Source of the DNA: Trichormus variabilis 0441
GTDB lineage: Bacteria > Cyanobacteriota > Cyanobacteriia > Cyanobacteriales > Nostocaceae
Direction: 5' to 3'
NCBI RefSeq assembly: GCF_009856605.1
Contig: NZ_CP047242.1
Span: forward strand, 5,584,501 to 5,648,500
Length of the DNA: 64,000 bases
Shown: piece by piece, positions 1 to 64,000 of the stretch
Layout of the letters: each line of letters opens with the position of its first letter
Numbering within the stretch: position 1 is the stretch's first letter
Translations under genes and position numbers: made by a program
The notes under the pieces: model-generated
What the model was told of the DNA's origin: nothing
Seen by the model: the letters and a program-made list of their open reading frames with translations, nothing else
Database searches by the model: none

Positions 1-464
1 ATTTTCACAATGCGATCGCGCGGTTTAATACCCGCTTGATCTGCTGGCGAACCCGCAATCGGAGAAACCACCTCCAACTTTCCACTCTGTGGATTTAAGG
101 CGATTTGTAAACCCACTCCGGTCAGTTCTCCAGAAGTACTAACCTGTAAGCTGCGGTATTGCTCAGGGTCTAAAAATCTCGTAAAAGGATCACCTAAAGT
201 CTTGAGCATATTCTGAATCGCCCCATAAGCAGCTTTATGGTCTGTAAGGGGCTTTTCCAATGCCTTCTGTCTCACATTCGCCCAATTTTGATGGTTAAAC
301 GTCTCATCCAAATAAGAGCGATTGACAATTCGCCACACTTCCGAAACTAGTTTCTGTTCCTCCGTCAATGCTGTGGCTGGTTGAACTACTACTCCTACAG
401 CCAAACTCAAAGCCACCAATAGCGAAAATCCTAGCCGAAAAAACTGTTTTTGCATGAACCCCAT
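1..464 (-). CDS. ctpA: Carboxyl-terminal processing protease CtpA, N-terminal part (truncated by window edge)
   Basis: Read from an ATG at 464 toward position 1, an open frame of about 154 codons continues beyond the window. Residues 1-31 form a signal peptide with a hydrophobic core and an Ala-x-Ala-like end (QPATA), so the product is exported. A helical N-terminal domain follows, then the start of a PDZ domain (GELTGVGLQIA ... SPADQAGIKPRDRIVK). CtpA proteases of cyanobacteria trim the C-terminus of the photosystem II D1 precursor in the thylakoid lumen; the serine/lysine catalytic domain lies outside the window. A second in-frame ATG three codons later (455) is an alternative start. It is divergent from petB, as is common in cyanobacteria. 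Which Ctp paralogue this is cannot be settled from the N-terminus alone. Confidence 0.85.
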   Translation of the reverse strand, partial: MGFMQKQFFRLGFSLLVALSLAVGVVVQPATALTEEQKLVSEVWRIVNRSYLDETFNHQNWANVRQKALEKPLTDHKAAYGAIQNMLKTLGDPFTRFLDPEQYRSLQVSTSGELTGVGLQIALNPQSGKLEVVSPIAGSPADQAGIKPRDRIVK

Positions 465-832
465 TTGCAGTTTTACCTCAACCGAAATTGCCTAGAATTG
501 CCCAGTTGCATGATCAATAATGAAATCTATCTCTCGACTATGTTACTTTTTTTATAGAAGTGGTGCATTATTCTCATCAAGTTGTTAAGGCAGCTGATAT
601 TAGTGCATCCCCTTTACCAAAAGGATTATGATCTACTTTGTACCCACCAATCGGGTTGGCTTGCAAAGAGAACGCAATATATTCCATATTTACAGAGTGT
701 TAAGTTTGTGAAAACTCTTGACATTCTGCAAGAGTGAAAAACAGACGAAAAACTCCTCTTAAAAGAAAATCCCAAAATTGCCAATTGGGAGATTGAATCA
801 ACCGCAACCGATTTTTAGGAACTTGAGATTGT
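465..832. promoter_or_regulatory. Intergenic region between divergent ctpA and petB
   Basis: This 368-base AT-rich stretch separates the divergent ctpA and petB genes and must hold both promoters. A purine-rich AGGAACTTGAG lies just before the petB ATG and can act as its ribosome binding site. No convincing sigma-70 box pair, tRNA or repeat was identified by eye. Confidence 0.4.
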
Positions 833-1480
833 ATGGCCAACGTTTACGACTGGTTTGAGGAACGCTTAGAGATCCAAGCAATTGCTGAAGATGTCACAAG
901 CAAATACGTCCCTCCCCACGTCAACATCTTCTACTGCTTGGGTGGTATTACCCTAGTTTGCTTTCTAATCCAGTTTGCCACTGGATTCGCTATGACGTTC
1001 TATTACAAGCCAACAGTTGCTGAAGCTTACTCCTCCGTTCAATACATTATGAACGAGGTGAACTTCGGTTGGTTAATTCGCTCCATTCATCGCTGGTCTG
1101 CCAGCATGATGGTGTTGATGATGATTCTGCACGTCTTCCGCGTCTACCTAACTGGTGGTTTCAAAAAGCCCCGTGAATTAACCTGGGTAAGTGGTGTGAT
1201 CCTCGCTGTCATCACCGTTTCTTTCGGTGTTACAGGCTATTCTCTACCTTGGGATCAAGTAGGTTACTGGGCTGTGAAAATCGTTAGTGGTGTACCAGAA
1301 GCGATTCCTGTAGTCGGTGTACTCATCTCCGACCTACTGCGTGGTGGTTCCAGTGTTGGTCAAGCAACCCTGACCCGCTACTACAGCGCCCACACATTTG
1401 TACTACCTTGGTTGATTGCAGTATTTATGCTGTTCCACTTCTTGATGATCCGCAAGCAAGGTATTTCCGGGCCTTTGTAA
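833..1480 (+). CDS. petB: Cytochrome b6 (PetB)
   Basis: PetB is the haem-binding subunit of the thylakoid cytochrome b6f complex, which oxidises plastoquinol and passes electrons to plastocyanin or cytochrome c6. The protein is 215 residues, the normal length for the family. The four b-haem histidines are present at H86, H100, H187 and H202, and C35, the covalent attachment point of the extra haem c(i), is present in the YCLGG context. Four membrane helices can be seen. It is followed 170 bases later by petD in the same direction, the usual petBD pair. Nothing is missing, so it should be functional. Confidence 0.98.
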
Positions 1481-1650
1481 TCCAGCAACCAGTTCTCAGA
1501 GCCAGTAGTTTGTTTTAAACTGATGAAAAATCAGCAATTAAGACTCATAAGTCAAAAACACTAGTATCTGAAACTCAAAGCTGTTAAAAACCTCAATAAA
1601 GGTTTGACCAAGGCTTTAACTGAATTTTAAGCAGGAGAGCGCATTCAAAA

Positions 1651-2133
1651 ATGGCTACACAAAAAAAACCCGATCTGAGCGATCCTACGTTAAGAGCTAA
1701 ACTCGCCAAAGGCATGGGTCACAACTACTATGGTGAACCAGCTTGGCCCAACGACTTGCTGTATGTATTCCCAATTGTAATCATGGGTTCATTCGCTTGT
1801 ATCGTGGCTCTAGCCGTACTAGACCCCGCTATGACAGGCGAACCAGCAAATCCTTTCGCTACACCACTGGAAATTTTACCAGAGTGGTATTTGTACCCAG
1901 TATTCCAAATTTTGCGATCGCTTCCTAACAAATTGTTGGGAGTATTAGCAATGGCTTCTGTACCTTTGGGACTAATCCTCGTTCCCTTCATTGAGAACGT
2001 CAACAAGTTCCAAAACCCCTTCCGTCGTCCAGTTGCAACCACAGTGTTCTTGTTTGGAACCTTGGTAACTCTGTGGTTGGGTATTGGTGCTGCCTTACCA
2101 TTGGACAAATCTTTGACCTTAGGATTGTTCTAA
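1651..2133 (+). CDS. petD: Cytochrome b6f complex subunit IV (PetD)
   Basis: PetD is the three-helix partner of cytochrome b6; together they correspond to mitochondrial cytochrome b. The 160-residue length is standard. The quinol-oxidation (Qo) motif PEWY is at residues 77-80. The ATG has a clear ribosome binding site (GCAGGAGAG) about 10 bases upstream. It is probably cotranscribed with petB, although the 170-base gap could also hold its own promoter. Confidence 0.98.
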
Positions 2134-2456
2134 GCTAGTCACCTAGAAGCTTCTTGACACCTGTAGGTTTCAGGAGCGTATATCTGGAAGTTATGATGTC
2201 TAATGACAAATCACCCTGAAGGTGTGTGTAGTCGAAAATGCCATTCATATCAAGGATATGCGCTCTTGAAAACACCACACAGGTGTCAATTTTAGTGATA
2301 GGGGTTGCTGAGATAAAGTTCCTAGTGTTGACCAATGACTAATGACCAAATTAAATTTTTAGCTTTGGATACAAAAAATCATCCAAAAACTAAAATAGAC
2401 TGAAGACGATAGATTACATAAAATTCTTACTCATAATTACATGAAAGCTACGGTCA
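2134..2456. other. Intergenic region, petD to anti-sigma-type kinase
   Basis: This is a 323-base non-coding stretch. It contains short direct and inverted fragments (for example CACCTGTAGG near 2157 and CACACCTTC complements near 2218), but no clean terminator with a T run and no RNA gene was recognised. Confidence 0.3.
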
Positions 2457-2900
2457 ATGCTTGGCATAATGCAGCACGACCATTTAACAATTAAGAGCGA
2501 ACTGAAGCTCCTTAACCAAGTACAACAATGGTTTGAGGACTTTTCCCTAAAATATCTGTCTCAACTCGGCTGGACAGAAGGTCAACTTTATCGCCTCAAC
2601 TTAGCACTAGCGGAGGGTTTTACAAATGCAGTTCGTCATGCACATCGTACTTTACCGCCAGAAACGACCATAGAAATTGAGGTCAGTCTATGGATTAACA
2701 AAATAGAAATTAGAATTTGGGATCATGGCAATCCGTTTGATCCTGATGCGATCGCTGAACCAGCACCAGGTACTCTACAAGTGGGAGGCTATGGCTGGTT
2801 TCTCCTCCGGCGCTTGGCTGACCGTGTGGTCTACGAACGTAGCGAGGATGGTAGAAATTGTTTGGTCATAGTTAAGTATGCCAAGGAAGGGCAATATTAG
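2457..2900 (+). CDS. Anti-sigma factor-type serine kinase (RsbW/SpoIIAB-like HATPase)
   Basis: The 147-residue protein is a stand-alone GHKL ATPase domain. The N box is seen in NLALAEGFTNAVRHAH, the G1 box in IWDHGNPFDP and the G2 box in GGYGWFLLRRLADRV. Proteins of this size and layout act as anti-sigma factors or as switch kinases that phosphorylate a STAS-domain antagonist. No antagonist or PP2C phosphatase gene is adjacent, so its partner is unknown. The start may be either of two in-frame ATGs (2457 or 2469); neither has a strong ribosome binding site. Confidence 0.85.
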   Translation: MLGIMQHDHLTIKSELKLLNQVQQWFEDFSLKYLSQLGWTEGQLYRLNLALAEGFTNAVRHAHRTLPPETTIEIEVSLWINKIEIRIWDHGNPFDPDAIAEPAPGTLQVGGYGWFLLRRLADRVVYERSEDGRNCLVIVKYAKEGQY

Positions 2901-3343
2901 GGGAGTGAGGGAAGATGAGTAAGAATTTTTACTTAGGCACTTCCAGATAAAAAATATGAAAAATATACAAGGGTGCGCTACCTGCGATAGAACCTAAATA
3001 CACTCAGAAATTATTCCTACTGACGCACCCTACCAAACCATCAATTTCGGATGATTTATTTTTTGGTGTTCCCTTACCTTGTCTACCTGATCCTCTTTAT
3101 CTCCTGACTTCTTCACTTATATCTAGTGAACGGCTTCCAGTAAAGAGAAATTTTGTATAAAAAATTATACCTATAGTAGTAGAGTTAGCATACGAGGTGC
3201 TGTTAATACTTTGTTAAAATTAGGCAAAATTATTGTGGGCGGGAAATTAAACTGAGATGTTTATCGAGAGAATAAACCCTCACTAATTCTTCCCTAGCCT
3301 GCTGTAGCTCTTTATTGGTCAAAGAGGAGATAGGGAAGAGAAT
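2901..3343. other. Intergenic region with a dispersed repeat copy
   Basis: This 443-base gap holds one copy of a dispersed repeat at about 3008-3033, which matches, in inverted orientation, the left arm of the inverted repeat at 10300-10364. The rest is AT-rich. A purine-rich GAGGAGATAGGGAAG directly before the next ATG serves as a strong ribosome binding site. Confidence 0.5.
3008..3033 (-). repeat. Dispersed repeat copy (inverted match to 10300-10325)
   Basis: Read on the minus strand, this 26-base stretch is identical to 10300-10325 at 25 of 26 positions by eye. Its end contains ACTGACGCACCCTAC, the same arm found at 10350-10364. The opposite arm here (near 2969) is degenerate, so this copy folds poorly. 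It looks like a decayed MITE-like intergenic element. Confidence 0.7.
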
Positions 3344-4348
3344 ATGACTAAAACAGCCCTAGTTACAGGTATTACTGGTCAAGATGGCTACTATCTCAGT
3401 CATTTGCTCCTCAATCAAGGTTATCGAGTAGTGGGATTAGTTTCACCACATCGCCAACCGAATTTGGCAAAGTTAGGGGATTTGGCAACCAAGGTAGAAA
3501 TATATAATGTTGATTTGAGAGACCCTGTAGCATTGTTAAATGCGGTCGAGCAATTGCGTCCCCAAGAAATTTATAATTTAGCTGCACCTAGTTTTGTGCC
3601 TGATTCGTGGAAAGACCCACTAGGAACTTTAGATTTAATTACTGGGACTGCTACCAGACTGTTAGATGCAGTGCGACAAGTTGGTTTATCTACAAGATTC
3701 TATCAAGCTAGTAGTTCCGAAATGTTTGGGGATGTTTTGTCTTCTCCTCAAGATGAAGAAACTAGCTTTCGCCCCAAAAATCCCTACGCAGCGGCAAAGC
3801 TACACGCCCACTGGACAATGGTGCATCACCGACAGCGCTATGGTCTGTTTGCTTGTAGTGGCATTTTATACAACCATGAGTCACCTTTACGCCCGCCTCA
3901 ATTTGTTACGCGTAAAGTATCTTTGGCTGCTGCATCTATTAAGTTGGGTTTAGCCCAGACTTTAGAAATGGGGAATTTAGATGCTAAACGCGATTGGGGA
4001 TTTGCTGGCGATTACGTCAAAGCTATGTGGCTGATGTTGCAAGCAGAGGAACCGGAAGAGTACGTAATAGGTACGGGAAAACTGCACAGTGTCAAAGAAT
4101 TAGTGTCTATCGCTTTTGATTCGGTTGGCTTAAACTGGCAAAATCATGTAGTGATTAATACAGATTTGCTCAGGCAAGATGAACATTTTCAGCTAGTAGC
4201 TAACCCTATCAAAGCGAAAAGGAACCTCGGTTGGGAAACGGAAGTTAGCTTTGAGGGACTTTTAGAGAAAATGGTGCAAACGGATGTAGAAAGATTACAA
4301 AGCGGTAATATAGCCCAAGCACCAGAAGGAAAATTACTGGTAGATTAG
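3344..4348 (+). CDS. gmd: GDP-mannose 4,6-dehydratase
   Basis: This 334-residue extended SDR enzyme converts GDP-D-mannose to GDP-4-keto-6-deoxymannose, the precursor of GDP-fucose and related sugars. The N-terminal NAD(P) motif is TGITGQDG. The SSSEMFG signature and the catalytic Y-x3-K in NPYAAAKLHAHW are both present. GDP-mannose dehydratases share the GQDGYYL and EMFG signatures, which favours this over a generic epimerase. It lies 63 bases before a glycosyltransferase in the same direction, suggesting a small cell-envelope or exopolysaccharide unit. Confidence 0.9.
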   Translation: MTKTALVTGITGQDGYYLSHLLLNQGYRVVGLVSPHRQPNLAKLGDLATKVEIYNVDLRDPVALLNAVEQLRPQEIYNLAAPSFVPDSWKDPLGTLDLITGTATRLLDAVRQVGLSTRFYQASSSEMFGDVLSSPQDEETSFRPKNPYAAAKLHAHWTMVHHRQRYGLFACSGILYNHESPLRPPQFVTRKVSLAAASIKLGLAQTLEMGNLDAKRDWGFAGDYVKAMWLMLQAEEPEEYVIGTGKLHSVKELVSIAFDSVGLNWQNHVVINTDLLRQDEHFQLVANPIKAKRNLGWETEVSFEGLLEKMVQTDVERLQSGNIAQAPEGKLLVD

Positions 4349-4411
4349 GATACCGTAGCGCATTTGCACTCATCACCGTACTATCTCTAAAAATCAATAA
4401 AAAGAATCTCA

Positions 4412-5581
4412 ATGCCAATTGATACAGTGGGAGAACAAATAAGTTTAGGCAAAACTTCCAATGAACAAGCCAACCATATCTTCTTGTTCTTAGAGGTTTT
4501 TAAACAGGAAGGGGGAATTCAATCTTATGTCAAGGATATTTTTCGGGCATATTCAGGACTGAGTCAAGGTTATCAAGCAGAAGTATTGCTATTAAGGGAT
4601 AGCCCTGAATGCTCAAACCCTTTTACATCTAATAATTTAAAATTTCATTACTTCCAAAATCCATCACCCCAAATAGGCAGAATCAAAATGGCTGGGGTGC
4701 TACTAAAATTTTTATTGCAGAGAAGACCACAGATGGTCTTTTGTGGACATATTAAGCTAGCAGTTTTAGTACAGACACTTTGCCAACCGTTAGGTATTCC
4801 CTACACTATCCTCACCTATGGCAAAGAATTTTGGGAACCGTTAAAAAATCAAGAACGCCGTGCTTTAGCAGCTGCCAAGGAAATTTGGACGATTAGTCGT
4901 TATAGCCGCGATCGCGCCTGTGCTGTTAATGGTATAGATCCTCATAAGGTGAAAATGTTGCCTTGTGCCATAGATGGTAATAAATTTACTCCCGGAGCAA
5001 AACAGCCAGAATTAATCGATAAATATGGCTTAACCGATGCCAAAGTATTAATGACCGTAGCACGATTGTGGTCAGGGGATATATACAAAGGCGTGGATGT
5101 CACAATCAGGGCATTGCCAAAAATTATCCAGTCCTTCCCAGAAGTAAAATATTTAGTGATTGGTCGTGGTGATGACCAACCGCGATTGGCACAATTAGCC
5201 CAAGATTTAGGTGTAAGCGATCGCGTGATTTTTGCAGGTTTTGTCCCTACTGAACAATTAATGGCACATTACCGCCTAGCCGATGCCTATATTATGCCTT
5301 CACAAGAAGGTTTTGGGATTGTTTATCTAGAAGCAATGGCTTGTGGTGTCCCGGTGCTGTCCGGTGATGATGACGGTTCTGCTGACCCCTTGCAGGATGG
5401 TAAACTAGGTTGGCGAGTTCCTCACCGCAACCCGGAAGCCGTAGCCGCAGCTTGTTTAGAAATTCTTCAAGGAGATGATCAACGTTGTGATGGAGAGTGG
5501 TTGCGCGAACAGGCGATCGCACTTTTCGGAATGGATGCTTTACAAAAGCAGCTTTTGTCTTTAGTCCACACTCAGAACTAA
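4412..5581 (+). CDS. Glycosyltransferase family 4 (GT-B fold)
   Basis: The 389-residue protein has the GT-B layout with an N-terminal acceptor domain and a C-terminal nucleotide-sugar domain. The family-4 retaining EX7E signature is clear in EGFGIVYLEAMACGVPV, and GRGDD and VIFAGFVPTEQL match the usual donor-domain motifs. It probably transfers a sugar to an envelope polysaccharide or glycolipid. Its position after gmd suggests a GDP-sugar donor, but this is inference from context only. Substrate and acceptor cannot be read from the sequence. Confidence 0.9.
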   Translation: MPIDTVGEQISLGKTSNEQANHIFLFLEVFKQEGGIQSYVKDIFRAYSGLSQGYQAEVLLLRDSPECSNPFTSNNLKFHYFQNPSPQIGRIKMAGVLLKFLLQRRPQMVFCGHIKLAVLVQTLCQPLGIPYTILTYGKEFWEPLKNQERRALAAAKEIWTISRYSRDRACAVNGIDPHKVKMLPCAIDGNKFTPGAKQPELIDKYGLTDAKVLMTVARLWSGDIYKGVDVTIRALPKIIQSFPEVKYLVIGRGDDQPRLAQLAQDLGVSDRVIFAGFVPTEQLMAHYRLADAYIMPSQEGFGIVYLEAMACGVPVLSGDDDGSADPLQDGKLGWRVPHRNPEAVAAACLEILQGDDQRCDGEWLREQAIALFGMDALQKQLLSLVHTQN

Positions 5582-5633
5582 TGACTAATGACCAAACTCG
5601 CTATCCTAGAAGGAGAGCCAGATAGTATTTAAA

Positions 5634-6005
5634 ATGAGCCTTAACAATTCTCAATTGAATCTTTTAAACTTCCGCCCTTGGCTAACGCTGTTAGCAATTG
5701 CTTGGTTACTAGCTTCCTTGGGTTTGGGCTGGTTAGTAAATTCCTTACTGATTATAGTGGGATTGTTGTTTTTAGCGCCTGTTGTCGCGTTTTTTGGATT
5801 TCGCTGGTGGCTGGAACGCAATTTAGTATCTGATCAATGTCCCGTCTGTAGTTACGAATTTACAGGTTTAAATAATAGCCAGTTGCAATGTCCTAATTGC
5901 GGAGAAAACTTAACTGTACAAAAGGGACATTTTCAACGTTTTGCCCCAGAAGGCACAATTGATGTCACAGCAATTGAAGTTCCATCCCAACGATTGGAAG
6001 ATTGA
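5634..6005 (+). CDS. Small membrane protein with C-terminal zinc ribbon
   Basis: This 123-residue protein has two adjacent hydrophobic helices (about residues 15-57) followed by a soluble tail with a CPVC ... CPNC zinc ribbon (about residues 69-87). I do not recognise a named family with known function. It sits 52 bases after the glycosyltransferase and just before rpmI. The gene is well formed, with cyanobacterial codon use; its role is unknown. Confidence 0.75.
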   Translation: MSLNNSQLNLLNFRPWLTLLAIAWLLASLGLGWLVNSLLIIVGLLFLAPVVAFFGFRWWLERNLVSDQCPVCSYEFTGLNNSQLQCPNCGENLTVQKGHFQRFAPEGTIDVTAIEVPSQRLED

Positions 6006-6088
6006 ACAGTTGATATATTTGCTCGCCTCTCTAGCCATAGGGACTTAATAGTATATAATGAGGGATTGTGTCGAATTAGAGCCAATCC

Positions 6089-6286
6089 ATGCCTAAACTA
6101 AAAACACGCAAAGCCGCAGCCAAAAGATTCCGTGCCACTGGTACTGGTAAAATCGTGCGCCGCAAAGCTTTCAAAAACCACCTTTTAGAACACAAAACCA
6201 CCAACAAAAAGCGCCAATTCTCCAAGATGGCAATTGTTAACGAGCGCGACGAAGAAAACGTGCGTTTAATGCTGCCTTATTTGTAA
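6089..6286 (+). CDS. rpmI: 50S ribosomal protein L35
   Basis: L35 is a 65-residue basic protein of the large ribosomal subunit. The sequence begins [21 protein letters not shown], with the conserved [12 protein letters not shown] segment. It is followed 26 bases later by rplT, the conserved bacterial pair. infC, which precedes this pair in many bacteria, is not present here. Confidence 0.98.
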
Positions 6287-6312
6287 ATTTGTAATTTTTC
6301 CAGGAATAAAAT

Positions 6313-6669
6313 ATGACTCGCGTAAAACGCGGTAACGTTGCTCGTAAACGCCGCAATAAAATTCTCAAACTAGCTAAAGGTTTCCGTGGTTCTCACTCGA
6401 CTTTGTTTAGAACCGCCAATCAACAGGTAATGAAGGCACTCCGCAGTGCTTACCGCGATCGCAAAAAGAAAAAGCGCGACTTCCGCCGCCTGTGGATTAC
6501 CCGCATTAACGCTGCTGCCAGACAACATGGATTAAGCTACAGTCAGCTAATCGGTAACTTGAAAAAAGCTGACATTCAACTTAATCGGAAAATGTTGGCA
6601 CAATTGGCAGTCCTCGATCCTGCTAGCTTCGGCAAAGTGGCAGAGTTGGCAATTCAAGCTAAAGGTTAA
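6313..6669 (+). CDS. rplT: 50S ribosomal protein L20
   Basis: L20 is a 118-residue RNA-binding protein needed early in large-subunit assembly. The basic N-terminal extension ([19 protein letters not shown]) and the [22 protein letters not shown] core are present. It has the standard length and forms an operon with rpmI. The family often regulates its own operon at the mRNA level, but no leader structure was identified here. Confidence 0.98.
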
Positions 6670-6681
6670 GGATGGTAACGG

Positions 6682-7497
6682 ATGAATAACGGATGTAACA
6701 GATGGCAAATAATTAGTCGGTTACATCTGATATTATCCGCCATCATTATTTGCTGGATGATTTCGGCTACAGGACTCGCTGCATCTGCCGCCGAACTGCC
6801 AGAAATTCAGCGCCGAGGCTACATAACTGTAGCCGTGAAGGATAATTTGCCTTTGTTGGGTTTTAAAGACGCTCAGGGCAATTTACAAGGCTTAGAAATT
6901 GATTTAGCAAAGCGTTTAGCGGCTGATTTGTTAGGTAAAGCCGACGCTGTAAAATTGCAACCCGTAAATAATCGCGATCGCCTACCTGTAGTATTTAATC
7001 ATCAAGTTGATTTAGCGATCGCCAGAGTCACCGCCACAGAATCACGCTCACGCTTGGTAAGTTTCAGTGTTCCTTACTACATGGATGGCACTTATTTAAT
7101 TACCAAAGATGTGTCTGTACAGCAAATAAATGATTTAGCCACGCGCAAAATTGCTGTCCTGAATAATTCCAGCACCATCGCCGAAGTCCGTTACTACATC
7201 CCCAGCGCCGAGTTAGTGGGAGTGAATTCTTACCAAGAAGCGCAAGCAGCAATAGAAAATAATAGCGTCGCCGCTTTCGCCGCCGATGGTAGCCTCTTGA
7301 GTGGTTGGGTGCGAGACAATCCTCAATATCGCCTATTACCCACAAAACTATCCACAGCACCCTTATCTGTAGTCATGCCCAAAGGATTGCAGTACGATGA
7401 ATTGAGAAGAGAAGTTAACGAAGCGATCGCCAGTTACATCGCTCAAGGTTGGTTAAAAGAACGGATTAGTCATTGGTCAATAGTCAATAGTCAATAG
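6682..7497 (+). CDS. Periplasmic solute-binding protein (amino acid ABC transporter type)
   Basis: The 271-residue protein starts with a signal peptide or membrane anchor (hydrophobic segment about 15-35, ending near ASAAE). A type-2 periplasmic binding fold of the HisJ/GlnH family follows (GYITVAVKDNLPLLGFKDAQGNLQGLEIDLAKRLA). Such proteins bind amino acids or similar small solutes for an ABC importer, but no permease or ATPase gene is adjacent. The last residues (IVNSQ and stop) are encoded by a heptanucleotide tandem repeat, so the C-terminus may have been shifted by repeat insertion. The start lies only 12 bases after rplT. Confidence 0.85.
   Translation: MNNGCNRWQIISRLHLILSAIIICWMISATGLAASAAELPEIQRRGYITVAVKDNLPLLGFKDAQGNLQGLEIDLAKRLAADLLGKADAVKLQPVNNRDRLPVVFNHQVDLAIARVTATESRSRLVSFSVPYYMDGTYLITKDVSVQQINDLATRKIAVLNNSSTIAEVRYYIPSAELVGVNSYQEAQAAIENNSVAAFAADGSLLSGWVRDNPQYRLLPTKLSTAPLSVVMPKGLQYDELRREVNEAIASYIAQGWLKERISHWSIVNSQ
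7477..7497 (+). repeat. Heptanucleotide tandem repeat (STRR type)
   Basis: Three perfect copies of TCAATAG run from 7477 to 7497, followed by degenerate copies to about 7512. They form the last codons and the stop of the solute-binding protein. Short tandemly repeated heptamers are common in Nostoc and Anabaena genomes. Confidence 0.8.
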
Positions 7498-7626
7498 TCA
7501 GTTGTCATTAGTCCATAGTCATTACTTCCCCTGCTTCCGCTGCTCCCCTGCTCCCCCTCCTCTTAAGAGTCCCTCAAAGACCCATAATAGAGATAGAAGA
7601 CACTTTAATAATTTGATTTGAAGACA

Positions 7627-8151
7627 ATGGATAACAGTCTAGCGGTTGTTTATCTCTCCGTGTTGGTGGGTATACTAGGATTTGCGGTTGTGAGTGTTTT
7701 CCGCCAGCTGTTCAAAACTCGTAAGCGTGAAAGTGCTTTATCTCGATTGCGTAGTAAATTGAGTAAAGACAAGGGTACGGCTCAAGAATATTTTGAGTTA
7801 GCGTGTATTTATTCAGAGAAAAAAGTGTATACACAGGCTATACCTTTGTTTCAAAAGGCTCTGAAAGCAGCCGAAGAAGAAGGAGAAGAAAATACTGCAC
7901 CTATTTATAATGGTTTGGGTTACACCTATTTTGCTCAAGAGCAGTATGATTTAGCGATTCGTCAGTATAAGGAAGCGCTAAAATTTAAACCCGATTATGT
8001 AGTAGCTTTGAATAATTTGGGTCATGCTTATGAGCGGAAAAAATTGACTGCTCAGGCTTTGCAAATGTATGAAGAAGCACTTAAATGTGACCCCAATAAC
8101 GCTACTGCTAAACGTCGTGCGGAATCTTTGCGGCGTTTAGTAACTGCTTGA
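7627..8151 (+). CDS. Membrane-anchored TPR protein
   Basis: I place the start at the ATG at 7627; an in-frame TTG at 7618 would add three residues but has no better ribosome binding site. The protein of about 174 residues has one N-terminal membrane helix (about residues 4-25), a basic stretch, then three TPR units with the typical G-Y-A-F-A-P pattern (for example YNGLGYTYFAQEQYDLAIRQY and ALNNLGHAYERK). Such proteins are scaffolds, often for membrane complexes in cyanobacteria. The partner is unknown. A strong hairpin follows the gene at 8183-8213. Confidence 0.85.
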   Translation: MDNSLAVVYLSVLVGILGFAVVSVFRQLFKTRKRESALSRLRSKLSKDKGTAQEYFELACIYSEKKVYTQAIPLFQKALKAAEEEGEENTAPIYNGLGYTYFAQEQYDLAIRQYKEALKFKPDYVVALNNLGHAYERKKLTAQALQMYEEALKCDPNNATAKRRAESLRRLVTA

Positions 8152-8182
8152 TGCTTCTATATCCTAGATCCCCTAGATTCTA

Positions 8183-8213
8183 GATCCCCGACTTCTCAAA
8201 GAAGTCGGGGATC
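8183..8213 (+). terminator. Strong hairpin after the TPR gene
   Basis: GATCCCCGACTTCT pairs with AGAAGTCGGGGATC around a CAA loop, a perfect 14-bp stem. Only a weak T-rich tail (TGTCTTA) follows, so it may be a terminator or one copy of a dispersed GTCGGGG hairpin repeat. Confidence 0.6.
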
Positions 8214-8287
8214 TGTCTTAACTATTCGGTTTTATATCTGAATTCTGGGAAATAACTAACTATAGATTTGTTTTTATATTCTCCAGA

Positions 8288-10270
8288 ATGATGAAGCGGC
8301 TAAGACTATTTTTCTTGTTAGCTATTACTATTATTATCTGCTGTGGTACGTCACTTATATTAATAGAAACAGTGACCTCACAACAGCCAGTAATTTCCCA
8401 TCCTTTGACAGCTTTAACCGAGGCAGAAATTAAAACGGCGGTTGCGGTGATTAGAAAGGAAAAGTCTTTAACTGACATGGCTGCTTTTCCCTTAATTACC
8501 TTGGCAGAACCAGATAAACAAGCAGTTAGAAATTTTACACAAGGTCAATCTTTTGAGCGCAAGGCTTTTCTGGTAGTATATGAACGCGAGCAAAACAAAA
8601 CCTATGAGGGTATTGTTGACCTGAAAACGCAAAAAATAGCGTCCTGGCAAGAGAAACCCCATGTCCAACCGGCAATTTTGAACTCAGAATATGAACTAGC
8701 ACGAAATGTAGTGAAATCTGATTCCCGATGGCAAGAAGCGATGAAAAAGCGGGGAATTACAGATTTTGACCAAGTTCAGGTTAGTTGCTGGGCGGCGGGA
8801 ATTTTAAGTCAAGAGGAAGCAGAAAAAGGTAGCCGTTTGTGCCGGACTTTATTATTTTATCGGGGGGAACGCTGGAATTATTACGGCACTCCTATTGAGG
8901 GTGTAATAGCCACGGTTGATTTAAATAAAGGTACAGTCACCAATTTTATCGACCAGGGGATAGTTCCCATTTCCAAAGAAAACTGGAATTATGACTTAGA
9001 GTCTTTAGGTAAATTACTCCCACCGCCGAAACTCTTACAAATACTGCAACCAAAAGGAAAGAGTTTCCAAATACAGGGTAATGAAATTAGTTGGCAAGGT
9101 TGGAAGTTTCGGTATGTTATGCACCCCCGTGATGGGTTGGTACTGTATCAAGTAACTTACAAAGATGGTGAGAATATCCGACCAGTATTATATCGTGCCA
9201 GCTTGTCGGAGATGGTTGTACCTTATGGCGATCCTGATCCTACTTGGTCATTTAGAAACGCTTTTGATGTTGGTGAATATAACTTAGGGTTACTAGCCAG
9301 CACAATGGAGTTAGGGAAGGAAATTCCCCAAAATGGCGTTTTACTTGACGCTGTGTTTGCGAATGAAGAAGGGGAACCCTATATTATGCCTGGGGTTGTG
9401 GGTATCTACGAACGGGATAACGGCATACTTTGGAAGCATTATGAGTATAATACTCAACGCAACGATGTGCGACGCGATCGCCAATTAGTCATTACCATCA
9501 CGGCGGCGGTTGATAACTATGATTACGGTATTAACTGGATTTTTCACCAAGACGGCACTTTAGAAGTAGAGAATGATTTAACCGGTATTGTTTTGGTGCA
9601 GGGAACAGAAGCGGAAACCCAGTCTAGAGATAATTCCTATGGAAGATTGCTGGCTAAAAATATTTTTGGTGTCAATCACCAGCACTTTTTTAACTATCGC
9701 TTAGATATGGATGTGGATGGTCAAGCTAATAATGTCATGGAAATGAACGTGGCAAACTTGCCGATAGGTAAGAACAATCCTTTAGGAAATGCCATCACAG
9801 TAGAAGACACGCCACTGACAACAGAAAAGGCTGCTGTCCGTGATTTAGATATCAAACACAGTCGAGAATGGATGATTGCCAGTGCAGAGAAAAAGAATGC
9901 TTTAGGGGTTGCCCCTGCATATATGTTAATGCCGGGAGGTAACACAGTGTTTTTCCCGGTGGAGGGGGCGAAAATTCGTCAGAAAGCTGAGTTTGCCACT
10001 CATCATGTTTGGGTGACTAAATATAAACCCCATGAGTTATATGCAGGTGGTGATTATCCTAATCAAGCGTCACCAGGAAAAGGTTTGCCTGAATACATTG
10101 CCGATGATGAATCTTTGATGAGTCAAGATATTGTTTTGTGGTACACAATGGGTATTACTCATGTACCTAAGCCAGAAGATTGGCCTGTGATGCCGGTTCA
10201 CAAGCTTGGGTTTAAACTCTCTCCCAGAGCCTTTTTTAACCGTAATCCGGCGATTAATTTAGCGGAGTAG
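8288..10270 (+). CDS. Copper-containing primary amine oxidase
   Basis: The 660-residue protein is a quinoprotein amine oxidase, which converts primary amines to aldehydes with release of H2O2 and ammonia. The precursor tyrosine of the topaquinone cofactor is Y411 in the N-Y-D-Y motif. Two copper ligands form the H464-Q-H466 pair. The upstream catalytic region (LDAVFANEEGEPYIMP ... YERDNGILWKH) also fits the family. A hydrophobic N-terminal segment (about residues 6-27) suggests export or anchoring. The start could be M1 or M2. It is followed by an inverted repeat and converges with the sensor kinase. The natural substrate cannot be deduced. Confidence 0.93.
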   Translation: MMKRLRLFFLLAITIIICCGTSLILIETVTSQQPVISHPLTALTEAEIKTAVAVIRKEKSLTDMAAFPLITLAEPDKQAVRNFTQGQSFERKAFLVVYEREQNKTYEGIVDLKTQKIASWQEKPHVQPAILNSEYELARNVVKSDSRWQEAMKKRGITDFDQVQVSCWAAGILSQEEAEKGSRLCRTLLFYRGERWNYYGTPIEGVIATVDLNKGTVTNFIDQGIVPISKENWNYDLESLGKLLPPPKLLQILQPKGKSFQIQGNEISWQGWKFRYVMHPRDGLVLYQVTYKDGENIRPVLYRASLSEMVVPYGDPDPTWSFRNAFDVGEYNLGLLASTMELGKEIPQNGVLLDAVFANEEGEPYIMPGVVGIYERDNGILWKHYEYNTQRNDVRRDRQLVITITAAVDNYDYGINWIFHQDGTLEVENDLTGIVLVQGTEAETQSRDNSYGRLLAKNIFGVNHQHFFNYRLDMDVDGQANNVMEMNVANLPIGKNNPLGNAITVEDTPLTTEKAAVRDLDIKHSREWMIASAEKKNALGVAPAYMLMPGGNTVFFPVEGAKIRQKAEFATHHVWVTKYKPHELYAGGDYPNQASPGKGLPEYIADDESLMSQDIVLWYTMGITHVPKPEDWPVMPVHKLGFKLSPRAFFNRNPAINLAE

Positions 10271-10299
10271 GGGACTTTTAAATCAAAAAATCTCCAAAT

Positions 10300-10364
10300 G
10301 TAGGGTGCGTCAGTATGAATAATTTCTTGGTACGGTTAGGTTTTTTTGCACTGACGCACCCTAC
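10300..10364. repeat. Inverted repeat between convergent genes
   Basis: Perfect 15-base arms, GTAGGGTGCGTCAGT at 10300-10314 and ACTGACGCACCCTAC at 10350-10364, enclose 35 bases containing a T7 run. It lies between two convergent genes and may terminate transcription. The same sequence recurs at 3008-3033, so it is also a dispersed repeat. Confidence 0.8.
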
Positions 10365-10385
10365 TAACTGAGGTGTGGGAGTATG

Positions 10386-11858
10386 TCACCGGAGTAAAGT
10401 CAGAGTCAACCTTGTTTGACCAGAATTTTCCGCATCTAAGGTTAAGTTACCACGATGGGCGCGGGCAATTTCACGGGACAGGCTGAGTCCTAGCCCGATG
10501 CCTTCTACTTTGCGTGTGCGGGCGGGATCACCACGATAGAAACGCTCAAATAAGCGATCGCGATCGCTTGGGGGAATGTCTGGGGATGAGTTGCTAATAG
10601 TGATGTGGATAGTGGTTGGGGTTTGATGAGCGTGAATTTTGATCCAACCTTGGGGGAGATTGTATTTGATGGCATTACTCAACAGGTTTTGCAACACTTG
10701 GATGAGGAGATCGCGATCGCCTTTAACCCGCAATTTCTCAGGAATTTCGATGTGTACACTCAAATGGGGCGCGAGTAATTCCACATCCTCAACCATCTCC
10801 ATTAATAACTCAGACATATCTACTTCCACTAGATACAAACTCATTTGTCCTGCATCGGCTAAGGACAACAGCAAGAGTTTACGCATAATTCCACTCAAGC
10901 GGCGCACTTCATCTAATAAATTGCTTAAACGCTGTTGTACTTCCGAGCCTGGTTCCACCTGTTGCAGGGTGCGTTCCAGTTCACCTTGGAGAATTGTTAG
11001 GGGGGTTTTCAGTTCGTGGGCTGCATCTGCACTGAAGCGAGAGGCTTGGGTAAAACTGCTTTCCAGGCGTTCCAACATTTGATTAAACACCTGAATTAGT
11101 TCTACAAATTCAACATCCGTCGTACCGATGGGAATGCGCTGATCTAAACCTTTGGCGCTCACCTGTTGAATTACAGCCGTTAATTGCCGAATCGGACGCA
11201 ATGCACTACCAGAAACTAACCAAGCTCCAGAGGTAACTAGTAGCAAGGCGATGGGAATGGAAACAAGATATATATTGCGAATGGCTGCCATCTCTTGATT
11301 GACGGTTTGCAGACTGACAGCGATCGCAACCTGAGAACGGGGAAATTTAGTTGCACCAATTCGCCAACTGCCGCTTGTTGTCTTTTGGGTGACAAATTGC
11401 GGTGGACGTGGGGGGCGCAAGGGAAGATTGGGTAAAGGCCGGGGGGGTTGTGGTTGAGGCGCTAACTGGAGATTCTGAAGCAACAGGCGACGTAAGTCAG
11501 AGTCAGGAGAAGTTTGTGGGGATTCATAAAGTTGGTTGCCTTCTGCATCCAGTACCAACAGTACAATAGGTGTTTTTGCATTTCCACCAAAGGCGGAAGA
11601 TAATAATTCTTCGTAACGCTGCCAAGGCTCTGGCATAGGTGGACGAAAATTTTCCCTAGTGAAAAATGTAGGGGGTTCTCTGGGTGGAAGTAAGTTTGGT
11701 GCTGCCCGCATCAGTTGATTTAACAGTTCTGCATCCAGGCGACTGAGTTTAGCATCGTAAATTTGCAACCAAGAGACTGCACTAAATCCTACTAGTGTAG
11801 TGCCAGCCAAAGCGGCAGATAACAGAGCAATTCGCAGCCGAAAGGAAGGGAGTTTCAT
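10386..11858 (-). CDS. Sensor histidine kinase
   Basis: The 490-residue membrane kinase has a first membrane helix (about 8-30), a Pro-rich extracytoplasmic sensor region with PPR/PQP runs (about 31-190), a second helix (about 197-216), a HAMP linker, a HisKA domain with the phospho-acceptor H281 in the AAHELKTPLT motif, and a C-terminal HATPase (NLLSNAIKYN; GIGLGLSLSREIA). It shares the 4-base ATGA overlap with the response regulator upstream, so the two are translationally coupled. The divergent neighbour at 12676 encodes a secreted protein, a plausible target. The signal sensed is unknown. Confidence 0.95.
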   Translation of the reverse strand: MKLPSFRLRIALLSAALAGTTLVGFSAVSWLQIYDAKLSRLDAELLNQLMRAAPNLLPPREPPTFFTRENFRPPMPEPWQRYEELLSSAFGGNAKTPIVLLVLDAEGNQLYESPQTSPDSDLRRLLLQNLQLAPQPQPPRPLPNLPLRPPRPPQFVTQKTTSGSWRIGATKFPRSQVAIAVSLQTVNQEMAAIRNIYLVSIPIALLLVTSGAWLVSGSALRPIRQLTAVIQQVSAKGLDQRIPIGTTDVEFVELIQVFNQMLERLESSFTQASRFSADAAHELKTPLTILQGELERTLQQVEPGSEVQQRLSNLLDEVRRLSGIMRKLLLLSLADAGQMSLYLVEVDMSELLMEMVEDVELLAPHLSVHIEIPEKLRVKGDRDLLIQVLQNLLSNAIKYNLPQGWIKIHAHQTPTTIHITISNSSPDIPPSDRDRLFERFYRGDPARTRKVEGIGLGLSLSREIARAHRGNLTLDAENSGQTRLTLTLLR

Positions 11859-12529
11859 ATTGGATGGCGGAAACGATAACCCACGCCGCGAATACTTTCA
11901 ATCCAGCCTGCTTCATCAACAGGGTCAATTTTTTTGCGAATTCGCTGAATACAAACATCTACGACGTTGGTATTAGGGTTAAAGTCGTAGCCCCAAACGT
12001 GTTCTAGGATTTGGGTACGGGTAAAAACACGCCCAGGCGATCGCATTAAATACTCTAAAAGATTAAATTCCCGGCTGGTGAGTTCGATGACTCGTTGATT
12101 GCAAGTAACTTCTCTGGTGATGCGATCAAGCTTGAGTGTCCCTATCACCAACAAATTTTGGCGATCGCCTATACTCCGGCGCACCACAGCATGAATCCGC
12201 GCCACCAGTTCCTCGACAAAAAAAGGTTTGGCAATGTAGTCATCAGCACCCAAATTCAACCCCGCCAGGCGATCGTCTAACTCATTCCGAGCCGTCAACA
12301 AAATCACCGGTGCATTCCGTCCCTTCTGCCGCAGTTGTTTGAGAATCGATAGTCCATCTTTCCCCGGAACCATGATATCCAGGATGATGGCATCATATTC
12401 GTTGTCTAATGCCCGCAAATATCCTTCATCACCGTTGTCGCAATAGTCTACGACAAACCCCTGTTCCTTCAGTCCAGCTTGGACGAAGTTAGCAATTTTC
12501 GCTTCATCTTCGACAAAGAGAACGTTCAC
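11855..12529 (-). CDS. OmpR/PhoB-family response regulator
   Basis: The 224-residue regulator has a receiver domain with acidic pocket E7-D8-E9, phospho-acceptor D51 (ILDIMVPGKDG) and a conserved lysine in IAKPF. A winged-helix DNA-binding domain follows (ELTSREFNLLEYLMRSPGRVFTR ... VVDVCIQRIRKKID ... GVGYRFR). It is the first gene of the pair with the kinase at 10386-11858. It probably controls its own operon and perhaps the divergent gene at 12676, given the shared 146-base upstream region. Confidence 0.96.
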   Translation of the reverse strand: MNVLFVEDEAKIANFVQAGLKEQGFVVDYCDNGDEGYLRALDNEYDAIILDIMVPGKDGLSILKQLRQKGRNAPVILLTARNELDDRLAGLNLGADDYIAKPFFVEELVARIHAVVRRSIGDRQNLLVIGTLKLDRITREVTCNQRVIELTSREFNLLEYLMRSPGRVFTRTQILEHVWGYDFNPNTNVVDVCIQRIRKKIDPVDEAGWIESIRGVGYRFRHPI

Positions 12530-12675
12530 AAGCCTGCATCACTTACTTATTAGTTCATTCTAAATTCGTTATCGTGTCATGAAAATTACAAAACTGTAAT
12601 TTAAAACCAGAGTGATCTGTAATTTTGGGTGGTTTAAATCAGAAATATCAACAGCCCATCATTTGGATATCAGTT

Positions 12676-13254
12676 ATGAAAGTTCGTAATATCTTGGTTG
12701 CTACAACAATTCCTGTTTTAGTTGGTTTTATTTCCTTGCATCAAGTAAACGCTGCCCATCAAGTCCAACAAATCGCCCAAGCTTCAGAACCACCATCAGG
12801 ACAACGCCCACCCCGCCCTGATTTCAAAGCGGCGGCGGCAAAGTTGGGGGTGACAGAACAACAGTTAAAAGATGCCTTGGGTGTACCTGCCAAGCCTCCT
12901 GGCGAAGGCCAGCGTCCACCCCGTCCTGACTTCAAAGCGGCGGCGGCGAAGTTGGGGGTGACAGAACAACAGTTAAAAGATGCCTTGGGTGTACCTGCCA
13001 AGCCTCCTGGCGAAGGCCAGCGTCCACCCCGTCCTGACTTCAAAGCGGCGGCGGCGAAGTTGGGGGTGACAGAACAGCAGTTAAAAGATGCTTTGGGTGT
13101 GCCTGCCAAGCCTCCTGGCGAAGGCCAGCGTCCACCCCGTCCTGACTTCAAAGCGGCGGCGGCGAAGTTGGGGGTGACAGAACAGCAGTTAAAAGATGCT
13201 TTGGGTGTGCCTGCTCATCCACCAGAAGGAAATCGTCCTGATACAACAAGATAG
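12676..13254 (+). CDS. Secreted protein with four 36-residue tandem repeats
   Basis: I start at the ATG at 12676 because it opens directly into a signal peptide (MKVRNILVATTIPVLVGFIS, cleaved near VNA). A longer TTG-start reading from 12625 would place 17 hydrophilic residues in front. After a short linker come four nearly identical 36-residue units built from a PPRPDFKAAAAKLGV segment and a TEQQLKDALGVP helix, each ending in a Pro/Gly linker. The repeated unit resembles small helical repeats in exported bacterial proteins, but I know no function. It is divergent from the two-component pair, suggesting regulation by it. Confidence 0.8.
   Translation: MKVRNILVATTIPVLVGFISLHQVNAAHQVQQIAQASEPPSGQRPPRPDFKAAAAKLGVTEQQLKDALGVPAKPPGEGQRPPRPDFKAAAAKLGVTEQQLKDALGVPAKPPGEGQRPPRPDFKAAAAKLGVTEQQLKDALGVPAKPPGEGQRPPRPDFKAAAAKLGVTEQQLKDALGVPAHPPEGNRPDTTR
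12799..13230 (+). repeat. Four 108-bp in-frame tandem repeats
   Basis: Units begin at 12799, 12907, 13015 and 13123. Copies 2-4 are nearly identical at the DNA level, while copy 1 differs at synonymous sites. This pattern points to recent duplication or gene conversion, so copy number is likely to vary between strains. Confidence 0.9.
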
Positions 13255-13289
13255 ATCCAGTGGGTCTATGCCCTGCTGTGGGTGGTATA

Positions 13290-14030
13290 TTAGGCTGGGA
13301 TTAAAGCTTTAACTTGACCGAAACGGCGATCGCGTTTTTGATAACTCAACAAAGCCTGATGAAATGCTGCTCTGTCAAAATCAGGCCACAGAATATCTGT
13401 GAAATACATCTCTGTATATGCCATTTGCCATAACAGAAAGTTACTTAATCGCATTTCGCCGCTAGTCCGAATCAATAAATCTGGTGGTTGAGTATCTACA
13501 GTGTAGAGGTGTTGTTCTACAATGTCTTCATTAACTGCATCTGCGCTGAGTTTGCCTTGTTGCACCAGTTCCGCCACTTGACGACAGGCTCTAGTAATTT
13601 CGTTGCGACTGCCATAGTTAACTGCAACCGTAAAGTGAATTGCTTGATTATTTAATGTCTCTGTCATGGAGCGTTCCATTTCTGTTTGCAGAGACTTGGG
13701 TAATGCTGACAAATCGCCAATGAAGGATATTCTTACACCTTCTCGGTGCATCTGGGATAATTCCCGGCGCAGTAATCGCTCAAACAACAGCATCAGAAAA
13801 TCTACTTCTTCGATGGGACGCTGCCAATTTTCCGTAGAGAAGGCGTAGGCGGTGAGGGCTTTGATTCCCCAATCTTTACAGCAGCGCAAGAGTTCTTTGA
13901 GAGTTCTTGCGCCTTGGCGATGTCCGGCTATGCGCGGTAATCCTTGGCTGGTTGCCCATCTGCCGTTACCATCCATGATGACGGCTATGTGTTGGGGGAT
14001 TTTTTGGGGGTCTAAGTCTGGGGGGATCAT
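13290..14030 (-). CDS. uppS: Isoprenyl transferase (undecaprenyl diphosphate synthase family)
   Basis: This cis-prenyltransferase extends farnesyl diphosphate with isopentenyl diphosphate to make the lipid carrier for cell-wall synthesis. The catalytic motif IMDGNGRWA, the [12 protein letters not shown] segment, and the C-terminal [18 protein letters not shown] and YTDILWPDF motifs are all present. The frame is open to 14120, but the extra 30 residues come from a repeat-like sequence (14040-14110). The ATG at 14030 gives about 246 residues, the normal length, so I choose that. It lies 120 bases downstream of the ferritin-like gene, in the same direction. Confidence 0.93.
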
Positions 14031-14150
14031 GTTGGTTTTGATGAGGGGATTTGGGGGAAGTTCACGCAGAGGCGCAGCGAAAAGTCGGAGCGCCGGCTTC
14101 CGGCGATCTGAACTTTTCAAGACAGAGACGCGGAGGAGAGGGGAAGAGGT

Positions 14151-15080
14151 TTATTCAAAGAGATTTTGTAAGTATTTTGGGGTAAGGGTGTTGTGCCATG
14201 TCCACAGGCGGCGCATGGTTTGGGTGGATGTGTAGATGAGGGTGGCTTTGTTGGTGAGTGTCCAGGCGTTCCAGTTGAGTGTAGCCATCATGCGGCGTAG
14301 GGTACGCATGAGGTTGTTACGTTGATAGGTTTGGGAACGGGTTTTGATGAGGGTGCGCCCTACTCGGATTAGTCCTGTGTCGGGGAAAGCCCAGGCTCCA
14401 AAGCCCCAGAATTTGGTCATGTGGTTGATTTCGTCTTTTGTGAGTTCTTCGAGAACGTCTTGGAGTGCGCCTGTTGTGTGCGCCATCAGCCACAGGTAAA
14501 GGCAGGTTGCACCGTATTCTGTGGCTACGCGGTGTAAGCCGTGGCGATAGAGGTCTTCTTGGGGGTCATTTGTGGGGAGATAGCCTCTGACTATGCGATG
14601 TTTGGGGGTGATTTTCTCCCCTGTTAATTGGGTGTAAATTTTGATTAGTGCGGGTGTGTGTTGACGTTCTTCTTTTTCCCATAAACCAAGTTCTTGGAGT
14701 TCGCCACCTCCATCGACTGTTCCACCGACAAACCGCGCCATCTGGGGATGTAACTTCTCTAAATATTGCCGACTGGTTTGGGTGTAGCCTCGAATGGGAG
14801 ATTCTGTGTCCATTGCACCTATCAATATAGATAAAAATACTTCTGGTTCTATGCCGATAATTTGTTTGCGGTTAATGGCTTGCCAGTCAATTGGTTTCCA
14901 AGGACGCGCTTGGGGATTGGCAAATTGTATCGGTAAATCTTGTAGGCGATCGTGTAGTATTTCGACTGCAATATATTTATCTATCAGGGAGCGAATACGG
15001 CGCTGTGTTTGCCAGTAGTGAGGATGAGCATAGCTTTGTGCCGCCGATGCTTCTAGCTGTGGGCTGGTGGTATCAAGCAT
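14151..15080 (-). CDS. Ferritin-like diiron protein of unknown function
   Basis: The 309-residue, mainly helical protein has two E-x-x-H motifs in the right order for a four-helix diiron bundle, within KEERQHTPAL and TKDEINHMTKF, with candidate first-helix carboxylates upstream (VDGGGELQELG). That pattern is shared by acyl-ACP desaturases and related ferritin-like enzymes. No signal peptide or membrane helix is seen. I cannot name the substrate. It precedes uppS in the same direction; a functional link is not evident. Confidence 0.7.
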   Translation of the reverse strand: MLDTTSPQLEASAAQSYAHPHYWQTQRRIRSLIDKYIAVEILHDRLQDLPIQFANPQARPWKPIDWQAINRKQIIGIEPEVFLSILIGAMDTESPIRGYTQTSRQYLEKLHPQMARFVGGTVDGGGELQELGLWEKEERQHTPALIKIYTQLTGEKITPKHRIVRGYLPTNDPQEDLYRHGLHRVATEYGATCLYLWLMAHTTGALQDVLEELTKDEINHMTKFWGFGAWAFPDTGLIRVGRTLIKTRSQTYQRNNLMRTLRRMMATLNWNAWTLTNKATLIYTSTQTMRRLWTWHNTLTPKYLQNLFE

Positions 15081-15526
15081 AATTTTTATACTATGACTTC
15101 TATGCCCAATAGCCTAAGCGATCGCACTTTCTTTTGTCAGTCGGCTGAAGTCGGCAGTTTTATGACGAGATAGTAGGAATGGTCAGGAAAAAGCCGGATT
15201 TTGATTGTACTGATTTGATACTGAGAATAGGCTAGCCAAAAAAAACTCTTGACGAGTTGCGCTCTGCACTCTACTTTCAGATTGGTAATTTAACCACATC
15301 TATCATTGCATTCATTGCTAGGCGAAAGTATATTCTTGAGGCTTTATCTGTTGCCGGATTTTAGAGAATTGGTATTATGGCTTACGCCACGCTGCGCTAT
15401 CGGAAATATGTGTACACTGTTTGCCAAGGAGGAAAATCCCCAGGTAGCGATCTCCATCTCACTCCTTCTAGCAGCAGGACATAGAAGATCGCTATATGCC
15501 ATCCAAATCTACCAGAAAGGCTATTT
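15081..15526. other. Intergenic region before the DUF4126 gene
   Basis: This 446-base gap contains only short open frames without family resemblance. One HIP1-type GCGATCGC is near 15119. No RNA gene or clear terminator was identified. It must contain the divergent promoters of the flanking genes. Confidence 0.3.
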
Positions 15527-15940
15527 ATGTTCATGACATTGATTTCTGCATTTTTCCTTGGGTTAGTTGCGGGACTGCGAGCGTTGACAGCCCCTGCTGC
15601 TTTATTTCTGGCACGCGGCGGCATTATCGGGATCGTTCTGGCTGTACTGGCAGTGGCTGAGTTGATTGGCGATATGCTGCCGCAAATTCCCTCTCGCACC
15701 AGTCCCCCTGCGTTGATTGCTCGGATTCTCAGTGGTGGCATTGTGGGATGGCTAGTCACCGGAGCAAACAGCAGTTTTGCACCTGTTGGAGCACTCTTTG
15801 GCGTTGTAGGTGCAGTGGTCGGTGCGTATGGGGGTCGGGCGGTGCGGATAGCCGCTATTGAACGGATTGGTGCAGTTCCTGCTGCCCTTGCTGAGGATGT
15901 TGTCGCGATCGCTCTGGCTGCCTTTATCGTTACCCGTTGA
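15527..15940 (+). CDS. DUF4126 family membrane protein
   Basis: The 137-residue protein is strongly hydrophobic and Ala/Gly-rich, with about four membrane segments. It begins with LISAFFLGLVAGLRALTAP, and the SRTSPPALIARILSGGIVG and GAVVGAYGGR stretches fit the DUF4126 family of bacterial integral membrane proteins. The function is unknown. The start may be 15527 or the ATG two codons later. It stands alone between two non-coding regions. Confidence 0.7.
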   Translation: MFMTLISAFFLGLVAGLRALTAPAALFLARGGIIGIVLAVLAVAELIGDMLPQIPSRTSPPALIARILSGGIVGWLVTGANSSFAPVGALFGVVGAVVGAYGGRAVRIAAIERIGAVPAALAEDVVAIALAAFIVTR

Positions 15941-16376
15941 TATCACGAAGTTTGTAAGCTCTAAGTTAAATTGAAGAATGAACACAACTGATTAATATCA
16001 AGTCCGGCTAATTAGTTATAATTCCCGAATCTATACAGAAAGCCCGAAAAACCCTCCCCTCTGCACCTCTGCCCCTCGGTCACTGAGCGACTTGCCTTGA
16101 GCTTGTCCTGAGCGTAGTCGAAGGGCGAAGGCGAAAGAAGCCGAAGTGCTGCCCCTCTGCGCTCTCAATGATAAGTCTTTAACCGAACACGATATAAAAG
16201 GTAGATAAGCTACCTGAGCGAGCAATCAGGTCATCAAAAGAAAACTGCTGAAATCAGTTATGTATCAACTAATCTAGTAGCAATTGATCGATCAGTTACC
16301 GATCGCGGATACAGTTATCTTGACAGTCCAAACCAGATACAGATTGGGAAACTCTCACAATTTACTCAGAAGCCAC
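15941..16376. other. Intergenic region with dispersed repeat sequence
   Basis: This 436-base stretch includes, at about 16080-16150, a CTTGAGCTTGTCCTGAGCG / TAGTCGAAGG sequence of a kind dispersed through Nostocales genomes. It is followed by AT-rich sequence before the hydrolase gene. Open frames here have no family resemblance. Confidence 0.45.
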
Positions 16377-17201
16377 ATGAGCACAATCACGACTAAGGAT
16401 GGTACGCAAATCTATTACAAGGACTGGGGCATAGGACAGCCCATTGTCTTCAGCCACGGCTGGCCACTGAGCGCGGATGCTTGGGAATCGCAGATGTTTT
16501 TTCTCGCCTCACACGGCTACCGCTGCATCGCCCACGATCGCCGAGGTCATGGCCGGTCGAGCCAACCGTGGCACGGCAATGACATGGATACCTACGCCGA
16601 CGATCTGGCGGAGCTTTTTGAGGCGCTGGATATTCAGGATGCGGTCATGATCGGACACTCTACAGGCGGTGGTGAAGTGGCGCGCTTCATTGGACGGCAT
16701 GGCACCAAGCGTGTTTCCAAAGCTGTGCTGATAGGTGCGGTGCCGCCGCTCATGCTCAAGACAGAGGTAAATCCAGGTGGGCTACCCATTGAGGTCTTTG
16801 ACGGCTTTCGTGCGGCATTTTTGGCTGACCGCTCGCAATTCTTCCTAGATGTAGCCAGTGGCCCGTTCTTTGGCTTCAATCGACCCGATGCCAAAGTCTC
16901 CCAAGGGCTAATCTATTCATGGTGGATGCAGGGAATGATGGCTGGCCATAAAAACGCTTATGACTGTATTAAGGCGTTTTCAGAAACAGATTTCACCGAG
17001 GATTTGAAGAAGTTCGATGTGCCGACGTTGATCATTCATGGTGATGACGATCAGATCGTGCCAATTGGTGCTTCTGCCCTTTTGTCTGCGAAGCTCATCA
17101 AGAATTCGACTTTGAAGATATATCCCGGCGGATCGCATAGTCTGGGCGACACGAGTAAGGAACAGCTCAACGCCGACCTGCTGGAATTCGTCAAATCCTG
17201 A
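16377..17201 (+). CDS. Alpha/beta hydrolase, non-haem haloperoxidase-like
   Basis: The frame is open from 16284, but the ATG at 16377 ([18 protein letters not shown]) is the standard family start and gives 274 residues. The nucleophile serine sits in GHSTGGG, the oxyanion region in [12 protein letters not shown], an acid residue in HGDDDQIVP and the histidine in GGSHSL, completing a catalytic triad. Proteins of this type are often annotated as chloroperoxidases, but most are esterases or perhydrolases. It is the first of three codirectional genes (hydrolase, SDR, flavin reductase). Confidence 0.92.
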
Positions 17202-17316
17202 TGCGGATACACGGATGTGAGATATCACTGTTAAAAATCTGAATGGGTACATTCTTGCAGGCTTGCACCTGTTTCGGATAGATATTTGAAACCCAACAAC
17301 CACAAGAATCACAGCC

Positions 17317-18066
17317 ATGACAAAACTAGATGGAAAAATCGCAGTCGTTACAGGTGCTTCTAAAGGCATCGGTGCCTCGATCGCCAAACATCTTGCAGCT
17401 GAAGGTGCAAGCGTTGTTGTCAACTACGCATCCAGCCAAGAAGGAGCCAATCGTGTGGTTGACGAGATTGTTAGCACGGGCGGCCAAGCGATCGCAGTCC
17501 AGGCAAATGTAGCCAAAAAGGCAGAGATCGAACATTTGTTTGCACAGACGCAGCAAGCATTCGGCAAGCTTGATATTTTGGTCAACAATGCGGGAATTTA
17601 TGAATTTTCCCCACTTGAAGACATCACGGAAGAACACTTCCACAAGCAATTCGATCTGAATGTGCTGGGATTAATCCTCACTTCACAACAAGCCGTCAAG
17701 CACTTCGGCTCGGCGGGCGGCAGCATTATCAATATCAGTTCCATCGTTAGCACCCTCGCGCCCGCGAATGCCTCAATCTATAGCGCTACCAAAGCGGCTG
17801 TTGATGCCGTCACGAAGTCGCTAGCCAAAGAGTTGGGTTCACGTAACATCCGTGTTAACTCCATCAATCCTGGTATGGTGGACACGGAGGGGACACATAC
17901 AGCAGGAATTACCGAGAGCGAAGGTCGCCAGCAGACTGAAGCGCAAACACCATTGGGTCGCATTGGACAGCCACAGGACATCGCCCCTGCCGTTGTCTTC
18001 CTTGCTTCCTCCGATTCGGGCTGGATCACTGGCGAAACGCTCTACATCACGGGTGGGCTTCGCTAG
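17317..18066 (+). CDS. Short-chain dehydrogenase/reductase
   Basis: This 249-residue classical SDR has the nucleotide-binding motif TGASKGIGAS, the NNAG motif, a catalytic serine in NISSIVS and the Y-x3-K pair in YSATKAA. It resembles 3-oxoacyl-ACP reductases and glucose dehydrogenase-type enzymes; the substrate is not determined. The N49-like sequence and VNYASS suggest NADP(H) preference, which is only inference. It lies between the hydrolase and the disulfide-reductase-like gene with gaps of about 110 bases. Confidence 0.92.
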   Translation: MTKLDGKIAVVTGASKGIGASIAKHLAAEGASVVVNYASSQEGANRVVDEIVSTGGQAIAVQANVAKKAEIEHLFAQTQQAFGKLDILVNNAGIYEFSPLEDITEEHFHKQFDLNVLGLILTSQQAVKHFGSAGGSIINISSIVSTLAPANASIYSATKAAVDAVTKSLAKELGSRNIRVNSINPGMVDTEGTHTAGITESEGRQQTEAQTPLGRIGQPQDIAPAVVFLASSDSGWITGETLYITGGLR

Positions 18067-18174
18067 CTTTAGATGTCATAACTCAATCCAAACCCTACCT
18101 CAATGGCAGAGAATTTTTGACTTTGAGTGTGAGAGTTTTATGAAAGCAAACTATCCCCAAGGAGTTTAGCACTG

Positions 18175-19551
18175 ATGGAAACAGCAGATGTCATTGTCAT
18201 CGGCAGTGGTCAAGGAGGCATTCCACTGGCGGCTGATTTTGCCAATGAGGGACGTAAGGTTGTTTTGTTTGAGCGCGATGCTTTAGGCGGCAGTTGCATC
18301 AACTATGGCTGCACTCCCTCTAAAGCATTCTTAGCAGCAGCTCATACAGCAGGTCGAGCAAACCAGGGCAAGAAGTTAGGCATCCACACGGAGGTAGAAG
18401 TGGATTTTCCCGCCGTCATGGAACGAGTTCGGGAAATCCGCAGCAGCTTTAATCAGGGGATTCGCCAGCGATTGGAGAGTGCGGGTGTCAAAGTCATTTG
18501 TGCCGAAGCTTCTTTTGTGGGTGAACGGACGGTCAAAGGTGGGGATGTTACTCTTCAGGCTCCTCTGGTAATCATTAACACGGGCACATCATCGCTGATT
18601 CCTGACATTCCTGGACTTGCAGGAACTCCCTACCTGACCAACCGTAACTTCTTTGACTTGAACACCTTACCAGCCCGTTTATTGGTGATTGGAGGCGGCT
18701 ATATTGGCTTGGAATTGGGGCAAGGACTAGCGCGTTTGGGCAGTCAGACCCACTTAATTGTCCGGGGCGATCGCGTTCTTGGACAGGAAGAGGCTGATGT
18801 TAGTGAGGTGTTAGCAGAAGCATTAAAGCAGGATGGAATTGGACTTCACTTTGGAGTCAATGTGAATCACGTCGCCCACGAGAATAATGTGTTTAAGCTG
18901 ACCCTGAGCAGTGGCGAACAACTCCAGGGAGAAGCGTTGCTGGTTGTGATTGGACGGAAACCCAATACAGGTGCATTAAATGCAGCGAACAGTGGAATTG
19001 AGCTAGATGATAAGGGGTTTGTCAAAATTGATGACCAGTTCCATACCACCTGTTCTGGAGTCTATGCGATCGGGGATGCTGCCAAACAACCTGCCTTTAC
19101 CCATGTGTCGTGGGAGGACTATCGCCGCTTAAAAGCAATTTTGTGTGGAGAAAACCGGACACGGAGCGATCGCGTCCTTGGGTATGCGGTTTACACAGAA
19201 CCCCAGGTTGGGCGAGTGGGTATGACCTTAGAACAGGCTCAAAAACAAGGCATCAACGCATGTGCTGTGACGTTACCCATGAGCCAAATTGCGCGTGCGA
19301 TCGAGTGGGGGCATGACCTCGGATTTTATCGTATGGTAATCGACAGCGACACAGACAAAATCCTGGGAGCAACCCTAGTGGGGTACGAAACTGCTGAACT
19401 GGTGCATGTATTTTTATCCCTGATAGAAGCAGGAGCAACCTGGCAGTTATTAGAGCGATCAGTTCACATCCATCCCACCTATGGGGAAGCTTTACCCAGT
19501 CTGGCACGGTTGCTGCTTGGAGATAATATGCCAGGGTGTCCGAATATGTGA
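18175..19551 (+). CDS. FAD-dependent pyridine nucleotide-disulfide oxidoreductase (mercuric reductase-like)
   Basis: The 458-residue flavoprotein has the FAD motif GSGQGGIPLA, the redox-active pair in GGSCINYGCTPSKA, the second nucleotide motif VIGGGYIGLELGQ, a GDAAKQPAFTH FAD-binding segment and the C-terminal dimer interface with VHIHPTYGEALP. This is the lipoamide dehydrogenase/mercuric reductase family. The N-terminal HMA domain and the C-terminal vicinal cysteines of true MerA are absent; the protein ends MPGCPNM. Mercury reduction should therefore not be assumed. A thiol or quinone substrate is possible. Confidence 0.9.
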   Translation: METADVIVIGSGQGGIPLAADFANEGRKVVLFERDALGGSCINYGCTPSKAFLAAAHTAGRANQGKKLGIHTEVEVDFPAVMERVREIRSSFNQGIRQRLESAGVKVICAEASFVGERTVKGGDVTLQAPLVIINTGTSSLIPDIPGLAGTPYLTNRNFFDLNTLPARLLVIGGGYIGLELGQGLARLGSQTHLIVRGDRVLGQEEADVSEVLAEALKQDGIGLHFGVNVNHVAHENNVFKLTLSSGEQLQGEALLVVIGRKPNTGALNAANSGIELDDKGFVKIDDQFHTTCSGVYAIGDAAKQPAFTHVSWEDYRRLKAILCGENRTRSDRVLGYAVYTEPQVGRVGMTLEQAQKQGINACAVTLPMSQIARAIEWGHDLGFYRMVIDSDTDKILGATLVGYETAELVHVFLSLIEAGATWQLLERSVHIHPTYGEALPSLARLLLGDNMPGCPNM

Positions 19552-20106
19552 GGAGGTTTTATTGATGCACAACGTCAGTTGGCATTGATAAGTAGGGTCT
19601 GCTCCCTGACTGTCTAATTGGTGTTGTTTACAGGTAAGCTGAAAAAACATCGGTGGTGCATCAGCAAAGTGTAGGATAGCTAATCAAGTTATGCCAACTC
19701 CAGGGAGCGATCGCTAACTGGATGCCTAAGCCAGAAAGTCACCTCCCTGACTCGGCTACAAAACCGTGCATGAAACGTTAATTTCACACGGCTCCTCAGT
19801 GATTTAGTGGGGTGGCCGCCGAGATATTGAACAAGTTTGGCAACCAGTCTTTACGGTTTGCCCAAATATATTCCAGTAAGAATAAGAGCAAGTTAGGAAT
19901 AAAATTTTGGTCTTCGTTATCCACAGAAGTATCGTCTGAACAAGGAAGTTCAGCACTGCTAGGTAAAGAGAGGCGAGGGTCGGATTTCACCATAGATAAT
20001 GATGGTGTTGAGATGACCTAATGATTTTTATTGTATTCGACAATAAGGCTTTATTGTTTGCACTTGTCAGTCAAGTGCAGAAAAGTCTAGGAGAAAATCG
20101 GATGTC
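19552..20106. other. Non-coding region with group II intron-like remnant
   Basis: This 555-base stretch has no convincing gene. It contains a structured fragment at 19735-19798 resembling bacterial group II intron RNA (listed separately) and short open frames with no family resemblance. Confidence 0.45.
19735..19798 (-). ncRNA. Group II intron RNA-like fragment
   Basis: Read on the minus strand, the segment starts ACTGAGGAGCCGTGTGAAA, then continues to TTTCATGCACGG, TTTTGTAG and GTCAGGGAGGTGACTT. The GAGGAGCCGTNTGA ... CACGGTT hairpin followed by GAGTCAGGGAGGTGAC is recalled from group II introns of cyanobacteria. No reverse transcriptase open frame and no complete intron ends are present, so this is a scrap left by a deleted or truncated intron. 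Confidence 0.45.
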
Positions 20107-20436
20107 TTAATATGTACCTAACAACGGCAGCACTTTTTTCTTTAATATCTCAATTAAAGCTGGTTCCATATACTCAAATTCATCTGGTATATCTAAACAT
20201 ATAACTCTTTTATTTTTGAGAAAAGGCTGGAAATTTTTGGCTAATTTCTGTTTATGTAGCTGCTCCATAACAAAAATAATATCAGCCCATTCGATAGCTT
20301 CTGAGGAAACTGGAACCTCTGCATAATGGTCTAAACCCGCCGAATCCGTTTCCAATCCTTTATATTCAGCAAATACAACCTCAGCAGTGGGACTACGCAA
20401 TCTATTTTGACTACAAATAAATAAAATTTTTTTCAT
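20107..20436 (-). CDS. Low molecular weight phosphotyrosine phosphatase-like protein
   Basis: The 109-residue protein begins MKKILFICSQNRLRSPTAE, with a C-x5-R phosphate-binding loop (CSQNRLR) followed by S/T, as in the low molecular weight protein phosphatase and arsenate reductase family. It is shorter than classic enzymes (about 150 residues), and the usual DP acid motif near the C-terminus is not obvious. This small form is found as a separate family in many bacteria. The substrate is unknown. Confidence 0.75.
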   Translation of the reverse strand: MKKILFICSQNRLRSPTAEVVFAEYKGLETDSAGLDHYAEVPVSSEAIEWADIIFVMEQLHKQKLAKNFQPFLKNKRVICLDIPDEFEYMEPALIEILKKKVLPLLGTY

Positions 20437-20687
20437 GATTATAAAGTCAGAAAAGTCTGGTAAAAAGTCGGATTCATCGAATCTTATCCGAAAGATGGGG
20501 CAGAAGAATTGTAGATTAACCTATAGTTCTCAAATTTAGAGGACTTACGGATGAAAACGAAAAATCAAGGGTTTGGACAAGGGTGTAGGGGTGTAAGGGT
20601 TTTATACCCCTATATCCTTACACCCAGTCTCAACAGACAACCTTGGTGCGTAAGTTCTAATTTAACTACCCTCGTCGTTGCATAATA

Positions 20688-23063
20688 ATGGACGCTGAAG
20701 CAGCATTAGCATGGTTAGACACCATAATTCCTGCTCAGACCGGGGAACGGTTGAGCGATTTGCAAAAAGTTATTGTTGTGCAGGTTTGGTTGGGTAGGAA
20801 ATATTTGGATATTGCCCGTGCTTATGGTTGTACGGAAGGACACGCTAAGGATGCTGGCTCACATTTATGGAAACTGCTTTCTCAAGTACTGCGGCAGAGG
20901 ATTACCAAGAGTAATTGTCGCGCTACCTTGGAACGGGTGCTGAGAAAAACTACGGCTATATCTGGTCTAATTGATTACCCAAAAGTAACCCAACAACCTA
21001 CACCTAAGTTAGAGGATAGCAATTTTTTGGGTAGGGAGGGAGCGATCGCTCACCTGAATACTCTGGTAAATCAAGGCTCGAAGGTGATTGTTATCCAAGG
21101 TGAGGGGGGTTTAGGGAAAACTACTCTCGCTCAACAATATCTGCAAACTCAGGGTTTTGAGTTGGTTTTAGAACTGCTGATGGCGAAGGAAACCCAAAAT
21201 ATCACGCCGGCGGAACGGGTAGTGGAGGAATGGCTAAAACAAGATTTTGGGGAAGAACCAGGGGTGGAGTTTGGGGTGACTTTAGGACGACTCAAGCGCC
21301 AACTGCACAATCGACGGATTGGGGTGTTAATTGATAATCTGGAACCTGCATTAGATCAACAAGGTGGGTTGATTCCCCTTCACGGCAATTATGTAGAATT
21401 GTTGCGGGTTTTGGCTGATGTTCGGGTGCAGTCGGTAACGTTGATTACTAGCCGCGATCGCCTGTGCGAACCTGGGTTAAATGTCCATCATTATCGGCTT
21501 CCTGGTTTGGATCAAAGCGCATGGCAAAAGTTTTTTAGTAGCTGTGGATTAACTATCAACTTGCCTACATTGCAACAGATACATCGTACATATGGCGGTA
21601 ATGCCAAAGCAATGGGGATTCTCTGCGGGGCGATCCTGGAGGATTTCGGCGGTGATATGGCACTTTATTGGCAAGAACATCATGGTGATCCTTTAGCCGC
21701 AACTGACTTAAAGAATTTAGCGGTGAGTCAAATTAATCGTTTGCAAGCCCTTGATCCCCAAGCCTACCGCCTGCTTTGCCGTTTGGGATGTTATCGTTAC
21801 CAAGATATACCCAGTATCCCCTCTCCAGGAGTATTTTGTTTACTTTGGGATGTCCCTGCATCTGAACATCGTCAACTTATTGCTTCCCTGAGAAATCGCT
21901 CTTTAGTGGAGTGTCATCAAGGAAAATATTGGCTACATCCAGTAATTCGTGCCGAGGCGATCGCTCGTTTACGCACTAGTGATGAGTGGGAAATAACCAA
22001 TCACAAAGTTGCTGAATTTTGGACGGCTAGTGTTTCCAGAATCACCATATTTCAAGATGCTTTGCAAGCTCTAGAAGCATATTATCACTATATAGAAATT
22101 AATGAATTTGAGTCGGCAGGCAAGGTAATTCTCAAGAGTCGTAATAATCAATGGCAACAGTTTTTACCTTTGGGAAGTACGCTGTATCGGATGGGATTAA
22201 TTCAGCCGATCATGACTGCTATTAATCAAGTCGTCAAGAATATTGGACATGACCAAGACTTAAGTGAACTATATAATATCTTGGGTGATTTATATTGGAT
22301 TACAGGTGATATTATTCAGGCGATCGCCTGTCAAGAAAAAACTATCGATTTGACAACACAAGCGCTGAAATCACTCGTACCGCAACCAGGGAATAAACAT
22401 AAAGTCTATTATTTGAGGATGTTAGAGGTAGATTCTCTCTTAAGTATTGGTCTTTATAAAATAGATTTGTGGGAACTAGAAGAGGCTGCCAAATTATTTC
22501 AACAAGTAATTTACCTAGCCCAAAATACAGACCATCATCGCTGGGCAGAAAAAGCGTCTGTATGTTTAGCCTTAGTCAATTCATACTTAGGCTTATATGA
22601 TGCCGCTTATTTATTAGCAGATGTAGCTTACCAAAATATTAAAAACGAAGAAATTCTAGAAACAGGAAGATTCGCTTACTTCATGCAAATCTTGGGTCAA
22701 ACTTATGTGAACTTAGGAGAATTTACCAAAGCAAAGGAAATGTTTCATCAAGCATTGACCTTTGCGGAAGAAAGCCATTATATGCAGGTAAAAGCAAAAA
22801 CCCTGAATGGATTAGCAGAAATTCATCGCCAACAAGCAGATTATCCATTAGCCCTTGCATATCATACAGAAGCAATTGAACTTTTAGAGAAAATTGGTGC
22901 TAAATGTGACCTAGCCGAAACCTATTTTCAATTAGGTTTAACTTATCAAAAAATGGCAAAATCCGATGCCAGCCAAAAGTATTTTGCTCAAGCAACACAT
23001 TTATTTACAGAAATCAAAGCCCCCAATCAAGTTGCCAAAATTTCCATAACTGCCAGTTTTTAG
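20688..23063 (+). CDS. NB-ARC/TPR STAND-class NTPase
   Basis: The 791-residue protein has three parts. Residues about 1-90 form a helical, HTH-like N-terminal domain (LSDLQKVIVVQVWLGRKYLDIARAYGCTEGHAKDAGS) as seen at the start of many cyanobacterial STAND proteins. An NB-ARC ATPase follows, with Walker A GEGGLGKT at 138-145 and Walker B in RIGVLIDNLE. The C-terminal half holds TPR repeats (for example LGDLYWITGDIIQAIACQEK and LGLTYQKMAKSDASQKYFAQA). STAND proteins assemble on ligand recognition; some are anti-phage sensors. No effector domain is obvious, so signalling through the N-terminal domain is inferred. Confidence 0.85.
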   Translation: MDAEAALAWLDTIIPAQTGERLSDLQKVIVVQVWLGRKYLDIARAYGCTEGHAKDAGSHLWKLLSQVLRQRITKSNCRATLERVLRKTTAISGLIDYPKVTQQPTPKLEDSNFLGREGAIAHLNTLVNQGSKVIVIQGEGGLGKTTLAQQYLQTQGFELVLELLMAKETQNITPAERVVEEWLKQDFGEEPGVEFGVTLGRLKRQLHNRRIGVLIDNLEPALDQQGGLIPLHGNYVELLRVLADVRVQSVTLITSRDRLCEPGLNVHHYRLPGLDQSAWQKFFSSCGLTINLPTLQQIHRTYGGNAKAMGILCGAILEDFGGDMALYWQEHHGDPLAATDLKNLAVSQINRLQALDPQAYRLLCRLGCYRYQDIPSIPSPGVFCLLWDVPASEHRQLIASLRNRSLVECHQGKYWLHPVIRAEAIARLRTSDEWEITNHKVAEFWTASVSRITIFQDALQALEAYYHYIEINEFESAGKVILKSRNNQWQQFLPLGSTLYRMGLIQPIMTAINQVVKNIGHDQDLSELYNILGDLYWITGDIIQAIACQEKTIDLTTQALKSLVPQPGNKHKVYYLRMLEVDSLLSIGLYKIDLWELEEAAKLFQQVIYLAQNTDHHRWAEKASVCLALVNSYLGLYDAAYLLADVAYQNIKNEEILETGRFAYFMQILGQTYVNLGEFTKAKEMFHQALTFAEESHYMQVKAKTLNGLAEIHRQQADYPLALAYHTEAIELLEKIGAKCDLAETYFQLGLTYQKMAKSDASQKYFAQATHLFTEIKAPNQVAKISITASF

Positions 23064-23094
23064 ACCACCACTTCCCCTAAACCCGCCTTGCAAG

Positions 23095-23301
23095 CTAAAG
23101 TCCACGTCCTGGCTGGCAATCTGCGAAACCTAATGCTTCTGTGTCCAGAAAACTAGCGATCGCCATCTCAATGACTGCTTCAATAGGATACTCAATTTCC
23201 GTGGCACGAGCAATCAGAGCATCTCGAATTCGCTCAGGTAGACGCTCTAAAATGACTTCGGCATCAACGGCAGAAAGTTGCTCGTGAAGTTTGGTTGCCA
23301 T
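23095..23301 (-). CDS. Small helical protein of unknown function
   Basis: I choose the ATG at 23301 (MATKLHEQLSAVDAEVILERLPE): it follows AAGGTGAAGCT, a good ribosome binding site, and it avoids the 26-base overlap with the upstream gene that a start at 23331 would create. The product of about 68 residues is acidic and helical, with an ARATEIEYPIEAVIEMAIASFLD segment that could be a ribbon-helix-helix-like or partner-binding motif. No family is recognised. It lies 4 bases after the GIY-YIG gene, so the two are probably cotranscribed. Confidence 0.6.
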   Translation of the reverse strand: MATKLHEQLSAVDAEVILERLPERIRDALIARATEIEYPIEAVIEMAIASFLDTEALGFADCQPGRGL

Positions 23302-23305
23302 AGCT

Positions 23306-23683
23306 TCACCTTTCGGTGGGAATTTGGACATTATAAGGCGGTTCAGTAGCTCTCAGGATGATGGCTTCTAACTCTAATAGTAACCCAGGGTTCTCCCAGT
23401 AAGAAATTTCTTGCCAGGCAATCCGCACATCTTTATCTTGATACTGATCAAGCCACGCCCAGAGAAAAGCCTTGTGTCCACCACTGAAACGTCCCCGCAA
23501 ACTCTTTGTTTTACCGATGTAAAGCAACCCATCATTTTTGTGTCTGATTGCATAGATACCGGGACGAGGAGGAATATCGTTAAATTCACGGTTCAATGGC
23601 TGGCATTGTTCAAACGGAGTAAAGGCGATTACATCTAGGATTCTCCGAGCTTGAGCTTGCAGTTCAGAGTCTTTCGTTGCCAT
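23306..23683 (-). CDS. GIY-YIG nuclease-domain protein
   Basis: The protein contains a GIY-YIG fold signature: GIYAIRHKNDGLLYIGKTKSLRGRF, with the GIY and YIG elements and the following arginine. The frame is open from 23725 (139 residues); the ATG at 23683 (MATKDSELQAQARRIL) removes a hydrophobic, non-family lead. GIY-YIG proteins include homing endonucleases, restriction enzymes and repair nucleases. This small single-domain form is of unknown function. It is followed by the small gene at 23095. Confidence 0.75.
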   Translation of the reverse strand: MATKDSELQAQARRILDVIAFTPFEQCQPLNREFNDIPPRPGIYAIRHKNDGLLYIGKTKSLRGRFSGGHKAFLWAWLDQYQDKDVRIAWQEISYWENPGLLLELEAIILRATEPPYNVQIPTER

Positions 23684-24018
23684 GAAAACAAAGAGGCTAA
23701 TTACACAGGATTTATGTTCCCACAAATTTTGTCCCAGCCTAAATATTGAGCGCCATCATTTAATTGAACATGAACAAATATTGATAACAAAATTTGCTGA
23801 ACTTTAAGATTCATGTAATTTGCCAAGCCTGGAGTTGTTTCCTTGACAACCTGAATCATAATCAGGAAGTAGTTTTGAGCGAATCGCCACATCTAAAGAC
23901 CCGAAACACCCCACTTCATGGCGGCTACAAGTTTTGGGACAATCAGCATCAACAAACTAATCAAGCACTTATAGTCCCGTTTTCACTGTTATTTAACTTT
24001 ACAAGGGAGTAAAACATA

Positions 24019-25545
24019 ATGAAATTGGCTTACTGGATGTATGCAGGCCCAGCCCACATTGGCACTTTGCGAGTCGCAACTTCATTTAAAAACGTCCATG
24101 CTATTATGCACGCGCCTCTAGGCGATGACTACTTTAACGTTATGCGCTCAATGCTGTCGCGGGAGCGGGACTTCACACCAGTAACAACCAGCGTGGTTGA
24201 CCGCCATGTTTTAGCCCGTGGTTCTCAAGAAAAGGTGGTAGAAAACATCACCCGCAAAGATGCAGAGGAACACCCAGATTTAATTGTCTTAACTCCCACC
24301 TGTACCTCCAGTATTTTGCAAGAAGACTTGGAAAACTTTGTCGAACGCGCCCAATTGGATGCGAAAGGGGACGTATTACTGGCGGATGTGAACCACTATC
24401 GGGTGAACGAACTGCAAGCAGGCGATCGCACTCTCCACCAAATTGTTCAATACTATATTGAAAAAGCCCGCAAAAAAGGCGAACTCCCAGAAGGGAAAAC
24501 AGCCAAGCCCTCAGTTAACATTATCGGCATTTCTACCCTGGGGTTCCACAATAACCACGACTGCACCGAACTCAAAAGGCTAATGGCTGATTTGGGAATT
24601 GAGGTCAACGCGGTCATTCCTGAAGGCGCTTCCGTCCACGAGTTGAAGAATTTACCCAGAGCTTGGTTTAACCTCGTTCCTTACCGGGAATTGGGTTTAA
24701 TGACAGCTAGTTACCTGGAAAAAGAATTTGGCACACCTTGTATAGATATTGTGCCAATGGGTGTAGTAGAAACTGCCCGATGTATCCGTAAAATTCAGGA
24801 AGTGATTAACGCTCAAGGTGCTGATGTTAATTACGAAGAGTATATCAACGAGCAAACCTTGTATGTATCCCAAGCTGCCTGGTTCTCCCGTTCCATCGAC
24901 TGTCAAAACCTGACTGGGAAAAAAGCAGTGGTTTTTGGCGACAACACCCACGCCGCCGCCTTGACAAAGATTTTGTCCCGCGAAATGGGGATTCACGTTG
25001 TTTGGGCGGGAACCTACTGCAAGTATGATGCTGATTGGTTCCGCGAACAAGTAAGCGAGTATTGCGATGAAGTACTGATTACGGAAGATCATGGGGAAAT
25101 TGGGGATGCGATCGCCCGTGTTGAACCCTCCGCCATCTTCGGTACACAAATGGAACGCCACGTTGGTAAGCGTTTAGATATTCCTTGTGGTGTGATTGCT
25201 GCACCCATTCACGTACAAAACTTCCCCATCGGTTACAAACCATTCTTGGGTTATGAAGGAACCAATCAAATCACAGATTTAATCTACAATTCCTTTACTT
25301 TAGGTATGGAAGACCACCTATTAGAAATATTTGGTGGACATGATACCAAGGAAGTAATTACTAAAGGTATTTCTGCTGAATCTGACCTGAGTTGGACAAA
25401 AGACGGCTTGGCAGAACTGAACAAAATCCCTGGTTTCGTGCGGGGAAAAGTCAAGCGGAATACAGAAAAATTTGCACGCGATCGCGGTTTTAAAGATATC
25501 TCAGCAGAGGTGTTATACGCAGCCAAGGAAGCAGTAGGAGCATAG
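24019..25545 (+). CDS. chlB: Light-independent protochlorophyllide reductase subunit B
   Basis: ChlB pairs with ChlN to form the catalytic NB protein of dark-operative protochlorophyllide reductase, a nitrogenase-like enzyme of chlorophyll synthesis that receives electrons from ChlL. The 508-residue length is normal. Conserved segments include [31 protein letters not shown] (with the cluster-ligand region) and [17 protein letters not shown]. An AAGGGAG ribosome binding site precedes the ATG. chlL and chlN are not adjacent, which is common in filamentous cyanobacteria. Confidence 0.98.
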
Positions 25546-25552
25546 TAGAAAC

Positions 25553-25580
25553 TGGGTAATGGGTAATGGGTAATGGGTAA
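25553..25580 (+). repeat. Heptanucleotide tandem repeat (TGGGTAA)x4
   Basis: Four perfect TGGGTAA copies lie directly after chlB. Such short tandem heptamers are dispersed in heterocystous cyanobacteria. It is in a 256-base intergenic region with no other feature seen. Confidence 0.85.
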
Positions 25581-25801
25581 TGCCGAATCAGAATTTCTTC
25601 TCCTGCCTCCTTCCTTTTACCTACTGCCCCTACCCATAGCTAGATGCAAACAACTAATATTTATCGTTAGTTATATTTTGTAGGTTAATATTTTCTGTAT
25701 CTTGAGAGATATTGCATTGTTATTTGAGAAAACCCATACTCAATAAGACTTATGGAGTGCATACTACAAGATATATATATTAATTGTGAGTTGTTTGCCC
25801 G

Positions 25802-28399
25802 ATGTCAAATGTGGATCAAGTCAACTATGAACTTGCTGATGAAGTAACAGCTTTACGACAACGTATAGCTGAATTAGAACAACTAGAAAAACAGTATCAG
25901 TATAAGCAAGTAGAACTTGAACGGCGTATAGAAGATTTGCAAGCAAAACTAAGAACACCAAATATAGCCAACGTTGACATCGAAAGGCATCCAGAACCTG
26001 TTACTTTGCAGCGACTCCAGCAAGAAATTTCTCAAAGACAACAGGTAGACGCAGCTTTAACAGAAAGTGAAGAAAGGTGGAGGCTGGCTTTAGATGCTGC
26101 TAATTTGGGTTTTTGGGATTGGAATGTCCTGACTGAAAAAGTGGTCTGGTCGGAAAATCACGAGCTGCTGTTTGGTCTAGTTCCGGGTAGTTTTGATGGC
26201 GCTTATGAGACTTTTTTATGCTGTGTTCATCCCGAAGATAGGGAATCTGTCATGCAGGTTATTAGTGCTTGCTTAAACAACAAGACTGATTACTATGATG
26301 AATTTCGTATTGTTTGGCCGGAAAAAAGCATACATTGGATTGCAGCTAAAGGTAGATTTTTCTATAACGAGCAAGGACAGCCAGTACGGATGATTGGGGT
26401 TTGCATGGATATTACCGAAAGCAAACGCTCAGAAGAAAATACTCGACAACTAGCAACCCAAGTTCAAGAACAAGCAAATATCTTAAATGCCATCCTCGCT
26501 ACATCCGTTGATCATATTTATATCCTCAATCGCACCGGACACTATCAGTATGTAAGTTATGGTGGTGCTGCTGTTTTGGGTCTTCATCCACAGCAGATGA
26601 TTGGTAAAACTGTACAAGAAATTGATTTACCTCAAGAATTAATAGACAAGATGAATGGTCAATTCCTAACGGTCATGAAAGTTGGGGAACCAATCAAAGA
26701 CGAATGTGAATATGTAGCGGAAGATGGTAAACATTATTATGAATATATTTTGACACCGTTACGCAACGTTAACCACAGTATTGAAGGTGTGATTACAGTC
26801 TCGCGCGATATGACCGAACACAAACGCGCTGAACAATCTATCCGCAATAGTGAAGCCAGATTCCGCCGTTTGTTTGAGTCTAACTTGATTGGGGTAGCTT
26901 TTTGGAATGTGGATGGTTTTATTACCGATGCTAATGATGCTTATTTACAAATAGTTGGCTACACCCGTGAAGAATTTGACACCTTAGGCAAAATTAATTG
27001 GCGAGAACTCACCCCTCCAGATTGTGAACATTTGGACACTCGCGCGATCGCTGAAGTCAAAGCCAATGGAATTTCTCGCATTTACGAAAAGCAATACATT
27101 CAACGCAACGGTAGGCGGGTGTCCATTGTGCTGGGAATAGCTTTACTTGATGACTCTGATGAGCAAGGTGTGGCTTTTGTCCTAGATATTAGCGAACGCA
27201 AGTTGGCAGAACAACAACGCGATCGCCTATTATGTGCTGAGAGAATAGCCCGTAAAGATGCAGAAATCGCTAACCGTATCAAAGATGAGTTTTTGGCGGT
27301 TCTCTCCCATGAACTACGTACCCCCCTCAACCCCATTTTAGGCTGGTCAAAATTACTGCGCTCTCGTCAGTTTGATGCTGCAACTACAGACCGCGCTTTA
27401 GAAACTATTGAACGCAACGCTACACTACAAACGCAGTTAATTGAAGATTTATTAGATGTTTCCCGTATCCTTCAAGGAAAATTAAGCCTCAATGTTTGTC
27501 CTGTAAGTTTGCCAATTGTCATTGGAGCAGCAATTGATACTGTGCGGCTAGCAGCAGAAGCAAAAGAAATTAAAATTCAAAATGTCTTTGACCCTGAATT
27601 GGGTCAAGTTATGGGTGATGCCAATCGTCTACAACAAGTAGTCTGGAATCTTCTTTCTAACGCAGTTAAATTTACATCCCCTGGTGGTACAGTAGAAATC
27701 CATCTCAAAGCCGTTAATGATCAAGCACAAATTCAAGTAATTGATACGGGTAAAGGAATTACACCAGAGTTTTTACCTTATGTGTTCGATTACTTCCGTC
27801 AGGCTGATGGCACGACGACACGCAAATTTGGTGGCTTAGGTTTAGGACTAGCAATTGTGCGTCAAGTCGTAGAACTGCATGGTGGTACAGTTCAGGCCAC
27901 AAGTCCAGGGGAAGGATTAGGGGCTACTTTTACGGTTAATTTACCACTCTCACCCAAACATGAAGCAATGAACCATGAGGATAAAAATCCTGTATCAGCT
28001 AACTTTCAACCCGCCACTCTTTCAGGCGTGAGAGTTTTGATTGTAGATGATGAACCAGACATCCGCGACTTAGTTACCTTTATTCTGGAAGATTATGATG
28101 TAGAAGTTATCGCTGTCTCATCGGCACAAGAAGCCCTAGAAGCCCTATCCCAATCTCTACCAGATATTATAGTTAGTGATATTGGAATGCCAGATGTAGA
28201 CGGTTATATGCTGATGCGTCAACTCAGACAACGATCGCCTCAAGAGGGAGGGAATCTGCCGGCGATCGCCCTGACAGCTTACGCCGGAGAAATGAATCAG
28301 CAGCAAGCCCTAGCTGCCGGATTCCAACTACATATATCTAAGCCCGTAGATCCAGATGCTTTAATTGAGGCGATCGGTAATTTGGTCAATAATCAATAA
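25802..28399 (+). CDS. Hybrid multi-PAS sensor histidine kinase with C-terminal receiver
   Basis: The 865-residue protein begins with a coiled coil (about 8-75) and then three PAS domains (about 85-210, 222-340 and 345-465; for example GFWDWNVLTEKVVWSENHE and NSEARFRRLFESNLIGVAFW). The HisKA phospho-acceptor is H503 in LSHELRTPLNPILGW. The HATPase follows (NLLSNAVKF; GLGLGLAIVRQVVELHGG). A receiver domain closes the protein, with D793 in VSDIGMPDVDGY. There is no membrane helix, so it senses a cytoplasmic signal, perhaps redox or a cofactor. It abuts the next gene, but with no output regulator. Confidence 0.95.
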   Translation: MSNVDQVNYELADEVTALRQRIAELEQLEKQYQYKQVELERRIEDLQAKLRTPNIANVDIERHPEPVTLQRLQQEISQRQQVDAALTESEERWRLALDAANLGFWDWNVLTEKVVWSENHELLFGLVPGSFDGAYETFLCCVHPEDRESVMQVISACLNNKTDYYDEFRIVWPEKSIHWIAAKGRFFYNEQGQPVRMIGVCMDITESKRSEENTRQLATQVQEQANILNAILATSVDHIYILNRTGHYQYVSYGGAAVLGLHPQQMIGKTVQEIDLPQELIDKMNGQFLTVMKVGEPIKDECEYVAEDGKHYYEYILTPLRNVNHSIEGVITVSRDMTEHKRAEQSIRNSEARFRRLFESNLIGVAFWNVDGFITDANDAYLQIVGYTREEFDTLGKINWRELTPPDCEHLDTRAIAEVKANGISRIYEKQYIQRNGRRVSIVLGIALLDDSDEQGVAFVLDISERKLAEQQRDRLLCAERIARKDAEIANRIKDEFLAVLSHELRTPLNPILGWSKLLRSRQFDAATTDRALETIERNATLQTQLIEDLLDVSRILQGKLSLNVCPVSLPIVIGAAIDTVRLAAEAKEIKIQNVFDPELGQVMGDANRLQQVVWNLLSNAVKFTSPGGTVEIHLKAVNDQAQIQVIDTGKGITPEFLPYVFDYFRQADGTTTRKFGGLGLGLAIVRQVVELHGGTVQATSPGEGLGATFTVNLPLSPKHEAMNHEDKNPVSANFQPATLSGVRVLIVDDEPDIRDLVTFILEDYDVEVIAVSSAQEALEALSQSLPDIIVSDIGMPDVDGYMLMRQLRQRSPQEGGNLPAIALTAYAGEMNQQQALAAGFQLHISKPVDPDALIEAIGNLVNNQ

Positions 28400-28435
28400 G
28401 TGCGTGAATGCAACTTCTGGTTATCTATTATTCAA

Positions 28436-30580
28436 ATGGGCGATATCAAAACACTAATTATTGACAACTACGACTCTTATACTTTTAATCTCTACCAGAT
28501 GATTGCTGAAGTCAACGGAGAGTTGCCCCTTGTTATTCATAATGACAAATTAGACTGGTACGAATTAAAACAACTTGTTTTTGATAATATAGTTATTTCT
28601 CCTGGGCCTGGTCGTCCTGAAAACCTAAAAGATTTTGGTATTTGTCAACAGATACTACAAAACTATTTAGATGTTCCCTTACTTGGTGTTTGCCTTGGTC
28701 ATCAAGGAATTGGTCATTATTATGGTGGTAAGGTAATCCACGCACCAGAACCTCAACATGGTCGATTGAGCGATGTTTATCACAGTGGTGGTGATTTATT
28801 CCAAGAAATTCCTACACCTTTCTCTGTTGTTCGTTATCATTCTTTGCTAGTTGCTGAAGAATTGCCCAGTTGTTTAGAAAAAGTAGCATGGACTGAAGAC
28901 GGGTTGGTGATGGGGTTGCGTCATCGTCATTTGCCATTGTGGGGGGTGCAGTTTCATCCAGAATCTATCTGTAGCGAGTATGGATATAAACTTCTGGAAA
29001 ACTTCCAAGGTATTACTGAAGAATTCATCCGCCAAAATGGTAGACATCGCCCCAAATTAGAAGGCAAAATTTTCTCTATTTCTCCTAACTCACCTACTCC
29101 AGCGCCACCCCAAGAATTTACTGTTTGTAGTCGAAAATTAGATTATTACCCCGATACAGAACAAGCATTTGTCCACCTTTTTGGTGAAGATCCTCATGCT
29201 TTTTGGCTTGATAGTAGCTTTGTAGAACCAGGATTATCCCGTTTCTCTTTTATGGGGGGAAGCGGGGGGAAAAACAGTTTACTCGTTTCTTACTGCACCC
29301 AATCTCAAGAACTGACGATTACACAATCGGGTGAGGTGACACGCACTCAAGAGAGTATTTTTGACTATCTCAAACGAGAAATTAATCGTCGCCGTTGCCC
29401 ATCTGATGAGCTACCCTTTGATTTCAATTGTGGTTTTGTGGGCTACTTTGGTTATGAACTTAAGGCAGAATCCGGGTCTGGGTTAGAACATCCCTCATCA
29501 TGTCCCGATGCTATCTTGCTTTTAAGCGATCGCCTGATTGCTTTTGACCACCAAGAGCAAACCACTTACTTAGTTTACCTCGCCCCTGTGGGTGAAACTG
29601 CACCAGCTAAAGATTGGTTTGAGATAACTGAGAAACGTCTGCGGACACTCCCACCTCTTCCTCCCCTCGTCCCTAGTACTACATCTCACCCCGTTACTTT
29701 CCGTTTAAGTCGGTCATACCAGACATACAAAGATGATATTTCCAGGTGTCTCAAAGAAATTCGTGAGGGGGAAACTTACCAAGTCTGCCTGACTAATCAA
29801 TTACGCACAGACACAACTACTGATCCACTGACATTTTATCGCCGATTACGCCAAGTTAATCCGGCTCCCTACTCTGCTTTTCTACGCTTTGGGGAGATGG
29901 CGATCGCCTGTTCTTCCCCGGAGCGATTTCTGCAAATTGACCGTCAAGGCTGGGTAGAAACCAAGCCGATCAAAGGTACTGTACGCCGGGGAGAGACTCC
30001 CGAAGAAGATTTTTTACTCCGGGAGAGTTTGCGTAGCAGCGAAAAAGAACAAGCTGAAAACTTGATGATTGTTGATTTATTACGCAACGATTTAGGGCGA
30101 GTTTGTCAAGTCGGGAGTATCCATGTTCCCAAATTAATGGATGTAGAAAGTTACGCGACGGTGCATCAACTTGTCAGTACTATCCGTGGTTTCTTATCCC
30201 CCGACATGGACGCAACCGACTGCATCCGGATGGCATTTCCCGGCGGCTCTATGACAGGTGCGCCTAAACTGAGAACTATGGAGATTATTGATCAACTTGA
30301 GCAAGAGGCGCGGGGAGTTTATTCTGGGGCGATCGGTTTTTTGGGTGTAAACGGTGCAGCCGACTTGAATATTGTCATTCGTACCGCCGTGCTGACACCA
30401 AATCAAACTTCTATAGGGATTGGGGGTGGGATTGTCGCACTCTCTGAGGTGGAAATGGAATTTCAGGAAACTATCCTCAAAGCTGATGCTTTAATTCAGG
30501 CGATGCTCTTAACTGTTCACGGAGAATATCATCCCAGTCTCTACCGCATTTTAGGAATGCCAACAGAGGTTTTCTGTTGA
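28436..30580 (+). CDS. Fused aminodeoxychorismate synthase (PabA-PabB type)
   Basis: The protein fuses an N-terminal glutamine amidotransferase (about 1-195; GVCLGHQGIGHYYGG with the nucleophile cysteine, and FHPESICSEYG) to a C-terminal chorismate-binding domain (AIACSSPERFLQI, SYATVHQLVSTIRG, FPGGSMTGAPK). The active-site motif KPIKGT carries the lysine characteristic of PabB, where TrpE has alanine, so aminodeoxychorismate synthase for folate is favoured over anthranilate synthase. I use the ATG at 28436 (MGDIKTLIIDNYDSYT); the frame is open from a GTG at 28400, one base after the kinase stop. Confidence 0.88.
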   Translation: MGDIKTLIIDNYDSYTFNLYQMIAEVNGELPLVIHNDKLDWYELKQLVFDNIVISPGPGRPENLKDFGICQQILQNYLDVPLLGVCLGHQGIGHYYGGKVIHAPEPQHGRLSDVYHSGGDLFQEIPTPFSVVRYHSLLVAEELPSCLEKVAWTEDGLVMGLRHRHLPLWGVQFHPESICSEYGYKLLENFQGITEEFIRQNGRHRPKLEGKIFSISPNSPTPAPPQEFTVCSRKLDYYPDTEQAFVHLFGEDPHAFWLDSSFVEPGLSRFSFMGGSGGKNSLLVSYCTQSQELTITQSGEVTRTQESIFDYLKREINRRRCPSDELPFDFNCGFVGYFGYELKAESGSGLEHPSSCPDAILLLSDRLIAFDHQEQTTYLVYLAPVGETAPAKDWFEITEKRLRTLPPLPPLVPSTTSHPVTFRLSRSYQTYKDDISRCLKEIREGETYQVCLTNQLRTDTTTDPLTFYRRLRQVNPAPYSAFLRFGEMAIACSSPERFLQIDRQGWVETKPIKGTVRRGETPEEDFLLRESLRSSEKEQAENLMIVDLLRNDLGRVCQVGSIHVPKLMDVESYATVHQLVSTIRGFLSPDMDATDCIRMAFPGGSMTGAPKLRTMEIIDQLEQEARGVYSGAIGFLGVNGAADLNIVIRTAVLTPNQTSIGIGGGIVALSEVEMEFQETILKADALIQAMLLTVHGEYHPSLYRILGMPTEVFC

Positions 30581-30649
30581 GACTAGATATAAGGGTTTTC
30601 ACTGATTTAAATTTCCAGACTTGCTGCTAAATTTCTTTGAGGTTTTCCT

Positions 30650-31639
30650 ATGCCAATTTATGTTTACTGGGGTGAGGATGACTTTGCGATCGCCAAAGCA
30701 GTGACAACTTTACGCGATCGCGTCCTTGATCCTCTGTGGACTAGTTTTAATTACACTAGTTTTCCCCCAGAAGACAGCGAAGCACCTATCCAGGCGTTAA
30801 ACCAAGTTATGACACCGGTTTTTGGCGCTGGGGGAAGGTTAGTGTGGCTGATGAATACTAACCTCTTACAAAATTGTCCTGAGAATGTATTGGCGGAACT
30901 GACGCGCACTTTATCAGTAATTCCCGAAAATTCTTTTTTATTGCTTACCTGTCGTAATAAACCAGATGAACGCTTAAAATCCACAAAATTACTGAAGCAA
31001 TCCGCCACTGAATTTCGAGAATTTCCCCTCATTCCACCGTGGAAGACGGAGTTACTGATCCAAGCTGTGAATCAAGCTGCTCAAACTGTAGGAGTAAAAC
31101 TTACACCAAAATCAGCCGAACTTTTAGCAGAAGCTGTAGGTAATGATACACGGCTGCTTTACAATGAGATGGAGAAATTACGCCTGTACGCTGAGGATAA
31201 CAATCGGCCTATTGAAGAAAATACTGTTACTCGGTTAGTCAGAAATACAACCCAAAATAGCTTACAACTAGCCGCAGCAATTAGAGTGGGCGACACAGCT
31301 AAAGCTTTGACTATTTTGGCTGATCTCATCAATGCTGCTGAACCAGAATTGCGGATAATAGCCACCTTAATTGGTCAATTTCGCACTTGGTTATGGGTGA
31401 AACTGATGGTAGAAAGTGGAGAACGCAATCCCCAGGCGATCGCCCAAGCTGCTGAAATCGGTAACCCTAAACGTATCTACTTTCTCCAGCAAGAAGTCCA
31501 ATCACTTTCTCTCAGGCAATTAATTTCTTGTCTACCATTATTACTAGAGTTGGAGGTTACTGTTAAACAAGGCCGGGCTGAGATATCAATACTTCAAATT
31601 AAAATCATAGAACTCTGTCAACTATGCCAACGCATCTAA
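30650..31639 (+). CDS. holA: DNA polymerase III subunit delta
   Basis: The 329-residue protein matches the delta subunit of the clamp loader, which opens the beta sliding clamp. It begins MPIYVYWGEDDFAIAKAV, the family pattern of an N-terminal AAA-like domain, with the LLTCRNKPDERLKSTKLLK and ELLAEAVGNDTRLLYNEMEKLRLYA segments of domains I and II. No functional Walker A motif is expected in delta, and none is seen. The downstream gene is separate. Confidence 0.9.
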   Translation: MPIYVYWGEDDFAIAKAVTTLRDRVLDPLWTSFNYTSFPPEDSEAPIQALNQVMTPVFGAGGRLVWLMNTNLLQNCPENVLAELTRTLSVIPENSFLLLTCRNKPDERLKSTKLLKQSATEFREFPLIPPWKTELLIQAVNQAAQTVGVKLTPKSAELLAEAVGNDTRLLYNEMEKLRLYAEDNNRPIEENTVTRLVRNTTQNSLQLAAAIRVGDTAKALTILADLINAAEPELRIIATLIGQFRTWLWVKLMVESGERNPQAIAQAAEIGNPKRIYFLQQEVQSLSLRQLISCLPLLLELEVTVKQGRAEISILQIKIIELCQLCQRI

Positions 31640-31739
31640 AAAAATATTTTCATAGATGCTATGAGTTGCCGGAACTTATCACTCACAAAATAAATCAAAG
31701 TTACTAATATATCCTTGCTGTCTTTCTGTGTCAGACCTG

Positions 31740-32213
31740 ATGAAGATGATAAATCAACCTTTTTACCGACGAACTAGTATGCAAAATTTACTTGTCAAAA
31801 CTTTGTTTTTTGGCATTTTCACTAGTACTAGTTTGTTTATCAGTACTGTGAGCTTAAAAGCTAATGCTCAAAATCAATCCTTTAATAATACGGAAATTAC
31901 TGGTTATGCTCAAGCTGTATTAGCAATGGAGCCAGCACGTCAACAAGCCTTTGGAGAAATTAAAAGAATTGTCGGTGATAGAGATGTTCCCAAGATTGTT
32001 TGTAATGAGCCAAATAGTATGAATGCTCTACCAGGTAAGGCTAGAGATATTGCTGTAAATTACTGTAATCATTCTCAAAAAATTGTTAGCGATTACGGTC
32101 TGACTATAGACCAATTTAATAGAATAACCCTGGAAATCCAAAGTAATAACAACTTAAAACGGCAGGTTTACAATACATTAATCCGCCTACAAAAAAATAC
32201 TAACTCTCAATAG
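31740..32213 (+). CDS. Exported DUF4168 domain protein
   Basis: The protein of about 157 residues has a signal peptide (LLVKTLFFGIFTSTSLFIST, ending near ANAQ) and a DUF4168-type domain (YAQAVLAMEPARQQAFGEIKRIVGD ... YGLTIDQFNRITLEIQSNNNLKRQVY). DUF4168 proteins are common periplasmic proteins in cyanobacteria and proteobacteria, of unknown function. An in-frame GTG at 31728 is an alternative start; the true start could also be the internal ATG before QNLLVKT. Confidence 0.75.
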   Translation: MKMINQPFYRRTSMQNLLVKTLFFGIFTSTSLFISTVSLKANAQNQSFNNTEITGYAQAVLAMEPARQQAFGEIKRIVGDRDVPKIVCNEPNSMNALPGKARDIAVNYCNHSQKIVSDYGLTIDQFNRITLEIQSNNNLKRQVYNTLIRLQKNTNSQ

Positions 32214-32614
32214 TTAAAACTATCATTTCACTTTGTCCTATTATCTTGGCGTAAATATTCTAAGTTACTATAAGGACGACAGTAAAACAATTTTATTCTA
32301 GTAGATGTTTTTGGCGGAAAATAAATTTTAAATTATAGTGGCATGACCGAGTTGAAATATTGCATTATAATTTGATTTGCTCATAGGCATCTTACTTCTT
32401 CTCGGCGGGCAAGATGCTCATCTCATAACAGTTTTATTGATGTACGTGATTTGTACTATATCAATATGCTGGAAGATATCTAACAAAAACATGATACTAC
32501 TAAAATTTATTACTGAAATGAAGATTACTTGAATATTGACACTGCAAAAACCTTAATTCATAAGTAAAAAATTGGATAAAATAATTTTACTTATGAATTA
32601 AGATTTTCATTGAT
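32214..32614. other. AT-rich intergenic region between convergent genes
   Basis: This 401-base region separates two convergent genes. Near 32549-32600 an inverted pair (CTTAATTCATAAGTAAAA and TTTTACTTATGAATTAAG) can form a long AT-rich stem of about 18 bp around a short loop, a likely bidirectional terminator. Nothing else was identified. Confidence 0.55.
32550..32601. terminator. Long AT-rich inverted repeat, probable bidirectional terminator
   Basis: CTTAATTCATAAGTAAAA (left arm, about 32552) is the reverse complement of TTTTACTTATGAATTAAG (right arm, about 32585). The stem is about 18 bp with a loop of roughly 15 bases, placed just after the 3' end of the LuxR-type gene. The low GC content weakens a standard intrinsic terminator, but the length compensates. 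Confidence 0.6.
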
Positions 32615-33202
32615 TCATTGGTGAACTGCTAGGAATGCCTGGCGTTTAGCGTGAATATTCTTCATGTGTTTCTTGACAGTATTGATAGTAATGTAAAGCT
32701 GGGTAGCAATTTCTTTATAGCTATTATGAGAGCGATAAAGTCGCCAGATTTCAGCTTCTCTAGGGGTGAGATCGTATTTCCTGATTTCGGCTAATGCTGC
32801 GCTTTTTAAAGATTCATACTGATTTTCAATAGTTACTAATAAACAAGATGTGATGAACTGTTCTAGCTTAATTAATCTGACGCGAACTCTCAATGTATTT
32901 GATTTGTCGAGCATAATCTCATCAGATAAAATAATATTTTTTTCAGGATATAAATTATGAGTATTGAGCAAGAGTTGGCACAATTTCCAAATCATCGGCG
33001 GAATAAGGTTAGAATCAAGACTACCTTGACTTAGCTGGCAACATAAATCATAAGCTGAAGCATTGGCATGAACTATTTCTCCGGCATTAGTGACAATAAG
33101 AATGCCATCTTCTAGTCTTTCCATGACTTCTTGTAAAAAGTTGGCTTTCGTTTCTTTTGATGAAACTTCTATTTGCTCCGATGTCTTTGCGAAAGTCATC
33201 AT
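32615..33202 (-). CDS. LuxR-family transcriptional regulator with PAS-like domain
   Basis: The 195-residue protein has a PAS-like N-terminal sensor (MERLEDGILIVTNAGEIVHANASAYDLCCQL) and a C-terminal LuxR helix-turn-helix (LTPREAEIWRLYRSHNSYKEIATQLYITINTVKKHMKNI). There is no receiver domain. An upstream frame (33087-33350) overlaps the start and encodes a protein-like sequence, so the gene may once have been longer (see findings). The target genes are unknown; neighbouring genes are hpt and a DUF4168 protein. Confidence 0.88.
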   Translation of the reverse strand: MMTFAKTSEQIEVSSKETKANFLQEVMERLEDGILIVTNAGEIVHANASAYDLCCQLSQGSLDSNLIPPMIWKLCQLLLNTHNLYPEKNIILSDEIMLDKSNTLRVRVRLIKLEQFITSCLLVTIENQYESLKSAALAEIRKYDLTPREAEIWRLYRSHNSYKEIATQLYITINTVKKHMKNIHAKRQAFLAVHQ

Positions 33203-33350
33203 AGATTTTTCTCAATTTTCGTAAAGGAAAAGAGTTGATAGAGTCGGCAAGAATAAATTGAAAAGTGTGAACTAATGTAAAATTATTGTAATTAGGTTGA
33301 TAGTAAGAATCTGCATCCTCAAATAAGGACTTATCACTCAGTTTTTCCAT
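33203..33350 (-). pseudogene. Possible frameshifted N-terminal part of the LuxR-type regulator
   Basis: A frame starting at ATG 33350 encodes a plausible 49-residue segment (MEKLSDKSLFEDADSYYQPN ... NSFPLRKLRK) before it enters the overlap with the regulator in a different frame. The regulator frame has a stop only a few codons upstream of its ATG. Either the regulator starts at 33202 and this is a short upstream peptide, or one indel near the A-rich GAAAATTGAGAAAAAT split one gene. Confidence 0.3.
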
Positions 33351-33769
33351 AGATTAACTTTGCTATAAACCTTTATTTTTCTATGCAGTCCTAGCTAAAT
33401 TTGACAATGTTGTTAATAGTAAGTAGAACGACTTGAAAAACCAACCTATATTAGGTGATGTAAAAATACTAGACTTCAGTGCGTAGTAAGGACTTTATTC
33501 CTTGTTTGAGAACTAAATCCCTCACTACAAACATTTAATTATTTACCCTGTTCTACTTATCAATAAAATACAACTGTTCAATTCTCTATTTCGGATATAT
33601 CTGCCAAAATCGGGTAGTAGGAACCGAGTAAAATTCTTCCTTATCTCCCCATTGTCATAGGGAAGCGACGATTTGTGTCTGTAAGTAACTGCTAAATGTT
33701 TGGATAATGGCAAAATTCTGTGACAATAGATGAACAGTAAGCCGGAATATCTACCTATCCAAGCTACTT
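33351..33769. other. Intergenic region upstream of hpt
   Basis: This 419-base AT-rich region lies between the divergent regulator and hpt genes and should carry both promoters. No RNA gene or repeat was recognised. The ATG of hpt lacks a strong ribosome binding site. Confidence 0.3.
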
Positions 33770-34726
33770 ATGAACCAAAGTTCCCAAAACAGACCATTGC
33801 GCCCTAAACCATTGCAATCATCTTTCCAGTGGCTTTATGCTTTTTGGAAATTTTCCCGCCCACACACAATTATTGGCACGAGTCTCAGTGTTTTGGGCTT
33901 ATATTTAATTTCTATCGCTGTTAGTTCCACAGGTTTTGCCCTAACTCAGATAAACTCCGTTTTAGGAGCATGGCTGGCCTGTGTATGTGGCAATGTTTAT
34001 ATTGTGGGGTTAAATCAATTAGAAGATATTGAAATTGATAAAGTTAATAAACCTCATTTACCTCTAGCGTCAGGGGAATTTAGCCGTAAACAAGGACAGA
34101 TAATTGTAATTCTGACGGGAATTCTCGCCCTAGCATTAGCTTGGTTAAATGGCCCTTATTTATTTGGTATGGTGGCGGTGAGTTTAGCTATTGGTACAGC
34201 CTATTCTTTACCACCAATTCGTTTAAAACAGTTTCCCTTTTGGGCGGCCCTGTGTATTTTTTCAGTACGGGGAACGATTGTCAATTTAGGATTATATCTG
34301 CACTTTAGTTGGCTACTACAAAATAAACAGTCAATTCCTCTACCTGTATGGATATTGACGGTTTTTATTTTAATATTTACCTTTGCGATCGCCATCTTTA
34401 AAGACATCCCTGATATGGAAGGCGATCGCCTCTACAATATTACCACTCTCACCATCCAACTAGGGCCGCAAGCCGTCTTTAATTTGGCAATGTGGGTATT
34501 AACAGTTTGTTACTTGGGTATGGTCATAGTTGGTGTGCTACGGCTAGGTACAATTAACTCAGTGTTTCTGGTCATAACTCATCTCATAATCCTCTGTTGG
34601 ATGTGGATGCAGAGTTTAGCCGTAGATATACATGATAAAACGGCGATCGCTCAATTCTATCAATTCATTTGGAAGCTATTTTTCTTAGAATATTTAATGT
34701 TTCCCATTGCCTGTCTTTTAGCTTAA
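33770..34726 (+). CDS. hpt: Homogentisate phytyltransferase
   Basis: This 318-residue membrane prenyltransferase joins homogentisate to phytyl diphosphate, the committed step of tocopherol synthesis. Both Asp-rich motifs of the UbiA superfamily are seen: NQLEDIEIDKVNKPHLPLASGEFS and KDIPDMEGDRLYNI. About eight to nine membrane helices are predicted by eye. The two motifs match cyanobacterial Slr1736-type enzymes rather than MenA or UbiA. A TPR gene starts 4 bases after the stop. Confidence 0.93.
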   Translation: MNQSSQNRPLRPKPLQSSFQWLYAFWKFSRPHTIIGTSLSVLGLYLISIAVSSTGFALTQINSVLGAWLACVCGNVYIVGLNQLEDIEIDKVNKPHLPLASGEFSRKQGQIIVILTGILALALAWLNGPYLFGMVAVSLAIGTAYSLPPIRLKQFPFWAALCIFSVRGTIVNLGLYLHFSWLLQNKQSIPLPVWILTVFILIFTFAIAIFKDIPDMEGDRLYNITTLTIQLGPQAVFNLAMWVLTVCYLGMVIVGVLRLGTINSVFLVITHLIILCWMWMQSLAVDIHDKTAIAQFYQFIWKLFFLEYLMFPIACLLA

Positions 34727-34730
34727 AACT

Positions 34731-35198
34731 ATGCTCGAACACCTTCAATTAACTGACATTTTGGCAACTGTTGCCGTCCTTGTTAGTATCACATTCCTAA
34801 TTTATTTCGCCGGGAAAACCTTAGTTACTTCCAACTTCTTTCAGAAAGGAGTTAATCTCTATCAACAAAAAGATTATCCAGGTGCAGAAGCAGCATTCCG
34901 CAAAGTTATAGCTATCAACTCTACTAATGATGTAGTCCGCTTGTTTTTGGGAGACGTTTTAAGGGAACAAGGTAAAGTCGCAGAAGCAACAGAATTATTT
35001 CAAGAAGTTATTAACCGTAGCCCAAAAAATCCTCAAGGTTACTTACGTTTAGCAACTATTCTTATGCAGCAAGAAAAACAAGCAGAAGCTAAAACCAACT
35101 TACAAAAAGCTCAAGAATTATTGCAAAAACAACGTCAACCAGAAACAGCTAAACGGGTTGCTAAATTATTAGAGCAAATGAATACTAAGACAATCTGA
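34731..35198 (+). CDS. Membrane-anchored TPR protein
   Basis: The 155-residue protein has one N-terminal membrane helix (about 10-30) and two to three TPR units (FQKGVNLYQQKDYPGAEAAFRKVI and LGDVLREQGKVAEATELFQEVI). It is organised like the protein at 7627-8151 but is not a close copy. Only 4 bases separate it from hpt, so it is translationally linked and may assist a membrane complex. The partner is unknown. Confidence 0.85.
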   Translation: MLEHLQLTDILATVAVLVSITFLIYFAGKTLVTSNFFQKGVNLYQQKDYPGAEAAFRKVIAINSTNDVVRLFLGDVLREQGKVAEATELFQEVINRSPKNPQGYLRLATILMQQEKQAEAKTNLQKAQELLQKQRQPETAKRVAKLLEQMNTKTI

Positions 35199-35251
35199 TG
35201 AATGTGACTGATGTCTACGACGATGCTACACCTATGCACTAATCTAAAATC

Positions 35252-36805
35252 ATGACTCAACAAAATGGCAAAGTCTACCTTGTGGGTGCGGGGCCGGGAG
35301 ATGTGGCATACCTCACAGTGAAAGCTTATAATCTACTGGCTACGGCTCAAGTGTTGGTTTATGATGCCCTAGTTGATGAGCAATTGTTGCAGTGTGTATC
35401 ACCCGATTGTCTTAAACTAGATGTAGGTAAGCGTGGCGGTAAACCCAGCACACCACAAGCCGATATCAATCATTTACTAGTCAAATACTGCCAAGAAGGT
35501 GCATTAGTCGTTAGGTTGAAATCAGGCGACCCGTTTATTTTTGGACGCTGTACCTCTGAAATTGAGGCTTTGAAAGCAGCAGGCTGTAAATTTGAGGTAG
35601 TACCAGGAATTTCCTCATCCATAGCCGCGCCTTTATTAGCAGGAATCCCTCTCACTGACCCGGTGATGAGTCGTTGCTTTGCAGTGTTGACAGCCCACGA
35701 ACCAGAAGTTTTAGACTGGGAGGCGCTGTCAAGGTTAGACACCCTGGTCATACTAATGGGTGGGAAAAACTTAGCAGATATAATTAATGAACTTTTAAGA
35801 AGAGGCCAATCGCATCTCACACCCATAGCTATTATTCGCTGGGCAGGAACCCCCAGTCAACAAATCTGGACTGGTCAACTGGGCGATATCCTTGAACAAA
35901 CAAGGGGTTTATCTCTTTCCCCAGCAGTCATCGTCATTGGTGAAGTTGTCGGACTACGCAAGTACCTACAACCTGAGAAAATATTTCCAGAGAACTCAAC
36001 TACACCTATGTCCAGCAACCAACCTCTCACTGGAAAAACCATCCTCGTCACCCGTTCATCTGGTCAATCGAGTCAATTTAGCGATCGCCTAACTACACTT
36101 GGCGCTACAGTAATAGAAATGCCAGCATTAGAAATAGGCTCCCCTTCTAGTTGGGAGGAATTAGATCAGGCGATCGCTAATTTATCTCAATTCGAGTGGT
36201 TAATTCTCACTTCTACCAACGGTGTAGATTATTTCTTTGAAAGACTCAACCTCCAAGGTAAAGATACTCGTGCTTTAGCTGGGGTAAAAATTGCCGTTGT
36301 TGGGGAAAAAACCTCCCAAAGCCTCAAACAAAGAGGAATCCAAGCAGATTTTATCCCCCCTAACTTTGTAGCTGATTCTTTAGTAGAGCATTTCCCTGAA
36401 TCACTACTAAATAAAAAGATTTTATTTCCCAGAGTTGAAAGCGGTGGTAGAGAAATTTTAGTCAAAGAACTATCAGCAAAAGGCGCAGAAGTAATTGAAG
36501 TAGCTGCTTATCAATCTTGTTGTCCTAGTAGTATTCCCCCAGCAGCAGAACTAGCCTTAAAAAATCACACAATAGATATCATCACCTTTGCCAGTTCTAA
36601 AACTGTGCAATTTTTCCATCAACTTGTAGACAACATATTTCCTCACAATATCCCCAACACTTTAGCAGGAATATGTATTGCTTCCATCGGCCCCCAAACC
36701 TCGAAAACTTGTCATACCCTATTAGGTCGAGTAGATGTAGAAGCTGAAGAATATACTTTAGATGGATTAACCCAATCCATCATAAATTGGGCATTAAAAG
36801 TTTAA
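35252..36805 (+). CDS. cobA-hemD: Fused uroporphyrinogen-III C-methyltransferase / uroporphyrinogen-III synthase
   Basis: Residues about 1-245 form a SUMT-type methyltransferase (VYLVGAGPGDVAYLTVKAYNLL, VVRLKSGDPFIFGR, VVPGISSSIAAPLLAGIPLT), which makes precorrin-2 for sirohaem and cobalamin. Residues about 260-517 form uroporphyrinogen-III synthase (TILVTRSSGQSSQFSDRL ... FASSKTVQFFHQLV ... IASIGPQTSKTC), which closes the tetrapyrrole ring. The fusion couples ring closure with the first branch to sirohaem and B12. Both halves look full length. Confidence 0.93.
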   Translation: MTQQNGKVYLVGAGPGDVAYLTVKAYNLLATAQVLVYDALVDEQLLQCVSPDCLKLDVGKRGGKPSTPQADINHLLVKYCQEGALVVRLKSGDPFIFGRCTSEIEALKAAGCKFEVVPGISSSIAAPLLAGIPLTDPVMSRCFAVLTAHEPEVLDWEALSRLDTLVILMGGKNLADIINELLRRGQSHLTPIAIIRWAGTPSQQIWTGQLGDILEQTRGLSLSPAVIVIGEVVGLRKYLQPEKIFPENSTTPMSSNQPLTGKTILVTRSSGQSSQFSDRLTTLGATVIEMPALEIGSPSSWEELDQAIANLSQFEWLILTSTNGVDYFFERLNLQGKDTRALAGVKIAVVGEKTSQSLKQRGIQADFIPPNFVADSLVEHFPESLLNKKILFPRVESGGREILVKELSAKGAEVIEVAAYQSCCPSSIPPAAELALKNHTIDIITFASSKTVQFFHQLVDNIFPHNIPNTLAGICIASIGPQTSKTCHTLLGRVDVEAEEYTLDGLTQSIINWALKV

Positions 36806-36946
36806 AATCCTCACCAATGACCTAAATATCCTCCGCGTTACTCCGCGCCTACCTCCCATCCCTCCGCGTTTAAAAAAGTTACGAATTGTCACTCCAAACC
36901 ACATTAAAATAATGGCACAACGCTCACCCCACAGGAGTATCCAGTT

Positions 36947-37612
36947 GTGCAACCGGACTTAATGGGTTTAGAAATTAGTAAAGGAGAACTGAGACGCTTA
37001 ACTGGGGTGTCACCAGATAGAGTTCTTCGTCCTGGTATAATCGCTAACCATCAACAGCGCTTAAAATTTTGGCAGAATGAAATCTCGTTAGTATTTGTAA
37101 TATCTGTAGTCATTGTTGGCTTAATTTACAGCTTGATTATTTTGCCAACAGTTGGTTCAGCAATTTCGTTAGGTATAATTTTATTCATTATAGTTGCAGT
37201 AGTGCTGTTACTTGGGCGATCGCTCTGGCAACGTCTCCAAACCCCAAAGGTACTTATAAAGTTTTTAGATGCAGTTGACCAATATCACGCCTTAATCGTA
37301 GCGGTGGATGTAAACGACCAGTTGGCAGTGTCTGGAGATTTAGATAATAGCCTGGATGATAGAGAACAAGTTATCACCACCCTGCAACTGTTACGAGAAG
37401 ATTTAGTCCAAGCTTTGAAAACAGCGCGGCTTTTGCGGGATAATAAAAAACTGCTTGCTAATCAACAAGAGCTATTTGTCAATAATGTCACCAATATTCA
37501 AGCCATTAAAGAAAATACTCAGGCTAGCGAATATGGTCAAATTATCAATCAATTATTGCAGATTGATCTTGAGGTACAAGCAGAATTGAGAAAACTACAA
37601 TCTCAGTGCTGA
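36947..37612 (+). CDS. Hypothetical membrane protein, cyanobacterial
   Basis: The 221-residue protein starts at a GTG and has two membrane helices (about 45-65 and 70-92), flanked by a cytoplasmic N-terminus and a long C-terminal helical region rich in Q, L and N with coiled-coil character. I know no named family. Its closest context is the DUF1537 gene 108 bases downstream in the same direction. The function is unknown. Confidence 0.75.
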   Translation: MQPDLMGLEISKGELRRLTGVSPDRVLRPGIIANHQQRLKFWQNEISLVFVISVVIVGLIYSLIILPTVGSAISLGIILFIIVAVVLLLGRSLWQRLQTPKVLIKFLDAVDQYHALIVAVDVNDQLAVSGDLDNSLDDREQVITTLQLLREDLVQALKTARLLRDNKKLLANQQELFVNNVTNIQAIKENTQASEYGQIINQLLQIDLEVQAELRKLQSQC

Positions 37613-37720
37613 GTAATGAGCAAGTCAACAGTCATTCATTACTGATGTATTTGCTACAAGACCCTTATCACCTTGCTTTTAACTTAGCACTCTTAACTCC
37701 GCATCCACCCACTCTTCATT

Positions 37721-39046
37721 ATGAGCAACAAACCAAAAATAATTGTCTTGGATGATGACCCTACAGGTTCTCAAACAGTCCATAGCTGTTTGCTGTTGAT
37801 GCGTTGGGATGTGGAGACTTTACGCACAGGCTTGCGGGATGATGCACCGATTTTTTTTATCCTCACCAATACTAGAGCCTTACCGCCAGAATCAGCCGCA
37901 TCGGTGACAAGAGAAGTTTGTCAAAACTTGAAGGTAGCGCTGGCTGCTGAAGCCGTGAATGACTTTCTCATTGTCAGCCGTTCTGATTCTACCTTGCGCG
38001 GACATTATCCCATTGAAACCGATGCGATCGCTCAAGAACTAGGATCATTTGATGCTCATTTTCTTGTCCCTGCTTTTTTTGAAGGGGGACGCATTACCCG
38101 TGACAGCATACATTACCTAACTATTGATGGTGTACCTACCCCAGTTCACGAAACTGAATTTGCTCGTGATTCTGTATTCGCCTACCATCACAGCTACTTA
38201 CCTAAGTATGTGGAAGAAAAAACTCAAGGCGGTATTAATGCGGAGTCCGTAGAACGATTCTTACTAAGTGACATTCGTACTGGAAGCTTAGAACGCTTAC
38301 TCAAGCTTACAGATAATCAGTGCGCTGTGGTGGATGGAGAAACTCAAGCGGATCTCAACCGTTTTGCTGTAGATGTATTAGCAGCAGCTAGTCAGGGGAA
38401 ACGTTTTTTATTCCGCAGTGCTGCCAGTATTTTAACCGCCTTGGCTGCCTTACCACCCCAACCCATCGCTGCCGAAAATATGGCTGAGTATGTGCGAAAA
38501 GGTAAACCAGGAGCCGTAATAGTCGGTTCTCATGTCAAAAAGACAACGCAACAGCTAGAAGCGCTGTTACAAGTTGCGGGAACAGTGGGAATTGAAGTCA
38601 ATGTGTCACGATTACTTGATGATCAGGTAGATGCAGCTGATATACTGTTATCTCAAATTAAAACAAGTGTCGAGGAAGTACACGAATCTGGTAAAACACC
38701 GGTAGTTTATACGAGTCGTCAAGAACTCACATTTAAGGATGTTAAAACCCGGTTGGATTTTGGCATCAAAGTATCAAGTTTATTAATGGATATTGTCCGC
38801 AATTTACCCCCTGACATTGGATTTCTCATCAGTAAGGGGGGAATTACTTCTAATGATGTATTAAGTACTGGATTAGCTTTAACTTCTGCTCGCTTACTTG
38901 GTCAAATTTTACCTGGTTGTTCGATGGTGCTAACATCGTCTAACCATCCTCAATTTCCCGATTTACCAGTAGTGTTATTTCCAGGGAACGTTGGTGATAC
39001 TAACGCCTTGGGAAAAATTTATCAAAGATTAACTAAAAATACTTAA
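37721..39046 (+). CDS. Four-carbon acid sugar kinase family protein (DUF1537)
   Basis: The 441-residue protein begins with KIIVLDDDPTGSQTVHSC, the signature of the DUF1537 N-terminal domain, and has the C-terminal nucleotide-binding domain with GFLISKGGITSNDVL. Characterised members phosphorylate four-carbon acid sugars such as threonate, erythronate or denominated otnate. In cyanobacteria the substrate is not established, and no dehydrogenase partner is adjacent here. It is full length. Confidence 0.88.
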   Translation: MSNKPKIIVLDDDPTGSQTVHSCLLLMRWDVETLRTGLRDDAPIFFILTNTRALPPESAASVTREVCQNLKVALAAEAVNDFLIVSRSDSTLRGHYPIETDAIAQELGSFDAHFLVPAFFEGGRITRDSIHYLTIDGVPTPVHETEFARDSVFAYHHSYLPKYVEEKTQGGINAESVERFLLSDIRTGSLERLLKLTDNQCAVVDGETQADLNRFAVDVLAAASQGKRFLFRSAASILTALAALPPQPIAAENMAEYVRKGKPGAVIVGSHVKKTTQQLEALLQVAGTVGIEVNVSRLLDDQVDAADILLSQIKTSVEEVHESGKTPVVYTSRQELTFKDVKTRLDFGIKVSSLLMDIVRNLPPDIGFLISKGGITSNDVLSTGLALTSARLLGQILPGCSMVLTSSNHPQFPDLPVVLFPGNVGDTNALGKIYQRLTKNT

Positions 39047-39126
39047 GTGAGGATGTTGTTGTAATTAGCAACTAGTTTAATATTGGTAATTACCGGGTCT
39101 GTCCCTCGTCTTTTGGCTGGTACTGC

Positions 39127-40227
39127 ATGACTTCTGATTCTGCCATCCCCAATTTAGGGTCAAATTCTGCATTTTCGGATGCAGAGTCTAATTCTACCGT
39201 TGTCAATCCCAAGTCAAATTCTGTGTCTCCTGATGCAGAATCTAACTCGGTAATTCCTGATGCGGAACTAAATTCTGTTCTTCAGTACTTAAAGTTAAAT
39301 GCTGAAGTTACTAATGTCGAGTCCGATGCGCCAATGGTGGATGAGCAGGTCAATTCTGCACCTGCTGAGATAAACTTACCCGACCTCGACTTAGATTTAG
39401 AACCAACTTCTCAGGCGACAGATGTAAACTCTGACTCTGGTTGGTTGAGTCTGAATGCTCCTGAGTCAGTGGTGGATAATACAGTTAAAAATAACATCCA
39501 AGTACAATTAAAAACAGAGGCTGGACGACTATTAGTAGTTTTACCTACTGAATTACAAGTACCTGCAACCGAATTTACTTGGTCTGATATTTGGCAACAA
39601 TTAAAGTTCCGTTTAAATGCAGGCGATCGCCTCCGTACCCGGAACACAACGGTACATTTAGTAGCATACGATCGCCTATTAGATGGTAGGCAACTGCAAC
39701 AACTCGCGGAAACCTTCAACGAAGTGCAACTGCAACTCAAATCTGTGGCTACCAGTAGGCGACAAACAGCGATCGCTGCGGTCACATCCGGTTATTCTGT
39801 AGAACAATTACAACCAGAAACCGTCCTCAGTTCGGAACCAAAAGCAACTTCCACACCCCAAGCCGACGCTCTGTATCTGGAAATGACCATCCGTTCTGGT
39901 GTGGAAATTCGTCACCCAGGTACAGTAATTTTATTGGGAGATATCAATCCAGGTGGTATCGTAGTGGCAGATGGCGACATTCTGGTGTGGGGTCGTCTGC
40001 GGGGAATCGCTCATGCTGGGGCTGCGGGTAATCGTGATTGTCTCATCATGTCCTTGCAAATGGAACCAACCCAATTGCGTATCGCTGATGCTGTAGCTAG
40101 AGCGCCAGAAAAATCACCGACGCAATTTTTCCCTGAAGTAGCACATATTACTTCTCAAGGAATACGCATCGTCAGAGCTACTGATTTTTCCAGAAACCAA
40201 ATAAGTAAGATCAATCAGACACCATAA
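39127..40227 (+). CDS. minC: Septum site-determining protein MinC with long N-terminal extension
   Basis: MinC inhibits FtsZ assembly away from midcell. The C-terminal beta-helical domain is clear (IRSGVEIRHPGTVILLGDINPGGIVVADGDILVWGRLRGIAHAG). The middle part (about 120-215) is the MinC N domain. The first 115 residues or so are acidic, Ser/Asn-rich and repetitive (SNSxxxDAESNSxxPDAE), a feature not found in enterobacterial MinC. It heads a minCDE cluster with gaps of 45 and 27 bases. Confidence 0.93.
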   Translation: MTSDSAIPNLGSNSAFSDAESNSTVVNPKSNSVSPDAESNSVIPDAELNSVLQYLKLNAEVTNVESDAPMVDEQVNSAPAEINLPDLDLDLEPTSQATDVNSDSGWLSLNAPESVVDNTVKNNIQVQLKTEAGRLLVVLPTELQVPATEFTWSDIWQQLKFRLNAGDRLRTRNTTVHLVAYDRLLDGRQLQQLAETFNEVQLQLKSVATSRRQTAIAAVTSGYSVEQLQPETVLSSEPKATSTPQADALYLEMTIRSGVEIRHPGTVILLGDINPGGIVVADGDILVWGRLRGIAHAGAAGNRDCLIMSLQMEPTQLRIADAVARAPEKSPTQFFPEVAHITSQGIRIVRATDFSRNQISKINQTP

Positions 40228-40272
40228 ATATTTAAGATATTTGTCTAACCATAAATCCAGCACATAGTTATC

Positions 40273-41079
40273 ATGACTCGCATTATTGTAATTACCTCCG
40301 GTAAAGGAGGGGTGGGTAAAACTACAGTTTCGGCAAACTTGGGGATGGCCTTAGCCAAAATGGGTCGTCAAGTCGCCCTAGTAGATGCGGATTTTGGTCT
40401 AAGGAATTTGGATTTGCTACTAGGGCTAGAAAATCGCATTGTCTATACGGCAGTGGAAGTTCTTTCTAGAGAATGTCGCTTAGAACAAGCATTAGTCAAA
40501 GATAAGCGCCAGCCTAACCTCGTCCTCTTACCAGCAGCCCAAAACCGGACAAAAGATGCAGTAACGCCCGAACAGATGAAGTTATTGGTGAACGCCCTGG
40601 CGCAAAAGTACCAGTATGTGATCATCGATAGCCCAGCTGGTATTGAAAACGGCTTTAAAAATGCGATCGCCCCAGCAAAAGAAGCTCTCATTGTCACCAC
40701 CCCAGAAATTTCCGCCGTGCGTGATGCTGATAGGGTCGTTGGCTTACTCGAAGCCCAAGGCGTTAAGCGCGTTCACTTGATTATTAACCGGATCAGACCA
40801 GCAATGGTTCGGGCAAATGATATGATGTCTGTTCAAGATGTTCAGGAACTTCTGGCAATACCCTTGATTGGGGTACTTCCTGATGATGAGCGTGTTATTG
40901 TCTCCACCAATCGCGGCGAACCTCTGGTATTAGGAGATACTCCTTCCCTAGCCGCCGTAGCCGTTGAAAATATTGCTCGCAGATTGGAAGGAGATACAGT
41001 TGAATTTCTCGACCTTGACGCACCCCACGATAGCATCTTCGCTCGTTTGCGGAGGTTGTTATGGACTAAGATTGTGTAA
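40273..41079 (+). CDS. minD: Septum site-determining ATPase MinD
   Basis: MinD is the membrane-bound ATPase that recruits MinC and is displaced by MinE. The deviant Walker A motif is SGKGGVGKTT near the N-terminus, and DADFGLRNLDLLLG gives the switch region. The C-terminal amphipathic membrane-targeting helix is RLRRLLWTKI. Length 268 is normal. Confidence 0.98.
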   Translation: MTRIIVITSGKGGVGKTTVSANLGMALAKMGRQVALVDADFGLRNLDLLLGLENRIVYTAVEVLSRECRLEQALVKDKRQPNLVLLPAAQNRTKDAVTPEQMKLLVNALAQKYQYVIIDSPAGIENGFKNAIAPAKEALIVTTPEISAVRDADRVVGLLEAQGVKRVHLIINRIRPAMVRANDMMSVQDVQELLAIPLIGVLPDDERVIVSTNRGEPLVLGDTPSLAAVAVENIARRLEGDTVEFLDLDAPHDSIFARLRRLLWTKIV

Positions 41080-41106
41080 CCTACTTTCCAATCTCTGCAT
41101 ACTTAA

Positions 41107-41406
<300 letters not shown>

Positions 41407-41576
41407 ATGTACTGTTTCTATGATTGATGAACGAGTTTGTCAATTGACAATATATCGTTAGATTATGCTGCTCAATAATTTATACCCAACAATGGTTTTA
41501 GGTGATTCCCCGAAAACCATAATATATACCTAAACTACATTTGGCATCACTAGGATTATTAACCATGCCCCTTGGC

Positions 41577-41618
41577 AAAAAAATTCCCGTCATCAACAGT
41601 AGTGACAACGGGAATTCG
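41577..41618 (-). terminator. Intrinsic terminator of the minus-strand gene at 41635
   Basis: On the minus strand a stem GAATTCCCG...TGTCA pairs with TGACGGGAATT, followed directly by a seven-base U run (TTTTTTT). It lies about 17 bases after the stop of the gene at 41635-42909. In the other direction the tail is weaker, so it primarily serves the minus-strand gene. Confidence 0.85.
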
Positions 41619-41634
41619 TTATATTTGCTGCCTA

Positions 41635-42909
41635 CTAGCGAGAAGCCACTTGTGGCCCCGCCCAGACTTGTGTCAGCTTATCACCATAAGTAATTGGTTG
41701 GTCTGCATCCGTTGTAGCTGCTGTTTTACCATCAATAGCAACTTTTACTAAAGGCCATTCTTCCTCGCCCATTTCGCCAGCACGGAAGATTACATGATCT
41801 GGGTCGTTTTTACTCCAACCTAATAACACAGCGATTTTTTCATGGTCATTTACCTCTTGAGCAGGAGCAACTGTATTAGTTTGATTCTTTTGACGATCCC
41901 AAATTACAGCTTGATCTGTTGAATCCCCAGTGTTGAATATACCTTCAAACTTGCGCGCTAAAAAGCGATCGCTTTTTTCTGACCAACTCACAGGTACTAA
42001 AACCCCTATTTTGCCATCGCTGTCAGCTGGTTCTGCTGATACTTGCTGTGTGTCTAATAAAGGATCATTGGTAATAGTAGTGGCAGCCATCACCCGTAAT
42101 TTCTTTGTTTGTCTATCTTCGACAAACAAAACACTATTCACTTTAGTGTTGTGCATTTCGGGTTTAACTTCAATTTGTACCCGGCTGTAAACAGCATACT
42201 TACCATCAGGAGAAACTACAGGCACACTACGGTAGTAACGCACTCCCGAACCACCTCTAGAACCTATGGCTTCTTGAGTTGACAAAATCCATTGCCAAGG
42301 AATTGGATGAGGGCTACCAATGGGATCTGCTTGTGCCTCTGCTCCCTCTTGGGGTTCATCTATTGATATATCTGGAGTGGAGGTTGGTGTTGATGGTTTC
42401 AGGCTGGATGCAACTTGACTCGCCACTAATGAATGAGCTTCCGACACTGCGTTCAAAATTGCTTGGTCTTGTTGTTTGAGGGATTGAACAGCTGATTTTT
42501 CACCCACAGGTAACTCTGTCGTTGGTGCGAGTTCAACTGCTGCTAGGAGTTTGTTTGTATGGGAGTATTTTTTCGCTACTAGAGACTCTAGGTTGTCGGC
42601 TGGTAATATTTGTGGTTTCTCGTCAACCACTATTTCCTGTGGAAAACCTGCAAGTCCTTCCATTCTGGAGTTGACTGGACTTGCTGTTAAGACTTCCGCC
42701 AAATTTTGTTCACTAATAACAGCCGCTTCCTGTGGTACCGCATCAGGTGTCTCTGTTTCCGTAGTGGTTTTAGCGATCGCCTTCGATGGCTTTGCTGAAC
42801 TAGAATGACCTGATGCTACCACCAAGGGAGCAATCAACATGATAACAACAACATAATTAAGAAATGGTTGCACGCGGAACCATCCTGACAGCAAGAGGGG
42901 TTTAAGCAT
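41635..42909 (-). CDS. Membrane-anchored protein with TolB-like C-terminal region, unknown function
   Basis: I choose the ATG at 42909 (MLKPLLLSGWFRVQPFLNYV) because GGAGAG sits 8 bases upstream; the frame is open from 42951. A single N-terminal membrane helix (about 18-36) is followed by a low-complexity linker rich in T, E, A and P (about 45-195). The globular C-terminal domain has PDGKYAVYSRVQIE and SVLFVEDRQTKKLRVMAATT, recalling beta-propeller TolB-like strands. The function is unknown. It converges with minCDE and has its own terminator. Confidence 0.8.
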   Translation of the reverse strand: MLKPLLLSGWFRVQPFLNYVVVIMLIAPLVVASGHSSSAKPSKAIAKTTTETETPDAVPQEAAVISEQNLAEVLTASPVNSRMEGLAGFPQEIVVDEKPQILPADNLESLVAKKYSHTNKLLAAVELAPTTELPVGEKSAVQSLKQQDQAILNAVSEAHSLVASQVASSLKPSTPTSTPDISIDEPQEGAEAQADPIGSPHPIPWQWILSTQEAIGSRGGSGVRYYRSVPVVSPDGKYAVYSRVQIEVKPEMHNTKVNSVLFVEDRQTKKLRVMAATTITNDPLLDTQQVSAEPADSDGKIGVLVPVSWSEKSDRFLARKFEGIFNTGDSTDQAVIWDRQKNQTNTVAPAQEVNDHEKIAVLLGWSKNDPDHVIFRAGEMGEEEWPLVKVAIDGKTAATTDADQPITYGDKLTQVWAGPQVASR

Positions 42910-43808
42910 GGGTGGGACTCTCCAGAGGGGCGGTTGCTGTATGAGGCGCAAGTTTATTCGACTAAGGAAGCAGGCTGTTGATTACAGGTATAACAACAAA
43001 CTCAAGGATTTAACTAGATTAAATGAAATTATTTTTTTAAATTTGCAGATTTTTACAAAAGTACAGTTTCATTCTTTACACCTTGTAATTCTAAACTATC
43101 GGTTATTACTGAAAATTGCCAACAAAAAACATCAGCAGATTTACTGCCGATTTATGACTTAGAATAGGGATTTTCTACTCCTCAGACGAAGAGCATTGAA
43201 GGGATAGTCTGAGCCACAGATTTCTGATAGCTCAAAATATAAACGATAGCTGGACTGTCCGGTTAGCGTGGTTAACAGCGAGGCATGAAAAATTGCTCTG
43301 TTGATATTCCGCTACAACAGTACAGACCCTGATAATGGTTTAAGTGAGGCGTTACTTTGAAAATTGGGAAAGCTGACGCACAAGATATATTACCCGAAAA
43401 ACCACATTATCATCTACCCTTAGATAGAAATTAATCTGGGATTTTTGAGTAACTCCGCTACAATCTTAGCTAAATAGCTGAGAAAATAGCCACAGAAATT
43501 TGCTTGGTAGACGTAGCTAAATAGTTAAAGTTACTAACTGCATAGACAGTTATTAGCTGCCTAGATGCTGGTCAACTTAGTCACAAGTTTACCAAGAAAA
43601 TCTTAGTTTTGCCACCGTATATTCAATTATTCATTGCCAATCAAAAGTGCTTAGTTGGGTTATGGGAAGTGTTGAGGACAAAAAGTAGGCGAGAAGGGGG
43701 AGAAGATATACTGACAACTGTACGGGAGGGTTTACAGATATCCTCGCTCTCGGACGATGATCTTTATAAACCCGCCCCTACTGACAACTGACTATTGACT
43801 AATAACTA
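42910..43808. other. Long intergenic region upstream of fmt
   Basis: This 899-base region has no convincing protein gene; short frames at 42908-43162 and 43609-43791 lack family resemblance. It contains a block with several complementary segments at about 43165-43345 (listed as a candidate RNA). The last 150 bases contain STRR-like TGACAACTGACTATTGAC sequence directly before fmt. Confidence 0.45.
43165..43345 (+). ncRNA. Candidate structured RNA, unidentified
   Basis: CTCAGAC near 43176 pairs with GTCTGAG near 43208 around a 20-base loop. A GGACTGTCC palindrome lies near 43253, and CTGTTG near 43301 can pair with CAACAG near 43314. The clustering of hairpins inside a long AT-rich gap suggests a small RNA. 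It does not match the tmRNA, 4.5S or RNase P motifs that I can recall. Confidence 0.25.
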
Positions 43809-44813
43809 ATGAAAATTGTATTTTTTGGTACACCTGAATTTGCTGTTCCTACTTTAGAAAAACTGTTACTGAATCAAGAATTTGAGGTTTTAGCCGTAGT
43901 TACGCAACCGGATAAACGTCGAGAGAGAGGGAATAAATTAACGCCTTCGCCTGTCAAAAATATGGCGATCGCTCATGATTTACCAGTATGGCAACCGGAA
44001 AGGATAAAAAAAGATACTGAAACTCTCAACAAACTTAAGCAATTAGACGCAGATGCGTTTGTTGTAGTTGCCTATGGGCAAATTTTGTCACAAAAAATCC
44101 TCGATATGCCCAAATTAGGTTGCGTGAACGTACATGGCTCAATTTTGCCCCAGTACCGAGGTGCTGCACCTATTCAATGGTGTTTATATAACGGCGAAAC
44201 AGAAACGGGGATCACGACAATGTTAATGGATGCCGGTATGGATACTGGGGCAATGCTACTGAAAGCAACCACACCCATAGGCTTGCTTGATAATGCTGAT
44301 GATGTAGCCCAGAGGCTATCTGTGATTGGTGGAGATTTATTAATAGAAACCTTGTACAAGCTACAGCAACAGGAAATTCAACCAATCCCGCAAGATAATG
44401 CTGCTGCCACTTACGCCTCTTTAATTCAAAAACAAGATTATGGTTTAGATTGGTCAAGGAGCGCCTTGCAACTGCACAATCAAATTAGGGGATTTTACCC
44501 AAATTGTACAACTACCTTCCGGAACCAACCTCTGAAGATTACAGCCTCCTTTCCCCTTGGTGCTGCATACAATGACGAGCTACCACCAGAATTACAAAAA
44601 ATGTTGCAAAAACTACCTGATTTATCACAGATATCGGGTAGCCCAGGAGAAGTAGTCAGCATAACCAAGGGAGTTGGTGCGATCGCTCAAACTGGTGAGG
44701 GACTTTTACTTTTACGGGAGGTTCAGCTACCTGGCAAACGCCCCCAGTCGGGCTGGGATTTTGTGAATGGTACGCGGCTGACGGTGGGAGAAGTGTTAGG
44801 AAATGGCAGCTAG
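43809..44813 (+). CDS. fmt: Methionyl-tRNA formyltransferase
   Basis: This enzyme formylates initiator Met-tRNA using 10-formyltetrahydrofolate. The 334-residue protein has the N-terminal [20 protein letters not shown], the catalytic motif [16 protein letters not shown] and the [17 protein letters not shown] segment, followed by the C-terminal tRNA-binding domain. The 3' end overlaps the convergent DUF6464 gene by 18 bases. Confidence 0.97.
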
Positions 44814-45164
44814 TGAGGTTTCATAAGAACGGCAGGACTCACAAGGGCCGTGGGGATTGACTGCACAGCGAATGATTTCTGAGTGGGCATTAAATCTACA
44901 GGTGGCATCACCTACTACCCAACGCCCTGCTACTAAAGTTTTTTCTGATGGTCTTTGGGCAGACTGGACGTAAAGAGCTATATTATGCAAACGATAACGC
45001 CCTGATTTAAGTTGATATCTATGGCGGCGTTCTAGAACTGCGTAGGTGTTGCCTTCAAAATCGAGATAGTTTCCGGGTTGGGGTGTCCAGTCAAGTTGGA
45101 CTTTACCGAGGGAGCGACGTGGATGCGTCAGAATCACCTCGGTTGGTAAAGAATCTGGCTCCAT
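44796..45164 (-). CDS. DUF6464-like small cyanobacterial protein
   Basis: The 122-residue protein contains [31 protein letters not shown], followed by [13 protein letters not shown] and a cluster of cysteines ([25 protein letters not shown]) that may bind metal. It resembles a family of small cyanobacterial proteins annotated DUF6464. The function is unknown. It is convergent with fmt and shares the last 18 bases. Confidence 0.75.
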
Positions 45165-45352
45165 GAGTTTATGTGATGTGGTTTACATTATAAAAATAGT
45201 ATCGCAGCAGCCTAACTTTGCTGATCTGACTTCGACTATAATTAATCATTCACTCTATTATTGAAAAATCTGTCCGTAGCGATCGCCTCACGCTTACAAT
45301 CGCCGCAAAGCAAGCTAAATCGTTTAAATTAATACCATAAGCATATTCTCTG

Positions 45353-48300
45353 ATGTCTGCTGGCATGGGTATTAATTCCAGAAAGCGATCGCTCGTTGAT
45401 GGCAATCGGGCGTTAAATTTATTTACAGACCGTCATGAATTAACTCGTGTCTTTGCTGCGTATTTACATGACGAGCCAGCAGAGAAAATATTATCTTTTT
45501 CTGGCGATGGTGGTAACGGTAAATCTTTACTATTGAAGTTTTTACGCACCAAGTGTTGTAAGCGGTTTGGTGCTGATGCTTGGCAGAAATTAAAGACGAA
45601 AACGGCGGCGGAAATCGCAGATTATATAGAGTCTGCGGATAATGATCAGTGTGACCTAGTACCAGCGATTTTACAGGACTTTGGGCTACAACCGAATGGC
45701 GATGACCAACCCCAAGACCCATTTTATGGGTTGTTGATGCTTAGGCGATCGCTTTCACGGGCGGCGACAGAATTAGGATATCGACTGCGGTTTCCTTTGT
45801 ATGACTTTGCCTGTGTTTGGTATCTCAAACAAAAAAATCGCCTCACACGGGAGAAATTAGCAGAACTGTTTCCCTCCGAAGAAATGGACTTGCTGATTGA
45901 AATCGTCAATGCAGTCAGCGACACCTCTTGGGGAACTATCGGTAAAGCTGTTTTCGGAATTTTTAATAAGCATTTGGGAGAAAACCTGCTTTTACATTGG
46001 CAGAAGCGAGGACTTAAGAAAGAGGATATAGAGGAAATTCGGGGGATGGATGCGGAAACCGAATTGATGAACGAACTACCGCGCTATCTGGCTCAAGATT
46101 TGAGTGCGGCGATGTCCCAAGAGAAAGCACCACCAAGAATTGTTTTGTTTTTTGATACTCATGAAGCTTTTTGGGGTGGGCAACGCCAACAAACGGGCAT
46201 ACTATACTTTCAACGGGATGAATGGCTGCGGTATTTTTTAGCAGAGTTGGACTTGAAAGCGGGGATAGTCGCCGTCATTGCGGGAAGAGAAACACCTCGT
46301 TGGGCGCAAGCTGATAATTTTCAGATTCCGCAAAAATATATTGATATTCAGTTAGTCAATCATCTTTCATCGGCTGATGCAGATGTGTATTTGCAACGTG
46401 CTGAAATTGGGGATCAGGCTTTGCGGCAAAGTGCGATCGCCTACTCTAGCGTCACAGCCAATCAAGTACATCCCTTGCTGTTGGGTTTGTCTGCGGATGT
46501 GATATTACAGGCGCAAGAACACCTCACACCAGAAGATTTTCCCAAGCAAGAGGCGACATTAAATAAAGCCAAATACCTCATGAACCTGCTGCTGAAATAT
46601 ACAGATAGAGAATTTGGTTATGCTGTTCATGCTTTAAGTGCTTGTCGCTCATTTAACTTTGAAATTTACCGTCTACTAGCAGAGGAATTGCATTTTTCTA
46701 CCACCAAACCAGCCTTCGACATCCTCACAGAATTTTCCTTTGTTTGGGATGTGGAAAAGTTGGGTGAAAATTGGTATCGCATCCACGACTTGCTACGGCG
46801 CTTAAACTATGAAAACAGTAATGAAATTACTCAACAGGCTCATGTTGTTTTAGAAAAACACTACCGCCAACAGGGACAAGTCGCAGAAGCAATTTATCAC
46901 GCTAACCGCTTAGACTGGCGGCGGGGTGTGGATGAATGGGAAGAAGTGTTTGAGCAAGCCTTGGAGTTGAGTCGTTATGCACAATGTCGTTCACTGTTGG
47001 AAGTTAGGAGTGAGTTGGTAATTAACAGCGATTTTCAAATCGGTAGAGTGTCCCAATCTGAAGGTGATTACTTTGCTCAATTAGCTAAATATCAAGAAGC
47101 GCAAACAGAATATTTAGAGGCTGTAGCTGCATACAACCGAGAATTAAGCATTACCCCCGATGATACCGCCACTCTCAACAACAAAGGGTTAGCGTTAGAA
47201 AGTTTAGGGAATTTGCAAACACAACTAGCCCAGCATACTCAAGCCATACAATCCTACACTAGTGCGATCGCTGCCTATGACCAAGCCCTCAATCTCGCTC
47301 CTAACTACACCCAAACTATCAACAACAAAGGGTTAGTCTTAAAAAATTTAGGGGATTTGCAAACAAAACTCGCCCAGCATCCCCAAGCCATACAATCCTA
47401 CACTAGTGTGATCGCTGCCTACGACCAAGCCCTTAATCTCGCTCCTGACTATATCAATGCTCTCAATAACAAAGGGGTAGCGTTACAAAGTTTAGGGAAT
47501 TTGCAAACAAAACTCGCCCAGCATCCCCAAGCCATACAATCCTACACTAGTGCGATCGCTGCCTATGACCAAGCCCTCAATCTCGCTCCTGACTATATCA
47601 ATGCTCTCAATAACAAAGGGGTAGCGTTACAAAGTTTAGGGAATTTGCAAACAAAACTCACCCAGCATACCCAAGCCATACAATCCTACACTAGTGCGAT
47701 CACCACCTACGACCAAGCTCTTAATCTCGCTCCTGACGACACTTATGCTCTCAACAACAAAGGGAATGCGTTACAAAGTTTAGGGAATTTGCAAACAAAA
47801 CTCGCCCAGCATCCCCAAGCCATACAATCCTACACTAGTGCGATCGCCACCTACGATCAAGCTCTCAATCTCGCTCCTGACGACACTTATGCTCTCAACA
47901 ACAAAGGGTCAGTCTTAAAAAATTTAGGGGATTTGCAAATAAAACTAACCCAGCATAGTGAAGCCATAGAATCTTACACTAGTGCGATCGCCGCCTACGA
48001 CCAAGCCCTCAATCTTGCTCCTAATTACACCTATGCTCTCAACAACAAAGGGTTCGCGTTACAAAGTTTAGGGAATTTGCAAACAAAACTCGCCCAGCAT
48101 AGTGAAGCCATAGAATCTTACACTAGTGCGATCGCCGCCTACGATCAAGCCCTCAATCTTGCTCCTAATTACACCTATGCTCTCAACAACAAAGGGAATG
48201 CGTTAGCAAAATTAGGGGATTTGCAAACAAAACTCGCCCAGCATACCCAAGCCATACAATCCTACACTAGTGCGATCGCTGCCTATGACCAAGCCCTCAA

Positions 48301-48517
48301 TCTCGCTCCTCGCTACATCAATGCTCTCAACAACAAAGGGTTAGCGTTACAAGGTTGGGGTAAATTACTTTTACAGTTATCCCAAAAACCAGAAGCAGTC
48401 AATCATTTACAAGCAGCATTAGCCGTCTTTAATAGCTCCTTAGCAATAGTTTCCGGTGATGAGAGTGTTCGCAACTTAAGAGATGAACTACAAGAATTTC
48501 TGGATAATTTAACGTGA
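45353..48517 (+). CDS. Large NTPase with C-terminal homogenised TPR repeats
   Basis: The 1054-residue protein has an N-terminal P-loop NTPase (Walker A GDGGNGKS at about 48-55; a FFDTHEAFW Walker B-like stretch near 260-275), a helical middle region, and a C-terminal TPR array (about 560-1040). Eight consecutive 48-residue TPR units (about 618-1001) are nearly identical, each with LGNLQTKLAQH ... AIQSYTSAIAAYDQALNLAP. This is a STAND-like layout in which the repeats would sense a ligand. Such proteins take part in signalling or anti-phage defence, but no effector domain is clear. The stop codon overlaps an inverted-repeat element. Confidence 0.85.
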   Translation: MSAGMGINSRKRSLVDGNRALNLFTDRHELTRVFAAYLHDEPAEKILSFSGDGGNGKSLLLKFLRTKCCKRFGADAWQKLKTKTAAEIADYIESADNDQCDLVPAILQDFGLQPNGDDQPQDPFYGLLMLRRSLSRAATELGYRLRFPLYDFACVWYLKQKNRLTREKLAELFPSEEMDLLIEIVNAVSDTSWGTIGKAVFGIFNKHLGENLLLHWQKRGLKKEDIEEIRGMDAETELMNELPRYLAQDLSAAMSQEKAPPRIVLFFDTHEAFWGGQRQQTGILYFQRDEWLRYFLAELDLKAGIVAVIAGRETPRWAQADNFQIPQKYIDIQLVNHLSSADADVYLQRAEIGDQALRQSAIAYSSVTANQVHPLLLGLSADVILQAQEHLTPEDFPKQEATLNKAKYLMNLLLKYTDREFGYAVHALSACRSFNFEIYRLLAEELHFSTTKPAFDILTEFSFVWDVEKLGENWYRIHDLLRRLNYENSNEITQQAHVVLEKHYRQQGQVAEAIYHANRLDWRRGVDEWEEVFEQALELSRYAQCRSLLEVRSELVINSDFQIGRVSQSEGDYFAQLAKYQEAQTEYLEAVAAYNRELSITPDDTATLNNKGLALESLGNLQTQLAQHTQAIQSYTSAIAAYDQALNLAPNYTQTINNKGLVLKNLGDLQTKLAQHPQAIQSYTSVIAAYDQALNLAPDYINALNNKGVALQSLGNLQTKLAQHPQAIQSYTSAIAAYDQALNLAPDYINALNNKGVALQSLGNLQTKLTQHTQAIQSYTSAITTYDQALNLAPDDTYALNNKGNALQSLGNLQTKLAQHPQAIQSYTSAIATYDQALNLAPDDTYALNNKGSVLKNLGDLQIKLTQHSEAIESYTSAIAAYDQALNLAPNYTYALNNKGFALQSLGNLQTKLAQHSEAIESYTSAIAAYDQALNLAPNYTYALNNKGNALAKLGDLQTKLAQHTQAIQSYTSAIAAYDQALNLAPRYINALNNKGLALQGWGKLLLQLSQKPEAVNHLQAALAVFNSSLAIVSGDESVRNLRDELQEFLDNLT
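47204..48355 (+). repeat. Eight 144-bp in-frame tandem repeats (TPR units)
   Basis: Units start at 47204 and recur every 144 bases. Most copies contain a GTGCGATCGC-type HIP1 site at the same position. The DNA is almost identical between several units, which implies recent duplication or gene conversion. Confidence 0.9.
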
Positions 48518-49882
<1,365 letters not shown>

Positions 49883-49884
<2 letters not shown>

Positions 49885-49909
49885 GGAATTCACTACCGAT
49901 TCCTTTTTT
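49883..49909 (+). terminator. Terminator after psaC
   Basis: AAGGAAT pairs with ATTCCTT, followed by a T6 run. It begins at the psaC stop codon. Confidence 0.8.
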
Positions 49910-50186
49910 GCTCACAATTAAGTGTCTCGATAGCAAGCCTCTTTAGCTTTGTAGGGTGGGTAGCAATGGCGTTCCGCTCGCCGTAAGCCATCGCCCATCC
50001 TACAACATCATGAGAAATTTATAAAAATACCTAGTGGTTAAAGGAGCAATCTGCTCCTTTTTTCTTGGGTGTGAAGTTATTAGTTAATTGTTGACTCTTG
50101 ACTGCTGACAACCGACCACTGACAACTAACAACTGACAAATGACTATACTGGATTTAATTATCCTGAAAAAAGGGTGGTGTGAGCA
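49885..50186. other. psaC-glmS intergenic region
   Basis: The gap of 302 bases contains two terminator-type hairpins (49883-49909 and 50041-50063), a GTAGGGTGGG ... CCCATCCTAC inverted repeat at about 49950-50003 with a dispersed-repeat look, and STRR-like TGACAACTGAC repeats at about 50086-50140. The glmS promoter should be within the last 120 bases. Confidence 0.6.
50041..50063 (+). terminator. Second strong terminator between psaC and glmS
   Basis: AAGGAGCA and TGCTCCTT form a perfect 8-bp stem around ATC, followed by a T run. Confidence 0.88.
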
Positions 50187-52088
50187 ATGTGTGGCATCGT
50201 TGGGTATATCGGAACTCAAGCAGCAACCGAGATTTTGTTGGCTGGGCTAGAAAAACTAGAGTATCGCGGTTACGATTCCGCAGGTATAGCTACGGTTTGG
50301 GAAGGAGATGTGAATTGTGTCAGGGCAAAGGGAAAACTCCATAACCTGCGTTCTAAACTAGAACAGTTGGCTACTCCATCTCAAATTGGTATTGGTCATA
50401 CACGCTGGGCAACTCATGGTAAACCAGAGGAGTATAATGCCCATCCCCATTTAGATACAGCCATGCGAATCGCTGTTGTGCAGAATGGGATTATTGAAAA
50501 TTACCGCGAGTTACGCGACGAACTGAAACAGAAAGGACATGAGTTTCGTTCGGAAACTGATACAGAAGTTATTCCTCACCTTATAGCCGAATTTTTAAAA
50601 AACCTCCCTTCCCCAGCGCTTCCTACCTCCTCCTCTTCCTTATTGGAAGCGATACGCCAAGCTGTTAACCACCTGCAAGGGGCATTTGCGATCGCTGTTA
50701 TCTCTGCTGACTATCCTGACGAATTGATTGTTGTCCGCCAGCAAGCGCCCCTGGTGATAGGATTCGGGCAAGGGGAGTTCTTTTGCGCCTCCGACACGCC
50801 GGCGATCGTTTCCCATACTCGCGCAGTCTTACCCCTGGAGAATGGCGAAATTGCCCGTCTGACACCCCTGGGAGTGGAGATTTATAACTTTGCTGGGGAC
50901 AGACTGAAAAAACAACCCCGCCTGCTCAACTTGAATCCCACAATGGTAGAGAAGCAGGGATTCAAACACTTCATGCTCAAGGAAATTTATGAGCAACCAG
51001 GAGTAGTCAGAGCGAGTTTAGAAGCATACTTTAATCCCGATACTAATACTGATGAATCCTTTACATCACCAGTTAATTTGGGTTTATCTGAAGAAATCTA
51101 TGCAGATTTAGAACAAATTCATATTGTTGCCTGTGGTACGAGTTGGCACGCCGCCTTAGTAGGAAAGTATTTACTTGAACAATTAGCAGGAATTTCCACT
51201 CAAGTACATTATGCTTCTGAGTATCGCTATGCCCCATCACCATTAACAGCGAATACATTGATTATCGGTGTTACTCAGTCAGGGGAAACGGCTGATACCC
51301 TAGCCGCCTTAGCGATGGAAAAAGAACGCCGCCAAGGCAAAGAAGCCAAATATCAGGCGCGACTCTTGGGTATTACCAATCGTCCAGAAAGTAGCCTTGG
51401 TCATCTTGTACCCCATATTATTAATACCCTGGCAGGGATTGAAATTGGTGTAGCAGCGACTAAAACCTTTGTTGCTCAACTTATGGCGTTTTATGCCCTA
51501 GCCTTGGATTTAGCCTATCATCGCCAAACAGTAGCACCAGATAAACTCGCAGATATTATTCAAGGTTTACGTCAGATACCTAAGGAAATCGAAGCTACCT
51601 TAGAACGTCAGGAAAAATTAACAGAACATCTAGCCCATGAATTTGCAGAAACCCAAGACTTCATCTTTTTGGGCAGAGGAATTAACTTCCCTATTGCTTT
51701 AGAAGGAGCATTGAAATTAAAAGAAATCAGCTACATTCACGCAGAAGGTTATCCGGCTGGGGAAATGAAACACGGCCCCATTGCATTATTAGATGCCAAA
51801 GTGCCGGTAGTGGCGATCGCCTATCCTGGTAGTGTGTATGAAAAAGTGATTTCCAATTCTCAAGAAGCCAAAGCCAGAGATTCCCGGTTAATTGGTGTAA
51901 CACCAGTCAATGATGGCGAAGCGGCGGAAATCTTTAACGATTTGCTTCCTGTATCATCAGTAGATGAATTACTATCGCCCATCCTCACAGTAGTGCCATT
52001 GCAACTATTGGCTTACCACATCGCCGCCCGTCGCGGTTTGGATGTCGATCAGCCTCGGAATTTAGCAAAATCAGTGACTGTGGAATAA
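50187..52088 (+). CDS. glmS: Glutamine-fructose-6-phosphate aminotransferase (isomerizing)
   Basis: GlmS makes glucosamine-6-phosphate for cell-wall synthesis. The 633-residue protein has the N-terminal nucleophile cysteine in MCGIVGYIG, the glutaminase segment GIGHTRWATHGKP, two SIS sugar-isomerase domains (CGTSWHAALVGKYL; FLGRGINFPIALEGALKLKEISYIHAEGY) and the invariant tail QPRNLAKSVTVE. The tail is the classic TnsD-recognised attachment region of Tn7-like transposons, and such an element begins 5 bases after the stop codon here. The reading frame is intact, as expected for Tn7-like insertion. Confidence 0.98.
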   Translation: MCGIVGYIGTQAATEILLAGLEKLEYRGYDSAGIATVWEGDVNCVRAKGKLHNLRSKLEQLATPSQIGIGHTRWATHGKPEEYNAHPHLDTAMRIAVVQNGIIENYRELRDELKQKGHEFRSETDTEVIPHLIAEFLKNLPSPALPTSSSSLLEAIRQAVNHLQGAFAIAVISADYPDELIVVRQQAPLVIGFGQGEFFCASDTPAIVSHTRAVLPLENGEIARLTPLGVEIYNFAGDRLKKQPRLLNLNPTMVEKQGFKHFMLKEIYEQPGVVRASLEAYFNPDTNTDESFTSPVNLGLSEEIYADLEQIHIVACGTSWHAALVGKYLLEQLAGISTQVHYASEYRYAPSPLTANTLIIGVTQSGETADTLAALAMEKERRQGKEAKYQARLLGITNRPESSLGHLVPHIINTLAGIEIGVAATKTFVAQLMAFYALALDLAYHRQTVAPDKLADIIQGLRQIPKEIEATLERQEKLTEHLAHEFAETQDFIFLGRGINFPIALEGALKLKEISYIHAEGYPAGEMKHGPIALLDAKVPVVAIAYPGSVYEKVISNSQEAKARDSRLIGVTPVNDGEAAEIFNDLLPVSSVDELLSPILTVVPLQLLAYHIAARRGLDVDQPRNLAKSVTVE

Positions 52089-52093
52089 ATAAA
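52089..52093. other. Presumed 5-bp target site duplication (ATAAA) at attTn7-like site
   Basis: The bases ATAAA lie between the glmS stop codon and the TGT that starts the transposon end. Tn7-like elements generate 5-bp duplications; the matching copy should flank the distal end outside this window. Confidence 0.55.
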
Positions 52094-52102
52094 TGTGGAG
52101 GA

Positions 52103-52160
52103 ATAATTCGGTTCAACAATATATAATTCGGTTCAACAATTAATAAAACGATTGAACAAT
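52103..52160 (+). repeat. Three TnsB-binding-site-like repeats in the glmS-proximal transposon end
   Basis: The 18-bp sequence ATAATTCGGTTCAACAAT occurs at 52103-52120 and 52123-52140 without mismatch, and again at 52143-52160 with four mismatches. The 20-bp phase is exact. Closely packed TnsB sites are typical of the Tn7 right end, the end that faces glmS. Confidence 0.85.
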
Positions 52161-52218
52161 AACCTCTAAAGGAGTACGATTGTACCAAGTAAAAGTGCGA
52201 TCGCTTCCAGAGGTTATT
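52158..52218 (+). promoter_or_regulatory. Inverted repeat spanning the tnsA translation start region
   Basis: AATAACCTCT (52158-52167) and AGAGGTTATT (52209-52218) are perfect 10-bp inverted repeats, 41 bases apart. The right arm contains AGAGG, the likely ribosome binding site of tnsA (8 bases before the ATG at 52222). The left arm overlaps the third TnsB-like site. Pairing would mask the ribosome binding site; alternatively this is an operator. Confidence 0.55.
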
Positions 52219-52221
52219 TTT

Positions 52222-53040
52222 ATGGTTAGGGGTAGAAGGGAATGGACTCAAGCTAAATATGAGCGATATATAAAAGAAGGTCGTGGCCGAGGAAGTGGTA
52301 AGCACTATAAACCTTGGCTTACAATCCAAGATGTTCCCTCTAAAGGACGTTCTTCTAGAACTCCTGGTTGGAAAACAAATCGAGTACATCATTTCTTCTC
52401 AGACCATGAAAAACGGCTATTTTATTTGTTTGAGTGGTCAGATATAGTCACAGATATAAGAGAGCAATTTCCTTTAGACAATCTCGATCTAGCCATGAGT
52501 ATTGCTACAGACATAGGTATAAAGTACCCTGTAGATACACAAAGTGGCACTCCTCACGTTTTAACAAGCGACTTTATGCTTACAGTCAACCGCGATGGGA
52601 AGCAGATGCAGATTGCCCGGACTGTTAAGCCGTCAACAGAACTGGAGAAAAAGCAAGTTAATGAGAAATTCGAGATAGAAAGACAATATTACTTAGCAAA
52701 GGGTATTGACTGGGGAATTATCACAGAAAAAGAAATTCCCAGGCTTTTAGCTGAAAATGTTGAGTGGGTTCATTCTGCTTATAGGCTAGAAGCAAATTCT
52801 GAAATGGACACTGCACAACTGAGTGAATTGTCAACAATTTTAAAATCTAAGCTTCAGGAAGAAGATACAACTATAAATAGAGTAACTACTGCTTTAGACA
52901 AAGAAATGAATATAAATTCCGGTACATCACTTTATGTATTTAAACATTTAATTGCTAGGAAAGAAATCCTTGTGGATCTAGTAGCAATAAAATTATCTGC
53001 TTGTCCGTCAACTAAAGTTATTGAAAAAATAATATTTTAG
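52222..53040 (+). CDS. tnsA: Transposon endonuclease TnsA
   Basis: TnsA cuts the 5' ends of the transposon and with TnsB gives cut-and-paste movement. I place the start at ATG 52222: AGAGG lies 8 bases upstream, and this numbering gives catalytic residues E63 (SDHEKRLFY), D117 (TSDFMLTV) and K136 (ARTVKPSTE), very close to E63/D114/K132 of E. coli TnsA. An in-frame TTG at 52180 with AAAGGAG upstream would add 14 residues. The protein has 272 residues, the usual length, and includes the VTDIREQFPL core. tnsB starts 22 bases after the stop. A separate tnsA, not fused to tnsB, fits the I-B1 group. Confidence 0.93.
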   Translation: MVRGRREWTQAKYERYIKEGRGRGSGKHYKPWLTIQDVPSKGRSSRTPGWKTNRVHHFFSDHEKRLFYLFEWSDIVTDIREQFPLDNLDLAMSIATDIGIKYPVDTQSGTPHVLTSDFMLTVNRDGKQMQIARTVKPSTELEKKQVNEKFEIERQYYLAKGIDWGIITEKEIPRLLAENVEWVHSAYRLEANSEMDTAQLSELSTILKSKLQEEDTTINRVTTALDKEMNINSGTSLYVFKHLIARKEILVDLVAIKLSACPSTKVIEKIIF

Positions 53041-53062
53041 ACCCACATGATAGGTAAATAAT

Positions 53063-55291
53063 ATGGTTAAAGATTTATTTGTCAATGATTTAATAGAGTG
53101 GATTGTATACCAAAACACTCATATAGTCGAAAGAATTATTTGGATAGATGAAGGTTACATTATTGCATTTGTTATAGATATTAATGCTAAGAAAGGTCTA
53201 CCTGAACCAAGGAAAATATCAGATATTTTAGAAGCTATAACTGAAGGTATTGCTTTTAAGCAGCAACAAGATCCTTGGGCAAGAATTATTCGGGATGAAA
53301 ATTTGACAGATAAGGAAAAGGAATACAGAGATAAAGCTTGGGAGATAATTTCATCATTAATTATAGAAGAACCATCAATATATTATAGAAATTTTAGAGG
53401 ATCGATGGTTAAAGAAGCGGTTGAAAAGTACAACGAAGAAAGGGATAAAGATAAATTAGTAGAAAAAACCGTCTATGGTTATTTGAGAAGATTTTGGCAG
53501 AGAGGAAAAACTATAAATGCTCTCATACCTGATTTTATCAATTCATCAGGTAAGGGCAAGATTCGAGGACAATCGGGCAAGAAGAGAGGAAGACCAAGAA
53601 AATATGCACATGACCCAGATATTGGTGAAGGTGTAAATGTTACAGAAGAAGATAGAAAGATTTTTAGAGTATCTATAAGCAAATTTTACAATAATCCAAA
53701 AGAAAACTACTTAACAACAGCCTATGAATTAATGGTGAAAGAATATTACAAGGAAGGAATTAGATATGACGAGAATGGTGTTCAAAAATCTATATTAACC
53801 CCAACTGATAAAATACCTACAATTACTCAATTCAAATACTGGTATCAACTTGAACAGGATGATGTTACCAAAACTTTAACATCTCGAAAAGGAGCCAAGC
53901 GAGTAGCTTTAGAGAATAGAGCAATTTTGGGAAACTCTAAGATGGAAACTATTGGCCCTGGTTCTAGATATCAAATTGATGCCACAGTTGCTGATGTATA
54001 TTTAGTTTCAAAATATAACCGTGACTGGATAATTGGTAGACCAGTTATCTATGTAATTATTGATGTTTTTAGTAGAATGATTACAGGTGTTTATGTCGGT
54101 TTAGAAGGCCCATCTTGGATAGGAGCAATGATGGCACTAGCCAATGTAGCTACAGATAAAACCCTGTTTTGCCAGGAATATAACATTAATATTACTGAAA
54201 ATGAATGGCCTTGCAATCAAATGCCAGATGCAATTTTAGGAGATAGGGGAGAATTAGCAGGTATGACAGTAGAAACATTAATCCCTAATCTTTATGTTCG
54301 TATTGAAAATGCAGCTTCCTATAGAGCAGATTGGAAAGGGTTAGTAGAAAGACACTTTCGTATAATTCATGAATATGTAAAACCTTTTTTACCTGGTTAT
54401 GTGGATACGGATTTTAGGCAAAGAGGTGCAAGGGATTATAGGCTTGATGGCAAACTTGATATAGATCAATTTACTGAGATTATTATTCGTTTAATTGTTC
54501 ACCATAACAATAAACCTCTTACTGAATATGAAAGAGATGAAGCAATGATTGCTGATGATACCCCTCCTATACCTAGAGAGTTGTGGAAGTGGGGTATCGC
54601 CAATCGTTCTGGCAGACTCAGAACTTTTTCTGAAGATATTGTCAAATTGAACTTGATGCCTACTGAGAAAGCAACTATTACTGCTAAAGGCATCAAAATG
54701 AGAGGTAAGGAGATGTACTATACCTGTGATAGTGCTAAAAATGAGCAATGGTTTGAAAAAGCTAGAAGTAATCTCCTTTCTAAGTCAGAAAAATCATTGA
54801 TTGTATCTTATGACATCAGAAAGCCAAACTTCATTTATCTTCCATCTAGTGATGGTAGAGATTTTGAAAAATGTTTTCTTATTGACTTAGAAGGGCGGTA
54901 TGCTAATAAAAACTTTCATGATATTGAATATCTGCTTGCTTATGAAGAATTGCAAAGACAGAAAAGCCAAGGTAAACAGCTACAAGAAAAGGTAGATTTA
55001 ATAGCTGATATTGAAAGCATAGTAGATAGAGCAGAAAAAATGACTGATGCTTCTCAATATCATAATTTAAGTAAGAGCAAGAAAGTTTCTGGAATAAGAG
55101 ATAATAGGGCTTTTGAAAAGGCTAAACGACGAGAGAATGAAGGATTTGAATTAGCAATTACAGATAATCAGAGCAGTTTTCAGGTTGCAGAGAGTACAGC
55201 AGAAACCTCCGAACAGCCAGAATCACTACAGCCAAACCATCTGAATCTTCTTAAGAAAAAGCGACAGGAGCGAAAACGTGGACAGAATTGA
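53063..55291 (+). CDS. tnsB: Transposase TnsB (DDE family)
   Basis: TnsB binds the repeats in the transposon ends and joins the 3' ends to target DNA. The 742-residue protein has N-terminal DNA-binding helical domains, a retroviral-integrase-type core with D306 (QIDATVADVY), D394 (ILGDRGELAG) and E429 (DWKGLVERHF), a beta-barrel region and a basic, Gln/Ser-rich C-terminal tail likely to contact TnsC. The order and spacing match the DDE triad of Tn7 TnsB. Its 3' end overlaps tnsC by 14 bases, indicating coupled translation. No HIP1 octamer occurs in the gene. Confidence 0.96.
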   Translation: MVKDLFVNDLIEWIVYQNTHIVERIIWIDEGYIIAFVIDINAKKGLPEPRKISDILEAITEGIAFKQQQDPWARIIRDENLTDKEKEYRDKAWEIISSLIIEEPSIYYRNFRGSMVKEAVEKYNEERDKDKLVEKTVYGYLRRFWQRGKTINALIPDFINSSGKGKIRGQSGKKRGRPRKYAHDPDIGEGVNVTEEDRKIFRVSISKFYNNPKENYLTTAYELMVKEYYKEGIRYDENGVQKSILTPTDKIPTITQFKYWYQLEQDDVTKTLTSRKGAKRVALENRAILGNSKMETIGPGSRYQIDATVADVYLVSKYNRDWIIGRPVIYVIIDVFSRMITGVYVGLEGPSWIGAMMALANVATDKTLFCQEYNINITENEWPCNQMPDAILGDRGELAGMTVETLIPNLYVRIENAASYRADWKGLVERHFRIIHEYVKPFLPGYVDTDFRQRGARDYRLDGKLDIDQFTEIIIRLIVHHNNKPLTEYERDEAMIADDTPPIPRELWKWGIANRSGRLRTFSEDIVKLNLMPTEKATITAKGIKMRGKEMYYTCDSAKNEQWFEKARSNLLSKSEKSLIVSYDIRKPNFIYLPSSDGRDFEKCFLIDLEGRYANKNFHDIEYLLAYEELQRQKSQGKQLQEKVDLIADIESIVDRAEKMTDASQYHNLSKSKKVSGIRDNRAFEKAKRRENEGFELAITDNQSSFQVAESTAETSEQPESLQPNHLNLLKKKRQERKRGQN

Positions 55292-56948
55292 GAGTGAACT
55301 GGTTAAAATTCCTAATGGAGAACTAGCAGTTATTGCCAGATATATAGATCAAAAACTGCCAGAATACAACACTAATCCATTAATTCAGGCATTACCTCCT
55401 ATCCTATCAGCAGCAGAATTTATAGATAAAGTAGCCAGAGAACCAAATTTTGATGAACAAGAGAGAGAGCTAGAACCACATTATAGATTTCATTGTATTG
55501 AGAGGTTATCTAGATATTTTGACCCTCAAAATAAAACTCTTGAATTACAAAAAGTTATTTGTACGCTTATCATGACAGGCTATCTGTCAAGGAACCTTTT
55601 AAAACCTGAATATGCAAATCGCTCTAGGCAAATTTATAATGCAATAGGTAATGGAGGAGGTAAAAATTTAGAAAACTATGTTAATCTTCCTACATCTGCG
55701 TCCGGCTTAACTCTAATTGGCCCATCAGGTATTGGAAAGACTACAAATTTCAAAAATATTCTTGAGCTTTATCCCCAAATAATTTTTCATCCTGATTATA
55801 GTGTTTACCAAATAGTTTGGCTGCGGGTAGATTGCCCTAAAACTTTAAAGGGGTTATGTATAGATACTTTTGCAGGTATCGATAAATTGTTAGGAACTAA
55901 TTTATTAAAGAAATTTAACCCAGCACGCACATCTGAAGATTATCTATTGGCTCAACTTGCACAAACAGCACACACTCATCATCTAGGAGTTTTGGTGATT
56001 GATGAAATACAAAATTTAGCAACTGCAAAAAGAAATAGAGACGAAATATTAAATTTTTTAGTAAAGCTCGATAATACTATTGGAATTCCAGTTATTCGTG
56101 TAGGTACGAATGAAGCCATTAGTTTTCTTCAAGGTAATCTTAGAAATGCTAGAAGAAATACTGGAGAAGGAAGTAGAATGTGGGATAGAATGGTAAATAA
56201 TGATGAATGGTGTTACTTTTTAGAAGGAATATGGGAATACCAATGGACAAAAACACCTGTTCATTTCTCGGATGAAATAAAAGAAGTTTTTTATGATGAA
56301 AGCCAGGGAATTATTGATATTGCTATAAAACTTTACAAAATGGTTCAATGGAGAGCGATTTCAATAGGTGACCAAGAAATTATTACGGTTGATCTGATTC
56401 GTCAAGTAGCTAAAGAAGGATTGTATTTAGTAAAGCCAATGCTAGATGCAATTAGGTTAGGGGACAGAGAGTGGATGATTAAATATAAGGATATTGCTCC
56501 TCTCGATATTACGGAATATCACAATAGATGTGTATCTGAGATTGATGCTAAAGATTTGACAGAGATTAAGAGATTAGCTAAAAAGCAGCAGAATCAGCAG
56601 AAAGTATCTCCGAAGCTCAATTATGTAATTAGTGAGCTGTTGAAATTGGAAGTAGAATCTGGTAAAGCAAAGGAATGTGCAGAACAAATTGTTTATAGTC
56701 ATGAAGATCCAGACATTCCAATTCCATCTTTAGTTAATAAGGCATATGCTCTTGCTTTGCAAGGATGTCAAGTAAATGAGAGTCTTGCTAAAACAAGTAC
56801 CAGGAAAGCTAAATTAAAGACAAAGTACCAAGAGAATGATATTCGGCGAATTGTCGAGAATGCCAAGAAAGACAAAAAATCTGCATACGAGGATTTGAAA
56901 TTAGCAGGTATAATCAAAAATCCAGTTGAAGATTTTATCAATATTTAG
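55278..56948 (+). CDS. tnsC: AAA+ transposition regulator TnsC
   Basis: TnsC is the ATP-dependent link between target selectors (TnsD or TniQ-Cascade) and the TnsAB transposase. The 556-residue protein starts at a GTG with CAGGAGCG upstream and overlaps tnsB by 14 bases. It has Walker A GPSGIGKTT at 148-156 and Walker B GVLVIDE at 237-243, flanked by N-terminal and long C-terminal extensions. Its size is like that of Tn7 TnsC and larger than the short TnsC of type V-K elements. tniQ starts 7 bases after the stop. Confidence 0.95.
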   Translation: MDRIESELVKIPNGELAVIARYIDQKLPEYNTNPLIQALPPILSAAEFIDKVAREPNFDEQERELEPHYRFHCIERLSRYFDPQNKTLELQKVICTLIMTGYLSRNLLKPEYANRSRQIYNAIGNGGGKNLENYVNLPTSASGLTLIGPSGIGKTTNFKNILELYPQIIFHPDYSVYQIVWLRVDCPKTLKGLCIDTFAGIDKLLGTNLLKKFNPARTSEDYLLAQLAQTAHTHHLGVLVIDEIQNLATAKRNRDEILNFLVKLDNTIGIPVIRVGTNEAISFLQGNLRNARRNTGEGSRMWDRMVNNDEWCYFLEGIWEYQWTKTPVHFSDEIKEVFYDESQGIIDIAIKLYKMVQWRAISIGDQEIITVDLIRQVAKEGLYLVKPMLDAIRLGDREWMIKYKDIAPLDITEYHNRCVSEIDAKDLTEIKRLAKKQQNQQKVSPKLNYVISELLKLEVESGKAKECAEQIVYSHEDPDIPIPSLVNKAYALALQGCQVNESLAKTSTRKAKLKTKYQENDIRRIVENAKKDKKSAYEDLKLAGIIKNPVEDFINI

Positions 56949-56955
56949 CTTCTAA

Positions 56956-57906
56956 ATGCTTAGTTTTTTCCCAACTCTGTATCCCGATGAACTTTTATAT
57001 AGCACTTTAGCTAGATACCATATTCGGAGTGGAAATAAAAGTTTCAAGCAAACTGACTTAGAGCTATTCGGTTACAGTTCCCAACAAATATGCAAAATTA
57101 CCTTAACTAATAATTTAAATTATTTAGTGAAAAACTTACCTTTACGCTCCCAGCAAAAAGTTGAGAATTTACTACAAAATCATACTTTATATTCCTTTTA
57201 TGCAACTTTATTAATGCCGCAGGAGGCTTGGCTGCTGAAAAACTCAATGAGTAATAAATTCAGTGGGTCTATACTAGATTTTGCTAAAGTGGCTAATAAT
57301 TCTAGTGATGATTCAAAAAAATTTTTAAAATTTTGCCCTGAATGTTTAGAGAAAGATACCCAAAAGTATGGTGAACCTTACTGGCATAGAATACATCAAG
57401 TCCCTGGCATTTTAGTTTGTCCAATTCATCGTGTTGTTTTACACAATAGCTGTATAGAAGTTGAATCGAAAGGCATACATTATCATGCTGCCAGCATAGA
57501 TAATTGTTTATTAGCAAATAATGTGAAAAAATTGACAAATAAAACTGTAGAAACACTTTCAATACTGGCACATGATATTAATTGGCTAATTCATAGCAGT
57601 TTTGCCTTTCAAGGTTTGGCTTGGCTTCGCGCTCAGTACCAGCGTTACTTATTGGATAAAGGACTGCTAAAAACCTTTGCTGGTGGCAAGTTTAAGTTTA
57701 ATGATTGTGGTTTTGCCCAGCTTATATTTGAGTTTTATGGTCAAGAATCCTTAGAAGCCCTCAATCCAAAGCTGACCCAAAATCAAGGTAAATATTTTTC
57801 TCACTGCTTGTTTGGATGCGACTTAAACCCAGCAATTGACCGCATAACTCATATCTTAATGATAAAATTTTTAGCAAATTCTATAGAAGAGTTCTTTCAG
57901 TCATAA
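56956..57906 (+). CDS. tniQ: TniQ, target-selection adaptor (short TniQ/TnsD family member)
   Basis: The 316-residue protein starts with FFPTLYPDELLYSTLARYHIRSG, the TniQ-family signature. A zinc-finger set follows: C127-x2-C130, H144/H147 (YWHRIHQ) and C155-x2-H158. The short length, without an extended C-terminal DNA-binding region, suggests the Cascade-linked TniQ rather than the glmS-binding TnsD. It lies between tnsC and cas6. The alternative that this is the homing protein and the gene at 63221 the Cascade adaptor cannot be excluded without the full length of the latter. Confidence 0.85.
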   Translation: MLSFFPTLYPDELLYSTLARYHIRSGNKSFKQTDLELFGYSSQQICKITLTNNLNYLVKNLPLRSQQKVENLLQNHTLYSFYATLLMPQEAWLLKNSMSNKFSGSILDFAKVANNSSDDSKKFLKFCPECLEKDTQKYGEPYWHRIHQVPGILVCPIHRVVLHNSCIEVESKGIHYHAASIDNCLLANNVKKLTNKTVETLSILAHDINWLIHSSFAFQGLAWLRAQYQRYLLDKGLLKTFAGGKFKFNDCGFAQLIFEFYGQESLEALNPKLTQNQGKYFSHCLFGCDLNPAIDRITHILMIKFLANSIEEFFQS

Positions 57907-58074
57907 TCTTCATATACAAAATTTAACTAAATTAATAAAAAGCAATAATAACTAATCAAAATTATTTTTATTGATTATTATTTTAAGTATTTTCAGATTA
58001 GTGAATCAGGTAATCTAAGTAATAAGGTAGTTATTTCATACCTGGTTGTATCTGCTTAAATCTGCTATATAAAA

Positions 58075-58758
58075 ATGATTATTGATAGTAACTTAGTTAC
58101 GCAGCTTCCCTCAGAATCATCTTCAAAGCCAAGAGAGCTTTTAATGTCTCAGTTTCCATATATGGATTTAACTTTTAGCCTTACGGGTGAGACATTACCT
58201 TTCGACCACGGCTATGAATTATTTTCTGCGATCGCCCACTTTGAACCCAAACTACATACATTAGACACGTTGGGAATTCAGACCATTGCAGGTATTCCCA
58301 AGGATGGTGTAATTAATCTGACCCAAAATTCTAGGCTTCGTATTCGGATACCAGTAAATCAGGTACGTTTGGTTTATCCATTGGCGGGTAAGTCACTGAG
58401 AATTGGCAAGCATACAATTCGTTTGGGTATTCCTGACATCTGTTTGCTTCAACCTGCGGAGAAACTGCGATCGCGCATTGTGGTAATAAGAGGCTATGAA
58501 GAACCTGAAAGTTTTTTAGTCGTAGCGCAGCGTCAGCTAGAACAACTGGGTATCCAAGCAATTGCTAGCATTCCCACCAAAGCCAATGGCAAACCAATAC
58601 GTAGGACTATCAAAATTAAGCGATTTACAGTCGTGGGTTTTGGATTAGAAGTTATAAATTTAAGCGATGAAGACTCACTGAGGTTGCAAATACATGGTGT
58701 AGGAGGAAAGCAAAAGATGGGTTGTGGACTCTTCATGCCTATTAAGGAAAGGCAATAG
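58075..58758 (+). CDS. cas6: CRISPR RNA endonuclease Cas6 (type I-B, Cmx6-like)
   Basis: Cas6 cuts the CRISPR transcript within the repeat and holds the 3' hairpin of the guide. The 227-residue protein ends with the glycine-rich loop GVGGKQKMGCGLFMP, characteristic of the second RAMP fold. It starts with FPYMDLTFSLTGETLPFDHGYELFSAIAHFEP, where the histidine in AIAHFEP is a candidate catalytic residue. The first 23 residues may not be translated, since an ATG at 58144 (MSQFPYMDLTF) is closer to the domain. It is the first cas gene, 168 bases after tniQ, perhaps with its own promoter. Confidence 0.88.
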   Translation: MIIDSNLVTQLPSESSSKPRELLMSQFPYMDLTFSLTGETLPFDHGYELFSAIAHFEPKLHTLDTLGIQTIAGIPKDGVINLTQNSRLRIRIPVNQVRLVYPLAGKSLRIGKHTIRLGIPDICLLQPAEKLRSRIVVIRGYEEPESFLVVAQRQLEQLGIQAIASIPTKANGKPIRRTIKIKRFTVVGFGLEVINLSDEDSLRLQIHGVGGKQKMGCGLFMPIKERQ

Positions 58759-58775
58759 CAATTACTCGAAAGCAG

Positions 58776-60314
58776 ATGATGAAGAGAGCAGATAACCCCA
58801 AAATTCAGCTTAATCTCGGCGATCCTAGTATGACTTTATTGCATCGTGCTGGGGTTGCAGGACTTTGGATGACGCTCAAAAAACTGGAAAAAATCTATCC
58901 AACACCTGCTGAACGTATTGGTAATTTAACTTGGTTGCTAACCCCTCACTATATCAATCTTGATTGGGAAGGACAGGATTTCACAGTTTTAGACTGGTTG
59001 CTGAAGCAATCATTTCAAATCAGCGATGAGGGTTTAATTTCCCTGACAGGGTTAGATTCTCAAAACATGGATATTCAAAATCAAATAATTATCCATCAAG
59101 GTATCACAGCCACTTTTACACAACATAATAAATTTTTTAAGTCTGCGGGTCAACAATCTAAGCAACTAATTATTGATGGTATTCAGGTTAGGGTTGATTA
59201 TAAGAAAGCTGCTTCCTATGCTCATCAACATTTTGCTAAACATTTATGTGACCAGTACGGACAATTGCTAAAAGAGCCAATTGGTATCAGGGGATGGCTC
59301 TATCCAGGAGCAGTAGTTCGCCATTATGCTTTTAAAGAACAAACAGCATTTGAAGAAAAAGCAGAATATGCTCTAGCGTTGTTGTTCGCTCCTATGGCTT
59401 GTCAATATTTTGTGCTGCGATCGCACACCGAACCATCACATACAAACTATGTTTTGGTTATTCCTGAAGTAATTGATTTAGAACTTTATGCACATTTTTT
59501 GTGGTGTTTGGGTAACTTAGATTATAAACATTTTCACGTATCTAGCTTAGGAGATGCTGGATTAAAATTTCTTAATTATAAAACAACACAAATGCCTACT
59601 TCCAATTTTTTAAAACGATGTCAAATAATCTTTTTTAGTACAAAAGCTTGGTCAGAACAGCAAAAAACTCGTGCAGAAATAGCAATCATAGAATTAAATT
59701 CTTCAGTTAATTATCTTTATAAGCTTAGTTGTATTTGTTTTCCAGAATGTCAAATTGTTTTATATAAAAATCAACATTATTTGCTTCCAAGTTTAATAAA
59801 AGGAATAATCGCCAATAATCTAGCAATGGGTCGGTCTTGGTGGGCTAATTGGATTTCATTTATTAAAAATAAAAAATCATTTAAACAATTTACTGATGAG
59901 TATAAAGGAATTAATAAGATGATTCAGGACTCAGAATGGGATATAGAAGCTCAAAAGCTATTTATTCAAGCTTGTCATGAAGCATTAAGAAAAATATATG
60001 CCAAAATTTATAGCAGAACAAAAGAAGGTGAATACGCTCAAATAGAACGAGAAAATACACGCATTTTATCTCAGTTAAAACGCTGCACCAATACTGACAA
60101 TTTCCGAAAATTTATTGCAGAGTTTTGGGGAAGGGCAGGGCAAATAGCAATTCTGGAAGAACATTGGATGGAATTACTTCCATTGACTACAGGGATAGGC
60201 AATTGGAAAGTGGCCAGGGACTTAACTTTTATTGCAATGGCTAGCTACCCAAAGAATAAAATAACAGAGGTAGAGGTAAAACCATCACAAATATCGGAGC
60301 TAAATACTGAATAA
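58776..60314 (+). CDS. cas8: Cascade large subunit Cas8 (type I-B, Cmx8-like)
   Basis: The 512-residue protein matches the type I-MYXAN Cas8 family found in type I-B systems: MTLLHRAGVAGLWMTLKKLEKIY near the N-terminus, then WLYPGAVVRHYAFKEQTAF and a C-terminal helical part (RKFIAEFWGRAGQIAILEEHWMELLP). It would recognise the PAM and start target unwinding. No HD nuclease or helicase domain is present. It follows cas6 by 17 bases and precedes cas7 by 58 bases. Confidence 0.85.
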   Translation: MMKRADNPKIQLNLGDPSMTLLHRAGVAGLWMTLKKLEKIYPTPAERIGNLTWLLTPHYINLDWEGQDFTVLDWLLKQSFQISDEGLISLTGLDSQNMDIQNQIIIHQGITATFTQHNKFFKSAGQQSKQLIIDGIQVRVDYKKAASYAHQHFAKHLCDQYGQLLKEPIGIRGWLYPGAVVRHYAFKEQTAFEEKAEYALALLFAPMACQYFVLRSHTEPSHTNYVLVIPEVIDLELYAHFLWCLGNLDYKHFHVSSLGDAGLKFLNYKTTQMPTSNFLKRCQIIFFSTKAWSEQQKTRAEIAIIELNSSVNYLYKLSCICFPECQIVLYKNQHYLLPSLIKGIIANNLAMGRSWWANWISFIKNKKSFKQFTDEYKGINKMIQDSEWDIEAQKLFIQACHEALRKIYAKIYSRTKEGEYAQIERENTRILSQLKRCTNTDNFRKFIAEFWGRAGQIAILEEHWMELLPLTTGIGNWKVARDLTFIAMASYPKNKITEVEVKPSQISELNTE

Positions 60315-60372
60315 ACTTCATATTTTTTGATTTGATTAAGAACAAAATATTAATTGTTTAGGTAATGGTGGA

Positions 60373-61347
60373 ATGTTTCATCTGTTTGGTAATATTTTGA
60401 CTAGTTATGGAACCGCCGCTAATAATCGTGGTGAAAATGAAGGTAATACCACTACGTTACAAAAATTAATTTGGAAAGGTGAAGTTCACTCTACTGTTTC
60501 ATCTGAGGCAATTCGTTGGGCATTGCGATATTATTGGCAAAATGCTGGCTATCCTGTGAATAGACGTTGGGATGAAAATGCTCAACCAGTACCCGATCAC
60601 ATCTTGCAAGATCCTAATTTTGATGATATTCGCTTCATTGATGATGATGTCTTGGGATTTATGCAAGCGGAAGCAGCAAAAGTTGAAGCAGCAGTTGAAT
60701 CCGAAGTTGAAATCCAGAACTCAACTCAAGATGAGGACAAAAAACTTTCTCAAGGTAAGGAGAAAGAAACTGCAAAACGTAAGCGTAAGGAAAAACCTAA
60801 AGGGAAAATAACTACTAGACGAGGTGTATTAGAAGTCACTCGTGCAGTTTCAACAATTCCTTATGCTGGTGATCTTACTTTCAATGCTATGAGTGGAAAG
60901 AAAGGACGAACATCTCTTTATTCTACAGAAGTTCATGCTACTCGATATCAATATGGCTTCGCATTAACACCCAATAGCCTCAAAGATAAATCTCGCATTA
61001 ATGCTGTCCTCGATAGCTTAATTTCTATTGGAGAAGTGGCAGGAAATCACGCTCGTTTTCTCTATGATTTTTCTCCTGATAGCATCATATTACGGTGGAC
61101 ACACGATTTCTCACCTCGGTTACTTTACTGTTTTGAAGAAGATGAACTTAGAAATATATCAACACCGGATTTAGTAAGGCGGGTAGAATCTGGAGATATA
61201 GACCCTAAAGAATTATGGATAGGAGGGGCAATTTCTAGCACTCTGGAAGATTTAGGGGCAAATGTGTTTCCCGGAGTGAAGACAACAGTTGAAGCATTAA
61301 AACAGGTGATTATTGAAGATTTGCAGTTGTCGTTAAGGAGTTCATGA
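60373..61347 (+). CDS. cas7: Cascade backbone subunit Cas7 (DevR-like)
   Basis: Cas7 coats the guide RNA in multiple copies. The 324-residue protein begins FHLFGNILTSYGTAANNRGENEG, followed by VHSTVSSEAIRWALRYYWQNAGYP, typical of the DevR/Cas7 family. Residues about 105-155 form a highly charged Glu/Lys linker, longer than in canonical members, before the TRRGVLEVTRAVSTIPYAGD beta region. It ends one base before cas5, suggesting translational coupling. Confidence 0.9.
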   Translation: MFHLFGNILTSYGTAANNRGENEGNTTTLQKLIWKGEVHSTVSSEAIRWALRYYWQNAGYPVNRRWDENAQPVPDHILQDPNFDDIRFIDDDVLGFMQAEAAKVEAAVESEVEIQNSTQDEDKKLSQGKEKETAKRKRKEKPKGKITTRRGVLEVTRAVSTIPYAGDLTFNAMSGKKGRTSLYSTEVHATRYQYGFALTPNSLKDKSRINAVLDSLISIGEVAGNHARFLYDFSPDSIILRWTHDFSPRLLYCFEEDELRNISTPDLVRRVESGDIDPKELWIGGAISSTLEDLGANVFPGVKTTVEALKQVIIEDLQLSLRSS

Positions 61348-61348
61348 T

Positions 61349-61981
61349 ATGACGACAATTGCCTTAAAAGTAGAAGTTCCCATAGCTTGTTTTCGGCAGT
61401 CTCGTGCTAGGGAATATGGCGAAACTTACCCTGTACCACCACCATCGACAGTATATGGAATGTTACTATCTCTTGTTGGAGAAGTGGATAGATACAAACA
61501 CTGCGGTGTGAAGCTGGCGATCGCACTTCTATCTGAACCAGAAAAGTCAACTGTTATTCGCACCTTTCACCGATTTAAGACGAAGAATATCCATGACTCT
61601 AAAAATAATAAACCTGATTATCAGGAGTTATTAACTAATATAGAATTTATAGTTTGGGTGGATGCTGGAGTAGATAAAGCTAAACCAAATTTAGTGGAAC
61701 GTTTAGCAGAGGCATTGACTAACCCGGCTTCTATTAATAGGTTTGGTGGATTATGTTTAGGTGAAAGTCGGGATTTAGTGAATGATGTTACCCTTTTACC
61801 TAAAAATTACTATGCAGAATCAATGCGATGGTTAATTCGAGATGAATATGGGTTACTAACTTTACCTTACTGGGTAGACCATGTAGGTTCGCGGGGAACG
61901 CGATGGCTACGTTACGAGATTCAGAAATGTCCAGTCTTTCAACCACCTGAATTATCTTGGACTTCAGTTCAAAGTAATTAG
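61349..61981 (+). CDS. cas5: Cascade subunit Cas5 (DevS-like)
   Basis: Cas5 caps the 5' handle of the guide RNA. The 210-residue protein starts ATTIALKVEVPIACFRQSRAREYGETYPVPPPSTVYGMLLSLVG in pattern (RAMP strand followed by the P-rich loop and Y-G-M-L-L-S-L), a DevS/Cas5 hallmark. It begins one base after cas7. It is the last cas gene; the CRISPR array starts 276 bases downstream. No cas1, cas2 or cas3 gene follows. Confidence 0.9.
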   Translation: MTTIALKVEVPIACFRQSRAREYGETYPVPPPSTVYGMLLSLVGEVDRYKHCGVKLAIALLSEPEKSTVIRTFHRFKTKNIHDSKNNKPDYQELLTNIEFIVWVDAGVDKAKPNLVERLAEALTNPASINRFGGLCLGESRDLVNDVTLLPKNYYAESMRWLIRDEYGLLTLPYWVDHVGSRGTRWLRYEIQKCPVFQPPELSWTSVQSN

Positions 61982-62257
61982 AGGATATCTTTACTTTTGC
62001 AAGCACCTCTGCTTGGGAAATTTAAAAACTATAGAAAGTAGCCTTAATTCGTTATTCTACAAGCCTTTTAAGGATTTTATATGCTTCTAGAGTGCTTGCA
62101 ATTTCCTGGAATGCTCTAAATACAAGAGTTAGGAGTGTTAAAAACTTTACTTTTGCTATGAATAGCTATTAATTTTTGCAACTTGGCTAACCTTAAAGAG
62201 TAGGTGCTTGTAAAATTGATGTAGAGCTTAGGCAAGTCAGCAAATGTGGCTATCGCT
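61982..62257 (+). promoter_or_regulatory. CRISPR leader region
   Basis: This 276-base AT-rich gap lies between cas5 and the first repeat and presumably carries the array promoter. No open frame or clear promoter boxes could be assigned by eye. Confidence 0.5.
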
Positions 62258-62436
62258 GTGCTTTAACATTAGATGTCGTTAGGCGTTGAGCAGGGGGCTG
62301 GGTCATCATATTGATCTCGCTCAGTCCGGGTGCTTTAACATTAGATGTCGTTAGGCGTTGAGCAACGATCGCAACCCTTGATTCATGAAATGCTTGGTAG
62401 CGTGCTTTAACATTAGATGTCGTTAGGCGTTGAGCA
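62258..62436 (+). CRISPR. Short CRISPR array: three 35-bp repeats, two 37-bp spacers
   Basis: Identical 35-base repeats are at 62258-62292, 62330-62364 and 62402-62436. Each begins GTGCTTTAACATTAG and ends GGCGTTGAGCA; the ends TGCT and AGCA are complementary, and an internal TTTAAC/GTTAGG stem could be the Cas6 substrate. Spacers (62293-62329 and 62365-62401) are both 37 bases. No match to either was seen elsewhere in the window. With no adaptation genes, the array is unlikely to gain spacers on its own. Confidence 0.95.
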
Positions 62437-62506
62437 GGATTCCCAGAGGCGAATGTATTTACGGGTTATTGTCTTTGCTAGAAATATGTTGTCAGTGAAG
62501 CCAAGA

Positions 62507-62700
62507 TTAGCCCTCTTGATTACCATCATTCCGAGAAATTTTACTGAGAATTTTTTCCCACTGCTGAATCTGGTTCTGTATTTGTAATTGGGGATGGGCT
62601 TCCCCCCGCCGTAGGCGATCGCTCAAATCTTGACTATCATCAACAGACAAATCCTGACCGCTCAATCGCTCACGGTAAAGAGCAATCAGTTCGGTTAGGG
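62507..62700 (-). other. Probable -1 frame extension of the RHH-like gene
   Basis: This open frame of 64 codons plus stop lies directly after the slippery heptamer at 62701-62707. It would add about 63 residues (beginning ALTELIALYRERLSGQD and ending KISRNDGNQEG), hydrophilic and helical. It has no own start codon with a ribosome binding site. Together with the upstream 76-residue frame, a -1 shift would give a protein of about 139 residues. Confidence 0.55.
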
Positions 62701-62925
62701 CTTTTTTATTGCTTGATTATCCTCCTGGGTCAGAGAACTCACATTGACTGGGATCAGCTTTCTGCCAATTCTCTCGACAAACTCAGACCGACTTAAATCC
62801 ATGCTGTCAGCGATCGCATCTAATCCATCAATCCCGGTAGGAGTTAGGGCTAGGTTAACTCTCTTCTTTACCTCATCGTACAGTTCTGGTACGTCTTTTT
62901 GACCTTTTTGCCCTTTCTTACCCAT
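62695..62925 (-). CDS. Ribbon-helix-helix-like DNA-binding protein, possible CAST regulator
   Basis: The 76-residue product has a Lys/Gly-rich start (MGKKGQKGQKDVPELYDEVKK), then RVNLALTPTGIDGLDAIADS and MDLSRSEFVERIGRKL, the strand-helix-helix pattern of Arc/CopG repressors. It lies in the transposon between the CRISPR array and the divergent tnsD-like gene. The frame ends two codons after a perfect A AAA AAG heptamer (62701-62707), and the -1 frame stays open for 64 codons. AGGAGG is 13 bases upstream of the heptamer. Programmed frameshifting or a single-base deletion are both possible. Its target may be the 19-bp repeats at 63010-63064. Confidence 0.65.
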   Translation of the reverse strand: MGKKGQKGQKDVPELYDEVKKRVNLALTPTGIDGLDAIADSMDLSRSEFVERIGRKLIPVNVSSLTQEDNQAIKKP

Positions 62926-63220
62926 TGCCGTCTACTTTTTACATTCCTCCCAATCATAGTAAACACATTCAGCACTTTAAGTTATACATTAAAACTTTTT
63001 CCAACAGGTTAGGTATTGTGTAATGCCTGAGTTGGTTGGATAATATAGGTATTGCGTAATGCCTAAATAGTCATTTTTTTAGGGATATGAGTAACTAATA
63101 CCACCGTTTGGCTTGCCAACATCTAAACGGCTTACTTTTCATGGGCAATCATTAATTGCTGGTTATGTAATTCAAATTAATAAAAATCTGCTAAATGATT
63201 TGGTCATTTTTAACAACTAT
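62926..63220. promoter_or_regulatory. Divergent promoter region between RHH-like gene and tnsD
   Basis: This 295-base region separates the two divergent genes and holds two 19-bp direct repeats. Nothing else was recognised. It probably contains both promoters. Confidence 0.5.
63010..63064. repeat. Two 19-bp operator-like direct repeats
   Basis: TAGGTATTGTGTAATGCCT at 63010-63028 and TAGGTATTGCGTAATGCCT at 63046-63064 differ by one base and are 36 bases apart, start to start. Each has an imperfect palindrome (AGG.ATT....AAT.CCT). Their place between divergent genes suggests repressor binding sites. Confidence 0.65.
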
Positions 63221-64000
63221 ATGGTGAGTTTTTTCCCTCAACCTTATCCAGATGAAATTTTATATAGTGTTATTGCTCGTTATCACATTAGAAGTGGCAA
63301 TACGAGTCCAAAAATTACATTACAAGATTTATTTAAGTCACAGACTACTGTGGCGACAGTAGATTTACCATCGAACCTTAGTAATTTAATTAAAAACCTA
63401 CAATTTATCTCAAATTACCAAGTTGAAGAGTTGATATATAAACATACTCTCTACCCTTTATATAGCCCTTTTTTGCCAGCAAACAGGTCTAGTCAGGTAC
63501 TGGAATCTATGAAAGGAGATTATGGGGGAGATATTCATACAAGAGCCGGAATTATGGCAAGCTCAATTACTATGCCGAAATATTTGCGGTTTTGTCCAAC
63601 TTGCTGGGAAGAAGACTTAAAAAATTATGGCGAACCTTACTGGCATCGCATCCATCAAATACCAGGGATTTTAGTTTGTCCATTTCATGGTGAAGTTTTG
63701 CAAGATAGCCTAGCTCCTTTACATGGTTTTAATAAGCATGAATATTATGCAGCTAGTACAGACAACTGTTCTATTACTAAAGAACCCAGTATTCTTAGCC
63801 CTGACACACTGAAAAAATTACTAATATTAGCCAAAGATTTTTGGTGGTTACTCAATAGTGAAATACCTTGCCAAGAGCCACAGTGGTTTCGCAAACAGTA
63901 CACAAATCTGATGATTGAGCAGGGTTTTGCAACTCCAACTGGTCGAATTTACCAGAACAAACTACTAGATAATTTTTTGTTCTTTTATGGTCAAGAAATG
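63221..64000 (+). CDS. tnsD: TnsD-like TniQ-family target selector, 3' end outside window
   Basis: An open frame of 260 codons starts at ATG 63221 and runs off the window. It begins MVSFFPQPYPDEILYSVIARYHIRSG and has the same zinc-finger set as the tniQ at 56956: C125-x2-C128, H142/H145 in YWHRIHQ, C153-x2-H156. Since the element sits next to glmS and a shorter TniQ is already present, this is most likely the glmS-tail-binding TnsD, which should have a longer C-terminal DNA-binding domain beyond the window. The two proteins are clearly paralogous but divergent. Confidence 0.85.
   Translation, partial: MVSFFPQPYPDEILYSVIARYHIRSGNTSPKITLQDLFKSQTTVATVDLPSNLSNLIKNLQFISNYQVEELIYKHTLYPLYSPFLPANRSSQVLESMKGDYGGDIHTRAGIMASSITMPKYLRFCPTCWEEDLKNYGEPYWHRIHQIPGILVCPFHGEVLQDSLAPLHGFNKHEYYAASTDNCSITKEPSILSPDTLKKLLILAKDFWWLLNSEIPCQEPQWFRKQYTNLMIEQGFATPTGRIYQNKLLDNFLFFYGQEM

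Follow-up and report, generated by a model that had tools for sequence, protein, structure and literature searches.

The DNA downstream of glmS in this cyanobacterial genome raises two questions: whether the CRISPR-associated transposon (CAST) located there has been described already, and what role is played by a small gene, divergent from tnsD, whose reading frame breaks partway through. The host gene glmS (50187..52088, plus strand) is intact, with a 633-aa ORF that stops at 52086-52088 and a 3′ end that serves as the attachment site. The first-pass annotation had placed a complete type I-B CAST gene set directly downstream of it; this placement held, since the terminal TGT of the element starts exactly at 52094, and every named gene is present, in order. 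The element spans 52094-83462 (31,369 bp) and thus extends beyond the window (the whole 64,000-nt stretch that was analysed). Extension of the sequence past 64 kb, set beforehand as a test, revealed a Tn7-type left end at 83462.

The right end (52094..52160, plus strand) consists of the TGT terminus and three TnsB-type sites at 52106, 52126 and 52146. The termini are TGT...ACA, each end has three TnsB-type sites, and the spacing from terminus to first site is 12 bp at both ends (52094 and 83462); inside the element, nine look-alikes of the TnsB site were found in 31 kb when up to 4 mismatches were allowed.

The transposition genes start with tnsA (52222..53040, plus strand; 272 aa from ATG, with a TTG at 52180 also possible), which matches PF08721 and PF08722. 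Its product aligns to Tn7 TnsA (1f1z, E 2e-49) and keeps the residues aligned with E63, D114 and K132 of Tn7 TnsA. The DDE transposase gene tnsB (53063..55291, plus strand) is separate from tnsA; its product aligns to Tn7 TnsB (7pik, E 5e-112), and the residues D306, D394 and E429 noted earlier were verified in the sequence. The AAA+ regulator gene tnsC (55278..56948, plus strand) aligns to Tn7 TnsC, with Walker A at 148 and Walker B at 239. Both TniQ-family genes were recovered. The first, tniQ (56956..57906, plus strand), encodes 316 aa with PF06527 and only the first part of the TnsD domain (1-107 of the 355 positions of PF15978). The second, tnsD (63221..65131, plus strand; the window ends at 64000), encodes the 636-aa glmS target selector with the whole domain (PF15978 1-355 of 355, E 4e-126). 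In homing, TnsD binds the glmS end and recruits TnsC and TnsA/TnsB, while TniQ, Cascade and crRNA direct insertion elsewhere. The location of the element fits the predicted glmS/TnsD homing logic. The cargo is of restriction type.

The cas6-cas8-cas7-cas5 block occupies 58075-61981 on the plus strand: cas6 at 58075..58758 (PF09559, E 9e-68), type I-B cas8 at 58776..60314, cas7 at 60373..61347 (8fcj Cas7, E 6e-59) and cas5 at 61349..61981 (PF09704, E 2e-12). Neither cas7 nor tnsB has a Pfam match; both match solved relatives. The Cas8 protein matches Cas8 of structure 8fcj, which we take to be PmcCAST, at E 7e-93, and the Cascade is thus related to the type I-B Cascade of PmcCAST (Tn7744, type I-B2). 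Residues 384-499 of Cas8 match 8fcj Cas11, and M382 is invariant in 23 aligned Cas8 sequences; an internal cas11 start within cas8 is probable at 59919 (M382), after AAAGGA. PmcCAST differs from the window element in being a type I-B2 system with fused TnsA-TnsB and a tRNA-targeting TnsD (PMC11406308).

The CRISPR array was confirmed at 62258..62436 (plus strand), with three identical 35-nt repeats ending in GCA and two 37-nt spacers. The repeat resembles CRISPR-DR33 with a score below the gathering threshold, and in the whole genome it is confined to the array locus (≤3 mismatches allowed). Neither spacer matched plasmids or phages, and the 24-nt spacer cores had no exact match in viral contigs. 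The related element of Nostoc parmelioides FACHB-3921, which lies beside a copy of GlmS with 100% protein identity to the one studied here, has nine spacers. As had been noted for the part inside the window, no cas1, cas2 or cas3 was found: a Pfam scan of 22 ORFs inside the element (one ORF cut), distal part included, reported no such domain, and the sole Cas1 match in the genome (C1:160419) is far from the element.

The element is almost certainly AvCAST (Tn7743), the type I-B1 CAST of Trichormus variabilis ATCC 29413, since host, gene content and repeat end agree; the supposition that the system was AvCAST or a close relative, and likely described before, was thereby borne out. As for the host, an 8-kb sample of contig C4 (35,762 bp) contains 7,162 bp in one piece with 100% identity to ATCC 29413 plasmid NC_007411.1 (a second matching place was also counted), and an 8-kb sample of contig C2 is 100% identical to plasmid NC_007410.1. 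Judged by these matches, the genome appears to be that of Trichormus (Anabaena) variabilis ATCC 29413 or a nearly identical one, and the element AvCAST itself or an isolate-level copy. A table in a 2026 paper lists a ‘Trichormus variablis ATCC 29413 CAST’ with values NAT and GCA, crediting Saito et al. 2021 (PMC13199841); the repeat of the window element ends in the same GCA. In one published account AvCAST is named Tn7743, is classed in type I-B1 and has a glmS site targeted by TniQ, while its group has a CRISPR-coopting TniQ that retains part of the TnsD domain (PMC11406308). RNA-guided as well as TnsD-guided transposition has been reported for AvCAST (PMC12719977, PMC11406308). The element shares with AvCAST the host, the glmS site, separate tnsA and tnsB, tnsC, the truncated-TnsD-type TniQ, TnsD, Cas6/8/7/5, the lack of detected adaptation genes and the repeat ending; we found no difference, and the passages of the published descriptions cited here mention neither the regulator discussed below nor its frame break.

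That the element is instead a close relative of AvCAST from another strain is very improbable. Contig C2 has 362,032 bp versus 366,354 bp for NC_007410.1, so that the two assemblies differ, and close relatives of the element exist, with Cas8 at 92-93%; against this, the matched stretches of 7.2 kb and 8 kb are 100% identical to the ATCC 29413 plasmids. A further question is whether this copy still moves. In three relatives (G001, G012 and G010) the glmS site is uninterrupted and has the same distal flank, and compared with these sites 16 bp of the target are lost; the 5-bp target duplication is also absent, with left flank ATAAA versus right flank AATAT. The original junction of this copy has therefore been changed, and the missing duplication fits a later change of the junction. 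Target duplications mark fresh insertions, not family identity. The altered site and the short array of two spacers could be taken as signs of a stranded relic, no longer mobile. We regard this as quite unlikely, as the core frames are all open, the catalytic residues are kept, both ends are present and AvCAST is reported by a review to be active in E. coli (PMC12719977). The transposon system is already known, and about the transposon itself there is little new beyond its full boundaries and the altered junction.

The regulator gene is possibly a new part of known AvCAST. It sits between the array and tnsD, on the minus strand at 62507..62925, divergent from tnsD; frame 0 encodes 76 aa (62925-62695), and the −1 frame continues to 62507, for 139 aa in total. 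The reading frame breaks at the slippery heptamer A AAA AAG (62701..62707, minus strand), 13 nt downstream of AGGAGG, and resumes in the −1 frame. The product is ribbon-helix-helix-like: against PF01402 it scores 15.4 bits, under the Pfam curated cut-off of 20.5, which two relatives, P0194 (22.9 bits) and P0193 (23.7 bits), exceed. A fold search with its structure model (pLDDT 68) listed 50 matches, mostly CopG, Arc, AtaR, TacA and similar proteins, the best E being only 0.6. The promoter region common to the regulator gene and tnsD contains two palindromes, candidate operators AGGTATTGTGTAATGCCT (63011..63028, plus strand) and AGGTATTGCGTAATGCCT (63047..63064, plus strand), with GATAAT between them; across the 7.1-Mb genome, AGGTATTGYGTAATGCCT has exact matches at these two sites alone. 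A sigma-70 pattern scan around tnsD was uninformative (three found versus 3.6 expected). The tnsD-side ORF of L032 was considered as a helix-turn-helix protein and rejected, being without Pfam backing.

We consider it rather probable, on the strength of sequence comparisons, that TnsD homing has a switch of its own in AvCAST and its nearest relatives. This would be a ribbon-helix-helix-like repressor, encoded divergently from tnsD, that acts on the two palindromes on either side of the tnsD promoter and has a short and a long form governed by programmed −1 frameshifting. The frame break would then characterise a family of regulators widespread in cyanobacteria, whose members, if they have the C-terminal domain, nearly always carry it in the −1 frame. 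The regulator protein would bind the two palindromes between its gene and tnsD, and homing would therefore be controlled apart from the RNA-guided route; the longer form would be produced by −1 frameshifting.

For the family analysis, near-duplicates (same first 100 nt) were removed before counting, which reduced 115 members to 109 (the L024 copy was among those removed). Motif matches numbered 32 of 93, or 31 junctions after L128 was dropped as a chance match; L118, with C AAA AAG, is outside the 31 and yet was found by the profile. The second frame could in principle be a gene in its own right, with a start codon within the first. This option was rejected: between 15 codons upstream and 3 codons downstream of the junction, that frame has no ATG, GTG or TTG in 24 of the 31 cases, and has one in 7.

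Could the frame break go back to an old mutation that left the C-terminal stretch in the −1 frame as a decaying remnant? Selection on the C-frame is weak (median dN/dS ∼0.46 versus ∼0.15 for the N part, with 2 of 36 pairs above 1), one copy of the element has C AAA AAG, the stem downstream of the slippery site (z −1.73) has no covarying pair, and outside the A AAA AAG group there is no Shine-Dalgarno enrichment worth the name (5/24 versus 13.5% background). Decay is nevertheless unlikely given the profile search, which placed the C-terminal domain among the 109 relatives 35 times in the −1 frame, once in +1 and never in frame 0. Several different slippery sequences occur at the same junction, all seven A AAA AAG members have AGGAGG or GGAGG 13 nt upstream, and the protein database holds one natural in-frame fusion with an intact N part (P0194). 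Another candidate fusion, P0192, was not counted, since its N part itself contains an earlier break.

The −1 product might also arise from slippage of RNA polymerase on a run of A or G rather than from the ribosome, and A6 and G5 runs do occur among the junctions. We hold this to be improbable: a canonical tandem-slip heptamer fits 19 of the 31 sites, with YTG GGG GAR at the other 12, though the picking motif favours such codons, and the Shine-Dalgarno-like stretches upstream in the A AAA AAG group likewise point to the ribosome. Programmed −1 frameshifting by the ribosome, the reading that we prefer, has a counterpart in the dnaX-type cassette, where A AAA AAG follows a Shine-Dalgarno-like stretch located 10-14 nt upstream (13 nt here). 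The window gene differs from that cassette in having no well supported downstream stem and in encoding a DNA-binding-type protein.

Among known CAST regulators, Arc_1/Arc_2 and CvkR of type V-K elements are alike in being small ribbon-helix-helix (Arc) or MerR proteins divergent from a targeting gene; unlike the window gene, which is beside tnsD and whose sites have no other match in the element, they are beside cas12k, and the description cited gives no frame break for them (PMC9938897). A 2024 review, in the part considered here, names CAST regulators for types I-F3 and V-K only. A regulator family dependent on frame slippage is easily overlooked by gene prediction, and protein database matches for this family were mostly the short frame-0 piece. 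RNA-guided insertion reportedly increases when TnsD is deleted (PMC12719977), and for this reason a tnsD regulator could be of practical use. If the proposed switch is real and acts on tnsD alone, homing to the safe site would be under separate control from RNA-guided movement in type I-B1 elements.

The element begins directly downstream of an intact glmS gene (50187-52088) and runs past the end of the window (C1:5584501-5648500 of a 7,096,012-base genome in 5 contigs); the chromosome past the window end was also analysed, and positions above 64000 continue the window coordinates. The right end, of Tn7 type, starts at 52094, 5 bases past the glmS stop, with terminus TGTGGAGGAATA and ATTCGGTTCAACAAT sites at 52106 and 52126 followed by a diverged site at 52146. 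A Tn7-like end past 64 kb, for which the first-pass annotation had looked ahead, was found at 83462; this left end reads inward TGTAGACAAAGA, then ATTCGGTTAAACAAT (83436), with more sites at 83379 and 83314. The first site lies 12 bases from the terminus at both ends, and the element is 31,369 bases long. Nine internal look-alike sites (at most 4 mismatches) were found in the element; therefore, single weak sites carry little meaning, whereas clustered strong sites at both ends do. The cargo at 66100-77559 (L002:16100 to L003:7559 in the stretches beyond the window) holds type I restriction genes hsdM, hsdS and hsdR, with a UPF0175/PIN-like pair between hsdS and hsdR; hsdR is followed by ietA-ietS, which encode an AAA ATPase and a subtilase. 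A TPR-CHAT protein is encoded just within the left end (80061-83093, L003:10061-13093, minus strand). Elsewhere, the window has 144-bp tandem repeats (47172-48356) inside a repeat-rich gene (45353-48517) and an intergenic 21-bp tandem array (49001-49251).

Among 18 glmS loci compared (the window's included), three genomes, G001, G012 and G010, have glmS followed by the sequence found here past the left end. The uninterrupted site of G010 reads ATAAA-TACGAATATTTAAATA-AATATTTG; in the window genome the element is flanked by ATAAA on the left and AATATTTG on the right, and 16 bases of the site are lost. Comparison with the G010 site revealed no 5-base target duplication at the element flanks. The uninterrupted site contains two copies of ATAAAT, which makes it plausible that slippage later caused a deletion at the junction. 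In the FACHB-3921 element (Nostoc parmelioides) and in G015, a relative sharing its end type, the right end lies 24-25 bases past the glmS stop versus 5 here. The first gene beyond the left end (L003:13592-17053, minus strand) encodes a NACHT-HEAT protein with near-identical HEAT repeats; its sequence directly follows glmS in G001 and G012.

The type I-B CAST gene set first noted at glmS was confirmed, in the order tnsA, tnsB, tnsC, tniQ, cas6, cas8, cas7, cas5, array, a small divergent gene and tnsD. TnsB is alignable to Tn7 TnsB and has the annotated residues D306, D394 and E429. TnsA can be aligned to the solved Tn7 TnsA with counterparts of E63, D114 and K132 (Tn7 numbering) kept. TnsD contains the entire PF15978 domain, and the 316-aa TniQ just its first third (1-107 of 355), in agreement with PMC11406308, which describes the TniQ of I-B1 systems as apparently a truncated form of TnsD. 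Three more short TniQ genes (G000:C1:2700578, 2935213 and 3987714 in the window's own genome) possibly belong to other CAST or Tn5053-like elements. Cas8 Met382 is invariant among 23 aligned sequences (the window's included), its codon is preceded by AAAGGA, and it starts the region that matches Cas11, a separate protein in 8fcj; an internal Cas11 is thus likely made from cas8. Adaptation genes and cas3, said earlier to be missing, were not reported among the 22 element ORFs scanned against Pfam, distal part included; the genome's sole Cas1 match lies at C1:160419.

Plasmid stretches are 100% identical to T. variabilis ATCC 29413, whose CAST is tabulated with values NAT and GCA in PMC13199841; the CRISPR repeat here ends in GCA, and we take the GCA column of that table to give the repeat end. 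The element is therefore almost certainly AvCAST/Tn7743, already known, as the first-pass annotation had anticipated in proposing AvCAST or a close relative.

A single scan of named genomes, possibly omitting records very near the window's genome, produced 25 loci with related Cas8. In the FACHB-3921 element (L023, contig 46 of G003), a tnsC-tniQ-cas-tnsD module resembling that of AvCAST is joined to a different tnsAB core, and the element has an end type of its own. Its identity to AvCAST is 63% for TnsA, 67% for TnsB and 92-97% from TnsC through TnsD, the break falling no more than about 70 bases into tnsC; both ends are of another type than in AvCAST. Nostoc carneum NIES-2107 has 90-92% identity in TnsA/B and 64% in Cas8, and Calothrix membranacea FACHB-236 has 67% in TnsB and 92% in TnsD. 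Such differing mixes suggest that modules are swapped among elements at glmS. At locus L028, beside glmS, tnsA, tnsB, tnsC and half of tniQ were not found; cas genes, array, regulator and tnsD are still there.

The small gene has a 76-aa frame ending at 62695. Database relatives P0130 and P0145 are named ribbon-helix-helix or CopG; the RHH_1 Pfam score of the window copy is below the cut-off (15.4 versus 20.5), which relatives P0194 and P0193 exceed. A structure model (38 sequences, pLDDT 68) gave 50 listed matches, mostly to ribbon-helix-helix proteins and all with non-significant E-values. Ten of the 25 scanned loci contain tnsD in whole or in part, and six of these have the small gene, as do the window and NIES-2107 (∼19 kb beyond cas8); in all eight copies it adjoins tnsD divergently. 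A broken copy occurs in genome G174 (L130) near cas5 and cas7, with no tnsD in the stretch examined. Three of the four tnsD loci without it (L036, L035 and L032) carry other small genes upstream of tnsD, helix-turn-helix-like in L036 (E 6e-5, below cut-off), with a weak PadR-like match in L035 and unassigned in L032; the fourth, L029, has a tnsD piece only.

Two 18-base palindromes, 36 bases apart, separate the small gene from tnsD in the window, L023, L024 and L026; L028, L033 and L045 have the pair with at most 3 mismatches, 34 apart, and six of seven sequences retain GATAAT between the palindromes. NIES-2107 gave a single match, and the whole window genome (2 mismatches allowed) one additional, imperfect match. 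Since searches upstream of tnsA, cas6 and the array gave no palindrome match (at most 4 mismatches on one strand, 3 on the other), the small gene may act on itself and on tnsD.

In seven aligned element copies the frame-0 stop is located 1-4 codons past A AAA AAG (C AAA AAG in L045), and the second stretch, in the −1 frame, has 39-96% identity to that of AvCAST. AGGAGG or GGAGG precedes the heptamer by 13 bases in 7/7 A AAA AAG members (one being the broken L130). An upstream match of at least 5 occurs in 12 of 31 motif members (5/24 outside the A AAA AAG group) and in 13.5% of 1417 background windows. Constraint on the second frame is present but weak: dN/dS is below 1 in 34 of 36 non-independent pairs (nine element copies, L130 included), with a median of ∼0.46 versus ∼0.15 for the N part.

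Relatives of the small gene were detected in 165 of 388 genomes of the order. We examined 115 sequences (109 without near-duplicates), a non-random sample of best-scoring loci and 55 stretches hand-picked among the matches listed, mostly for a short frame. In 93 of them the frame is shorter than 130 aa, and of these 43 have at least 35 more codons available in −1 and 12 in +1; with a junction motif as well, the numbers are 32 and 0. One of the 32 was judged a chance case, and the remaining 31 junctions (A AAA AAG, 7; G GGA AAR, 10; T TTG GGG, 2; YTG GGG GAR, 12) do not give unbiased heptamer frequencies, since the motif was written after examples were seen and favours Gly/Lys codons. A C-domain profile built from the 31 recovered 31/31 when members were left out; on the 109 it matched the −1 frame 35 times (four outside the training set), +1 once (L206) and frame 0 never, so most of the 109 show no such domain. 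Searches with the read-through protein found one natural in-frame fusion with the N part intact, P0194 (116 aa); P0192 was rejected, being broken earlier. Regulator relatives in L119-L122, L124 and L125 are single frames of 181-202 aa, located directly upstream of cas6 or cas8 in L120 and L122; of two scanned, L120 and P0193 (the L119 protein) both have a GIY-YIG-like C-terminal part below the Pfam cut-off.

Random mutation would hardly preserve one frame relation across such divergence; programmed −1 recoding of this gene family is thus the best reading of the sequences. No ribbon-helix-helix regulator located beside tnsD, and none involving frameshifting, turned up among the literature matches listed, which did not include Saito et al. 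2021. The Arc regulators of PMC9938897 stand beside cas12k, whereas the small gene here stands beside tnsD. Overall, the comparative case for this putative regulator is strong.
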